Below are positions 1 through 64,000 of a stretch of 64,000 nucleotides of DNA, one piece after another (position 1 is the stretch's first letter; each line of letters opens with the position of its first letter). This stretch comes from Lantana camara (taxonomy: Eukaryota; Streptophyta; Magnoliopsida; Lamiales; Verbenaceae), in assembly GCA_037501455.1 (NCBI GenBank), contig CM074865.1, positions 33,462,501 through 33,526,500 on the forward strand. Direction: 5' to 3'. Position numbers and translations under genes: made by a program. The notes under the pieces are model-generated. The model was not told where the DNA came from and did not search any database. It was given only the letters and a program-made list of their open reading frames with translations.

Positions 1-518
1 GGAAGTGAGGTTTTCTTTTCATTTTGGAGACAAGCAACCAAGGAGCAAGATGGATCCACATATCAAGGAGAAAGGCGCCATAATTAAAGACCCCTCAAAA
101 TGTTTTGGAGGGTTGTTTCTATTAATGTAATAGAATAGGGGTTTCCATTAAATTCTGCACCCTTATGTGAAATATCTGTTTATGTGGCATGTATGTTAGA
201 ACTAGCAATTATGTAGTAGCTCCCATAATTGCATATAAGATAGGATACCCATGCTCATCTCATATTAGTATCATGCTAGGACATGTTATCTGCTAATTGC
301 TTCTGTGATGTATTTTATGTGAAACTGCATTAATCAAGACAATTAAAAATGGATAACTGTATATGTTGGTGAGGTCAAAACCGGACAACTCTCCGGTTAA
401 TTCGAAAATCCCTAATTAAAATATTAAGCAACTTTCGAATAAATAGGTATTCTATTACGGTAATAATATTCCTAGCATTCCATCAATAGGATTTAAGAGT
501 TAGTAGGTAAGCTAATTG

Positions 519-845
519 TTGTCTCACGAGTCGTGGGGTAATTAGTGCAGCCTATTAAATCTTAGTTTCTTGATTGATCACCTTAGGTGATTGATATTTC
601 TTGATCATTTTAGAATGAGTGATGTCTCACGATTCGTGGGTCGTTCCAGACTAAGTTTGATTGAGATCTTATGATTGGTGGGTTCTGCTCAACACAGAAG
701 TAGATATGGATGCCTCACGAGTCATGGGTCCATGATTGAAAGATCAGTGATGCAAAAACATTACTAGGAATTCCATGGAGGTGGAATTGGAAATTTAGTA
801 CCTACCTAAAGATTCTTAGACCTTTGGATGTCTCATAAGTCGTGG
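519..845 (+). repeat. Array of CACGA/TCGTG palindromes in copia leader
   Basis: Around 523, 626, 715 and 832 the leader carries recurring copies of a near-palindrome of the form CTCACGAGTCGTGGGT, spaced about 90-115 bases. The related copia A leader has the same array on the minus strand at about 36076, 36152 and 36239. The array lies upstream of the gag start in both copies. Decayed units (CATAAGTCGTGG, CACGAGTCATGG) show loss of symmetry. Function unknown. Confidence 0.6.
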
Positions 846-1053
846 GTCCAAAACTAAGAATGCATGGGATCCTAGTACCCGCTGAGAAAGCAAGTTTTTT
901 CTAAGGTCATTTGGGATTTATAGACCTTCTAAAAACAGTAGGAGCCACATACGATAAAAGACCTAATCCTATGTGTTACGTTATTATTCAATATGCTCAC
1001 ATTTTCTCTGCTTAGCATTTAGGTTGTGGTTTTGTGATTGTCTACAAGTTGAA

Positions 1054-1850
1054 ATGCGACCCATAAGTATCCATCCTTGAGTTAAACAAGTTGACTAAAG
1101 TCCTAACCACTCTGATTGGCTTCGAATCTTAAAATCCATTTTAAGATTCCAAAAGAAAAATTTTTTCTCTAAAAGGCAAACTTTTCACCTATTGTGAAAA
1201 TTCGACCTAGGCTTAAGAGAAGCAATTGAAAAGTGAAAGGAAATTCTCCAAACACTTAAGAGCAATGGTACTCCCTCATAAATGTGTTACAAAGTATAAC
1301 ACAATATAGGAACACTTAAGAGAAATTGTACTCTCTTGCAAACGGTGTTATAAAGTATAACACATCGAAGGAATTGTTCCATATTTGTATGAAGGAATAC
1401 ACATGTACCGTAGGCTGAAAGTCGTCATTGAGGAGGACCTTGCAAGTACGCAATACACTAAGAAACGAGTTCTTAGATCACCGATTGCTTGAATTGCTTC
1501 TATTATCATTTTAGACCCTTTTGCTCAAATGAGGCTATTGTGGCATAGTTGATCAAATTAGTTGATAACTTAAGAGAGCATCCTTATGAAGGACTAAAAG
1601 GTAATGATGATTAGTTCTTTTTCTAAACCTAATAAGGTAAAGACATCTAGGCCAAAGAAGAAGAAACCCTTAAAACCCGATGGAGGGGTGAGAGAAGGGA
1701 AAGCCTAAAAGACAGATCAGACTTTAGCTTCCATAGTGGCAAACTAGGGCCTTGGAAAGGAACTGTAAAGAGTATAAGGATACTCCGTGTGTCTCTCATT
1801 GTGGTCATTCCGATAGAATTAGAATTCACTAGTTTGAGTTAATTTTACAA
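1054..1850 (+). pseudogene. copia gag relic
   Basis: The ATG at 1054 sits after a stretch matching the sequence upstream of the gag ATG of copia A (35869 on the minus strand). Downstream, TTGAGTTAAACAAGTTGACT and the lysine-rich stretch at 1620-1720 followed by CTTCCATAGTGGCAA (about 1730) match the basic region and CCHC zinc knuckle of that gag. Gag would package the element RNA. Here frameshifts and stops occur every few dozen bases, so the product is not encoded. Boundaries are approximate. Confidence 0.6.
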
Positions 1851-2039
1851 AAACTGTAGTGCAAAAGTCATAGCATTGATGTTTCGATCATACAACGAGA
1901 TAACATAAGTAAGTAAGATGACAAAGTTTCAAATAACTTTGGAACGTCCTAAATGGGATTAGCAAGTTAACCATCTTAAGGATCCTTTTACGAAAATGAA
2001 CTTAAAGTCTTAACTTCCAAAGAATCCTATTTAGAGGGA

Positions 2040-2345
2040 AACTTTCCCGAAACCTCGTTTATATAAAACGAGAAACACGCTCCAAAGTTCGTATGGATCT
2101 CGATCCACACTAATGATTTTGGATTGTTTAATGTAAGCACTAGTCAAAATTACTAGTTTAATCATTATGAATGTTACTTACTGAAGTACAAATCTGAAAC
2201 TTTTGTGAAATTATTAGAATTTCAAAATAAGGAAGGTTAGGAACCTTAGTAGTTATAAGACATAAGCAGCTCAATTGGATCGAGATAGCAGATATCTTAG
2301 TAACTAACTCCTTTGTCATCTTAGAGATAATAGGATTATCCCTCA
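2040..2345 (+). pseudogene. copia integrase relic
   Basis: At nucleotide level, 2060-2345 matches the catalytic-core region of the copia integrase preserved at 62672-63346. Examples are GAAGTACAAATCTGAA at about 2182 followed by AGAATTTCAAAATAAGG, and GATCGAGATAGCAGATATCTTAGT, the segment coding the second catalytic Asp. No frame is open. The order (after gag, before the LTR) fits Ty1/copia. Confidence 0.5.
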
Positions 2346-3345
2346 GTAAGCTTATTCAAGAATAACTTGGTATTTTTGAATGAATGAATATAACCCTATA
2401 GGATATGGTTCATTCCTCATCGAGACTTACTGACTTACCTTCGTTCTGAACTTATGCTTCAGAATATGCAGTTAGGATTTTGAATCTTGCACATTCCAAA
2501 TCAGTCCCTTAAATGCACTATGAATTATGGCATTCAAAGTCGAGGTACATTGACGATATACTAAAATAGTTTAGTATGGAAGATTCCTATAGAATTTCCA
2601 ATGGATAATGGAACATCTCTTTTGAAGAGGATGTATCCTAAAATAGCTCTTAGAAAGTTAGAATTCCCAAAACCCTTTTATGGAAAAGGGAGCATAATGT
2701 ATGTAAAATTATGTACGCGACAAGATTTGGCGCAACACATAGCGTAATGTGCCAATTCTAAATGTAACCTTAGAGAAGGTCACTGGATTGCTGTAAAAAT
2801 AACCTCTGAGTACTTTAGAAGAAATCAGGATATATTTGAAGAGTCCGATAAGATCTTGTCATTAAAGAATTGTTTGATGTAATCATTGAAACAAAACATA
2901 GGTAATTATTGATCTATGAGAGGATACGCATTCTGCCTGGAAGGCAGAACAGTGCTTTGGAAAGAGTTCCAATCGAGAGGCACTATAGATTCGACACAAA
3001 GTTGAATACTTAGTCGTATTGAATACCACTAAGTTAAGTATTTGGGTAAGAAACTCCATCTAACGGGTAGATGAAGTTCTTAGCATGAAACAACACCATT
3101 ATCATACGTTATGATGAAATGGATGGTTGCTCGAGTAAGAGAACCGGGACCTTACCAAGGGACTACACGCTTGATTATGAATCACGTGAATGAGGAAATC
3201 GTGTTTCCTTAATAATGTACAAATTAAAAACATTCACATCAGCAGAGAATATAGCATATCCACTTTGGAAACGCCCAAAGTCAATAAGGCTCTAAAGGTA
3301 CATCTTGGGAAGATGGGACCTAGAATGGACCTGAAAGGCTTTTAC

Positions 3346-3360
3346 AGGCAAGTGGGAGAT
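3346..3360 (+). other. Polypurine tract of copia element
   Basis: The purine-rich AGGCAAGTGGGAGAT directly abuts the LTR start TGTTAGG at 3361. The copia B copy has the equivalent tract at 40418-40432 on the minus strand. It is the expected primer site for plus-strand DNA synthesis. Confidence 0.7.
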
Positions 3361-5483
3361 TGTTAGGAATAGTACCCTAGAAAGCTGTTATACTTTGGGA
3401 CTTTTCCTATGTCACAACCAATCTTTAAATAATACACGAATGATTGTAATCACAAGCGAACACTTCTTATGTTCCATTACCTATTTTGAGTGTTTCCATT
3501 ACGTGTGCATGTCTAGAACTCCCCTAATCCAATGAGGCCGTTAAAAACTTTGTCATTATGGGAATGACACATTAAACAAGTTCTTAACTTCATAGGCGAG
3601 GATTAGAAACTTCTCCAAGTCAATGAGGCCGACACACAGTGGGAGTGTGGACTTTGCCTCTGGTGAGACTTGCTTGTGTAGCTGTGTCCTTAAGAAGGAT
3701 CATCCAGTTTCATGGGGTTAAAAGTGCATCAGTTGATGCGTACACAATACACAAGGGTGCTTGTTGTAAGAACAAGTTCACTGAGAGTGCCCCACGTGAG
3801 AAGAATCCTAACTAGGAAAGGAACTTCCAGATTAGGAAATATCTCACATGTCAATGGCGTGAGGAATTAATCCTTAGACTTGAGATTCCACATTGTCTCA
3901 TATGAGCTAACTCTGTAATCTTTGATATAGGCTCAAAAGGGGGTCGCCATATAGACACTTGAACCATGACCTATGTTGGATTACACAAGTGGCATATGAG
4001 AATTGTTGGAATCAATTAAAGACCTGCACTTGCTGTAGGCAAGATTTTATCTTATTACATAAGTCATTCATGTTCCATCCTAAAATCCTTGCGCAAGGTG
4101 GTTAGATCAAGACATTAAGAAAATGGGGTTTTCTTGGATTGAGATCAAATGGAATATGAAGGGAACTTTGTTTTAAGCTTAAGACTAGTAAGGTTCTCAA
4201 TATTCCCATGCCCTAGATCTTAATCGAGAGATAGGATGGTAGGAGGATCGTATCCCACATGATGTCATTGACTGAAAGGTTCTTTCGAATATACATTTAC
4301 ATTTCGGGTAGGGGTCACACACCTGTTGCTAGACTATGGACGTGTGATCTGTGAGGTAATTAATTAATAAAGTGAATTAACTAATTAGGCTCACTGCTAA
4401 TTGAAATTGAACCTAGAGGGTCACACAGGGCATTGTTACAAAGATCAAATAATTGATCGAAATGAGACCACGTGTGTATGGTACCATGTGGGTATCGAGA
4501 GCATAGTTTGGACGCCTATGGTCAAATTGATGAATTGGACCATGTGTTAATTAATTTGAGAATCAATTATATAATTAATTGGAGAATTAATTATAAAGCC
4601 CAAATATAATTAATTGGAGAATTAATTATAAACCCCTAAATGTAATTAGTTGGAGAATGAATTACATAGCCAAATAAAATTGATTGGAGAATTAATTTTA
4701 GTCCATTAGAATTAATTAGTGAATTAATTCTAAAGTCCTTCATGGAATTAATTGGAGAATTAATTCTAAGTATTTAATTATTTACTTGTTCTAGTTTGAT
4801 TAGAATAGATAAGTAAATAAATAAATATCTTCTATTTTATTATTCTAATAAAGTATTAATTCTAATATGATTAGAATAAATATTATAAGGTAAGATATTT
4901 AATTATTGCTAGAATAATTAAATATTTCTGAATTAGTTAGGAGTTATTTCTCTAGAAAATAAATATCTTATTTTAGGTAAGACTTTATTTTATTTGGAGA
5001 GAAAGAAAGAGTAGAAGAAAAGTCAAATTAGGAGACCATCTCCTACACGGTAATAGGGGTTCGAACCATACCATATTAATAAGACATGGGGTTAGAAAAT
5101 TTAGCTTACACGTGATTTGGAGATCATGTCCAACCTTCATGAAATTTTGCGGATAATTCTCTTGCTCTATTTTCTCGTTTCTATTTCTTTAATACGCATG
5201 TTATAGGGCTTACATACTCACTGACATGATTTGAATCTAGGTTGGTGTGGATTAATACTCTAGAGGATTTCTACTTTGGAATCTTCAAGAAAGAATCGAT
5301 CAAGAAATGGGGATTCTTGCCTCATGATGAGCGTTTGAGGGCGGCTAAAAACGTTTCAAGAAAACTTCAATTGTTGTAAGTTTCTTGAATTCCCATAAGT
5401 TTTGGAACGAACATTACAAGATCAAGATCCCTTTTGGAAAATTTTTTAAACTTTCACTGCTTTAACTCTGTTGTTTTCCAACA
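3361..5483 (+). mobile_element. copia 3' LTR, about 2.1 kb
   Basis: It starts TGTTAGGAATAGTACCC and ends GTTTTCCAACA, so it has the 5'-TG...CA-3' ends. The start matches the LTR starts at 39768 (minus), 43248 (minus) and 63366 (plus), so at least four LTRs of this family are in the window. It contains an AATTAATT-rich hairpin array at 4571-4767. It is followed at once by sequence of a different LTR (5484 on), which shows the copia element inserted into that LTR; the duplicated target would be TTGAG at 5484-5488, with the partner copy outside the window. Confidence 0.85.
4571..4767. repeat. Six-unit hairpin array in copia LTR (GGAG loops)
   Basis: Six inverted repeats with 10 bp arms occur at 4571-4594, 4606-4629, 4642-4665, 4676-4699, 4708-4731 and 4744-4767, about 35 bases apart. 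Five have the loop GGAG and one has AGTG. The outermost base pairs change together between units: AT/AT, GT/AC, AA/TT, AG/CT. Part of the symmetry follows from the AATTAATT composition, so structure is suggested rather than proven. Other copia LTR copies (38580-38740, 41875-42010) hold related AT-rich inverted repeats. Confidence 0.65.
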
Positions 5484-6403
5484 TTGAGTTCATTTGATAC
5501 GGTTTTCGAACCGTTTTATTTGTTGGGGACTCGAGGGCCTAACTCGCTTTAGCGCACCTTGGGTTCCGGAAGGCGTAACTTGAGCTCGGGAATTCAGATT
5601 CAAATTCTGAAAGTGGCGTTGGACTCGTAACAAAGATTGAAAGCTATAGAACTTGGCCTCATATATTTCTAAGCCCGTTTGATTCCCCGAATTTCGCCCG
5701 AACCGATCTTCATATGATAGATTTGCCACCCCCTCCCGTTTTGCTTATATCTGACCTGTTTCTTAACCAAATCGACCTATTTTTAAACCCATTTAACCCC
5801 CTTTCAACCATCCATCATTATCTCAGCCCCTCATTTCGAAATTATCAGCCAAGGAAGGAAGAAAAAAGCTAAAAACGGAGATCTCAAGGGAGAAAAAAAA
5901 AAAAAGGGCTGCCTCTATTCACGTCTTGCGATTTTGAGCTCGTTCGACCCCCATTCTTCGTCAAATTCGAAAGCTAAGTACATTTTTGTGTCCTCCACCT
6001 TCTTATGCATCTTTAGAGCTATGATTTGTTCATTTTCATCCATTTTTGAGCTTGCTTAGGGGTAATATATGAATAGTTAGGGTTAGTGATATAATTGATG
6101 AAATCTTGCATCTCTTTGATCCATTTCTTGATTTCAAGCTATGTATATAATCCACATAACTTCTTTGTTAAGATTTTTAGTATGATTTTCGTGGATAATT
6201 GTTGTATATCAATCTTCCATTGAGGAATATGAGAGTTTTGAAGATGTGTGACTGATTTGCTTCCTTTGCCTTTGTCGTGTGGATTTGATCTGTTTTAGGG
6301 AGTGTTTAGCTGAGTTTTATGCTCCTTTTTATTGATTTGTTGTTGCTTTTTCATGCTGCTTTGGTTGCTGAGCTCGGGGACGAAGAACAGGGCTGGTTTG
6401 AAG

Positions 6404-6540
6404 CTATTTCCGCGACTTCCGCGACCGCTTTTCTTGGTCGCAGCCATGACCTGTTTTTGGCTTACCTTCGAGATTTGCTGCTGTTGCTGGTGTTGGTTGT
6501 GGTTGCGATAATTTTATGCCTGTTCTAGGTCACGGCCACG
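6404..6540 (+). repeat. Palindromic GGTC...GACC motifs in LTR
   Basis: GGTCGCAGCCATGACC (about 6436) and GGTCACGGCCACGACC (about 6528) are short inverted repeats with GGTC/GACC arms. A related GGTTGCGGCCACGACC lies at about 49650 in another LTR. They occupy the same part of the LTR as the ACACGGGGGTGT palindromes of the LARD. Confidence 0.5.
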
Positions 6541-7193
6541 ACCTTGTTTTGGGGAACTCTCTAGTTGTTGTTCTATGATCGTTATTTTTTGTCGTTTCGT
6601 TTGTGTTTTGCTTGATCTTCTTGCTTCTTTCTCACCTCTTATGCATTGTTAACTTGCTATTTATTTGTTATATGTTTCATTATGAATTTAATGTGTAATT
6701 TTGATGCTCTATTGTGCAATATATGACAAGATAACGCTATATGCTCTCTAACATGCATGCACGGATCCATGTCTCGTTTATTTGCTTCGTATGATATTTT
6801 TTTGTTCCTTTTACTATATGCATGCATGCTTAACATGTTAAATGATGCGTCATGCTCGTTATGTGAATTTTATGGATTCGTTTAACATGAAATATATGAG
6901 TTATGATCCGGTATGATTTAATATGGCTTCACGTGACCTAAGTGCTCTCTTGTTGCATTCTTTATGCATTATTGGCATTCATATGCATTTGCCGAGCATC
7001 TACTTAGTGCACATTGAGTCTAAGTTTGTCTCTTGTCCTTTGTTTTGTTCAAAGGTTTGTCCCATGTGTAAGGAGGTGGTGCTTTAGGAGTCTTTTGGTT
7101 CGCCTCGTTCGGTTTGATCGACAAGGTGAGGTTTTCTTCCTTTTAGTTAATATGACCTACAACCCTACCTGTATTTTAAGCCCACATGCGACT

Positions 7194-7195
<2 letters not shown>

Positions 7196-7241
<46 letters not shown>
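7196..7241. repeat. (TA)n microsatellite
   Basis: An uninterrupted run of alternating T and A of about 45 bases inside the LTR. Comparable runs lie at matching places in other LTRs (17404, 23206, 30632, 51593). Confidence 0.95.
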
Positions 7242-7244
<3 letters not shown>

Positions 7245-7970
7245 TTAGATACGTGTTTAGTGTGTATTTTGTGGGAATTGACCCGTTTGTTATAAAACCA
7301 TTTGAAAAACGCATTCATATATATACGTAAACTATATTTTCATTTGTTTAATTTGAAAAAGGGTTGGCGTGTGTTTTGAACTAGCGAGATTTTGAGTTTG
7401 AAATATAAGTCTGAAAAATTTAGAAATTTCAAAAATTTAGAACTTTGAACTGGGCCCCGAAGTAGTGGTATGGTAACTCGGGTCGGCCATGGGGTCGCAG
7501 AGCTCTCCCATCAACACGACTCCAACTTTGAGAGATTTGCCCAACCTCCGGAAGTTGAGAGGAAGACGGGTTCCTTGAGCCGGGTAGGATCCCCCGACTC
7601 AAATTTATAACAAGAGAACCGGGGTTGAGGGGTCGCGCCTCTCTTCCCCAAACGGCGAAGGTGGGATTGATTTTGAATTTAGTTTTTTCTTTGATTCTAA
7701 TTATGAATATGAAGTAGGTTGGTTGGAAACTCGTACTCGCCGAGTTATTGTGATTTTGATTCCGAATTTAGTTTGTGAAACGGGAGTAGATTTCTAATTT
7801 CTAAAATTGGTTGATTTTGGCCTTCGACCTTAAACCTTTTTCTTTATATGTATTATCACGGGCTAAAATGTTTTAGAATGCAAAAACCATGCCTAGGTTC
7901 ATGAACTTTTTAATTTTCAATATGCTATGCTCTTATGTGCATGTACGTGCGCGTGTGCTAGCCTCCTCAC

Positions 7971-7985
7971 CAGTCTTTAAGACTG
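7971..7985 (+). other. Conserved LTR hairpin CAGTCTT/AAGACTG
   Basis: A seven-base perfect inverted repeat with a single-base loop, followed by GACCCCTCC. It is the local version of a hairpin found in the same place in most long LTRs of the window (see 24835-24851). Confidence 0.7.
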
Positions 7986-8479
7986 ACCCCTCCTCGTTGT
8001 TTTCTTTTTCCCCTTTTTGCTTTTGAGTTGTTGGTGCTTGTTGGGATGTTGTGCTAGGTGGCGGTTGTCTTCCGAGTCTTGGAGTTTCGTAGCGAGTCTC
8101 ATGCATTTTATTTAGTTTATTTTGCACTTTCGAGCTGTTGGAATTTATGTATTTGCGAATATGTTTTGAGTTTGAGAATACATGTATAAGATATGTTTTA
8201 AATTTGAACCTTAATACTTGTATATAATTTGGCTCGCTTTATTTTGCATACATTGTTATATTCTGACCACGTATATCTGTATGTTTGAATCCTGGTGCTT
8301 CCGCGTTTGATAATTGTTATTTTACGCACTCTGTATTAGGGTCTAGACCGCCTAGCCTAGGTCAGATTTTGTTTGTCACATGTTCGCTGTAGCTTGGTGC
8401 ATGTGCGGAGTTCCCATTTCGTTGCACGTGTCGGGCTATGGTGCGAGGGATATGGTGCCCTTCGTTTCGGGGTGCTACA

Positions 8480-9617
8480 GAGATGGCTTGAGAGACATGG
8501 AAGGGGGTTTGATTTAGAGAGCTTTTTGAGTAGAGGTCGTTGAGGAGGCTTTTCGAGGGTTCGTGAGTGGAGGTCTGAAATTTGTTGGAGTTACACCCTG
8601 ATTGTTCGAAAGATAACTGGTAAAGCAAGGAAGCCCGAAGAAGAGATTGAGAAAAGATACCTTTGAGAGAAAACTCCTAAGGACCATTGTACTCGAAGAA
8701 GAAGCATCACCCCTATCATTTTACTTTATTTTGAGAACAATTTCTTTATGTTATGAATTCCTTTAATTCTAAAGCTTTTATTACTTTTAACATGCGTAAC
8801 TAATTCCCTCTAGCTAAGGGAATGATATACATGAAAGTAACTATGTTTTGATGATATGCTAATTTAATATTAAGGTTTTTATGTTATGATTATGTGTTCT
8901 CAATGCTTATTAGAACTTGATCAACTGTAGTATGATTATAGAATTTGCTTTGATTGTGAATTTGGATTACGAATCATACACTTAGTTGTAAAAAGAAATT
9001 CGATTTTAATCTGAGCAATAAGTAATTATCTCTTTACCAAGCTACTGAAGTTGATAGTTACACTAATAATCTTATTTATTTGGTTGCTTTAAGTATAAAA
9101 CTACGCACTAAAGTGGCTTTTCACTTAATTAAGCACATGTGTTTGCGTTTGAAAGAGCCTACACATATATAAGTGATTAGAATTGTGGAAACCTAAGTAA
9201 TTGCTTAAGCATAAATTCAAACATGGGAACTGAATTATTATCGCTTCCCTAACTGTTGTTTTATTATTGATTATTTTGTAAATTGTCATAATTATTCTTT
9301 TATTGTTAGTTACTATTTTCTTTAATTACGTTACTTTACCCAATTACTTATTTTGTTATCTTAGTCTATCAATTGGAGAGCATACTAAGGAATTATTTGG
9401 TTTTCACCTTCTCTGTGGGTTCGACACCTTATGTGTTACAATTGTTGGTGTACACTTGCACGCTTATAGGATTTATAAATTTAAAACTTCACCCTAACAT
9501 GTATTTATAGTGTGAGTCTTTGTGTGTGGACTAAGTACTCACACTTAGGGTACATTTAATGCACCTGCATACTTGTTGCAGATGACATGTTTGCACAGTA
9601 CGGTCCTGCAAGGAATT
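8480..9617. other. Unassigned AT-rich, LTR-like sequence
   Basis: I recognise no gene or coding motif. The stretch 9360-9498, with CTTCTCTGTGGGTTCGACAC followed by GGTGTACACTTGCACG and ending near CCCTAACA, resembles the 3' ends of plant retrotransposon LTRs as remembered, but no second copy in the window confirms it. 8480-8660 is purine-rich. 9500-9617 holds nothing I can name. Confidence 0.35.
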
Positions 9618-9769
9618 TGTAGGGACACAGAGTTTGCACAGCGGATGTTTACATTTTTTTCCAAAAGTAGATCTTAAAACTTGCAATGTTCGTATCGTAT
9701 CTAAGAGGGATTCAAGAAACTTACGAAGATAGAAGCTTTCTTGTGATGTTCATACCGCCTATCAAACAC
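9618..9769 (-). mobile_element. copia LTR fragment, 3' end (minus)
   Basis: From TGTAGGGACACAG on, this aligns with the LTR end region at 38046 (TGTTGGGAAAACACG, then GCAGCGGA, then TTTTCCCAAAAGAAGATC, then CTTGCAAT). It is interrupted at 9769 by a solo LTR and resumes at 16456 (AACACTCTTCAAGCGG, matching 38200-38215). Confidence 0.65.
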
Positions 9770-10223
9770 TGTAGCACCCCGCACGTGAGGTGCCACATCC
9801 CCCGCACTATGGCTCAACACGAGTAACGAAATGGTAAATCCGTACCCGTATCAAACCATAGCGAACGGGAGACAAACATAAAACCCTCCTAAGCTAGGCG
9901 GAACTTAGACCCTGCAATAACAACCAATCAACAAAATATAGTGCCTCGAAGGAATTTACTCACACCTACAACCATAAGCAGACTTGGGCTCTTCAGGCCT
10001 CTTTTAAACTCATAAACAAAACCCAATAAAAGCAATTCAATAGCAATTATACAAGAATCAATTCCATGATCTCACAATGTCGAATCAATCACAACATAAA
10101 TGCCTAAGGTGAATGCAGAGACGCTTCTGACTTAACTTGACCGACTCAAACTCAACATAACTCAGCCTAGCTCGAGACTCCAAAGCCAAACCTGCACGCT
10201 AAAGTGTTGGGGAGGGAGAGGGT

Positions 10224-10240
10224 CAGTCTCTAGAAGACTG
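10224..10240 (-). other. Conserved LTR hairpin CAGTCT/AGACTG
   Basis: Six-base perfect arms around CTAGA, the reverse-complement equivalent of 24835-24851, conserved in this divergent solo LTR. Confidence 0.7.
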
Positions 10241-10639
10241 AGTGAGCAGGAGCAATACGTAAATATAAGAAACATGCACATGCAAGTCATAAATTCCGAG
10301 TAAAGGTTTTATCTAAAGTTAGTTCCCAAAAAGGGCAAGAGAATGACCAAGCAATACTCGGATTTTACGACTAATCATATTAATTCATTATATTCATAAA
10401 TCATATATATACATAAGGCTCGGCGAGTGAGCGTGCACAATCTCCAAACAAACTCCGACCGTGTACGACAAATATCATTAATATGCTGATTAAGCGATCA
10501 TGCAATATATCATAATACATGCAGATCATATATCATAAATCATATTCGTTTGGGCAATCCGTGTCCCGGCCTTCCCGCACGGTGCATAACAATCATAATA
10601 TAATCATAAATCATAAATCAAGTTCTAACCTTCTTCCTC

Positions 10640-10800
10640 TGGGTGGTGGACAGGTTAGCAAGACCCGACCCCCTCATACATAGGCCAATGGGGTTTCATG
10701 ACTCCCCCAAGGGCGCTCAGCTCCCATTCCCCGCTAAAGCTCCTAGCGAGGGCCGGTATCGCCGTAGTTGGTTGGGACTAGTATATGGGATCCCCGTCAG
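10640..10800 (-). other. GC-rich conserved structured LTR block
   Basis: Minus-strand counterpart of the block at 24215-24430. It includes the inverted repeat CCCCGCTA/TAGCGAGG at about 10730 and GGGATCCCCGTCAGCCC at about 10788. It is one of the best-conserved parts of the LTR among the families here. Confidence 0.6.
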
Positions 10801-11499
10801 CCCTTGTTTCCTCTGTTAGCCACATATTCATAAATCATAAATGTGTCTCGCCAAACATTCCAATTCATAAGTACATAACATAATTCATAAATCATTTGAA
10901 AAGGGGTTTACTCGATCAATATTTACTCTATAACTTTACCTTAAAAGTACATATATATAACCATAAGGTTTTGGCCAAAGCTTTTCACATAAGGGTTGTA
11001 GGGTTTCATACGTAACTAGAACGAAAACGCCCTCACCTGAACCGTGACGAAACAAGGATACGAGTACCAAGTGCCCGAACGATCAAGATCTCTCCACCCT
11101 GGAGATAAACTGTACAAAAGACAATATGACGTGTTCGTGAGACTCGAGACTCCAAATGAACCAAATAGGACGCTCGGCAATGTAATGATCATGATATGAA
11201 TGAATAAAAGATCATATTAAGTCATGAAAATGTTCATGTGCACTATTAAGGAATTTAAAACATATAATCACACCAATCGTTCATATATTTCATTCAATTT
11301 CATAAATTCATAAATTCATAACATTCATAATGCATATCAATTAATCCAAGAATTCATATAATAATCATATCACATAATATTCATATTCACATTTAGGAAT
11401 AAAATAAATAAACGTTCAATCAATAGTCGGTAGAATAAATACGCGAAATAGAAATCAATAAATTTCAAAATTGAATTAAATCAAATAATATTTAAAATA

Positions 11500-11885
11500 T
11501 ATAATAAATATATATAATATAATAAATATATAATCATATAATAACATATGTATATATGTTATATATATATATACGTACACATATAAACACATGCAAAGCC
11601 ATGCATATATACAATATATATAATATATATACATATATAAACTCACACATGCATGCACGTACTCACACAACACACAAACCATGCATATATATAACACCAC
11701 ACCCATGCACGCAACGCACACACACAGCACACAACCACAGCAGCCATGCATACACACGCACACAACTTAGCACAAATATATACTCTATATTATATACACA
11801 TGCATGCACTTACTCATACAAACCAAGCACATACACAGAACCTATATATACATATATGCAGCAGCAACAAACCTATATATAATAC
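11500..11885. repeat. TATA/CACA-rich simple sequence
   Basis: A mix of TATATA, CACACA and GCATGCA words. Open frames on both strands here (up to about 108 codons) are rich in Tyr/Ile/Thr/His because of the repeat and are not genes. The equivalent stretch of the LARD LTR is 23140-23400. Confidence 0.85.
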
Positions 11886-11931
11886 ACAGCAGTCACCTAG
11901 AAAAACACAGGACAAAAATCAGAAGAAACGG

Positions 11932-12056
11932 GGTGACACCCCCGTGTCACCTCCCTAGCCTAGACCAAGACATCCCCGTGTCTCGGTACAACAACCTCAG
12001 GCCAAAGAAGCACCCCCGTTCCCGCTGGAAAGGAAGAAAACGACACTACCGTGTCG
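11932..12056. repeat. ACAC/GTGT hairpin cluster in solo LTR
   Basis: A perfect 20-base inverted repeat, GGTGACAC/GTGTCACC with loop CCCC, lies at 11932-11951. A near-perfect copy with one broken pair is at about 11968-11986 (GACATCCCCGTGTC), and a third is CGACAC/GTGTCG at 12041-12056. They match the three palindromes of the LARD LTR (22300-22424), and the third has changed its stem and loop while keeping pairing. Confidence 0.75.
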
Positions 12057-13679
12057 CACAGCAGCAACCTCCCCTGTTTGACAGTAAAAGGTGCAGAAAC
12101 AGGGTAGTAACTCCAGCATGAAAAGCAAGCAAGAAAGGCAACCAAATAAGGCATGAAACGATGCAAGAACTCGGCTAAAACACACCCACAAAGCCACGAA
12201 AATGGACAGCAAAAGAGAGAAAGTATCACAACAGTTTTTTACAGCAGTTAATCAACCAAAACAGGGCAAGGCTTACGGGAAAAACAGGGCAAGAACGATC
12301 CTCATCAATTCCACACAACTATACCAGTAGAGAACAATAAATACTCATCTAAGCAATACCATTTCAACATATATATCAGTTCCAAACAAGCTCAAACAAG
12401 AAATGGAAGCATACGTGACATTTCAAGGAATTTCTCTCAAGGTACCATAATCAATATCTCATTAATACTTCAACCACCAAGAAGTCAATGATCATAAATG
12501 ATATAAGGATGTCAAAACAATCAATCTCAAGCTTGGAATTAATCAAAACCAACAAGAATCGAGTGAGATCAAAATTTTGCCCAAAAATCTTCATTTCGGA
12601 AAACCAGCCCAGAAATCATGAATCCATGCTCAAATTCGTGAATGAAAGGATGAAAATGACTCATATAGTATGTACATAACATATCCAAGCTTACCTTGTG
12701 GATTAATGGAGGTTTGGAAGGAGATTTGAGCTTGAATCTCATGGCAAAGCTTGAGTTACGGGAGAGACTGGGGAGCAGGAAGTGTTTGAGATATTTTCAG
12801 TAGGTGGGGAGGGTTATCTCGATTTGGGGGGTTAATGGATGAATAGAGGGTTGAGTTAGGGTTCCATAGCATCCAACCATAGTTAATTTGGTCAAGGTTT
12901 GAGCAAGATATGGTCATTTTAGTGTAACAAGGTCATTTTGGTCGCCGCCACGTTTTTCGGTTGAATTTCGCAGGTTCAAATGACTTAGGAAAAGTATAAG
13001 GCTAAATTTACTAAACTTGAGTTTTCGTTACGAGTTCAGCGGAGTTGACGGAACTCGAATCCGAGTTCCCGAGCTCAAGATATTAAATTCGGAACCAAGG
13101 GTACGCTAAGTGCTCGTTAGCCCCCTGATTTGGTTCCTCGAAACAATTTAAATTCGTTAACATATCAAATGAATTCGAAAACATAAACCGAGCATATAGG
13201 CATGTTCATAACACATATATTTACGACATACTACAAATTCGTGGCAATTCGATATCATTTCATATAAGAACGACGCATAAAATGAACAACATGCACATTT
13301 ATGCAATTCATGCATAAATACATTAAAATTCATGCATAACTCAATAAAATTCCATGCATAAATATTTTAGAAGGCGTTTGGTATGGTTATTAGCCTTCAT
13401 AGATCTGAACAAGAGAAGGTAATATCGTGTTTGGTATTGTATATTAACCTCTTTGGGCCAACTCAACTTAATATTGGCCCGCCCAAAGCCCGGCACTATT
13501 CACGCTTTAAGTGTCGATATTCATATCCATTTTGAGCCGTTATTAAGTGTGGTTGTTTGTATCAAGCTTTTTCCCATAACTGTTCACACTTTTTTTTCCC
13601 AATTGCTGCCCCTGGAGTGAGTCGTCTTAGTCACGCTCTGTATCATTTGATGTCTATTTCATCTAGGGTTTCTCAATTT

Positions 13680-14580
13680 GGGGATCGACATTGCAGGGAG
13701 AAGCAGTGAAATAGAAGTCCATCTTGGTAAGAATTGCTTGCGGTATAACACTAACACGAGGCTGGTATTTGTTATGCCTGATTCTTTACTCTGCTATTAT
13801 CCCAGTTGGAACCGGTGTTTTGGCTGATCTCGGGCAACAACGACGCCGCATCTGACGAGGTAAGAATGTGACGCCTTAGATTGAATTAGAAATTGCAAAT
13901 GGGTAGTCGATGTTTTGTAGGTAGCCTTCTCCTGATGGATTCGTTTCCTCGGCCGACATCCTCTTGTTTGAAATGCTATTGACTTGTTTGAAATGCTATT
14001 TACTCTCCTCAGTAAAGGCTTGGTTTTGTATATATGTTAATGTTGTCTACTACAGTTTCATTGAAATATTTCCATTGAAGTAATCACTGGATATAAAGCT
14101 GTGTGTATTTTCTAAAAAAAAATGCTCCATACTTTACTCTGTTGTGTATAACATCCTCTGTGAGTCCATCTGTAAGGTGCATTCCTCAATCTGAGCAGGT
14201 AATACAGCCCCAACTTCAAATACTTTCTTGTTGTTACATAGGTTTGCAGGCCGATTTCAATTATTGGTTTCTTGTTAGCTACGAAGTTATTTTCTAGGGT
14301 ACCCATTTCCATATTGTTGGTGTGATATGTATTTCTGGTTAGGCATGCTAGATTAAAGAATGCTTTTGATTTATGTGTCAATTGTCATGAGGTACACTTT
14401 GTATGCTTGATGGGGCTGTGCAAACATCTCCCTTCAGCAGTTACGGTTTCACACTTTATGAAATCTGTAGAGTCTTCTGAATTTTAATGTTGAGTAGTGG
14501 GATTGAATTCTCAGATTTGTAAGCCTCTGTTGTTATGGATCCAAACACCAGGGTAAGGTATTTGGCTTGGATAGAGTTCG
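13680..14580 (+). pseudogene. Donor-site-rich segment, possible captured gene 5' part
   Basis: Consecutive splice-donor-like sites occur at about 13727 (TTGGTAAGAA), 13858 (AGGTAAGAAT), 14198 (CAGGTAATAC) and 14550 (AGGGTAAGGT). Leader-like CTAGGGTTTCTC lies at about 13671. This is the pattern of short exons and introns of a plant gene start, but no reading frame can be assigned and no gene is recognised. Confidence 0.3.
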
Positions 14581-15129
14581 TAGTTAAACGTAATGCTCTA
14601 ACAATGGCCTTGGTGTATTTGTTGTATATTTGGTAGCCGAACGTTAGTTAGATTCTGTTTTTTTTTTGGTTTAGATATTTGTTTGAGATGTCTTGCATAT
14701 GTCATAGCTCATATAGAAGCTTTCTTAGTGAACTATTTAAGTTGATCAATTGGTGGTTTCATTTCTCACCTCCCCCCCTTTAACATTTTTAGGTTGGATT
14801 CTTTGAAGCACTGTCATTATAATTTGTATGCAATGGAGCAAAGCTGGCTTTATAAATGAAAAATGATCAAGTAATTTCAGAAGCCTTATCTGTAATAGTG
14901 TCTCTGAGTTTGTTGCTTTGGCTTAATGTTGTCATGACTTAGTTGAGCACTTGGTTTAGTCTTTCCTTCTATTGAAGATTGATGAGCTAAATAATTATTC
15001 CGATTTCTCTTAAAGCCTTGCTCCATTCTCATATTATGATGTATCCAATGTATTATATTGCATCAGGTTCTACTCTTCTATTTGATGAATATGGTCTCCT
15101 GACTAAAATTCTTTCATTAACATGTAGGC

Positions 15130-15270
15130 GTTGACAAGCTGATGCAGGCTGTTGGAAAAGATTGCACATTTTTGTTCAGTATCCTTTGTTATATTGCTCG
15201 TACCTTTGCAGTTACTGTTAAAAGTAGATTTACTTCTGAGACTGGCGAAATTTGGAATCCTTATGCTTAA
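15130..15270 (+). pseudogene. Captured exon fragment, 46 codons, unknown gene
   Basis: The frame opens just after an acceptor-like CATGTAG (15121-15127). It reads on with non-repetitive composition, starting VDKLMQAVGKDC, until TAA at 15268-15270. Internal features include a hydrophobic stretch and a FTSETGEIWNPYA end. I do not recognise the family. A short segment downstream coding DKYHAW may be a further exon after an acceptor-like AATGCAG at 15268-15274. It lies inside the Harbinger-like element, so a captured host exon is inferred. Confidence 0.4.
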
Positions 15271-15646
15271 TGCAGATAAGTACCATGCCTGGGTTAATGC
15301 AGAGTTCATGTTGGAGAAATGTCTTGTTGGTATTTTAGATGAGAGCAAATGAAGATGCCTGAGTTTTATGAAGAACGAAGATGGAAGACAGTCATTATGG
15401 TGTTCACTGTATCAAAAGCACAATATAAGGGATAACAAAAATTTTCAAAATCCTACAAATTCTTTGAAAAATTCATGTATTCATATCGTGCCAATATTAC
15501 TTCTGGATTTGAAAAGGCAGCATGTATACAGCATCAAACAGAACAAATGTAATTTAACCTTCCCTATGATATTGGTTACATTCAACCTTTACTTGTCTTT
15601 GTCTATTTTGCATCTATCATATAAAGATTGGCGACATTGCTTTCAG

Positions 15647-15884
15647 ATGCTGCATCCTAGTGATCAAATTTATCTATGTCATTTAGCTAAAAGAGCAGGG
15701 CTCATTCAAGAAACCAAGGTAATAGTAAAATAGTTTATGCAGTTACAGATTTGCAAGCATGACTCATCAATATTAGTATTGCCCATTGTTCAAATCTTAG
15801 CTGCAGGAAGAACTCAGACTTGATCAAGAACAGGGCCACAAAGATTTCCAAAGTTATCGATCGTGGAGTGATAAAACGAGTTGA
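15647..15884 (+). pseudogene. Captured two-exon gene 3' end with 88 bp intron
   Basis: Exon 15647-15718 (72 bases) follows the acceptor TTGCTTTCAG and ends AAG|GTAATAG. An 88-base GT...AG intron (15719-15806) with a pyrimidine-rich end TTAGCTGCAG follows. Exon 15807-15884 continues in frame to TGA. The joined frame gives 49 codons, beginning MLHPSDQIYL and ending SWSDKTS. Intact splice sites with a preserved phase across the intron are better explained by a captured gene than by chance. The gene of origin is not recognised, and no transposase motif is present. Confidence 0.5.
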
Positions 15885-16460
15885 AGAAAGTCAATCTTGT
15901 TCTGTTTGATGTTGATGTAAGGGTAGTAGGAAATTAGAAAGTTAGTACTAGTTACATGTGCACATACCAAACACAAAATTAGATGACACAAACCCTTAGT
16001 GCGGAATACTAAATGCTACCAAACACAAAATTAGGTGCAACTAGACTAACTTAATTTTAGTTAATAAGCCCGAACTATATTAAATGAAATTAACTTCACA
16101 AACGTACCAAACGGCTCCTTAATTTAATAAATCAAATTAATTTATAAGCATAATTAAAGTCACGTAATTAATTAATTAAAGCATGATTAATTAACAACAT
16201 AATTAACATTAATCATTAACTAATAATAATTAAAGAAATATATATCTATATATAATTAATACTTAAAAATACGAATTAGGTTTTTAAAATAATATTGAAT
16301 TAAAATATAATATGATAAAATAAAATAATAACAATTTATAATAAAATTAAATATGAACCACGTAAAAACAATTAATCACATAATTAAATAATTTAATTGC
16401 GCAATTTAGAAGCAAATAAGATATATTAATAAAATTGAAAAACCGGGGCGTTACAAACAC

Positions 16461-16722
16461 TCTTCAAGCGGATTGTCCCTCAAACGGTCTTCGATTAGAT
16501 CCCAAAGTAGGTAATCCTCCAAAGCGTATCCATACCCATCCTAGAACACGATCAAGCTAGTGAGAATGCTAGTTCTATGGCTTATGTTTGGCTAAGATTT
16601 ATTTTGAATTTATTTTAATTTTTTTTTCTCATAAACAATTAACGCTTCAAGAACGTTGGTCTAAGAAGTAAGAGAAGCACCACCCCTTGTATTTATACAA
16701 GGTTGGTTCGAAAATCCCTAGG
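16461..16722 (-). mobile_element. copia LTR fragment, continuation (minus)
   Basis: TCTTCAAGCGG, AACACGATCAAGCTAGTGAGAATGCTAGTTCTATGG and onward align with 38200-38340 of the copia A LTR (AGCGAGGATGCTAGTTCTATG). It is cut at 16722 by the 3' end of element 2 (TGTAGC at 16723). Confidence 0.7.
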
Positions 16723-17401
16723 TGTAGCAGCCCGCATGGTGGGTCACCATATCCCCCGCACCAAAGCCCGTTCCACATACGAGATGGAAGCCCGTACATG
16801 AATCAAGCAGTGGCGAACGGGGTACAGTCAGACTCATATCTAGGCTAGGCGGAACGTAGACCCTGAACTTCAAAATCAAACCACAGAGTAAGTGCAAAAG
16901 TGGAAGCATTCAAATCAAATTAAATCATGCAAGAACAGTTAACGGGTTCAACTAGCATAGATTGCTAATCCCAAAATCAAACAGAAATCTTATATCAATT
17001 GGTTCAATCTATCCCTAGAAGCCTGTCCCGAAATAATCACAATAAAATGGGTTCATCTAATCCAAGTACCTGTCTTAACCTATCCCGAATTCCATATATT
17101 AAAATCATAAGCACAAACCTATACAGAATACATCATATACAAAATTTCAAACATAATTCGAAATAAAGTACTTAACAAACTCACAGACTGACACAGACTC
17201 GGCAGACACGACATACAGCCGCCTAGCACGAACTCCAACAACCTGAACCTGCAACTAAAAACATAAAAAGGGAGGGGTCAGTCCAAAAACTGAGTGAGGG
17301 GCTACACTCACACACCTACATATACATAGAGCACAACACGTTCAAAATTAAATGTTCGTGAATCCGGGATTAGTTTTTGGACGCCAAAATATTTGCTCAT
17401 G

Positions 17402-17403
<2 letters not shown>

Positions 17404-17445
<42 letters not shown>
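17404..17445. repeat. (TA)n microsatellite
   Basis: About 40 bases of alternating T and A within the element 2 LTR. Confidence 0.95.
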
Positions 17446-17449
<4 letters not shown>

Positions 17450-19349
17450 GACTTATCAAAACAGAACGAACAAAACTTAACTTATATATATATCTCAAAG
17501 CGTACGTTAATTCATGCAGACTCATCAAACATATCAAAGCGTGTTTTATTAGGTTAAAAATACCAAATTTTATCTTAGTTTAAGAATCTACCCCCATTTC
17601 ACGAACTTTTGACAGACAGACAGAACACTCGACAGGTACGAGTTCAAATTCCAACCAACTCCTTAGTTCATATTCATATTCATATTCAAACAGAAGTCAA
17701 AGTCAGACATACCTACCTCTTCTCCGGTGATGGAAGGGTTGACCTACCCTAACCATCAGTTCCAATATTTACGGGTCGTGAGTTTCATGGCACTCACGCC
17801 CGAGGATTCCATTCCCCAACTAACCTACTGGTGGGGTTCAAGTTGATCCATTTAAAGTGGAGACCATATTCAGGAGTAACCCGACGGCCCGATGCCATCC
17901 CGAGACTTCTTTGCACAAATCTCCTGGGCCCATCAAAGTTCAAAGTTCAAAGTATAGATTTTCAGAAGTTCAAAACCCGCTACAGACAGATAGATAGACA
18001 GATATAATTAATGCATATTGTACTTATCATATCGTACGTACATACCACACACACACTGACCTCAAAATCATATCAAAACCGAGTCTAAGCATACATAGGC
18101 TCATACATAGCATTCATACTTTCAAACATATAGCAAAACCATCAACATACATACTTTGCACATATCTACGTATACATAAGGCTTATAGTCACATGCATTC
18201 AAAAATAAGCACATTGAAATAAGATATAACTATATCCTAACCTCACCTAGTACCAAGCAATGCCGAACACGAAGCAAATGGTCCACCCCGGAACCTGCAC
18301 GACTTACTTATCACCACCCCGGGTGCACCGGAATAGCTGAGCACACAAAACACAGGACTCAGACTCAAACAACAACCACAGAGACAACGCTCATGAATAC
18401 ACAAAATGAAATTCATACGATGCACATTCACAAAACAAACAAATTAAATTCACATATCACATTTCATACGAAATGCACGTATTACAAGACCAAATAAATC
18501 ATATAATTGCATGCTACTAATTTCATATCAATCCACGAAGTCACAGGTCAAATTTCAACTAAGTCATTTAACCATACTAAGTTCATATATTGCATAACCA
18601 ATTCATATATTACATAATAGATTTAATTTCAATTTACGCGATTAAACCTTAATTGCAAAGTTTGAAGTTTAGTTATCCAAGGCATAATAATAAATTTTTT
18701 TACGTAGTCAAGATTAGTATAATCGTTTATCCAATAACAAGCAAATTTACATATTTAGGAAAATTACACATACACCCCTTTTCAAGCTAAAGTATTAGCA
18801 TAAATTCAACATGCATATCACATTGCATTCAATATATGAATTCATATACATTGGCATACATATTGATCAACAATTTCAACAATAAACAATTTATTGCATT
18901 TCAAACAATTAATTTCAAATATTCAAATTACACAAAATAATTCACAACAAATCAAATGGACATCCGATTAATGAAGGGAAAGTGGCGTTGAATTCACCAC
19001 GACGAAAGGGACTCGCTGTCCGAAGGGCGTTGGAACGCCGCCGCCGGAACCTATCGGACCGCCACCTGCCGCCACTGGACCACCATCTCCGGTGGTCGAA
19101 AAATTCCCCATGAACAGTGAATCGTACGTCTCAGTATGTTCGACAAAACCTCTCAATCAATTTCTAGAAATATGGAAGCCACCGGATTTAGATAAGGAAA
19201 AACCTATCCGATTCAACAAGTAGATTACGAAAGCCAGAAAATGAAATTAAATCAAAACTGCTTGACGAAAATGAAATCCGAACATACCGCTGGAAAGACC
19301 TCATAGAGTACTTCGAAAGCCCTAACTTAATTGCAGGAGAAAAGTCTGT

Positions 19350-20060
19350 AGAAAGAATGCCGACATTAAGCCACCGCGTGCTGCCACACGCCGCCACCAA
19401 AAGGCCGAATTGTGAGTCGTGCGAACCGAAAAAGGAAGATCTCGTCGTGCTGAAAAACTTTCATGAAGGCCTCATCACCAAAAGATCACCAGAAACGGCC
19501 CCCGATAGCTGTCGAAGTTCTCATAGCCGCTGTTATTGTCGGAACCGCCATCTACGGCCAAAATCAGCTCAATCGGGGTCGAAAAAGCTTGGAAACCCTT
19601 AAACCTTCTCTGAAAAAACCGCCGGAGGCGGCAGAATTATCGCTTGTTACAGTACGGGTACCGTTGCCTCGGAAATTCCAGTGGCATGTGCGCCACCACC
19701 GCGGCTCCATCGGCTGCGTCGCCAATGCAAAAATGTACACCGTCGAGAGACGCTCAAAGCCCAGCCATTCACCTTCCAGTTCTACCACCAAAAACCGCCG
19801 TGCGTCGCCATGAAAGGCCGCGGCCCTTCAAATGGCGCATGCGCCACCACCACCGCAACTGAGGTCATGCCGCCACCTAGAAAAGATGCACCTTTGAGAG
19901 GCACATCCATCCCCACCAGCACCACCGTGAACCGATGTCGGAATCTGCCGTAAAACACCGACCCGCCAGCTGTGTGTGAAAATCAGAGATAACTCTACCA
20001 CCGTTTGTCGTCGGGCCAAGATCTTGGTATGGTTGTGTTCCTCTCGTAGAGCTCTTTGAA
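19350..20060 (-). other. GC-rich module of element 2 LTR
   Basis: A strongly GC-rich, CCGCC/GGCGG-laden stretch inside an otherwise AT-rich LTR. It matches the module at 47900-48700 in a sister LTR. On the minus strand it holds two imperfect copies of a unit around GCATTGGCGACGCAGCCGATG. Several overlapping open frames (up to about 116 codons) arise from base composition and differ between the two LTR copies, so I do not call a gene. It may be sequence captured long ago or a CpG-type promoter region. Confidence 0.5.
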
Positions 20061-20486
20061 ATGCACTACTCATTCATCGAAATCCGTCGAAAAATGGCCG
20101 ACTTCCAATGTGTGCATATTTTAGTGTGTGTTTATGGTGTTTATGTCGTGAGGGGAGAGAGAAGAAGTTGGTTCAAATCTTATTTGTCCAATGGGGATCT
20201 GGTTATTTTATCCGGGGCCCTTGCGCACGAAAACGATATGTAGGAAAGGCTAACGACGTCAGAATTGGGTAAACTTAGAGTCTACGGACTCATTTGGATG
20301 CCCCAAACGCGTTAACGGGGTCCCAGGGGTCAAAATCGAATGAGAAATGACCCAAAAACCCCTAAAAAGAGAAAAGTACAAACAAGCCCCTAAACTCATA
20401 AAGATTTGAAAATAGGACAAAATAACATAATTAAACACACAAGAAAGTGGACAGGTGGCGTAGGTCGTACGCCGGAAGAGTGAGAT

Positions 20487-20491
20487 GTTAC
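20487..20491. other. Target site duplication GTTAC (left)
   Basis: GTTAC here is repeated at 32742-32746, exactly flanking the LARD. The same bases are the last but one part of the outer LTR terminus GTTACA. Confidence 0.9.
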
Positions 20492-22008
20492 TGTAACGCC
20501 CCGGTTTTTCAATTTTATTAATATGTCATATTTGCTTCTAAATTGCGCAATTAAATTATTTAATTATGTGATTAATTGTTTTTATGTGTTTTATATTTAA
20601 TTTTATTATAATTGTTATTATTTTATTTTATTATATTTTATTTTAATTTATTAATAATTCTAATATATATATATATCGTATTATATATATATATATATAC
20701 ATATATATTTCTTTAAGTATATATATGTATACGTTTATTTATATTATTATTAATTTAATGATTATGCTAATTATATGTTATGCTAATTAATCATGTTTAG
20801 TTAATTAATTACGTGACCTAATATAATTTATTTAATATTAGAATTAATTTATTATTTATAATAATTATGCATGGGAAATTATACTTTGCATGGGAATTAT
20901 AATATTCATGCATGGATTTTATTTGAATATGCATGAATTGCATGAATGAGTTTGTTTGTTAATTTTGAGCTTCGTTCTTATATGAAATGATTTCGGATTG
21001 CCACGAATATTTAGTATGTCGTAAATATATGTGTAATGAATATGATTTTATGCTCGATTTATATTTTCGAATTCATTTGATATGTTAACGGATTTAATTT
21101 GTATTGAGGAACTAAATCGGGGGCTAACGAGCACTTGGCGTACCCTTGGTTCCGAATTTAATATCTTGAGCTCGGGAACTCGGATTCGAGTTCCGTCAAC
21201 TCCGCTGAACTCGTAACGAAAATGCGAGTTTAGTAAACTTAGCCTTATATTTTTCCTGAATCATTTGAACCTCCGAAATCCAACCGAAAAACGAAACGGC
21301 ATCCATTTGACCTTGCTGTACAAAATGAGCCATATCTTATCCAAACCATAACCAAATTAACCATGGTTTGATTCTTTAAAACCCTAACTCAACCATCTAT
21401 CATGACATTTCAAGCCTTAACCGAGATAACCCTCACACAATCCCCAAAAACTCAGCCAAAGCTTCTGCAGTCATTCCAGTCCCGTAACCCTTCCATCCTT
21501 GGAGATTTTGGAGCTCAAATCTCATCCAAACTTCAACCAATCAACAAGGTAAGCTTGGGGTTGTATTATATGTTCATTTCTGATCATTTCCACCCTTTCA
21601 TTCATGAAGTTGAGCATGGTTTCATCATTTCTGGGCATTTTTCCGAAAATAAGAAAATTTGGGCAATTTCTTGGTCTCCTTCGATTCTTAATGGTTTTGA
21701 TTGATTCCAAGCTTGAGATTGATTGTTTTGACATCCTAATATCATTTAGGATCATTGATTTCTTGGTGGTTGAGATATTAATGAGTTATCATTTATGAAC
21801 TTTTGAGAAAATTTTCATGAATGTCACGTATGCTTCCATTTCTTGTTTGAGCTTGTTTGGAACTGATATATACGTTGAGATGGTGTTGCTTATATGAGTA
21901 TTTGATGGTCTAAACTGATTTGGATAGGTGGAGTTGAAGTGAATGCTTCGTGTCCTGTTTTTCCGTGACCTTTGCCCTGTTTTTCACCCGTTTTGTTGCT
22001 GTCAATAA

Positions 22009-22256
22009 GCTGCTGCGTTTCCTTCTTTCTTTTGCTGTTAATTTCGTGGCTTTGTGGGATCATTCTAGAGGAGTTCTTGCAGCTTTTCATGCATGATTTT
22101 GTTGCCTTTCTTGCTTGTACATGGCTGTAGTAGCTGCTGCGTTTCCTTCTTTCTTTTGCTGTTAATTTCGTGGCTTTGTGGGATCATTCTAGAGGAGTTC
22201 TTGCAGCTTTTCATGCATGATTTTGTTACCTTTCTTGCTTGTACATGGCTGTAGTT
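22009..22256 (+). repeat. Two 124 bp tandem units in LARD LTR
   Basis: Units start at 22009 and 22133 (GCTGCTGCGTTTCCTTC...) and a third start is cut short at 22257. The same duplication is present at 30033/30157/30281 in the 3' LTR. The solo LTR at 9770-16455 has no comparable duplication in its equivalent region (about 12100-12230), so the duplication arose within this lineage. Confidence 0.85.
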
Positions 22257-22371
22257 GCTGCTGCGTTTTTCTGTCAAAAGCAGGGGATGTGATGGCGTGA
22301 GACACGGGTGTGTTGTTTTTGCTCTTTCCTGTGTGTAACGGGGGTGCTGTGGGGGCTGGAATCGCTGTACC

Positions 22372-22424
22372 GAGACACGGGGGTGTCTCAGTCTAGGCTT
22401 GGGAGGTGACACGGGGGTGTCACC
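22372..22424. repeat. Paired perfect hairpins in LARD LTR
   Basis: GAGACAC/GTGTCTC around GGGG (22372-22389) and GGTGACAC/GTGTCACC around GGGG (22405-22424). Degenerate relatives lie at about 22300 and 22335. The stems differ in their outer pairs (GAG/CTC against GTG/CAC) while staying complementary. The same pair is in the 3' LTR at 30396-30448. Confidence 0.85.
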
Positions 22425-22537
22425 CCGTTTTTCCTGAAACTGTTTTTCCTGCGTCTTCTCTGAACTGCTGCAGCATGTGTATTTATGTGTTGTGTGTGTG
22501 AGATGCTGTAATTGTGTAAAGTGTGTGCATGGGTATG

Positions 22538-22542
22538 CATGG
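22538..22542. other. TRIM target duplication CATGG (left)
   Basis: CATGG is repeated at 23137-23141. The uninterrupted site is visible in the 3' LTR near 30560. Confidence 0.95.
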
Positions 22543-22726
22543 TGTGATACCCCTGTCCCACATCGGGAAAATATGAGAGTTAAGTATAGTTTATAAGTTA
22601 AAGAGTCCAAGTATAACCAATGGATATCCCTTTTGGGCAGTGATTTAGGCCCAATTTCAGGTTATACTCGGTGGGCTTGGAGACTTGCGCTCGCGTCCAA
22701 CGGGCCCGCGGACCTGGGGCGTGACA
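22543..22726 (+). repeat. TRIM 5' LTR, 184 bp
   Basis: TGTGATACCCC...GCGTGACA, apparently identical to 22953-23136. It includes the TGTCCCACATCGG word common in plant TRIM-type LTRs. Confidence 0.95.
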
Positions 22727-22728
22727 GA

Positions 22729-22740
22729 TGGTATCAGAGC
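22729..22740 (+). other. TRIM primer binding site
   Basis: TGGTATCAGAGC, two bases after the LTR, complementary to the 3' end of initiator Met tRNA. Confidence 0.95.
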
Positions 22741-22938
22741 CGCTCGTCAGCCGCAGGAGCTAAGTGCTATACGGGGCAAAGTGCTACGCACATGGGAGCC
22801 ACCTCTTGAGCCTGCGGGGCAAAGTGCTACATGTGTGGGAGCCACCTCTTGAGCCCGTAGGAGCCACCTCTAGAGTCCCAACGCAGACGAGTCGGTCATG
22901 GGCTATATATCATGCCGCGACGAGGACGTCGCGATTCT

Positions 22939-22952
22939 GAAGGAGGGGTGAT
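22939..22952 (+). other. TRIM polypurine tract
   Basis: GAAGGAGGGGTGAT directly before the second LTR. Confidence 0.85.
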
Positions 22953-23136
22953 TGTGATACCCCTGTCCCACATCGGGAAAATATGAGAGTTAAGTATAGT
23001 TTATAAGTTAAAGAGTCCAAGTATAACCAATGGATATCCCTTTTGGGCAGTGATTTAGGCCCAATTTCAGGTTATACTCGGTGGGCTTGGAGACTTGCGC
23101 TCGCGTCCAACGGGCCCGCGGACCTGGGGCGTGACA
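22953..23136 (+). repeat. TRIM 3' LTR, 184 bp
   Basis: Copy of 22543-22726 with no difference seen, followed by CATGG. Confidence 0.95.
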
Positions 23137-23202
23137 CATGGCTTGTATATAATATATATATATATAGATGCTTGTGTGTGTAATTGCATGCAAGAATAAA
23201 AT

Positions 23203-23205
<3 letters not shown>

Positions 23206-23238
<33 letters not shown>
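23206..23238. repeat. (TA)n microsatellite
   Basis: Alternating TA run in the LARD 5' LTR; the 3' LTR has the counterpart at 30632-30662. Confidence 0.9.
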
Positions 23239-23240
<2 letters not shown>

Positions 23241-24214
23241 TGGCTGTTATTTGAGTTGCATGCATGAATATATATAGTATACATATTTGTGTGTGTGTGC
23301 ATGCATGTAGCTACGTGTATATGTATATATGTATATTATATGTTATTATATATTAATATATAATTATTATATTATATATATTTATTATATATTTTAAATA
23401 ACATTTGATTTAATTCAATTTTTGAAATTAATTGATTTCTATTTCGCATATTTAATTTACCGACTATTGATTGAACGTTTTATTTAATTATTTTATTCCT
23501 AATTGTGAATATGAATATTATGTATTATGATTGTTGAATGAAATTTTAGATTAATTGATATGCCTTATGAATTTATGAAATTGATATGAAATATGAATTT
23601 ATGAAATTATGAAATTGAATGAAATATATGAACGAATGATTTGGTTATATGTCTTAAATTCTTTAATATTGCACATGAACATGTTCATTACACTATATTG
23701 TTTCTTATGCACTTATATATCATGTTCATTGCATGCCGCGCATCATAATTGGTTCATTTGGAGTCTCGAGTCTCACGAACACGTCATGTTGTCTTTTGTA
23801 CAGTTTATCTCCAGGGTGGAGAGACCTTGATCGTTCAGGCACTTGGTACTCGTATCCTTGTTTCGTCACGGTTCAGGTGAGGGTGTTTTCGTTTTAGCTA
23901 CGTATTAAACCCTACAACCCTTATGTGAAAAGCTTTGGCCAAAACCTTATGATTATATATATATGGTTTTCAAATGAAGTTATCGAGTAAATTCTTCTGA
24001 AATATTACGTATGACCGTATATAAGCTTAAAAATGGTTTTGTATTGAGGCTATGCTCCAAACCGTGTGTATTCATACTAGCCACGGATTAGGATGACACG
24101 GAGAGGTACGTATATAGCATATGCCGAATTACACGGTAAGGTATGATTCCTTATAGTATGTATCATATGTATGTATTAATATGTTTTGGCGAGATTTCAT
24201 ATATGTTATGTTCA

Positions 24215-24430
24215 CGGGCCCAGGGACTTAGTATATGTGGCTAACCGAGGAAGCAAGGGCTGACGGGGATCCCATATACTAGTCCCAATCAAACTACGGT
24301 GATACCGGCCCTCGCTAGGAGGTTTAGCGGGGAATGGGAGCTGAGTGCCCTTGGGGGATTCATGTACCCCCATTGGCCTATGTATGAACCGGTGGCCGGG
24401 TCTTGCAAGCCCGTCCACCACCCGGAGGAA
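24215..24430 (+). other. GC-rich conserved structured LTR block
   Basis: Holds GGGCTGACGGGGATCCCATA and the inverted repeat CCTCGCTA/TAGCGGGG around GGAGGTT. Matching blocks are at 31655-31865 (3' LTR), 10640-10800 (solo LTR, minus) and, split by an insertion, 44865-44944 plus 61077-61205 in a diverged LTR. Short frames here exist on both strands and are not conserved as protein. The block is better kept than the flanking LTR, which hints at an RNA or DNA role. Confidence 0.6.
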
Positions 24431-24834
24431 GAAGGTTGGTTATGGTTTCTGATTATGCTTATGAATATGTTTATGTTATGGTTATGCACCGTGAGGGAAT
24501 GCCGGGATCCGGATCGCCCAAACGAATATGTTTATGATATGATTTATGGTCCGTGTGTATTATGACGTATTGCATGACCACCTATTTAAAATATTATTGA
24601 TATTTGTCGTACACGGTCGGAGTTTGGTTGGAGATTGTGCACGCTCACTCGCCGAGCCTTATGTTTATGTATGATTTATGAATGTAATGAATTAATATGA
24701 TTAGTCATAAAATCCGAGCATTGATTAATCATTCTCTTGCCCTTTTGGGAACTAATTTCAAGTAAAACCTTGCTCCGGATTTATGACTTGTATGTGCATG
24801 TTTTATATATATATATGTATCGCTCCTGCTCACT

Positions 24835-24851
24835 CAGTCTTCTAGAGACTG
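24835..24851 (+). other. Conserved LTR hairpin CAGTCT/AGACTG
   Basis: CTCACT precedes and GACCCTCTCCCTCCCC follows; the pyrimidine tract runs to TTTAGCGTGCAG|GTTT, which looks like a 3' splice site. Equivalents with altered stems or loops are at 7971, 10224 (minus), 17278 (minus, CAGT/ACTG), 32268, 45970 (minus), 51748 (CAGTC/GACTG) and 52586 (minus, TCAGT/ACTGA). I infer a structured RNA element or a protein-binding palindrome. Confidence 0.75.
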
Positions 24852-25317
24852 ACCCTCTCCCTCCCCAACACTTTAGCGTGCAGGTTTGGCTTTGGAGTTT
24901 CGAGCTAGGCGGAGTTTTGTTGAGTTTGAGTCGGTCAAGTTAAGTTAGAAGCATCTCTGCATTCACCTTATGCATTTAAATTGTGATTGATCCGACCTTG
25001 TAAGATCATGGAATTTGATTCTTGTATAATTGTTATTGAATTGCTTTTGTTGGACTTTGTTTATGAGTTTAAAAGAGGCCTGAAGAGCCCAAGTCTACTT
25101 ATGGTTTGTATGTATGAAATTTTAGTTGTCCCGTGCATTATGTTTCGTTGATTGGTTGTTATTGCAGGGTCTAAGTTCCGCCTAGCTTAGGAGGGTTTTA
25201 TGTTTGTCTCCCGTTCGCTATGGTTTGATACGGGTGCGGATTTACCATTTCGTTACTCGTGTTGAGCCATAGTGCGGGGGATGTGGTGCCTCACGTGCGG
25301 GGTGCTACATCCTTAAG

Positions 25318-25329
25318 TGCTATCAGAGC
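25318..25329 (+). other. LARD primer binding site
   Basis: TGCTATCAGAGC lies eight bases after the LTR end. It matches the Met-tRNA site TGGTATCAGAGC at 11 of 12 bases. Confidence 0.8.
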
Positions 25330-28296
25330 CCGGCTGCAAAACCGGTGTTCTTGAGTCGTGTTGGAGTCAGTCTAAGTCGAACGGCATAGGGACTATGTGA
25401 TATTGTGTGCATTGCATCGATCTTGAATATGGAATTTGGTTTCCTTAAGAATTTTGTTGAATTACTTGTTGCATTTTATATGGATTCTTGTCTTTCGTAT
25501 TGAATATGTGCCATGAGCATGCACTAATCGCATGCATCCATTCTTGAAATGAGTTATGATTTCCAGGTTATAAAGATGATATCAAACCACGACCAAGTTC
25601 TATGATCACAACAATCTATTACAATTCCTTCGGAGGCACGGAAGATAGGAAGGATGCCCGGGGAGGAATGTGCAGAATGCTAGTTGTGTGGCTCTGTAGA
25701 CTGAGTTGCAATTAACGGTTGGGATTCAGAATGGGAGGTTCGACCTTGGCGATGCGATGGCAGAGGAACATTTGGGGGAATAGGAATAGGAATTAATCAA
25801 GGGATGGTTGTGACTCAGAAGAACAACTTATTGGAATCCACTACTTGAAGTGCATTAATTGGATTCAACAGGATCTTTCAACCTAAGGAATGAAGGGAAC
25901 AAAACCTTGAAGATATATTGGTCCCGGATTTGGATCATGGAAGAGGTACTAATAATTAAGAAGAGTAGAGATAACAGGGGTCCGGTAGAGGTTATGCATC
26001 AACGGTCTACAAAGAAGGACTTCGAACTAAGCCTAGTGATTAGAAGTCGGGTTCTAGAAGGCAAGCATTTGGGTAAACACAAATAGAGGGAAGGTGGCGA
26101 TATGGAGAACAGGATTTGAGTTCACTTTTCCAAATCCAAGCTGAATTGTCATGTTGTGAGGTTAAATTGGAAGATATGGAGCAACAAATGGAAACGGGAA
26201 AGAAAGGAAATCATGCGCTCAAGTATAAGCAACTGGAGGTGAATTAAATTCACAAAGGATAAGCGCGGAATTCTTGATCGAGGTGACGATTAGAAGTAAA
26301 GGTCGAATTTCGAGGAGAAGTTTGGATACTAACTCTGTGGACGTGGAAGAATTAAGGATTAAGAAATTGCAATCTCGGATAGTGGAAGATACAAGTGATG
26401 CAAAAAGACTCATGGAAAACTTGAAGACCGTGGGAAAGGCAAGGGATAACCACCAAGTCAAAGTAACCTCGGGATTGGAGGAACGAGGAAAAGCTACCGA
26501 GCTAACTACTTACCACCTTGGTGACAGGTCCCAAAACATTCATAGCATGTGCATCATATTTTGCATTAATTGTTTATTCTTTTAACCTTATGTTTATCCG
26601 TGCATTTCTAATTGGTTTCGTTGCGCTAATGTGTTGTATAATTGCTCGATGTAAACGTGACACATGCATTGTCATTTTAACCCAACATGCATTTTAGTGT
26701 TTACTTGATAGGAAGTCCTTTCGCCTCAACTATCAAGTATCAGTTCAACCGAGCCGCATATGAGTTATGAGGAAGAGAAATAATAGGATGACGTTAGAAG
26801 GAAGGTGAATTTGGGAAATAAGAACTTCCATTAAGGGATAGGTTAACGGAAACAAGAATTCAGAAGGAGAAGTGAGACTAGAGTTCCGGACAAGATTAAG
26901 AAAGGAGTTTCGGACATCAAGAGAACTAGGGAAGGAGTTGAAAGGCCAAATCTTTGATTTCTATATCAGTTAAACTCCACCTAATGGGATTTACTCATCA
27001 AGAGTTTCGATAAAAGAAGAATCGATGGAGTTCAACCCGGGACAACAGAAATTTAAGGGGGAGAGCACGACCGAGGAACAAATTGGACGATTGAAAGGGT
27101 GCTCGAAGAAATATTTCAGTAAGAATAACGAAATTGCAAATTAAGGAAGACCTGGGAGTCCTATTAGTGATGATCAGAAATAAACAAGACGGCTTGAATG
27201 GTTAAGTTGTTAAGAGGAGAGTTAAGTTACTCAATTCGGGTTGGAGTCCCTTATTAGGTATAACGGAAATGGCTTGGAGAATATTCCTATGTATAGAACA
27301 TGGATCTGGGGATAACAGAATTATAAGGGAGCTTCTGGAAACTCCTAAGTTAGAATTGACAAAAGAGAGAGTGTCGAATCAAGTTGGCATATGATGGAAT
27401 GATGGCGATCATGAGTAATCCAATAGGGTACAAAAGGGGTTTCAATAATGACAATATTATCAAGTCTCCGGTTAGTCCCACGATACTTCGGAAGGAAATC
27501 TAAGAAGGAACCAAACCTGAAAAGATGATCATTGGAGGATTTGCATCAAACTTCAAAACGCATCAAGAACATTTTATCTTCGATTCAAGAAATGTGGAGC
27601 TAGATGCCAAATATAACCTTAAGGGGTCAAAGGGAATGAATGGATACCATGAACGGAAGATGGAAAAGGATTCGTGTTAAGGTAGATCCTAATGACGAAT
27701 ACCTCTAGGTAGGGATTGAATCGTCATGGTTGTCAGGGGTAGTTATTCTCGAGGGTATTTTAAACTCCGATATGGATAAGATAGTAGCTAGGGACCTAAC
27801 TTCGAGACGGATGGTCTAAGGGTATTCGGGAGGTCAAGCTCGGATAAGTAAAAAGAGTTGGCTGAATGAGGATTAAGAGGAATGATGGAGACTGGGAGCA
27901 GTACCAGGCAGAAGGGATCTAAGAAGTATAATCCCTGAAGGATTCATTAATTGTTTCATCGGGGTATCCTGAAGAGGTTAAAGACAAACTGAGCACTGAA
28001 TCTATCTTCGGGACAGATGATACACTGAACAACGACAACTCACAAATTTAAAACTTCATGACTACGGTGAACGGTATTTATAGCATTCATGAAGCATACA
28101 TTCATGCAAATTCAATTTAATAATTTCTTTGTTATGTGCTTTGTTTTCTTATCAAGTTAAATTACGTGAAGTAATTGATGATTAACGTGGATGATATCTG
28201 ATATTTACCTTGAGGTGGCTTGTGTGATTTTGAATTTGGTTTTACGTGTTCTGCTTGGGAGTATTGGAGACTTCCTTGCTTTATTTATTTTTGTTT

Positions 28297-28457
28297 GAGA
28301 GACGGGGTGCTCTCGTTGTTTCTAAGAGACGGGGCTTCTCTTATTTTTGTTTGAGAGACGGGGTACTCTCTTTGCTTGCGAGAGACGGGGTTCTCTCATT
28401 GTTTCTCGAGAGACGGGGCTCTCTCCTTGTTGCTTGTGAGAGACGGGGAATCTCTCA
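28297..28457 (+). repeat. LARD hairpin array, six units of about 28 bp
   Basis: Six inverted repeats: 28297-28314, 28323-28343, 28353-28370, 28380-28397, 28408-28425 and 28437-28457. Loops are CGGGGT, CGGGGCT, CGGGGAA and similar. Stems are GAGAG/CTCTC, TAAGAGA/TCTCTTA, GAGAGA/TCTCTC and TGAGAGA/TCTCTCA, so outer bases change in pairs. The array ends about 45 bases before the polypurine tract. A longer, more variable relative sits in element 2 at 33101-33508. One frame reads through it (28246-28461), but frame and residues are set by the repeat. Confidence 0.85.
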
Positions 28458-28500
28458 TTAGTGGTTTTAAGCGTGCAGTGAATCCGAGGACGGATTCTTT

Positions 28501-28515
28501 TTAAGGGGGAGAGAT
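28501..28515 (+). other. LARD polypurine tract
   Basis: TTAAGGGGGAGAGAT directly before the LTR start TGTAACG at 28516. Confidence 0.85.
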
Positions 28516-30032
28516 TGTAACGCCCCGGTTTTTCAATTTTATTAATATGTCATATTTGCTTCTAAATTGCGCAATTAAATTATTTAATTATGTGATTAAT
28601 TGTTTTTATGTGTTTTATATTTAATTTTATTATAATTGTTATTATTTTATTTTATTATATTTTATTTTAATTTATTAATAATTCTAATATATATATATAT
28701 CGTATTATATATATATATATATACATATATATTTCTTTAAGTATATATATGTATACGTTTATTTATATTATTATTAATTTAATGATTATGCTAATTATAT
28801 GTTATGCTAATTAATCATGTTTAGTTAATTAATTACGTGACCTAATATAATTTATTTAATATTAGAATTAATTTATTATTTATAATAATTATGCATGGGA
28901 AATTATACTTTGCATGGGAATTATAATATTCATGCATGGATTTTATTTGAATATGCATGAATTGCATGAATGAGTTTGTTTGTTAATTTTGAGCTTCGTT
29001 CTTATATGAAATGATTTCGGATTGCCACGAATATTTAGTATGTCGTAAATATATGTGTAATGAATATGATTTTATGCTCGATTTATATTTTCGAATTCAT
29101 TTGATATGTTAACGGATTTAATTTGTATTGAGGAACTAAATCGGGGGCTAACGAGCACTTGGCGTACCCTTGGTTCCGAATTTAATATCTTGAGCTCGGG
29201 AACTCGGATTCGAGTTCCGTCAACTCCGCTGAACTCGTAACGAAAATGCGAGTTTAGTAAACTTAGCCTTATATTTTTCCTGAATCATTTGAACCTCCGA
29301 AATCCAACCGAAAAACGAAACGGCATCCATTTGACCTTGCTGTACAAAATGAGCCATATCTTATCCAAACCATAACCAAATTAACCATGGTTTGATTCTT
29401 TAAAACCCTAACTCAACCATCTATCATGACATTTCAAGCCTTAACCGAGATAACCCTCACACAATCCCCAAAAACTCAGCCAAAGCTTCTGCAGTCATTC
29501 CAGTCCCGTAACCCTTCCATCCTTGGAGATTTTGGAGCTCAAATCTCATCCAAACTTCAACCAATCAACAAGGTAAGCTTAGGGTTGTATTATATGTTCA
29601 TTTCTGATCATTTCCACCCTTTCATTCATGAAGTTGAGCATGGTTTCATCATTTCTGGGCATTTTTCCGAAAATAAGAAAATTTGGGCAATTTCTTGGTC
29701 TCCTTCGATTCTTAATGGTTTTGATTGATTCCAAGCTTGAGATTGATTGTTTTGACATCCTAATATCATTTATGATCATTGATTTCTTGGTGGTTGAGAT
29801 ATTAATGAGTTATCATTTATGAACTTTTAGGAAAACTTTCATGAATGTCACGTATGCTTCCATTTCTTGTTTGAGCTTGTTTGGAACTGATATATACGTT
29901 GAGATGGTGTTGCTTATATGAGTATTTGATGGTCTAAACTGATTTGGATAGGTGGAGTTGAAGTGAATGCTTCGTGTCCTGTTTTTCCGTGACCTTTGCC
30001 CTGTTTTTCACCCGTTTTGTTGCTGTCAATAA

Positions 30033-30280
30033 GCTGCTGCGTTTCCTTCTTTCTTTTGCTGTTAATTTCGTGGCTTTGTGGGATCATTCTAGAGGAGTTC
30101 TTGCAGCTTTTCATGCATGATTTTGTTGCCTTTCTTGATTGTACATGGCTGTAGTAGCTGCTGCGTTTCCTTCTTTCTTTTGCTGTTAATTTCGTGGCTT
30201 TGTGGGATCATTCTAGAGGAGTTCTTGCAGCTTTTCATGCATGATTTTGTTACCTTTCTTGCTTGTACATGGCTGTAGTT
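30033..30280 (+). repeat. 124 bp tandem units in 3' LTR
   Basis: Units start at 30033 and 30157 with a truncated third at 30281, as in the 5' LTR. Confidence 0.85.
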
Positions 30281-30395
30281 GCTGCTGCGTTTTTCTGTCA
30301 AAAGCAGGGGATGTGATGGCGTGAGACACGGGTGTGTTGTTTTTGCTCTTTCCTGTGTGTAACGGGGGTGCTGTGGGGGCTGGAATCGCTGTACC

Positions 30396-30448
30396 GAGAC
30401 ACGGGGGTGTCTCAGTCTAGGCTTGGGAGGTGACACGGGGGTGTCACC
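30396..30448. repeat. Paired hairpins in 3' LTR
   Basis: GAGACAC/GTGTCTC at 30396-30413 and GGTGACAC/GTGTCACC at 30429-30448, unchanged from the 5' LTR. Confidence 0.85.
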
Positions 30449-30627
30449 CCGTTTTTCCTGAAACTGTTTTTCCTGCGTCTTCTCTGAACTGCTGCAGCAT
30501 GTGTATTTATGTGTTGTGTGTGTAAGTTGCTGTAATTGTGTAAAGTGTGTGCATGGGTATGCATGGCTTGTATATAATATATATATATATAGATGCTTGT
30601 GTGTGTAATTGCATGCAAGAATAAAAT

Positions 30628-30631
<4 letters not shown>

Positions 30632-30662
<31 letters not shown>
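30632..30662. repeat. (TA)n microsatellite
   Basis: Alternating TA run in the 3' LTR. Confidence 0.9.
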
Positions 30663-30665
<3 letters not shown>

Positions 30666-32267
30666 TGGCTGTTATTTGAGTTGCATGCATGAATATATAT
30701 AGTATACATATTTGTGTGTGTGTGTGTGCATGCATGTAGCTACGTGTATATGTATATATGTATATTATATGTTATTATATATTATTATATAATTATTATA
30801 TTATATATATTTATTATATATTTTAAATAATATTTGATTTAATTCAATTTTTGAAATTAATTGATTTCTATTTCGCATATTTAATTTACCGACTATTGAT
30901 TGAACGTTTTATTTAATTATTTTATTACTAATTGTGAATATGAATATTATGTATTATGATTATTGAATGAAATTTTAGATTAATTGATATGCCTTATGAA
31001 TTTATGAATTTATGAAATTTATATGAAATATAAATTTATGAAATTATGAAATTGAATGAAATATATGAACGAATGATTTGGTTATATGTCTTAAATTCTT
31101 TAATATTGCACATGAACATGTTCATTACACTATATTGTTTCTTATGCACTTATATATCATGTTCATTGCATGTCGTGCGTCATAATTGGTTCATTTGGAG
31201 TCTCGAGTCTCACGAACACGTCATGTTGTCTTTTGTACAGTTTATCTCCAGGGTGGAGAGACCTTGATCGTTCAGGCACTTGGTACTCGTATCCTTGTTT
31301 CGTCACGGTTCAGGTGAGGGTGTTTTCGTGTTAGCTACGTATTAAACCTTACAACCCTTATGTGAAAAGCTTTGGCCAAAACCTTATGATTATATATATA
31401 TGGTTTTCAAATGAAGTTATCGAGTAAATTCTTCTGAAATATTACGTACGAGCGTATATAAGCCTAAAAATGGTTTTGTATTGAGGCTATGCTCCAAACC
31501 GTGTGTATTCATGCTAGCTACGGATTAGGATGACACAGAGAGGTACGTATATAGCATATGCCGAATTACACGGTAAGGTATGATTCCTTATAGTATGTAT
31601 CATATATGTATTAATATGTTTTGGCGAGATTTCATATATGTTATGTTCACGGGCCCAGGGACTTAGTATATGTGGCTAACTGAGGAAGCAAGGGCTGACG
31701 GGGATCCCATATACTAGTCCCAACCAAACTACGGTGATACCGGCCCTCGCTAGGAGGTTTAGCGGGGAATGGGAGCTGAGTGCCCTTGGGGGATTCATGT
31801 ACCCCCATTGGCCTATGTATGAGCCGGTGGCCGGGTCTTGCAAGCCCGTCCACCACCCGGAGGAAGAAGGTTGGTTATGATTTCTGATTATGCTTATGAA
31901 TATGTTTATGTTATGGTTATGCACCATGAGGGAATGCCGGGATCCGGATCGCCCAAACGAATATGTTTATGATATGATTTATGGTCTGTGTGTATTATGA
32001 CGTATTGCATGACCACCTATTTAAAATATTATTGATATTTGTCGTACACGGTCGGAGTTTGGTTGGAGATTGTGCACGCTCACTCGCCGAGCCTTATGTT
32101 TATGTATGATTTATGAATGTAATGAATTAATATGATTAGTCATAAAATCCGAGCATTGATTAATCATTCTCTTGCCCTTTTGGGAACTAATTTCAAATAA
32201 AACCTTGCTCGGGATTTATGACTTGCATGTGCATGTTTTATATATATATGTATCGCTCCTGCTCACT

Positions 32268-32284
32268 CAGTCTTCTAGAGACTG
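32268..32284 (+). other. Conserved LTR hairpin CAGTCT/AGACTG (3' LTR)
   Basis: Same as 24835-24851. Confidence 0.75.
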
Positions 32285-32741
32285 ACCCTCTCCCTCCCCA
32301 ACACTTTAGTGTGCAGGTTTGGCTTTGGAGTTTCGAGCTAGGCAAAGTTTTGTTGAGTTTGAGTCGGTCAAGTTAAGTTAGAAGCGTCTCTGCATTCACC
32401 TTATGCATTTAAATTGTGATTGATCCGACCTTGTAAGATCATGGAATTTGATTCTTGTATAATTGGTTTTGAATTGCTTTTGTTGGACTTTGTTTATGAG
32501 TTTAAAAGAGGCCTGAAGAGCCCAAGTCTACTTATGGTTTGTATGTATGAAATTTTAGTTGTCCGGTGCATTATGTTTCGTTGATTGGTTGTTATTGCAG
32601 GGTCTAAGTTCCGCCTAGCTTAGGAGGGTTTATGTTTGTCTCCCGTTCGCTATGGTTTGATACGGGTGCGGATTTACCATTTCGTTACTCGTGTTGAGCC
32701 ATAGTGCGGGGGATGTGGTGCCTCACGTGCGGGGTGCTACA

Positions 32742-33830
32742 GTTACAAACTCCCTATCTTAAAGGATCTGGTCCCTAGATCCTATTGCTGAGTCAAAGAG
32801 CTTTGAATCGTAGTACCTCAATCCATCTCCCGGAATCGTGTAGAGTCATAGTCCTGGTTGTGAAGTTTACTCCCCTTGTTTGCATCAACTCCCTTCATGG
32901 TGTCCTGTTATCCCTGAGGTCTTTCTGAATACTTGACCATTGGTCGCTTCAAACTCGTTCGATCACTACTAGGATACGGATGACTGTCACTGCACCCAAA
33001 GCTCGATATCATTACATACTACTTGATTGCAAACCGTCTTCAGGCCACACGTAACGAAACTATGACAAACAAGACAGAATCCCTTCTCTCAACACGTAAA
33101 TGAGAGAACACCATCCCTCGGCACACACAAAAGAGAGAACCCTATCTCTCAGACACATAATTAAGAGAAGCCTGTCTCTTAAACACAGATTTGAGAGAAC
33201 CCTGTCTCTCAACCTAAGTCCGACAGATTCTAACATCTCCCAGACATTCTAGTTTGAGAAAATCCTGCATTTCTCAAACCCCTCAATTCAAGAAAATCCG
33301 ACATCCCTTGAATAGCTAAGTACAAGAGAATCCAACATCTCTCGTGTATAAAACTTAGAAAGAATCCAACATCTTTCTATCACATAATTAGAGAGAATCT
33401 TACATCCCTCTAACACACAAATAGGGAGAATCAACATCTCCCTAGCACGTAAACAGAGAGAATTAAATCTCCCTCTCACTTAGAATAGAGAGACTCTAAC
33501 ATCTCTCTGGCACATAAGTATAAGTAATTAAGCACCCATACATACATACAATAACACAATTAGCAATTACAACAATCAACGCATGTCACAGTTGACAAGT
33601 ATATCGCTTAATAACAAGAATTAATCAAATAAAGGATGCATGTATGCTCGTGCCATGAATGCTTAGTGTACCGTTTACCGTGGTATTGGAAATCTTGACC
33701 ATAAAGTTGAGATGATATCATGGAAGCAGATTAACTGTTGATGACGCAACCCTGTAGTTCAAACACTAAAATTGGTGCATGCGGGTTAGGGATGCAAATG
33801 AAATGTAACACTTAAATCACATAAGTAGTA
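32742..33830 (-). mobile_element. Element 2: LTR last bases and internal 3' tail
   Basis: GTTACA at 32742-32747 completes the LTR broken by the LARD. From 32748 the minus strand reads back through a purine-rich tract (TAAGATAGGGAGTT), non-coding sequence, the hairpin array 33101-33508 and a stretch matching the LARD internal 3' domain. At about 33830 it is abruptly joined to copia A integrase sequence with no LTR end on either side, which looks like a deletion or recombination breakpoint. No coding motif was seen. Confidence 0.75.
33101..33508 (-). repeat. Element 2 hairpin array, about 12 covarying units
   Basis: Perfect or near-perfect inverted repeats about 28-40 bases apart. Stems (+ strand): GAGAGA/TCTCTC at 33133, TTAAGAGA/TCTCTTAA at 33161, TTGAGAGA/TCTCTCAA at 33191, GTTTGAGAAA/TTTCTCAAAC at 33252, ATTCAAG/CTTGAAT at 33286, TACAAGAGA with one mismatch at 33321, TAGAAAGA/TCTTTCTA at 33356, TTAGAGAGA with one mismatch at 33388, TAGGGAGA/TCTCCCTA at 33422 and AGAGAGA/TCTCTCT at 33487. 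Most loops are 6-8 bases, ACCCTG or ATCCAACA type. On the element's sense strand the first units read CAGGGT, close to the CGGGGT loops of the LARD array. Confidence 0.88.
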
Positions 33831-34661
33831 TCATATGGATTCCTGAGGATAGCCAACAAAGTAGCATAAGTTAAAACGTGCTTCTAACTTATCTCCCACT
33901 GTCCTCTTCACATAAGCAGGACAATCCCAAATTCTCAAGTAAGAATAACTAGGGATTTTACCATGCCACATTTCATAGGGCATTTTAGGGACTGATTTAG
34001 AAGGAACAAGATTCAAAATCTTGGCTGCACTTTCTAGAGCATAACCCCAGAAAGAATGTGGTAAGTTAGTGAAACTCATCATGGAACAAACCATATCAAG
34101 TAGGGTTCAATTTCTTCTCTCAGAAACTCCATTAAGTCGAGGAGTTCCCGGAGGAGTCCATTGAGAGATAATACCATTATCTCTGAGATGAATAAAGAAT
34201 TCTTCACTAAGATACTCGCCACCTCGATCAGATCAAAGTGTCTTAATCTTATGACCGGTTTGGATCTCAACCTCCTTTTCAAATTCTAAGAATTTCTCAA
34301 AAGCCTCAAATTTGTACTTCATTAAGTACATATAACCATAACGATTAAAGTTGTTAGTAAAGGTTATGAAGTACTGATGATTGTTTCGAGTGCTTACACT
34401 AAGCGGTCCACAAACATCAAAATGCATCAAATCCAAGGTCTTAGTGGCTCGTTCCACACTCCCTGTGAAAGGAGTTTTGGACATCTTTCCTTTGAGACAG
34501 GATTCATAAGAACTTAACTCTTTAAGGTCACTTTCAGAGACTGTCCCTAAGGTGGTTAACTTATTAATTCTGCTTTTGGAAATATGTCTTAATCTAGCGT
34601 GCCATAAAGATGCTGAGACTTCCTTATCTCTCTTCCATTTTGTTTCTCGTTTTATATTCAA
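33831..34661 (-). pseudogene. copia A integrase, interrupted
   Basis: The zinc-binding region begins LWHARLRHISKSR and is followed by SCLKGKMSKTPF. The core shows LDLMHFDVCGPL (first Asp), SDRGGEYL (second Asp) after a stop at about 34234, and the NGVSERRN region (Glu) before another stop near 34108. The product would insert element cDNA into the chromosome. The frame changes between 34233 and 34282, and stops break it, so no full integrase is made. A closer-to-intact homologue lies at 62672-63365. The 3' side ends at the breakpoint with element 2. Confidence 0.85.
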
Positions 34662-35095
34662 AATATTGGTGTTTTGAGTCAGATAAAGTCCATTGTTTGA
34701 TGTACCAAGATGTATTGAAAAATGATTCTTTTTAAAGAAAAAGTTACCATTCTTAATATCAATCTCATAATCTTCGCAATCAAGTATTGGAACTGAAATT
34801 ATATTACAAATAATGTTTGGTACATAAAGGATTTATATAACACTAAAATAAAACGACCTAAATCTAATCTAATTGTGCCTAAACCTTGAGCGTCAACCGT
34901 TGAGCCATCTCCAATCTTCCAGACACATTCTCCTCCTTTGAGCTGCCGAACCTCACTTAGCATCTATACATCATTACAAATATGAGATCCACAACCGGTA
35001 TCAAGTACCCAAGAGTTAGAATTAATAGAAAGATTTACTTCAACGAGAAACATACCTTTGTTCAGAGTAGCCTGGTACTCTTGGCAGTTTCTCCT
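34662..35095 (-). pseudogene. copia A protease and linker, interrupted
   Basis: Just downstream of the gag zinc knuckle the minus strand codes SWVLDTGCGSHIC (about 35011-34973), the catalytic DTG and the C-H-C pattern of copia proteases. The rest of this stretch, to the integrase, is broken by several stops and frame changes. The protease would process the polyprotein within the virus-like particle. Confidence 0.75.
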
Positions 35096-35869
35096 TCAAT
35101 GCCCCGATTTGCCACAATGGAAGCAAACGTCCTCTTTCTGATCACGTTTCTTCTTCTGGGCTTTTCCCTTCTTGATGCCGCCATTGGGCATAAGGGATTT
35201 CTTCTTCTTTTGAGCTTTCTTGCCCTTACCTTTAGAAGGCTTAGAAGAAGATGGAGTCGTGACCATCATAACCTTATTATCCTTCTTGATCGTGATTTCA
35301 GCAGTCACAAGCTGACCAATCAGCTCAGCTACATTAGTATTTACATGATTCATGTTGAAGTTAAGGACAAAGGGGTTAAAAGATGGCGGGAGTGACATTA
35401 GCAACAAATCCACCGAAAGCTCATCTCTCAGTGACATGTCCATGGAAGCAAGTTTCTCAGTAACAGCAAGAAACTTGAGTCCATATTCATAGACACTTGT
35501 ACCTTCCCTCATTCTCAAATGGAACAATTCTTTTGAGGTGTTATATTTTGTAATACGCTCATGAGGGCAGTAAAGTTGCTCTAAGTGTTCGTAAATCTCC
35601 CAAGCAAATTCCATGGACTCATGCTGTCTTTGCATGTTCGGAGACATGTTAGCAAGAATGAGACAACGGGCTTGGAGATTATCATCCTTCCACTTATGGA
35701 TCGTCTCCCGCTCAGCCTCCCCTTTGGGAATGGGCTCCGCCTCGTAGAGAATATAAGTTCTCTTCTCGGAATCTAGAATGATTTTTAGATTCCTAAGCCA
35801 ACAAGAATAGTTGGGACCAGTCAACTTGTTTGACTCGAGGATCGATACTAGAGGGTTTTTGGTTGCCAT
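35096..35869 (-). pseudogene. copia A gag, open for 257 codons to broken zinc knuckle
   Basis: Starts MATKNPLVSILESNKLTGPN, a typical copia Gag beginning, at the ATG at 35869. The Retrotran_gag/UBN2-type body follows (YCPHERITKYNTSKELFHLRM, LLLMSLPPSF). A Lys/Ser-rich basic stretch comes next, then the CCHC knuckle CFHCGKSGH. The next codon, Trp in the family, is TGA here (35095-35093), then RRNCQEY continues in frame, so one G-to-A change ends the frame. Gag forms the virus-like particle and binds RNA. The lysine-rich C-terminus and knuckle position match the relic at 1054-1850. Confidence 0.9.
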
Positions 35870-36070
35870 TTCAAAACACGTAGAGAATCACAGAATCTAC
35901 GACCTAAATGGAAAAACAGAGAACTAAGTGAGCATGTTGAATAATAACGATATACATGAGACTAGGTCTTTAATCTATGTTTCTCCCATTGTTTTTAAAA
36001 GATCTATAAATTCCTAAAGATCTTAGAGGAAACTTGTTTTCCCAATGGGTACTAAGATCCTAAGCACTTT

Positions 36071-36260
36071 ATCTTGAAACCCACGACTTGTGGACATTGA
36101 TACACAGTGGAACTCTTAGTAATGTTTTTGCATCACCTATCTTTCAATATGGACCCACGACTCGTGCGACATTGATATTTACTTAGGCGTTAAGCTAGAC
36201 TCATCAATCATAAGATCATGATCAAAACTTAGTTCAAACGACCCACGACTCGCGGACATC
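36071..36260 (-). repeat. CCCACGACTCGTG palindromes in leader
   Basis: Three units (about 36079, 36155, 36241), each of the form CCCACGACTCGTGxGACAT, spaced about 80 bases and lying 200-400 bases upstream of the gag start. Same array as 519-845. Confidence 0.65.
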
Positions 36261-36970
36261 GCCCTCCCCAAAATTGACCATGAAATATTGATCATTTGAA
36301 ATGATCAATTTGGAAACTAAGTACTAATAGGTTTCACATATCCACCCCTCTACTCATGGGCAGCAACTAGCTTCCCCTATTAAACTTAAATCCTATTGAT
36401 GGAATGCTAAGAATTTAATTCAAAGTTTGCACCTCGAATTAAACACCTATTTTCGAAACTAGATTAATATTTTAAGGGAATTTTCGACTTAACCGGAGAG
36501 TTGTCTGGTTCGACCTCACCAACATATATGTTATCCAATTTATTAGTCTTGATTAATGCAAGTACAACTTAAATGCATTTCACACAAGCACATAGCAGAT
36601 AACATGTCCTAGCTTGATACTAACATGAGATGATCATGGGTTTATCCTATCTTATGCGTGATATGTGGGAGCCACTCCACAATCACAAGTTCTAACGTAC
36701 ATGCCATATAAAACAGTTTAAATCACATAAGGGAATTGGAAATAAAACGATGCCCTTTCTATTACAATAATAGAAACCCTCCCATTTGAGGGGTTTTCAC
36801 TTATGACCACCTTTGTTACTTGTTGGTAGATCCATCTTACTCCATGGGTGCATTGTCTAAAAAATGAAAGAAAAAAACTTCACCACCTAATTCTACTCTC
36901 AAATTACAATAAAAGGAAAAAGACATAAAGTAATAAGGCTCAATATTCATATTGGCCTTAGACAATTACA

Positions 36971-37091
36971 CGGGGCATACCCCGACTTTAAAACAGCAAT
37001 ATGGAAAGTCACAAAATAAACACATAATAGTATGCACATAAGTGGGGCACCGACCCCAATTGAAAAACGCAACTATGGGGCTCCAACCCCA
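36971..37091. repeat. G4/C4 mini-hairpins in copia leader
   Basis: CGGGG/CCCCG at 36971-36984, TGGGG/CCCCA at 37043-37058 and TGGGG/CCCCA at 37076-37091. The closing pair changes C-G to T-A, keeping pairing. Confidence 0.6.
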
Positions 37092-37479
37092 AATTTAAAC
37101 CATCCATGTGCATAAATTAAAATATCCATAAGACTAAAACCCATGATCACCTAAGATGCATAAAATTGCAAGAATTTAAATTTACCCATAAATTAAAATT
37201 CTCGCTTTAAGTCCTAATAACTTAAAACACGAATTAGATGCAATTCTTGTTCATGAGCCTTTTCAGTTAATCCAAGAAATATTAATTCAATAAAATTTCA
37301 ATTAATTTTTGAAAATTAATGATTTTATTCTTTCATTATTTCAAAAATGACAAGTGCTAATTTTCCCAAAAATTAAATTCGTTTAATTTCAAAAAATCCT
37401 AATTTAATTAAATATTTCAAAATAATTTTAATTTAATAAAACAGATTTTAAAAGGAAAAATTAAATCGGGATTATATTG

Positions 37480-37790
37480 GATTGAACACGAAAAATGAGA
37501 TCGCGAAATATTGGCTCGGAATGCCCGCAAGCATCGCCCGCATGCTGCGCGACGTAGTGAGCTGGGCTTGCACACAGCGATGGGGCGGGCTGTATCAGGC
37601 GGTGTCGGGCAGGCGCTGCTGCGTAGTTGCGGAAGGAGCAGGTGGGAGCTCCCGCTTGGTTGCTGGAGCTGTAGGCGGACAGTCCCACGAGGATGCAGCA
37701 CTGCTGTGCGGCAGTGGTGCGGGCCTGGGCGTGCGACGCCCCTAGCACGCCTAGGCTCGCGTTTCATTTCTTGTCTCGATTTCGTATTAC
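37480..37790 (-). other. GC-rich block in copia A leader
   Basis: About 300 bases rich in GC and CpG (CGCGACG, GCGGGC, GCGTGCGACGCC) in a leader that is otherwise AT-rich. Frames are open on both strands (up to 132 codons) because AT-rich stops are scarce; none has a recognisable domain. It may be captured host sequence or a structured RNA part of the leader. The equivalent is not visible in the copy at 1-1050. Confidence 0.5.
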
Positions 37791-38031
37791 AAGTTTTCTC
37801 CAAAACCCTATTCAATCAAGAAATTAAAAACACGATTTAATAAAGTTTGATTCATAACAATTCTAATTAAAATCTTTAGAAAACGTTTTTCAGAAACTTT
37901 AGGAAAAAACACAGATTCAATTATTCTTAGATTTCTAAAAAACTCATGAATACTCAATTGCATCTAAATCTAAGAATTTCTATCAAATTCATAATTAAAA
38001 GAGATGAATCAGAAATAAGCCTTGCAAGGTG

Positions 38032-38043
38032 GCTCTAATACCA
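38032..38043 (-). other. copia A primer binding site
   Basis: The minus strand reads TGGTATTAGAGC two bases after the LTR end, an initiator Met-tRNA site with one change. Confidence 0.9.
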
Positions 38044-38045
38044 CT

Positions 38046-39768
38046 TGTTGGGAAAACACGTAATAGAAACGCAGCGGAAATTGAAAAATTTTCCCAAAAG
38101 AAGATCGAATCTTGCAATTCTTATTCCTAATTCGTAGGGTTCTAAGAAACTCACTTAGATCGATGCTTTCTTGACACGTTTGAGCCGCCCATAAACGCTC
38201 TTCAAGCGGCAGGTCCCCAAAGCTCCTTGGAATCTTTCAAGACTCCACGAAAGCAACCCTCTAGAGAAATAGTCCAAACTAACCTCGATCACGATCTAAA
38301 CAGCGAGGATGCTAGTTCTATGTTTAGTGTTTAGGCTCTAGGGTTTATGTAATATAATTTGGAAAAGGAGAATTGTGTATAAATTTACAAGGGGTTCGAA
38401 CCCCTTGTCTTTATAGCTAAGGGGTTCAAACTCCTAATCCTTAATGGAGTAGGATTCCTATCCCTTTTGCTATTTGATTCCTGGCTTGGAGAAAAAGACT
38501 CCCTACTTTGACCAAAAGTCTCCTTTTGACTAACTTGTTTAGCAAGAATAAATATCTATTTCTTTTAGATATTATATTTAATTATTTATTTATTCATAAT
38601 AAATAAATTAAAGCTAATAATTAATTAATTCACAATTAATTATTTATTAGATTTAAAATCTCCAAATTAGAACTTTAATAATAATTCATAATTAAATTAA
38701 AATCCATTAAATAATTAATCAAATTAATTATTTAACCATCACATGTTTGCGTAACACGTGTCCCACACGTGTGAATCACACATGTGGTCCCCACCAATCT
38801 CTTATTGGTCCGATCAACTCGTTTAATCGATTCAAGCCTTAACCCTCGTGAACGGCCATTTTTGTGTGACCTTCCAGGTTCTTAATTCAATTAGCAGCGA
38901 TCCTAATTAATTAATCAGTCCACAGATCACACTACCATAATCTAGCAATAGGTGTGTGACCCCTAGCTGAATAAGAATGTCTCAATTCGAAAGAACCTTT
39001 AAGTCATTGATATATGTGAGATAAAATCCTCCTACATCCCATCTGTCAATCAAGATTTAGGGCAAGGGAATAATTAGAACCCTAATAATCTCGATCTTAA
39101 AGTTAAGAGCATTTCATATCCATTTGATCTCGATCCAGAAATGGCTCAGTTGTCTAGGGCGACATCCTTTAAAGCTCATACCTAAGAGTGCAGAGTTAGC
39201 CCACAAAGCATCGATGGAATCTCAAGTCTAAGGACTACTTAATCACATTAATGGCTCGTGAGATATTTCCTAATATGGAAGTTTCTATTTCCAGAAATAG
39301 AAACTTCCTTTCCCATTTATGAACCTTCTCACACGAGACGCCTCAATGTACCTACTTAGAATAAGTAAGCACCCCCATGTATCACGCACGTATCAATCAA
39401 TACACTTTGCACCCCATGAAATAAGGTGGTCCTTCTTAAGGACGTGATCACACGAGCAAGCCTCAAACTAGTCATATCGACACTCCTACTGTCTTTTAGA
39501 CTCATCGGCTTGGAGTGATTTCTAATCATGACTTAAGTGATTTAGGGCTCGTCTCATGAACCACTTCACCTAAATGGTTGAGTCCTATAAGCCATATTGA
39601 TTAGGGGAGTTCTTATACATGCACAACTAAAGTAAACATACGATCAGACAAGAGCATATAAAGAAGTGTTGCCTTAGTTCGTTTATTATTCAAAGATTGT
39701 CTGTGATTTACAAAAGGCAAAACACTAAGCTGACTACTACATTGGCTTTTAGGGCACTATTCCTAACA
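38046..39768 (-). repeat. copia A 5' LTR, about 1.72 kb
   Basis: Minus strand TGTTAGGAATAGTGCCC to GTTTTCCCAACA, followed by the PBS. It includes ACGT-core boxes (CACGTG at 38755 and 38766) and AT-rich inverted repeats near 38580-38740. Confidence 0.92.
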
Positions 39769-40417
39769 CCACTTGTGTAATCCCAACATAGACCGTGGTT
39801 CAGGTGTCTATATAGCGACACCCTTTTAAGCCTATATCAAAGATTACAGAGTTAGCTCATGTGAGAAATTATAGAATCTCAAGTCAAAGGATTATTAATC
39901 ACTTCATTGACCTATGAGATATTTCCTAATCTGGAAGTTTCTAGGAGACTTCCTTTCTCATTTAGGATTGTTTTCATACGGGACATCTCAGTGATGAAGT
40001 TCTAGTAACAGTTACCCTTGCGTATTATGAACGCATCATCATATGCACTTATCACTCCATGAAACTGAGTGATCCTTCAAAAGGACATAATCACATAAGT
40101 AAGTCTTAACGGAGTCAAGGTCGACACTCCCACTGTCTATCGGACTCATCGACTTGGAGAAGTTTCTAATCCTCGCCTATGGAGTTAAGAACTTGTTTCA
40201 TGTGCCATTCTCATAAGGGTAAAGTTCTTAATGGCCTCATCGGATTAGGGGAGTTTAAAACATGCAAAATACAATCAAACCCAAACAGACATAAATAAGC
40301 ACATAAAAAAGTGATTGCCTATGATCTAAATCATTTTGTTTATTACTCAAAGACTGTTTGTGATTTTACAAGAAAATAGTAAAGTAGAAATGCTGCTTTA
40401 AGGGCGCTATTCCTAGC
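39769..40417 (-). mobile_element. copia B 3' LTR, first 650 bp
   Basis: On the minus strand it starts (AG)CTAGGAATAGCGCCC after a purine tract and aligns with the LTR at 63366-64000 (TGTTAGGAATAATGCCC...GACACCTGAACCACGG). It is interrupted at 39769 by copia A. The rest of this LTR is not present beyond copia A, consistent with the deletion at 33830. Confidence 0.85.
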
Positions 40418-40432
40418 TCTCCCACTTGTCCA
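40418..40432 (-). other. copia B polypurine tract
   Basis: The minus strand reads GGACAAGTGGGAGAG directly before the LTR. Confidence 0.75.
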
Positions 40433-40492
40433 TCAAAGCCATTCAGGTGCTAATCTAAGTCCCATCTTCTGAATATGTCCTTCGAAAGCCTA

Positions 40493-41297
40493 TTAACTAA
40501 GAGATTTAGTTAGCGGATCTGCCATGTTCTCTTTCAATGTGACCCTTTCAATTTGCACATCTCCTCTCTTGATTATATCATGAATCAGGTGATACTTCCT
40601 CAAAATGTGGTTGGTCCTTTGGTGAGATCTTGGTTCTCTCGCTTGAGCAACCACCCCTGTGTTGTCACAAAACATTGTCACGAGGTCTTTAATGCTATCC
40701 TCTAATGATAAGATCTTGCTAGCCTCCATAAACCAAGAACAAATCCTTAGTTCTTCTAAAGTACTTAAGGATGTTCTTTACAGTAGTCCAGTGACCTTCA
40801 CTAGGGTCAGATTGGAATCGACTAGTCACGCTTAGTGCATATGCCACATCCAGCCGAGTACATAGCATTGCATACATTATGCTTTCTATTACTGATGCAT
40901 AAGGAATTTTGGACATCATGGACTTTTCAAGTTCATTCTTGGGATACAGCTTCTTCGAAAGAACTGTTCCTGGGCTAATTGGAAGTTTCCAACGTTTGGA
41001 ATCTTCCATACCAAACCACTTTACTATTTTGTCTATGTAAATCAACTGTGATAATCCTATCAATCTCTTAGATCTATCCCAATAGATCTTTATGCTGAGA
41101 ATGTAGGATACATCACCAAGATCCTTCATCTCAAATTGGTTCGATAACCAAGACTTTGTTACTTTCATGTCATCCTTTGCATTCCCAATGAGGAGGATGT
41201 CATCTACATAATGTATCAGAAATTGAACCAAGGTTTCAAATTCTTTCTTGTACACTCATGATTCATTCAGATTTTGAATAAAGCTAAACGATTTGTC
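40493..41297 (-). pseudogene. copia B reverse transcriptase C-part and RNase H
   Basis: The 41255-40719 frame holds YVDDILLIGNAKDDM, the copia RT active site, then the thumb/connection region up to KNILKYFRRTKD. The RNase H part follows in another frame at 40729-40493: DNTGVVAQAREP, then RTNHILRKYHLIHDI and MADPLTKSLS at the usual end of copia Pol. A stop (TGA) precedes the first frame at about 41258, and there is a frameshift at about 40725. RT/RNase H would convert element RNA to DNA. The upstream half of RT is at 43249-43544, separated by a solo LTR. Confidence 0.9.
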
Positions 41298-43248
41298 TGT
41301 TTGAAAACACGAATCAGAAAGCAGCGGAATTTTAAAAAAATTTCCCAACAAAAGGATCTTGGACTAGCAATCGTTTAACCAAATTCGTAGAGATAAGAAA
41401 CTTACTTTTCTTTTATTCTTTCTTGAAGCTTTTCAAGCCACCCAAGAACGCTCTTCTCGTGGCTTGATCCACTCTCCTTGGTAAAGCTCGAATCTTCAAA
41501 CTTCTAACTTGAAGCTCTTTAGAGATAGTCCACCAACTTGACTACAATCTAACTAGTAAGGATGCTAGCTCTCTAGTTAGTGTTTAGGCTTAACCTAGGG
41601 TTTCGTTTATCTTGGAGAAAGGATGGTGTTCAACACATGAACCAAAAGAATTGCCAATTAGCTCTAAGGGGAGCTCGAGCTCCCCTATTTACAAGAAGGG
41701 AGTGGCCAAAATTCCTAGTCCTCATGGATTAAGGATTTGATCCCTCTCTCCTATTACTTGATCATCAAGTAATTTTGACTTTGACTTTGAATTTAAATTC
41801 AAATCAACTTTCAAGAGAGCTAAAAATATCCAAACTATTTTTTGGATAATTTTATACTTTATTTATTTAAAATAAATAACTTATTTTATCTAATCAATTA
41901 ATTCATAATTAATTAACTAGATTATTTTTTCTCCAAAATAAGACTTTCTTTTTAATTCAAAATTAAACCAAAGTCTATTAAATAATTAATCACATTAATT
42001 ATTTAACACATAAATAAATATACACATATATTTACACACGTGTGAGACGTCACAAGGACACGTGTCACTCACGTGAGCCACACGTGTGGTTCACACGTGT
42101 GGAACCCTCTTGGCCCGATTAACTCGTTTAATCATTTTAAAGCCTCAACTCATGTAACCAAGTTGTTGTGTGTGACCCTCTAGGTTCTCAATTCAATTAG
42201 CAGTGACCCTAATTAATTAATTCACTAATTAATTAATCAGTCCACACATTAAACGACCATAGTCTAGCAACAGGTGTTTAACCCCTAGCTGAATTGGAAT
42301 GTTCGGATTCGACAGAACCTTTAAGTTATTGATTCATGTGAGATACAATCCTCCTACTTACTATCTCTCAACCAAGATCTAGGGCAAGGGAATAATCAGA
42401 ACCCTAATAATCCGGTCTTAAAGTTAAGTGCATTTCATATCCATTTGATCTCAATCCAAGAAACCCTTTTCTTGATGTCTTGATCTACTGCCTTGGCCAA
42501 GGACTTCATATGGCATATGAATGACTTACACAATAAGAGATCACCTTGCAAATGCAAGTGCAGGTCCTTTCTTGATTCTCATTCACTTTCATGAATCACT
42601 TGTGCAGCCCCAGCATAAGCCTTGAATCAGTTGTCTAAGGCGACACCCTTTAAAGCTTATACCTAAGACTACAGAGTTAACTCATAAAGTGACAAGGAAC
42701 CTCAAGTCTTAAGGATCAATTAATCACATCAATGACTCGAGAGATATTTCCTAATCTGGAAGTTTCTATTTCCTGAAATAGAAACTTCCTTTCCCATTTA
42801 GGAATGTTCTCACACGGGGCACCTCAGTGAACTTACTTATTAAAGTAAGCACCCTCATGTATCACGCACGTATCAACTATACACTTTGTACCTCCATGAA
42901 ACAAGGTGGTCCTTCTTAAGGGCGTGATCCCACAAGCAAGCCTTAGAGGAGTCAGGTTGACACTCCCACTGTCTGTAGGACTCATCGGCTTGGAGTATTT
43001 TACTAATCATGACTTATGTGATATAGGGCTCGTTTCATGAACCATTTCACCTAAATGGTAGAGTCCTAAAGTCATCAGGATTAGAGGAGTGCTCATACAT
43101 GCACAGCTAAAGTAAACGCATACCAAACAAGAGCATATAAAGAAGTGTTGCCTCAATTCGTTATTTCATTCAAAGATTGTCTGTGATTACAATAAGGAAA
43201 AGCACAAAGCGGATATACAATCGGCTTTCTAGGGCACGATTCCTAACA
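41298..43248 (-). mobile_element. copia solo LTR, 1.95 kb, inside copia B RT
   Basis: Minus strand TGTTAGGAATCGTGCCC to GTGTTTTCAAACA. No internal region, and RT coding sequence resumes on both sides. Flanks are TTGTC and TTTTC, a 5 bp target duplication with one change. It is older than the youngest elements in the window. Confidence 0.85.
42037..42099 (-). promoter_or_regulatory. Cluster of six ACGT-core palindromes in copia LTR
   Basis: CACGTG at 42037, 42059, 42070, 42081 and 42094, and GACGTC at 42046, all within 63 bases of the LTR 5' half (presumed U3). These are G-box/bZIP-bHLH type sites; stress or ABA response is the usual link in plants, inferred here. Other copies keep fewer (38755, 38766, and 4465 in the decayed LTR). 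Confidence 0.55.
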
Positions 43249-43544
43249 TTTTCCGCTCCATCAAACCGAATATTCCAATTCCTAGAAGCTTGTTTCAATC
43301 CATAGATTGATCTTTTGAGCTTTCAAACCTTTTGTTTGCTCCCACTGAATGTGAAACCCATGGGTTGCTCCATGTAAATGTCTTTGTCAATGTCTCCATT
43401 GAGAAACGCCGTTTTCACATCCATTTGCCATATCTTATAATCATAATATGCAACAATGACAAGCAAGATCCGTATGGATTTTTTCATTGCAACCGGTGAG
43501 AAGGTTTCATCAAGTCTACACCTGGTCTTTGAAGTACTCGACGA
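43249..43544 (-). pseudogene. copia B reverse transcriptase N-part
   Basis: The minus strand codes DETFSPVAMKKSIRILL, then QMDVKTAFLNGDIDK (first catalytic Asp region), YMEQPMGFT and RSIYGLKQASRNW, the hallmark copia RT fingers/palm. TGA replaces Trp in KVWKLK (about 43317). The left side continues after the solo LTR at 41297. The right side is cut by the 18.7 kb stack and continues at 62246 with WIYKCK and RLVAK. Confidence 0.88.
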
Positions 43545-44944
43545 GATCTTTCGAATGGGTTTTGGAATTTAATTTCGATTCTTGGTTTCTAGGGTTTTGG
43601 AATTGGATTGGTTCAGTTTTTCTTCAATTAAATCTAGTGGGTTTCATATTTTCAGAAATTGATTGAGGGGTTTTCTTGCGCTTACTGAGACGACATGGCC
43701 GTGTAGACTTCATTTGTACTCCGATTGGCCTGAAATTTTAATTGTAGAAACCTTGTTGAGTATAGAGTATTCTCCAATTAGAATCACCATAAAATTCATC
43801 CTAGTTTGTGAGATATAATCGTTTAAAGCTGTGTCGCCACTTTGCTGGAATTCTGCATTTGTCCAACTTCAAACATACGCCTTTTTCACATCACTTTGAA
43901 CTAAAATTCAAGCCATATACCGTTGGAAAGAACTGTTTGTATAGTTTCATATCCAATAAACAAAACTTAATTCCAACTTCTAGAACTCGAGATATTTACA
44001 TTTTTCTATAGCTTGCACATATGAAAAACTATCAGCTTTCACTGAAATCCATTTCCTTGTGCTCCTTGCACTTCCTTGACTTTTATATGTGTTTAAATTG
44101 ATCTCTCTTGCCTTAAATTTGTATTTATGATATTAATGGATTATTAAATGATATGTTATGATATTTTTTTGAATTTTATGGCTTGATATACATGGTAAAC
44201 GTGACTTTCATGTATGAACGTTTAAGTGCTATAATGTGACCTTGTTTGCAACTATCGCATTCCTTATTTGTTTAATGGATCCCTTTCACCTCAAATTGAT
44301 CCCTATGCATTGTTAACATGTATTATAATGCGTTATGAATTGAATATTGAATGAACAAACGATTTTGAATGAGCGAATGATACTGAATGGACACGATCTA
44401 TTCGTGTAATGAGTGATTGAAATGTTTACGTGTCTAAGTGGCATTAATTGTGCACATGAACATCTTCATAGCATATTGTTATTGCTCATGCATGTCATAT
44501 CATGTTAATGCATTGTCGTGCTTCATATATGGTCCATTTGGAGTCTTGAGTCTCACGAATACACCGTATTATCTTTTTTATAGCTTTCTCCAGGGTGGAG
44601 ATGTGCCGGGTTCATAGGCTATCTTCAAGTCTTCTTTTCTTCTTGGTCTTTTTCGGTAAGGTATGGCCAGGTGGGTTTCTCTTCTATTAGATAAGCACTG
44701 AGCCGATATATTCTAACGTGCAAGATCTTGGCTAAAGTACTATATATATATTTATTTATATATTGAGTCTTTTCAAAGAGTAAATGATTTAACGTTAAAG
44801 CCCTTTTCTTAATGAATCCTAACCTAATGTTTGGCGAGATCAGTGATCATAATGAATAATGGGGTCCTGGTACTAAGTGTACGTGGCTATCCGGGGAAGC
44901 ATGGGCTGACGAAGATCCCAGTGCACTAGTTCTAACAGATGACA
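43545..44944 (+). mobile_element. Long LTR, middle part (circularly permuted copy)
   Basis: Aligns with the minus-strand LTR at 45412-49153 from its middle onward: CGACGAGAYCYTTC near 43540 against 47866, then CTGAGACG, later CTTTCTCCAGGGTGGAG at 44583, and GGGGAAGCATGGGCTGACG at 44895. It is interrupted at 44944 and resumes at 61077. The LTR's own beginning is missing here, while its GC-rich early part appears at the opposite end (61950-62239). Confidence 0.65.
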
Positions 44945-44976
44945 TGTAACACCCCGTTTCTTTGATAGGTCAGGTA

Positions 44977-44984
44977 TGACGTCA
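44977..44984 (+). promoter_or_regulatory. TGACGTCA palindrome near LTR start
   Basis: A perfect bZIP-type (CRE/TGA) site 33 bases into the LTR. Regulatory role inferred. Confidence 0.35.
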
Positions 44985-45969
44985 TCGGGAGCGTTTCTTT
45001 AGGGTTATGTATTTTATTTATTTGATTCTGTAATTTAATTGTTCGTTCATATGCCCTTTGTGCCTAATTTGAACTACGTGTCCTTGTTTGTTACATTTAG
45101 AAACTATAGAATTTAATTGAAATAGTAAAGGTTGGGCCTAATTGAATATATTGGAAACTATGTGGGTTAAATTGAATGAAATAGAAATATAGGGACTTGT
45201 TTGCAAATTAGTCATACGAGCACTCATTTGTATTTTCGAGCCTCGTAACCTTGTTTCTTATATTTTTACAAACCCGTTACCTACCTTTTCATTCAATTCT
45301 TAGCACGTCGCTTTTGAAAACAGTATTTTAAATTAACCCTAAACCAGACCAATTTATCCAGAAATAACACAAACTAACTAAAGCCATAAAATATCTTCTT
45401 GGTGGGACCCATGTAACACCCCGCACGGTGGGTCACAACATCCTTCGCACCAAAGCCCGATCCACATACGAGATGGAAGGCCCGTACATGAACCAAACAG
45501 TGGCGAACGGGAGAGAGATAAACTCATACCTAAGCTAGGCGGGACGTAGACCCTAAACATCAGAATCAACTCATAGAATAAATGCAGAAGCAGAAGCATT
45601 CAAATCAAATTAAATCTTGCAAGAACAGTTGACGGGTTCAACTAGCATAAATACCTAATCTCGAAATCAACCAGAAATAATAAATCAATGGGTTCAATCT
45701 ATCCCTAGAAGCCTCTCCCGAAATAATCACAGTGATACGGATTCATCTAATCCAAGAACCTGTCCTAAACTATCCCGAAATTCATACATTGAAAGCATAA
45801 TTATAAACCTGTACAGAATATATCGTATATATAATTTCAAACATAGTTCGGAATAAAATACTTAACAAATTCAAACTGACAGACACAGACTCGACAGACA
45901 GGACACATAGACGCCTAGCTCGAACTCGAACAACCTGAACCTGCAACTAAAACATAAAGAGGGAGGGGT

Positions 45970-45983
45970 CAGTCTAAAGACTG
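45970..45983 (-). other. Conserved LTR hairpin CAGTCT/AGACTG
   Basis: Six-base arms around AA. The sister LTR at 17278-17291 has only CAGT/ACTG. Confidence 0.7.
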
Positions 45984-47899
45984 AGTGAGGGGATACCCAC
46001 ACACACTTACATATAAATAGAGCACAACACGTTCAAAATTAAATGTTCGTGAATCCGGGATTAGTTTTTGCATGCCAAAACATTTGCCCGTGATATTATA
46101 TATATCGGGTGGCTTATCAAAACAGATAAACAAAACTTAATTTATACATTTATCAAAGCGTACGTTCAAATTCATGCAGACTTAGCACACATATCAAAGC
46201 ATATTTTATTAGGTTAAAAGTATACCAAATTTTGTCTAAATTTAAGAATCTACCCCCGTTTCACAAACTTATGACAGACAGACAGACAGAACACTCGACG
46301 GGCATGAGTTTAAATTCCAACCTCCTTCATATCATATTCAAATACATACTCGAATTGAAAAGAAGTCTAAATGAAACGTACCTCCTGCTCCGGGTGATGG
46401 AAGGGTTGTACATACCCTAGCCATCCAAATATTTATGTATGGGTCGTGAGTTTCATGACACTCACGATCGAGGATTCCCTTCCCCAACCAACCTCCTGGT
46501 GGGGTCCGGGTTGATCCTTTCAAAGTGGAGACTGTACTAGGGAGTAACCCGACGGCCCAATTCCGTCCCAGGGCTCCTTTGCACCAATCTCAGGGGCCCA
46601 GTAAAGTGCAAAGTTCAAAGTTCAAAGTTTCAGATCCCGCTACAGATAGACAGACGTAACTCATGCATATCATTCTTATCATATCGTACGTACATGCCAC
46701 ACACACACTGACCTTAAAATCATATCAAAACCGAGACTAAGCATACATAGGCTCATACATAGCGTTTATACTTTCAGACATATAGCAAAACCATCAAGGT
46801 ACATACGTCGCACATATTTACGTATACATAAGGCTTATAAATCGCATACATTCGAAAACGGGTACGTTGCAATAGGTATAACTATATCCTAACCTCACCT
46901 GGTACCAAACAAAGCCGAACACGAAGCAAATGGTCCACCCCGGAAACTGAATGACTCACTTGTCATCACCCGGGTGTACCTGTACCAACTGAGCACACAA
47001 AACACAACACAGGGCTCAGACTCAGACTCAGACAACCAGACGGAGACGCACGATAATGCTCATGATTGCACAAAACGAAATTCATATGATGGACATTCAC
47101 AAAACAAACAAATTAAATGCGTGTATCACATAACGGATTCAAATCAATTTAGGTAGTTAGACTTTAATTGTAAAGTTTTATTTACTTATCCAAGGCATAA
47201 TAATTCATTTTTACATTGTCAAGATTAGCATATTTATTTATCAAATGACAAAGTTTAATTAATTCAAATCATACAAATTTACATATTTAGAAAATTACAA
47301 ATATACCCCTTTAAGCTAAACAATTAGCACAAATTCAACATATCGGGGTTCAATTTGCAAATTACAACGTCCATACATATCACATTTCATACATTACACG
47401 ATTTCATATACATTGGAATTCATATTGATTGACAATTACAACAATAAATAATTTATTGCATTTAAAACAATTAGATTCAAATATTCAAATTACACAAAAT
47501 GATTCAAACAAATCAACCAGACATTCGATTGATGAACGAAAAGTGGCGTTGGACTCGCCACGATGAAAGGGACTCGCTGTCCAAAGGGCGTCGGAACGCC
47601 ACCGCCAGAACCTGCCGGACCGCCACATGTGTCCGGTGGTTAGAAAGTTCCCCGTGAATGGTGAATCGTACGTCTCAGCATGCTCGATAAAAGCCCTTAA
47701 TCAAAATTTGGAAATACGGAATCTACCGGATTTAAATAAGAAAAAACTGATTCAAATTAATAATTAAATCGTGAAAGCTGGGAAATGAAATTAAATCCAA
47801 ACCGCTTGATGAAAATGAACTCCGAGCATACCGTTGGAAGGGTCTCGTCGATTACTTCGAAAGCCCTAACTCAATTATCGAAAAAAGTCATCGGAAAGA

Positions 47900-48700
47900 T
47901 GGCTGCCATTGGCCATTGAGCCGCTATATGCCACCACCAAACGGCCGAATTTTGAGTTGGGTGAACAAACAAAGATAGATCTCATCGTGCTGAACAACTT
48001 TCATGAAGGGTCCGTTGCCAAAAGATCATCGGAAACAGCCCCCGATATCCGTCGAAGATCCCGTAGCTGCTATTATCATCGGAACCACCACTTACGGCCA
48101 AAATCTGCTCAAATCGAGGCCGGAAAACGAACTCAGTGGGTCAAAAAACCTTGGTATCGTTGGAACCACCACTTACGGCCAAAATCTGCTCAAACTGAGG
48201 CCGGAAAACGAACTCAGGGGGTCGAAAAACCTTGGAAATCGTTAAACATTGTCGGAAAAAGCCACCGGAGTCGCCGCCTCCTACAATACACGTGCCGCCA
48301 CCATGAAACTTCCAACGGCATGTGCGCGGCCACTGCGGCTCCATCGACTGCGCCGCCAACACGGAAATGAATGCCGTCCTCTCCCACACAAAGCCCGGTC
48401 ATCCGCTGCCCGGTTCCGCCACCGTAAACCACCACGAGACGATCTGGCGGTGCGTGTGACACCACCGCGGCCCCGATGGCCGCGCCGCCAATGCGAAAAT
48501 TAACATTGGGGTGTTGCATTCTAGACCCCGGTGGTTGTGTCCCAAAACGGCCACCAAACACCGCCGTGAGAAGCCGGTGAAGTCGCGGTGGTTTGACCCC
48601 CCTTCTGCTGTGACTGAAAATTGGGGAAACACTCTGCCACTACTTGTCATCAGGCTAAGATCTTGGTATGGTTGTTTCGTGTCGTCGAGCTCTTCGAAAA
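47900..48700 (-). other. GC-rich module in LTR with duplicated unit
   Basis: Counterpart of 19350-20060. On the minus strand the unit TTCGCATTGGCGGCGCGGCC (about 48498) recurs as TTCCGTGTTGGCGGCGCAGT (about 48370), each followed by a CACATGCC/CACGCACC element. Frames of 80-153 codons are open on both strands but are not conserved with the sister LTR and contain no domain I know. Confidence 0.5.
48081..48242 (+). repeat. 81 bp tandem duplication
   Basis: Unit 48081-48161 (GGAACCACCACTTACGGCC...) is repeated at 48162-48242 with a few differences. The sister LTR near 19540 has a single diverged unit (GGAACCGCCATCTACGGCC), so the duplication is specific to this copy. 81 is divisible by three, which extends an open frame across it. 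Confidence 0.9.
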
Positions 48701-49112
48701 GCACTACTCATTCATCGAAATCCGTCGAGTATCGGCCAAGTTCCAATGTGTGCATGTGTTTAGTGTGTGTTTCTGTCTAGATCGTGAGAGAGCACGTACG
48801 AGAGAGAGAGCTAAAGTCTGGGTCGCTAAACAAGGATCCGGTTATTTATCCTTGGTCCTCAACACGCGAGAACAACCGGGAGGAAGGGTTAACGACATCA
48901 AAATTGGACAAACTTACAGTCTATGGACTCATTTCAAAGCCCCAAATGCGAAAAAAAAAGGGGTCCAAGAGGTCGGAACCTTGATCAAACGAGAAATGAA
49001 CGAAAAACCGCTAAAAAGAGAAAATTGCAAACAAGCCCCTAAACTCTTAAAGAGTTGCAAATAGGGCCACGCAAAGCACAAAATCACAGAATTAAACACA
49101 TAAGAAAGTCGA

Positions 49113-49118
49113 CACGTG
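49113..49118 (-). promoter_or_regulatory. G-box CACGTG near LTR start
   Basis: GACACGTGGC, 36-41 bases inside the LTR on the minus strand; the sister LTR has CAGGTG here. Role inferred. Confidence 0.35.
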
Positions 49119-49188
49119 GCGTAGCTCGTACGTCGGAAGAGCGGGATGTTACAACCCACATCTCTCTCTCCCTTATACCAATCGGTAT

Positions 49189-49208
49189 CCCCCCCCCCCC
49201 CCCCCCCC
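49189..49208. repeat. Run of 20 C
   Basis: Homopolymer of 20 cytosines between ATCGGTAT and GCCAACCCC. Its length is likely to be unreliable in any assembly. Confidence 0.9.
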
Positions 49209-49619
49209 GCCAACCCCATTCTGTTTTCTTTTTCTTTTTCATTTGAAGAGAAAAGAAGAGAAAGGAGCCCTAGCTCCTCCACCACCACGAATCGGACCAC
49301 CACTTCTGACGAGCTCCGTCCACTCTGACTACCACCGATCATCACCCTGCTCTCCCCTTCGCCTTGGTAAGCTTTACCCCCATTCTCTTGCATATATGTG
49401 TGTATGTATATATATGTATATATTTTGTATTATTGTTGAAATATGTGATTTTGATATTTAATTCGAGTTTTGTTGATGTTTACTTGTTTATACGTAGTTG
49501 TTTGTTGTTGTTTTATGATTCCGGGTGATTTCGGAGCTCCATCGGCTTCCCCGGAGCGTTTTTCCACTGTTGCCCTGTTCTTCCAATGCCATTTATGTCG
49601 CCTGTGTAGTTAGGTCATG

Positions 49620-49700
49620 CCTGCGATCGTTTTAAGGCCATTTTTGGTTGCGGCCACGACCAACAAGTCGAAGGTTGGCTGTTTTGCCTTCGCGGTCGTG
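49620..49700 (+). repeat. GGTTGCGGCCACGACC-type palindromes
   Basis: GGTTGCGGCCACGACC at about 49650 and CGCGGTCGTGAC at about 49690, matching the motifs at 6404-6540 in another LTR. Confidence 0.45.
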
Positions 49701-51592
49701 ACTGATTTTCAATGCAATTTTGTCCCTTAAACGTGCTCTGATTGGGCTGAAATTTTAACTGTAGGTACCTCCTTGAGTGTAGAACGCTCTCCTTGTTACG
49801 GATTATCAATATCTATTCTAGATTGTGAGATATGATCGTTTCATTTTTGTGCCACCACTTTACCGATTTTCTGCTTGCATTAAACTTCAAACCTACGCCT
49901 TTTTCGGATCGCTTTGAACCATGAGTCGAGCCATATACCGTTGGAAATTCCTGTTTGTCTAGTTTCATATCCAAGAAATAAAACTCAATTATCAATTCTC
50001 AAACTCAAGTTATGCTTTTTTTTCTATAGCTTGTCCGTTTTGGAATATTTTCAAGTTTTGCCCTTTTTCGCTCGGAACCACTTCTTGTGTTCTCCTTCCA
50101 TTTTTCCAGTACTTTCTCAACTCCAAACTTGTTGTTAGCTTGTTTTAGCATATGTATATGTATGTACTTTATTTATATGCAACTTACGTGACTTAAGTTA
50201 TGTGAATTTGATACACGAATCACATGTGCACGTTATTATATGATTTTGTGTTAATATATGCATTAATTATGCACATGAACTTATTTCTTGGTATTATACT
50301 TTAGTTGGGTACATGTGAATGACTGTGTTTGCCTTTCCTTCGTGCCTATATGTTCTTATATGCCCCTATATGACTTCAATTGTACGTTAACGTGATGTTT
50401 GCTCTCAATTATACCTCTATATGTTTAATTTGATTTCAATTAGTTGTTAACGTACTATGTGATCTAGCATGTATTCCATTGTGTAATTATTTGTCTAAAT
50501 TGCCATGGAATGACTTATGTGCTTGATTATATGATTCACTTACCACTTGAATTATTTGAATAGTGTGTCTAATTGCTCGAACATGACACGAACAAGGATT
50601 ATGCCATATGAATATCATGAATTATGTTTAAGTCTTATATGCATGCATTCGTAGCATTCATATGCATTGTCGTGAGTTTATGTAGTTCATCTTGCAGTTT
50701 AAATCTTTGGTTTATGTTCGGTTTGTATAGGTGCACCCGGGGTGGTGACATGGTTGCTGTGTAGGTTCTGCGGTGAACCAATCGTCTTCTCTACGGCACC
50801 GTCTGGTCTAAGGTGAGGTTAGGATATAGTTAAACCCTAATGAAATGTGCCCGTTTTAGATTACATGTGACTTATAAGCCTTATGTATATGTAAATATGT
50901 GCGAGGTTAAGTATTTTGATGGTTTTGTTATCCGTTTGAAAGTATGAACGCTATGTATGAGCCTATGTATGCTTGCTTTTGGATATGATTTATACGCAAG
51001 TGGTAAGTACGCATGTGTGTATGTATAATATGTATGCATGTGGTAGGTACGTATGTGTGTATGTATGATATGTATGCATGAGATATATGTGGTATATATA
51101 TGTTAGTCTGTAGCGGGTTAGGTTTATGACTTTGAATATGAATTTGAATCCGATGGGCCTCGAAGATTTGTACGAAGGAGCCCCGGGACGATGTCGGGCC
51201 GTCAGGTCTGCTCCTGAGGTACAGTCTCCATCTATCTTAAAGGATGTACCGGAACCCACGAGGAGGTTTGATTTGGGGATGGACTCCTGAGGGTCGAAGA
51301 AGCATTGAGCACTCCCCTCACCTGTTAGATGGCTAACCCTTCCATCACCGGAGAAGAGGTAGGTATGTATGATTTTGGAGTTGGTTGGAGTTTGAGCTCG
51401 TACGCGCCAAGTGTTCTGTCTGCTCTGTCTTAAGCTCGTGACAGGAGTAGATTTATAAATTAAGATAAAATTTGGTATATTTTTTAACCTAATAAAACAT
51501 GCTCTGATATGTCTGCTAAGTTTGCTTTTATATGAACGTACAATTTGATATATGTAACTTAATTTTCGTTTGTTCAGTTTGTTAAGTCACCT

Positions 51593-51637
<45 letters not shown>
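51593..51637. repeat. (TA)n microsatellite
   Basis: About 45 bases of TA with one C interruption. Confidence 0.95.
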
Positions 51638-51640
<3 letters not shown>

Positions 51641-51747
51641 TGGGCAAATGTTTTGGTGTGTAAAAACTAACCCCGTATTCATGAATATTTAATTTTGAAT
51701 GTGCTGTGCTCTATGTATATGTAGGTGTGTGTCGGTAGCCCCTCACT

Positions 51748-51761
51748 CAGTCTTTGGACTG
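51748..51761 (+). other. Conserved LTR hairpin CAGTC/GACTG
   Basis: Five-base arms around TTTG, followed by ACCCCTCCCCTCCCC. Both stem and loop differ from the LARD version, but pairing is kept. Confidence 0.7.
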
Positions 51762-52973
51762 ACCCCTCCCCTCCCCATGTTTTTAGTTTGTAGGTTTCGC
51801 TTTGGAATCAGTTTCGAGTCAAAATTTTCATCGAGTTAGGTCTTTGTTTAAATTCGAGTCCTTTGCATATGCATTTGTAATTCGATAAGATTGTACGTTC
51901 GACCTATGAATGTACGTATTTATACATTGCTTTGAATATGTTATATATCATTAATCGGGACAGTCTTCTAGGGATAAAATGAACCCGTTGATTTATGATT
52001 TATGTTTATTGTAGCACCCCAGACGGAGGATACCACATCCCCCACACTAGGACCCAGACCCCGGTCATGAAATAGGAAGTCCATACCCGAATCCAAATCA
52101 TAGAGAACGGGAGACCAACTCACGCACTAGGCTAGGCGGATCTAACTCGACAAACTCAGAACGCGGAAGCAATTTAGAACAATCATTAACAAATAGCCGA
52201 AGCAATTAAAACAACATGCAGAACACGTGACGGGTTCAACTAACATAGATAGCTAATCCTGAATATCACCATACATAACAGGTGAGGGGTTCAACTAGCA
52301 TAGATACCTAGTCCCGAATATCAATTCATAATCCAACATAATAAACTACATAAGTATCATCATAATATCTAATAACATCCAAGTACTAGCTTATTAACCC
52401 GACACGGTTTAAGTCTAAGTAGAACATAACATAAACTTCAAGTGTGAAACATAAATACATAACATAAGTAGAGTATGCGACAAATGCATCCTAACACCAA
52501 CTAGACTGACAAGTGTGACTCAGAAGACTAAGTTCCGCCTAGCCCAATCTAAAAGAACTTACAACTAAAAGATAAAATGAGGGGTCAGTCAACTGAATGA
52601 GTGAGGGGACTAACGCACAACCACAATATATATATATATATAATGAGCATAGCACAAAACAAAAGGATGGACTCATGAACCGAGGATAGGTGTTGCATAC
52701 CAAAACATTTCGAAGAACCCAAATAGATATAAGTTAGAAAACATTTTTCAGAAAGACTTATCCCGATTCATAATTCCATACACGACATATCAAGTGCTCG
52801 GCGAGTACGAGCTTCCAACCTTTACTCCTCAGAACATAAAGCAAAATCAATCCATCCTCTACTCCAATGATGGAAGAGCCATGCGTTGGCCTTAACCATC
52901 AAACGATAAATAGACTCAGAAGGGGTAGCGAACCCACAAGTGCCCTCCCCGGCGGTACACCGAAGGCTCAAGA

Positions 52974-53534
52974 TATCACGCCTCCCCTATCTCCCTGCGC
53001 TCTAGGGCCCCTTGACCCGCAACTCAACGTAGCCGCTGGGCCACCCCGCAAGCGAGTCCGCATCAATGACAAGACAAGCTGCTATCGAGTCTTAGGTGTT
53101 AGGGTCTTTATAAATGTAAATAGTTAGTTAGTCGGTAGTGGGCAAGTTGCTGCCCTTTTATCCCGCTTTTCGCGTGGTATAACCCCCTGTAATAGTTAGT
53201 GAGGTTACAATAGAAATATTTGTTTTAAGTACTTTAGGGGAGAGCAGTGAATCGAAGCAAGGTTAAGCAAAGTTAGCAAGCAGTCTATTCTAATCTCGGG
53301 CATTCTCCCCGGTCCTTTGTGGACGCCCGCATCAGTGTACTATATTCTTGGTGAATATAATGAACGTTAATTTCCCTTCAATGTTGTTGTCCCTCTAAAG
53401 CGTTCCATAGGGTTGGGCGTGAGTACGACGTACAGTGTACGTACATTGTTGGTTAGGCGAACGTAGCGAGCATGAAGCCCGCTACTAGTCGCACGGTGCA
53501 CAGTTCCTAGCAACCTACTCGGTGCCCTGTGAGA
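52974..53534 (+). repeat. Chromovirus 5' LTR, about 560 bp
   Basis: Alignable with 58295-58847 from GCGCTCTAGGGCCCCTTGA (52997) to GGTGCCCTGTGAGA. The first 20-odd bases are poorly matched, so the start is approximate; TATCAC...GTGAGA would be nearly inverted ends, not the usual TG/CA. Confidence 0.8.
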
Positions 53535-53536
53535 GG

Positions 53537-53548
53537 TGGTATCAGAGC
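53537..53548 (+). other. Chromovirus primer binding site
   Basis: TGGTATCAGAGC two bases after the LTR, a perfect initiator Met-tRNA site. Confidence 0.95.
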
Positions 53549-53583
53549 CTCAACTCTTAATCCACAGGGACGAGGCAAGAATC

Positions 53584-55262
53584 ATGGCAGAGGAGTCAGG
53601 GGTCGCGTAGCCCATAAAGAAAAGCACTAAAGAACGGTTGGACGACCTGGAAGAAGAAAATGGAAGGCTCTCATATATTGTTGCGAGCCTGGAGAAAAAG
53701 GTAGAAATGTTGGAAGCGGAGGTCGTGAGCCTCCAAGCTCAGCTTGGCGAGAGTAGAGAAGCCTGCCAAGGTTTTGCGGAAATAATTAGAACAAGCGACC
53801 TCGTGGGAGTAAGGCACAAAATGGAGGAGCTGAGAATTCAGTTGGGTATACTCCAAAGAGCTGTAGGGAACGGAGCGGCCGTGAACCACGACCCAGTTGC
53901 AAGGCTTCGGATTCCTGAACCAAAAGCCTACGAAGGGACTAGAGATACGAAGGAAGTCGAGAACTTCCTCTTCGATATGGAACAGTATTTTCTCGCTGCG
54001 CATATAGATGATGAGGCAAGAAAGGTGACGACGGCCATAATGTACTTGGCTGGGGATGCCAAACTGTGGTGTAGAAGAAAATATGCTTAGATCCAAGCGG
54101 GGGTAGTGTGCTTAGACACTTGGGATCATCTCCGAGAAGCAATCAGACAACAATTCTTCCCGGAGAACATTGAATACATTGCTCGCAAGGCACTGCGTGA
54201 ACTAAAGCAAATGGGTTCGGTAAGAGACTACATAAAGGTTTTCTCAGCGCATAGGTTGAGCATTACCGACATGTCAGAGAAGGATAAGCTCTTCACGTTC
54301 ATGGAAGGCTTGAAAACATACGTGAGGAGTGAACTCCAGCGCCAAAGACTAATGGACCTTAAGGCCGCGATGGGAGTGCCCGAGAGATTGATAGATTTGA
54401 ACCCCGAACCTCGGTGTGTGCCGCCAACAACGAACTTGGCACCAACGAGAGGAGGGGTCGGGGGAGGGCCGAGACCCTTTCAAAGCGGTCCGTTTAACAG
54501 TGGGGGAGAGAGACCATCCCCAAGCACCGCCAGCTCTCATGCAAGTTTTAATAGGAGCAAAACTACAGAGAGCAGGCCGTTCACAATCCCACAAAGGAGA
54601 TGCTTCCTTTGTGGTGACGGGTCACACTACATGCAAAACTGCCCCCAGAACAAGCAGTTAGTGAACGCCTTGGGAAGCTTGTCAAAACTTGCCGAGAAAG
54701 TGGCGGAACCGGCAGGAGATGGGCCACAGGTTGTGGCGGATAATGGAGGTAAAGCATACGATGATGGCGTAGAAGAGAATTTGGGGGCCATTTCTCACCG
54801 ATGCAACCCCTTGATTCATCAAATTACAGCGCGACGAAGAGTGCCGACGACTACGGTAAAGCATGTACCGGCCCTGTTGGGAAACAAAATTGAGGAGAAG
54901 GGTAAGCCCAGGAAGAAAAAGGCCCTCATGTTTGTGGACGTGAAAGTTAATGGGAAGTCAGTGAGAGCGATGATTGATATTGGTGCTACGAATAACTATT
55001 TGGCAAGCACCAAGGTGGAGAGATTGGGATTGGTGCTGGAAAAGGGAGTTGGTCGAGTAAAAGCAATCAACTCGGCCGCACAACCAGTTGCGGGTATAGC
55101 TAGATCGGTACCCATCAAGGTTGGTCAATTTGAAGGAAGAACCAATCTCTCAGTGGTGATAATGGATGATTTCAAGCTCATTCTCGGGCTTGAATTTTTG
55201 CGGGATACAGGTGCAACGGTTATGCCTCATGTAGACTCCTTGATGATGATGGGGAGTAAACC
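53584..55262 (+). pseudogene. Chromovirus gag and protease, with in-frame stops
   Basis: The ATG at 53584 follows the PBS by 35 bases. Codon 9 is TAG (53608), and codon 169 is TAG (54088). Between them are a coiled-coil-like Glu/Leu-rich segment (about residues 18-60) and the gypsy Gag core (PEPKAYEGTRDTKEVENFLF; later REAIRQQFFP). A Ser/Pro/Gly linker and the CCHC knuckle CFLCGDGSHYMQNC (residues 340-353) follow. The protease has MIDIGATNNYLA, so the catalytic D-T/S-G is D-I-G (Asp codon at 54976), an expected loss of activity through a C-to-T change. Gag would coat the RNA and the protease would cleave Gag-Pol. Confidence 0.9.
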
Positions 55263-58232
55263 TTGCATAATCCCGACACTATCGGAGAAAACAGCGGAGA
55301 AGGGATCTCCGCTATGCAATTTCAGAAGGGTTACAAGAAAAATGAGCCCTCATTTCTGTGCGCTCTGAAATTCGAAGAGATGGAAGAAACGTCAGGGCCG
55401 ATCCCTAATCTGATCAAGGGAATTCTAAGTGAGTTCGAGGACGACATGCCTCATGAACTACCTCGAAAGTTACCGCCCAGAAGAGTGGTTGATCATGAGA
55501 TCGAACTAGTGCCTGGCACGAAACCCCCTGCCAGGGCCCCGTATCGTATGACACAACCTGAGCGTCAAGAGCTCAGAAAACAGCTGAAGGAAATGTTGGA
55601 ATGTGGGATCATCAAGCCCGCTAAATCGCCGTATGGAGCTCCCGTATTGTTCCAAAAGAAATCTGATGGATCCCTATGGATGTGTTGTGACTATCGGGCC
55701 TTAAATAAAATCATGGTGAAGAATTCATATCCCATTCCTCTGGTGGTGGATTGCTTCGACCGTTTGAGTCGGGCACAATACTTTTCTAAGATCGACCTGC
55801 GATCGGGGTATTGGCAAGTGAGAATTAAGGAGGGGGATGAACAGAAAACAACGGTGGTCACGAGATATGGGGTATATGACTTCCTAGTCATGTCGTTCGG
55901 CTTGACGAATGCCGCAGTAACGTTTTGTACTCTGATGAACCAAGTGCTACACGGGTTTCTGGATGAGTTCGTGGTAGTGTACTTGGATGACATTGTGGTG
56001 TATAGCGAGACCTTAGCAGACCATGCAGAGCATCTACGAAAGGTCCTAACGAGTCTTCGGGAGCACGAACTCTATGCGAAGCCGTCGAAGTGCTCGTTTG
56101 CTCAAGAGAGGATACATTTCTTGGGCCATATTGTTGAAAGAGGGAGGACCCGGATGGATCCAAAGAAGATCACGGCCATCAAGGATTGGCAACCTCCAAA
56201 AGATGTGCACGGTATAAGGTCTTTCCTTGGACTGGCAAATTACTATCGGAGATTCGTGAAGGGCTATTCTGAAATAGCCCATCCCCTTACTGACTTGACG
56301 AAGAAAATAGAGACTTGGAATTGGTCCCCACAATGCCTGGAGGCATGTGAGGGACTTAAGAGGGCTATGGTTTCGGAACCGGTGCTGGCGCTCCCCGATC
56401 TATCAAAACCTTTCGAGGTGGAGACGGATGCATCAGACTTTGCTTTGGGAGGGGTGTTGATTCATGACAAGCATCCCGTGGCGTTCGAGAGTAAGAAGTT
56501 AAAGGATATGGAGAGGCGCTACTCAGCGCATGAGAAGGAGCTATTAGCCGTGGTCCATTGCCTGAGGACATGGCGTCATTACCTCCTAGGATCTCCTTTT
56601 GTGCTAAGGACGGATAACACTGCGGTAAGCCATTTCATGTCGCAGTCAAAGCTTACCAGTAAGCAGGCGCGTTTGCAAGAGCTACTGTCGAATTTCATGA
56701 TCGAGTATCGTGCTGGGTCCAGTAATCATGTAGCGGACGCCCTAAGTCGGAGGGCGGATTTAGAAAAATTGGGGTCGGTAGCTGCTCTTACCTAGAGTAA
56801 AGTTGCTACCTCAGTATTGGACCAGATACGAGACATGTTGCCGAACGATGATGCTGCGCAGTCTCTGATGAAATTGGTCGAGCAGGGTAAGACTCGATAA
56901 TTTTGGGTTGAAGATGGTTTGTTGAGGACGAAAGGGAACCGTATCGACATTCCTAAGGGCGGAAAATTGAGGAAAACCCTTATCCCGGAATGTCATGATA
57001 CTTTGTAGGCCGGCCATCTGGGTGCAGAACGCACATGGGCCTTACTGAACAGGGCTTATTACTGGCCGCAAATGAAAGATGATGTCGAGGCGTATGTCCG
57101 CACTTGCCTAGTGTGTCAACAGGACAAGGCGGACCACCAAAAGAAAGCAGGACTATTGGAACCATTGTCGGTGCCCACAAGATCGTAGGAAAGCGTATCC
57201 ATGGATTACATATCTGGATTACCTAAGGTGGGGGACTTGGACAACATAATTGTCGTGGTGGATCGCTTCTCGAAGTATGCTACCTTCATCGTAGCTCCCA
57301 AACATGTAACGGCAGAAGGGAAGGCTCATCTCTTCTTTAAGCATATTGTGAAATACTGGGGACTGCCGAATGATATTATTATTGATCGGGACTCTCGATG
57401 TACTGGCGCATTTTGGACCAAGCTTTTCAAACTTTTCGGGTCCAAACTGAACATGAGCTCGAGTAGTCACCCACAATCCAATGGCCAGACTGAGCGGTTT
57501 AATTCTATGTTGAAGGAGTATCTTCGGCACTTTGTTCGGGGTACTCAGAAGGATTGGGTGAAGCTCCTGGATGTTGCTCAGTTGTGCTTCAACGCTCAGA
57601 AAAACTCTTCCACAAACAAGAGTGCTTTTGAGATTGTTACCGGCCAACAACCGGTACTCCCGCACACCGTTGACTCCCCACAAGGTGTGAAATCTCCTCT
57701 CGCACGGAGTTTCTCTCAAGAATGGAAACAGAATGTGTAAATTTCTCGATGTTACCTGGAGAAAGCTCAAAAGCGAATGAAAAAATATGCAGATCTGAAC
57801 CGGCGCTTCTTGGAATTTGAAGCGGGAGATAAAGTCATGGTTAAGGTCCCTGATCCCAGGTACTCTAAGTCATCAAGGGGGAGGGATCCTCGCTTGATGC
57901 AGAAATACATCGGACCTATAACTGTGATCAAACGTATTGGGAAGGTGGCCTATAAACTGAAGCTAGCCCCTTGGTGGAAAATGCACAATGTTCTACATGT
58001 AAGTCAACTCAAACCTTATTCTGCAGATATGGACGACGAATCCCAGAACCTGCCGAGCCATCCCCAACTGGAGCTGAAGAAGACAGAGAAGCGTGCCGCA
58101 GAAGCTATCCTTGACTACCGGGTTGGACGCACAGCGAACAAGACGTATGACGAGTACCTGGTGAAGTGGAGAGGATGCAGCGAAGAGGAGAACACTTGGG
58201 AGTGGGTGACGAACCTCAAGCTGTTTAAATAG
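55263..58232 (+). pseudogene. Chromovirus pol: RT, RNase H, integrase, chromodomain
   Basis: It is in a different frame from gag/protease; the switch lies between 55263 and about 55310. RT (about 55500-56060) shows the PAKSPYGAPVLFQKK region, CCDYRALNK, YFSKIDLRSGYWQ, FGLTNA and YLDDIVVYS (YLDD at 55980). RNase H has TDAS (Asp at 56427), HEKELLA, RTDN (56613) and HVADALSR. Integrase has an HHCC finger ending TCLVCQQDK, then MDYISGLP (57204), IIIDRDSR and HPQSNGQTERFN, so all three catalytic acids are present. The C-terminus EAILDYRVG...YDEYLVKWRG..EENTWE is a chromodomain, which binds methylated histone tails to target heterochromatin. Stops: 56793, 56898, 57006, 57186 and 57738. Those at 57006 and 57186 replace Trp codons (G to A). 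Confidence 0.93.
58090..58229 (+). other. Chromodomain at integrase C-terminus
   Basis: About 45 residues ending NLKLFK before TAG at 58230, with Tyr and Trp of the family's aromatic cage in place (EYLVKWRG, NTWEW). The segment has no stop, unlike the upstream pol. Confidence 0.88.
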
Positions 58233-58281
58233 ATGATCGAAGCTTACCATACCTCAATGGCGCCGAGGACGTCACCATCTC

Positions 58282-58294
58282 AGGTGGGGGAGGA
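58282..58294 (+). other. Chromovirus polypurine tract
   Basis: AGGTGGGGGAGGA, 50 bases after the pol stop and directly before the LTR. Confidence 0.85.
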
Positions 58295-58847
58295 CATCAA
58301 GGGTCGCCCGCGCTCTAGGGCCCCTTGACTCGCAACTCAACGTGGCCGCCGGGCCACCCCACATGCAAGACCGCATCAACGACAAGACAAGCTGCTATCG
58401 AGTCTTAGGTGCTAGGGTCTTTGTACATGTAAATAGTTAGTTAGTCGGTAGTGGGCAAGTTGCTATCCTTTTGTCCTGCTTTTCGGGCGGTATAACCCCC
58501 TGTAATAGTTAGTGAGGTCACAACTGGAATATTTTTTTTAAGTACTTTAGTGGAGAGCAGTGAATCGAAGCAAGGTTAAGCGAAGTTAGCAAGCAGTCTA
58601 TTGTAATCTCGGGCATTCTCCCCGGTCCTTTGTGGACGCCCGCATCAGTGTACTATATTCTTGGTGAATATAATGATAGTTAATTTCCCTTCAATGTTGT
58701 TGTCCATGTAAAGCGTTCCATAGGGTTGGGCATGAGTGCGACGTACAGCGTATGTGCATTGTTGGTTAGGCGGACGTAGCGAGCAAGAAGCCCGCTACTA
58801 GTCGCACGGTACACAGTCCCTAGCAACCTACTCGGTGCCCCGTGAGA
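58295..58847 (+). repeat. Chromovirus 3' LTR, about 553 bp
   Basis: Copy of the 5' LTR with scattered substitutions (for example near 58384, 58420, 58470, 58742). It ends GGTGCCCCGTGAGA. Confidence 0.85.
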
Positions 58848-59642
58848 CCGGGGGACCCATTACCCGTAGCTCCTCAGATCCACAACAGAATAGAATAGAA
58901 CAGATACCATATATCATGGCCAACTCGCTACAGAAACATAACACGACTAAATTTTCCAAAATAGCTTACATATGCTTCAAAAACTCATTTTTATATATCC
59001 CTACGCTGTGGAATTTAAACCCTCGGGCTCCTACCCACGCAGGACGCACACACAAGGTCATAAACATCTCATATCCAACAGATACGTATCTATAGTAAGG
59101 TATACTCGCATGCAAGGGTAGAAATCAGCATGTAAAGGCCATAGGTTGCATAACTGTACAAAATCCTAAACCTCACCTTGTACAAGTAGAGTCCGAGAGT
59201 GTGAAGGGCCAAGCACTCTAAACCTCGGGCCCACCGGAACCACCAAACTCTGTGACAAGACATACAGAAGCCCAGACTTAAACTCTATATGAACCAAGTA
59301 AGACGCACGGCGTATCAAGAGATGATTGATATGTAATATGGAATGAAGTGTACACATAGGTCACATAGTGTAGTTCACATATTCCACCAACTCATGCAAT
59401 TAACGAAGTATTAAGGTTTAACAAAGCATTTGAAATCATATTAAAGCATTTAAGTCATAAAGCAATTCAAACAGATCAAGCAACATGGAAAAAGGCAAGT
59501 ATTCACATGAATTCATTCAATTAAATGTAGTACTATCATCAAAGATTGCAATTGAAGTCATATCATAACATATAATCCATATAACGAGTCAAAAGGGTCA
59601 AGTAAACACAAAAGGACAAGCATAAAAGGGGAATAGGGGATT

Positions 59643-59837
59643 GGGAAAGGCCCTTCCCATGCAAAGCATAGCATGGGAACTGTCCTTCCCAAAGAATCAC
59701 ACCAGCGAATATGGGAACGGCCGTTCCGGGCATAAGACATAAATGGGAATGACCCTTCCCATATTCATCAGCATGACATCAGCCCTGGCTGGGAAGGGCT
59801 GTTCCAGCCCCAAGGCCAAAATGGGAACGGCCGTTCC
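59643..59837. repeat. Six palindromes with GGGAA/TTCCC arms in LTR
   Basis: Perfect GGAACGGCCGTTCC at 59714-59727 and 59824-59837. Imperfect relatives are GGGAAAGGCCCTTCCC (59643), GGGAACTGTCCTTCCC (59675), a GGGAAT/ATTC-like one at 59745, and one with GGCTGGGAA/TTCCAGCC arms at 59787-59809. Spacing is 31-46 bases. They sit in the same LTR region as the ACAC/GTGT hairpins of the LARD, but with unrelated sequence. Confidence 0.75.
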
Positions 59838-61076
59838 GGTCAGATCTAGGGACAGTCTTGTGCAAAACCGTGACAGCTTCGGGAAAATAATTCCAAGGCC
59901 AAAAATGGCGGATTTTACACAAAATCAACCATCAAAATTCCATGAAAATCATACATATCATCACATAAATCATGTTCATCATATATCCTAGATCAAGACC
60001 TCATGGAATCATCAATCAAGGCATAATCATCAAGTTAGGTCAAGAGTTCATATTTCACAATATTTCACCAAATCATCTCAAATATTTAGTTTCATGCCAA
60101 GATTCATGGATATCAATGAAATACACATCAAGGGAAATCCGTAGCTTACCTCAGCTTGCGAAATGATGAAGAAACGAGGGAGATATGAGCTATTCAAGGT
60201 GTGGAATGGCTTAAATCTTCATCTTTCTTTGAAGCTCTCCATGGATGATATGTCTTGTGTGAAATGAAGTTTGAAATGAAGATAGGTTAGGGTTTCCAAG
60301 ATATAATATGAGGCTAGAGGCTTTATTAGGATTTGGGCTCAAATAAATGACTTTCGGCCCAATAGGTCAAAATTAAAAGGTTTAAGGTCTAAATGGTTTC
60401 CGAAAAATATAAAGTAAATTCCATTGGATCCGAATCACCGAATCAAGTCCAATGGTGGTGTCGAAATTCGAATTCGAATTCGAATTCTCGAGCTCGTACC
60501 GGTCCCAAATGCACCCTAAGTTACCTAATTTAAATTAGGCTCAAACTTCCAAAAATTGCAAATAGGCCCAAGTCCTATTTCAATTCAACACCAACAATTA
60601 AATTCAAGTAGCCACGTTTCCCATTAAGCCATTAACTATCAAGTTGTCATGCAAGAATTCATATTTTATATTTTTCCATTTTAGCCAATTAAGTCTCGTA
60701 TTTAATAAATGTTGAGATTTAAACACATTAAACAAAATTAACCTACATACGTGCGTAGCGTAACTCTCTAGTGATGCATACCTGTATGATTTATCGGATG
60801 GGGCGTCACATTTATTATTAGATATTCGGGATTAGGTACCTATGCTAGTTGAACCCATTACCTATTCTTATTGTTTTGAATTTTGTATGGCATGTTTACG
60901 CTTCTACATTTATGTTGATTGTTCTGAGAAGTTCGGGGTCTACGTTCCACCTAGATTAGGTATGAGTCTATCTGTCTCTCGTTCGCCTTTGCTTAGTTCA
61001 TGTACGACCTTCCATCTCGTATGTGGATTGAGCTTAGGTGTGGGGGATGTGGTGACCCACCATGCGGGGTGCTACA

Positions 61077-61949
61077 TGACGGCGATACCGACCCACGCTA
61101 GGAGATTAGCGAGGAATGGGAATCGGGCCTTTAGGGAGTCATGAACCTCATTGCCCACAATGAGTGGGTAGACGGGACTTTGGCCAAGTCCATCCACAAA
61201 TCGGAGAAAAAAGAGATATTGAATGATTATGAATGATTATGCTTGAATGGCTGAATGCTTATGAATGATTATGAATGAAAGAATGTTGTGTGATCGCCAA
61301 GAAATGAATGAATAATGCACACAGGAGGAGAAGGTTGGAGAATTCGCCCACTTGTCGGGCTCACGTAATGACCTAATGAATGAATGAATGAATGAATTGA
61401 TCGTTATAATCCCGCACGTTGCTTTCTTTGTTTCCACCCACTTAGGAAATGATTTAAAACCTCATACGGGATTATAGCTTGTATCCATGTGTTTAAACTA
61501 CACGATATTATTGTACTAAACCCTTGTTTTATACCCACTAGCCTCAACCCGGTTTTGTTTACAGTTTCTCTTGCAGGTTTTAGACTGATAGGTGGGAATT
61601 CGAGTCCGTAGACTTTTAGGAGTCATGTTTAGCTTTCCTTTACGTTACACTCATACCATTTAATTGTAAATTATGATTTTGAATGCCTGTGAGCGCTTTA
61701 ATGTTTTTTCTTATTCGAGCCTGTGAGCTCATTACTTATGCTATGGATATGACAATGCTTCCGCCTATGTTTCTTTATCCTATACTTGTTTCCTTTATTA
61801 CTTATTTGGTTTCAAAGGTTAGCTCCTGCCTAGTATATTGTGAGTTGTGTCCCCATTCGCACTGATCTGACACGTGTAAGGATTACCCATTTCATATGCG
61901 GGTCGGGTCTTAGTGCGGGGGATGTGGCGTCACGCGCTTGGGCACTACA
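61077..61949 (+). mobile_element. Long LTR, 3' part (outer, permuted copy)
   Basis: TGACGGCGATACCGACCCACGCTAGGAG continues 44944 and matches the LARD block at 24295-24330. It ends GGCGTCACGCGCTTGGGCACTACA at 61949, the LTR terminus. TGAATGAT-type short repeats lie at 61215-61400. Confidence 0.75.
61215..61400. repeat. TGAATGATTA/TGAA short tandem repeats
   Basis: Repeated GAATGATTATGAATGATTATG-like words at 61218-61285, and GAATGAATGAATGAAT at 61376-61398. Confidence 0.8.
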
Positions 61950-62239
61950 GGCACGGTGAGGATTTGTCCATCGCTTCCGACGGCAGTGGTGGCACGGCCT
62001 GATTCCCGAGGATGGTAGTTCACATGCCGATTGAAACTAGTGGCGGCGGCGCGTGCTACTGTAGCACCATCGTTCTTACCATTCGGACGACCTTTTCGAA
62101 CGGACTTTAGTGGTTTTCTACCTTTTTCGACCCCCTGAGCACGATGGTGACCTTGGATTAAGCTGAAACCGATCGGAGATGGTGGATTTCGTAATGGCAG
62201 CGGCGGGTCAACACCGGTCAATGTTCTGGAGACTTTTTC
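61950..62239 (+). mobile_element. Displaced early part of a long LTR (GC-rich)
   Basis: Directly after the LTR terminus, this GC-rich stretch aligns with the minus-strand GC module of the element 2 family (GGCGGCGCGTGCTACTGTAG against GGCGGCACGTGTATTGTAGG; CTTTTTCGACCCCCTGAG against 48225 and 19590 in reverse). It ends GGAGACTTTTTC, matching LTR sequence located just before the part that opens at 43545. Thus LTR order is rotated. The antisense frame 62221-61910 is compositional. Confidence 0.55.
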
Positions 62240-62671
62240 CGACGAAAACCTTAGCTACTAATCTTGGTTTAAAGGTAACACGCTTCCATATACTCCAAGC
62301 TTGCACTTATATATCCATTTGTACCCTATGGGCCTTATCCCATTAGGTGGATCAACCAAGGTCCAAACTTGATTAGAGTACTTGGAATCCATTTCCGATT
62401 TCATTGCTTCTTTCCATTGTTCAGAGTCCGAATCTAACAGTGCCTCCTCATAAGTCAATGAATCATTATCCATTTGAGATGTTTGGTGGAAAAAACCATA
62501 CCATCTCTCAGGTTGTCTAGGAATACGTTCAGAATATCTTATTTGAGGAGAATTTTCACGTGAATCGCTCTCTTGGATTGGCTGAGGGACGTTAGTCTCT
62601 GAACTAGGCCTGGGACCTTGGTCTCGAACTTCTTCGAGTTCTGCGATCTTACCTTTCTTTTCACTAAGGAA
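62240..62671 (-). pseudogene. copia B hinge and start of reverse transcriptase
   Basis: The minus strand continues from the integrase through an acidic/Ser-rich hinge to EEALLDSDSEQWKEAM, NQVWTLVDPP and GYKWIYKCK, the classic start of copia RT. A frame change follows, then RLVAK, then the insertion at 62240. The other half of RT begins at 43544. Confidence 0.85.
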
Positions 62672-63365
62672 TCAGTCCTCAAGAAAAGTAGTGTTTCTTA
62701 ACACAAAGACCTTTAGTTCTAGAGGATCGTAGAAATAATATCCTATTGATTCTTTAGGATATCCTATGAAGTTACATAAGCTTGATCTAGCTTCAAGCTT
62801 ATCTCCCACTCTCCTGTTCACATAAGCAGGACAACCCCAAATTCTTAAGTAAGAATAATTAGGGATTTTGCCAAACCACATTTCGATTGGGGTTTTGGGT
62901 TCCAATTTGGAGGGAACAAGATTCAGAATCTTAACAGCTGATTCTAAGACATAACCCAAGAATGAAGGTGGTAATTTAGTGAAGCTCATCATGCAACGAA
63001 CCATATCAAGTAGGGTTCTGTTCCTTCTCTTGGAAACTCCATTTAATTGAAGAGTTCCCGGAGAAGTCCACTGAGAGATAATTCCATTATCTCTAAGATG
63101 ACTAAGGAATTCGTCAATTAGATACTCGCCACCTTGATCAGATCGAAGTGTCTTTATTTTGTGACCGGTTTCGTTCTCAACCACCTTTTGAAATTCTAAG
63201 AATTTCTCAAAGGCTTCGGATTTATACTTCATTAAGTACACATAACCAAAATGACTAAAGTGGTCTATGAAGGTTATGAAATACTGATGATTGTTTCTCG
63301 TACTTACACTAAGTGGTCCACAAACATCAGTATGGATTAAATCCAATACTTTAGTGGCACGTTCT
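62672..63365 (-). pseudogene. copia B integrase core
   Basis: Open for 224 codons from 63346: LIHTDVCGPLSVST (first Asp), LRSDQGGEYL (second Asp), SPGTLQLNGVSKRRNRTLL. In the last motif the usual catalytic Glu position reads Lys (SKRRN instead of SERRN), so activity is doubtful. LEPKTPIEMWFGKIPNYS and GYPKESIGYYFYDP are typical of the copia integrase C-part. A TGA at about 62671 separates it from the hinge. The upstream finger is cut off by the copia LTR at 63366. Confidence 0.9.
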
Positions 63366-64000
63366 TGTTAGGAATAATGCCCTTAAAGCAACTTTTATGC
63401 TTTACTATTTCCTTGTAAAATCACAAATAGTCTTTGAATAATAAACAAGATGATTTTGTTCATAGGCAATAACTTCTTTATGTGCTTATTTATGTTTGTT
63501 TGGGTATGACTGTGTTTTGCATGTTTTGAACTCCCCTAATCCGATGAGGCTGTTAAGAACTTTGCCCTTATGTGAACGACAAATAAAACAAGTTCTTAAC
63601 TCCATAGGCGAGGATTTGAAACTTCTCCAAGTCGATGAGTCCGAAAGACTGTTGGAGTGTCGACCTTAACTCCGTTGAGACTTGCTTATGTGATTATGTC
63701 CTTTTAAAGGATCATTCAGTTTCATGGAATGATAAGTGTATACGATGATGCGTTCATAATACATAAGGGTGACTGTTACAAGAACTTCATCACTGAGATA
63801 TCCCGCGTGGGAACAATCCTAAATGGGAAAGGAAGTCTCCTAGAAACTTCCAGATTAGGAAATATCTCACAGGTCAATGACGTGATTAATAATCCTTTGA
63901 CTTGAGATTCTGTAATGTCTCATATGAGCTAACTCTGTAATCTTTAATATAGGCTTAAAAGGGTGTCGCCATATAGACACCTGAACCACGGCCTATGTTG
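63366..64000 (+). mobile_element. copia LTR, 5' part, runs off window
   Basis: TGTTAGGAATAATGCCCTTAAAG... aligns with 3361-3985 and with 40417-39769 in reverse. It interrupts copia B integrase coding sequence; GTTCT at 63361-63365 would be the left target duplication. Whether it is a solo LTR or a full element cannot be seen. Confidence 0.88.

What the first reader, a model, noticed from the sequence alone, without database searches (positions are those of the whole stretch)
33101..33508. Array of about a dozen hairpins with compensatory stem changes in a non-coding retroelement domain
Seen directly: consecutive units have fully complementary arms with different sequences (TTAAGAGA/TCTCTTAA, TTGAGAGA/TCTCTCAA, GTTTGAGAAA/TTTCTCAAAC, ATTCAAG/CTTGAAT, TAGAAAGA/TCTTTCTA, TAGGGAGA/TCTCCCTA), while loops stay near ACCCTG or ATCCAACA. 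Paired changes in the arms with a conserved loop are what selection on RNA (or cruciform DNA) structure leaves behind; tandem duplication followed by random decay would not preserve pairing. It lies near the 3' end of a LARD-like internal domain, where packaging, dimerisation or plus-strand priming signals might sit. I know of no description of such an array.
Basis: partly seen in the sequence, partly recalled or inferred. Interest (0 to 1): 0.88.

Follow-up and report, generated by a model that had tools for sequence, protein, structure and literature searches.

The report
Row of fourteen retrotransposon RNA hairpins
A non-coding jumping element in what is likely a plant genome carries, near one end, a row of 14 small hairpin-forming units whose arms differ in sequence from unit to unit but mostly still match each other; they are likely kept by selection on the element's RNA and are predicted to be a handle by which a helper element's protein would package it.

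Summary
In detail: 14 hairpin units (window 33072-33508), read on the minus strand. They lie in the ~1.25-kb internal domain of a non-autonomous LTR retrotransposon with ~3.7-kb LTRs, some 320-350 bases before the 3' LTR; a capped genome search listed 40 places. Arms pair better within their own unit than between units, so this is not decay of one palindrome. Selection on sense RNA is indicated: on internal tree branches changes that leave G-U outnumber those that leave A-C 27:5, and variants shared by at least 3 copies are 23:7, but rare variants 24:23. A hairpin just before the polypurine tract shows full compensatory changes between families. Against: a tree-based covariation null gave 0 of 99 significant array pairs, and folding programs draw only about 8 of the 14 units as separate hairpins. 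A younger non-coding element nested in the window carries a related six-unit array at the same place, and one array copy keeps a gag remnant. Best reading: a 3' cis-acting RNA domain of a Ty3/gypsy lineage kept by its non-coding derivatives; packaging by helper Gag is favoured but untested.

The parts
33072..33508 (-). array of 14 hairpin units (H1 at 33487-33508 to H14 at 33072-33091), unit length about 30 bases
33218..33508 (-). H1-H9: H1, H3-H9 with TGYTGGAT-type loops, H2 with TTTAAT loop; arms 7-10 bp with differing sequences
33072..33212 (-). H10-H14: GAGAGA-YGGGGT-TCTCTC type units
33422..33444 (-). H3, whose loop holds a self-complementary hexamer (with G-U allowed) in 35 of 40 copies: candidate kissing loop, found post hoc
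32763..32783 (-). pre-PPT hairpin AGGATCT-AGGGACC-AGATCCT, with compensatory changes in related copies
32748..32758 (-). polypurine-tract-like GATAGGGAGTT next to the 3' LTR start (TGTAAC, 32742-32747)
32742..33826 (-). surviving part of the internal domain of the element that bears the array (with the first six LTR bases); ends near 33826, where a Ty1/copia element on the minus strand begins
16723..20491 (-). 3' LTR of the same element, separated from the array by the nested + strand element
20492..32741 (+). nested LARD-like element (LTRs 20492-25309 and 28516-32741, 5-bp duplication GTTAC, LTRs 0.97% different)
28297..28458 (+). related array of six units (GAGAGA-CGGGGT-TCTCTC type; four with perfect arms of 6 or more) of the nested element, about 57 bases before its 3' LTR
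28480..28497 (+). pre-PPT hairpin GAATCCG-AGGA-CGGATTC of the nested element

Best explanation
The array is a row of 14 hairpin-forming units on the sense strand of a non-coding LTR retrotransposon, likely maintained by selection on the element's RNA and predicted to act as a multivalent 3' recognition domain that helper Gag protein would bind to package the RNA. Shown here: the anatomy, the sense strand, pairing that exceeds unit-swapping and tree-based nulls, the G-U over A-C bias in old changes, a related array at the same place in a second family, and a gag remnant beside the array in one copy. Inferred: that a Ty3/gypsy ancestor with gag and pol carried the array and its derivatives kept it because they depend on that helper; that the G-bearing loops (TGYTGGAT, YGGGGT) on short stems are the protein contacts; that repetition gives avidity; that the self-complementary loop of H3 could start dimerisation. 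The hairpin usually 3-5 bases before the polypurine tract likely helps define the plus-strand primer. I would put RNA-level selection at about 0.8 and the Gag/packaging role at about 0.35.
For: Array beyond chance. 40 aligned copies: 3985 of 4281 non-gap pair cells canonical (3589 WC, 396 GU, 80 AC, 216 other). Own-unit arms pair better than swapped: window, 14 units, ten positions, WC 102 vs mean 84.8, 0 of 20000; WC+GU 118 vs 107.7, 25 of 20000; outer positions 5-10 with H1 and H14 dropped, 38 of 39 other copies pass 5%. Tree events (H1, H14 dropped): canonical pairs kept:broken 52:21 on internal and 115:131 on terminal branches (Fisher 2.8e-4). Single transitions at WC pairs, pair-keeping:breaking, 27:5 internal, 81:54 terminal. 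Variants in at least 3 copies 23 GU vs 7 AC; in 1-2 copies 24 vs 23. Column-majority state, six inner positions of 14 units: 76 WC, 7 GU, 0 AC, 1 other. Canonical cells 3717 of 3960 vs null 3568, sd 34, maximum 3642 in 60 simulations. Pre-PPT hairpin, 27 rows: pair 4 TA 15/CG 12, pair 2 GC 21/AT 3/GT 2/AC 1, pair 6 TA 23/CG 2/other 2; own 182 of 189 canonical, swapped 171.6, 0 of 10000. Self-complementary hexamer (WC+GU) in the H3 loop of 35 of 40 copies (7 with WC only) against 5 of 487 loops of the other 13 units (noticed post hoc, copies related). Element structure. Second family. gag remnant in L021.
Against: 0 of 99 structure pairs individually significant by a tree-based covariation null, 0 of the 25 highest-scoring column pairs lie in the structure, and the summed score (17.4) is within the null (mean -1.4, sd 23.4, maximum 70.5). 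The minimum-energy fold of the window array draws H3-H10 as separate hairpins but merges H1 with H2 and H11-H14 into longer helices; the consensus fold separates H3, H5-H9, H12 and H13 and pairs H10 with H11 and H2 with H4. So 14 separate hairpins are my drawing. Folding energy does not pick the strand: z -7.1 sense, -7.9 antisense. Unpaired sites also show a C>T excess on internal branches (24 C>T vs 8 G>A although G is commoner), so only the A>G versus T>C part of the strand test is clean. L037 fails the unit-swap test. Loops are not more conserved than spacers across copies. No protein, transcript or packaging data; no intact helper element with the array was seen. The gag match is 22.7 bits, under Pfam's cut-off of 24.1. 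All copies were picked because they have the array, so its retention among all elements of the family was not measured.
Confidence: 0.45

Rival explanations
1. Mutational upkeep: template switching in DNA replication or reverse transcription copies one arm onto the other, so arms stay complementary without selection or function.
For: PMC8794818 (passages read) reports mutation patterns by which template switching can create and maintain hairpins, including paired stem changes. The element passes through reverse transcription. Whole units come and go (H1 in 7 of 40 copies; a 30-base extra unit in L035).
Against: Template copying would restore Watson-Crick pairs (inference), yet old changes favour G-U over A-C on one strand only. 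Of 6 double-change variants at WC-majority pairs of H1-H13, 4 show the G-U intermediate in other copies, 1 an A-C intermediate and 1 neither; each is a single pair, not a block. No loop equals the inverted commonest loop of its unit, in 487 + 40 loops.
Confidence: 0.15
2. Neutral tandem repeat: a palindromic GA/TC-rich unit was duplicated and simply decays; the pairing is a residue of the founding unit.
For: Plant LTR elements are known to carry variable tandem repeats before the 3' LTR (recalled; one search lists papers on retrotransposon-derived tandem repeats, of which I saw only listing and abstract starts). Units share the GAGA/TCTC core. 0 of 99 pairs significant.
Against: Arms of different units pair less well than arms of one unit, also for the outer positions alone (window WC 52 vs 38.3, 4 of 20000). 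Pair preservation differs between internal and terminal branches.
Confidence: 0.1
3. The hairpins are selected RNA structure, but for another role: transcript stability, nuclear export or translation control of the ancestral gag-pol RNA, or protection and priming of the nearby polypurine tract.
For: Position in the 3' non-coding part; pre-PPT hairpin at a near-fixed distance in the 27 rows examined. Sireviruses have an inverted repeat around the PPT/3' LTR junction that the authors propose helps primer formation (PMC2829016, passages read).
Against: A single hairpin would do for PPT definition; 14 units some 300 bases upstream suggest a separate role (inference). Stability or translation roles explain less well why non-coding derivatives keep the array.
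Confidence: 0.3

Closest known systems
LARDs (large retrotransposon derivatives, Sukkula group of barley and relatives)
   Same: [quoted passage not shown] Long LTRs and gypsy-like ends (original 2004 paper recalled, not read).
   Different: The internal domain here is about 1.25 kb, not about 3.5 kb (the latter recalled); the structure is a tandem array of small hairpins with two main loop types; I saw no description of such an array in the searches listed in the full report.
Tandem repeats in the hypervariable 3' region of plant LTR retrotransposons
   Same: Tandem units before the 3' LTR (recalled; one search showed listing and abstract starts only).
   Different: Here units are hairpins with own-unit pairing and an RNA-strand bias; whether others have tested for this I did not read.
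Sirevirus non-coding motifs (multiple PPTs, inverted repeat at PPT/3' LTR, palindromic LTR repeats)
   Same: Repeated conserved non-coding signals before the 3' LTR and a hairpin at the PPT (PMC2829016, passages).
   Different: Sireviruses are Ty1/copia; their inverted repeat takes in the PPT, whereas the hairpin here ends before it; their CGG-CCG repeats lie mostly in the LTR.
Ty1 packaging/dimerisation domain of yeast
   Same: Structured RNA with two hairpins that kiss, needed for helper-driven movement of a mini-element and tested by compensatory mutation (PMC5454406, abstract).
   Different: Ty1 signals lie at the 5' end; here the array is at the 3' end and only the H3 loop is self-complementary in most copies (35 of 40, G-U allowed).

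Membership tests
LTR retrotransposon | direct LTRs, TG..CA ends, target duplication, PBS, PPT | tested here: met
   L012, L025, L027: LTRs TGTAAC..TACA, 5-bp duplications ACCCC, CATCT, CTAAG, PBS-like TGGTATCAGAGC, PPT
LARD | long LTRs and non-coding internal domain | tested here: met
   LTRs about 3.7 kb; longest stop-free stretches of the internal domain 86 (L012), 71 (L025) and 144 aa (L027, antisense); these were not searched against Pfam
LARD | conserved RNA secondary structure in the internal domain | tested here: inconclusive
   pairing kept above nulls, but no array pair individually covaries (0 of 99) and no probing data
LARD | mobilised in trans by an autonomous element | not testable with these tools
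   helper not identified
Ty3/gypsy lineage | related element with gypsy gag-pol | tested here: inconclusive
   L021 gag remnant matches Retrotrans_gag at 22.7 bits (cut-off 24.1); pol was not searched for there
Sirevirus | Ty1/copia pol and Sirevirus motifs | not tested
   no coding stretch to test in the element itself
Rfam RNA family | match to a curated covariance model over the array | tested here: not met
   window 27500-34500: 8 matches at E<=1, none over either array

The most novel reading that the evidence does not exclude
A tandem hairpin array is the packaging handle of this retrotransposon lineage: many copies of one small RNA stem-loop bind Gag together, one self-complementary loop pairs two RNAs, and this 3' domain with the pre-PPT hairpin lets elements without any gene compete for a helper's particles. 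Arrays in different families would keep loops and pairing while stem sequences drift.
Probability: 0.3. Interest if true: 0.8.

Novelty: new variant of a known kind. Interest (0 to 1): 0.62.

Why it matters
How gene-less LTR elements are recognised by their helpers in plants is, to my knowledge, largely open. A compact, repeated RNA domain shared by two non-coding families and a gag-bearing relative gives a concrete candidate signal that can be deleted, swapped or used as bait. Comparing recent (mostly neutral) with old (filtered) changes among genomic copies also gives a general way to tell on which strand a transposon RNA structure works.

Tried and rejected
Energy comparison between strands was rejected as evidence: sense folds were more stable in 40 of 40 copies, but shuffled controls give similar z-scores on both strands. 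Column-shuffle expectation differed little (WC 3589 vs 3534) because the copies are alike. The alternative register (3' arm of one unit with 5' arm of the next) is not excluded everywhere: its best helices in the column majority are 3-5 bp at 10 of 13 junctions but 8, 7 and 7 at three in H10-H14, against 2-10 bp counted from the loop in the register I use; the two counts are not made alike. miRNA precursor: of 8 Rfam matches, 7 lie in an AT repeat at 30581-30784 and one at 29695-29760, none on the array; stems of 6-10 bp are too short for Dicer (established knowledge).

Caveats of method: the tree came from about 1.1 kb of 40 copies with some unalignable ends, midpoint-rooted, parsimony states. 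Most tree length is terminal (4.20 of 5.05). For one search, 33 of 42 stretches entered as 27 rows: L015, L017, L018, L029, L034, L040 and L042 scored under 50 and were left out (L017 and L018 look deleted in the hairpin), L016 and L028 scored over 50 but were left out (PPT or 5' arm lost), and L021 was added by hand at score 37; loop length was chosen per row for best pairing, and rows are related, so the count of rows is not a count of events.

Full report
WHAT IS THERE. The region 33072-33508 holds a row of 14 hairpin units with a period near 30 bases. Perfect hairpins are about ten times commoner than in shuffled sequence (8 against a mean of 0.75, maximum 4 of 500) and absent from the flanking internal domain except for one hairpin at the very end.

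WHICH ELEMENT. A search of the window's own genome (1.27 Gb, 378 contigs, unnamed; likely a flowering plant by its element types, an inference) listed the array at 40 places, window included, the others 85-90% identical; 3971 first-look candidates were reported and 40 scored, so the number is a lower bound. In the 20 long stretches fetched the shared part is about window 32742-33826. In three copies with both LTRs (L012, L025, L027) this is most of a ~1.25-kb internal domain between ~3.7-kb LTRs; the sense strand is the window's minus strand; the ends are TGTAAC..TACA with 5-bp duplications, a primer site TGGTATCAGAGC (complement of initiator tRNA-Met, recalled) follows the 5' LTR, and a polypurine tract precedes the 3' LTR. 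The array ends some 320-350 bases before the 3' LTR. LTR pairs differ by K2P 0.062-0.097, so these insertions are old. No long reading frame lies in the internal domain of those three copies (longest stop-free stretches 86, 71 and 144 aa). The window copy is broken: a + strand LARD-like element (20492-32741) sits six bases inside its 3' LTR with target duplication GTTAC, its 3' LTR continues at 20491-16723, and the internal domain ends near 33826 where a copia element begins.

A SECOND ARRAY. The nested + strand element, whose LTRs differ by 0.97% (41 of 4214), has its own row of six units GAGAGA-CGGGGT-TCTCTC at 28297-28458, about 57 bases before its 3' LTR; four have perfect arms of 6 or more (shuffles: mean 0.14, maximum 2 of 500), two have 5-bp arms with a mismatch. 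Its sequence matches the array of the finding at 75-81% in short stretches. All 40 scored genomic copies of it, of 1753 candidates, are 98-100% identical. A relative in L023 has about four to five such hairpins (read).

IS THE PAIRING MAINTAINED? Three questions were asked. First, is it a residue of one palindromic unit? Arms pair better with their own partner than with partners from other units: in the window 102 Watson-Crick pairs against a mean of 84.8 in 20000 permutations, none reaching it; for outer positions 5-10 alone 52 against 38.3, 4 of 20000; for outer positions with H1 and H14 dropped, 38 of 39 other copies pass at 5% on WC+GU pairs and L037 does not. Second, do copies keep pairing beyond what their tree explains? 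Canonical cells number 3717 of 3960 against 3568 (sd 34, maximum 3642) in 60 simulations along the tree, but 0 of 99 individual pairs show significant covariation, the summed covariation score is within the null (17.4; mean -1.4, sd 23.4), and 0 of the top 25 covarying column pairs are in the structure. With copies this similar the test is weak, and the result is reported as it stands. Third, on which strand and level? At Watson-Crick pairs a sense-strand A>G or C>T leaves a G-U pair, while G>A or T>C leaves A-C. On internal branches (changes that were transmitted) the ratio is 27:5, on terminal branches (mostly after insertion) 81:54; A>G against T>C is 18:2 internal in stems, while in unpaired sites these two are equal per base (7 for 1036 A against 18 for 2959 T letters). 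Variants shared by at least three copies are 23 G-U against 7 A-C, rare ones 24 against 23. Part of the C>T excess also occurs in unpaired sites, so the A>G part is the cleaner signal. Double-change variants at WC-majority pairs of H1-H13 number six, four with the G-U intermediate present in other copies, one with an A-C intermediate, one with neither.

WHAT THE FOLDS SAY. The window array folds far better than shuffles on either strand (z -7.1 sense, -7.9 antisense). The minimum-energy sense fold keeps H3-H10 as separate hairpins and merges H1-H2 and H11-H14 into longer helices; the consensus fold of 40 copies keeps H3, H5-H9, H12 and H13. So about 8 of 14 are drawn as separate hairpins by each program run, and in the H10-H14 part, whose units are most alike, an alternative register is possible.

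THE PRE-PPT HAIRPIN. Usually 3-5 bases before the polypurine tract sits another hairpin. Its arms read GGATCTG/CAGATCC, GGACCTG/CAGGTCC, GAACCTG/CAGGTTC and, in the nested family, GAATCCG/CGGATTC, with loops mostly GGGAC or AGGA. In 27 rows (33 of 42 stretches, omissions listed under Tried and rejected) pair 4 is TA 15/CG 12, pair 2 GC 21/AT 3/GT 2/AC 1, pair 6 TA 23/CG 2/other 2; 182 of 189 cells are canonical against 171.6 when arms are swapped between rows, reached in 0 of 10000. This is the clearest compensatory change in the data, though it may rest on few events.

A POSSIBLE KISSING LOOP. The copies are related and this was seen post hoc, so it is a lead.

LINK TO A CODING ANCESTOR. Copy L021 keeps, between primer site and array, a broken gag remnant (Retrotrans_gag 22.7 bits, just under the cut-off of 24.1) followed in another frame by a cysteine/histidine-bearing stretch. 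So the array was once, or still is, part of a gag-bearing gypsy-type lineage (inference).

HOW IT LIKELY WORKS. A non-coding element can only move if its RNA is recognised by a helper's proteins. By the hairpin count the array and the pre-PPT hairpin are the only hairpin-bearing places in the surviving internal domain. Repeated small stem-loops with G-bearing loops and G/U-rich linkers are what a multivalent binding site for Gag nucleocapsid would look like (general knowledge of retroviral packaging signals, recalled). I therefore favour packaging, with the pre-PPT hairpin serving primer definition. Both are untested.

KNOWN OR NEW. Well-conserved RNA secondary structures are stated for LARDs (PMC7215508, passages), tandem repeats before the 3' LTR for plant LTR elements (recalled; listing only), and an inverted repeat at the PPT for Sireviruses (PMC2829016, passages). 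A tandem hairpin array with unit-wise compensation was not seen in the searches made (listings; the library lacks most subscription papers). Rfam gave no match over it.

Noticed in passing
window 59642-59842; L020 3046-3239; L021 8188-8308; L022 546-624: A second, different kind of hairpin/palindrome array, units like TGGGAACGGCCGTTCCCA (three found by scan in the window; about six by eye), perhaps inside an LTR of another element; recalls the CGG-CCG palindromic repeats described for Sirevirus LTRs.
   Followed up: partly
window 22543-23136: Small element with direct repeats of about 185 bp (99.5% identical), TGGTATCAGAGC primer site at 22729, a purine tract before the second repeat and flanking CATGG, inserted in the 5' LTR of the nested LARD-like element: looks like a TRIM.
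   Followed up: partly
window 45412-49153 (minus): Solo LTR related to the array-bearing family, flanked by the 5-bp duplication TGGGT.
   Followed up: partly
window 52990-58847 (+): Gypsy-type gag-protease-RT-RNase H element with a chromodomain (Pfam hits) and LTRs of about 545 bp, 92% identical; the scan listed no hairpin array in it.
   Followed up: partly
array alignment, unpaired sites: 126 G>A changes on terminal branches at unpaired sites, perhaps decay of the CpG in the CGGGG loops, as expected if old copies are methylated.
   Followed up: no
L028 2032-2553: A second partial copy of the array lies about 2.6 kb from the first in the same 10-kb stretch.
   Followed up: no
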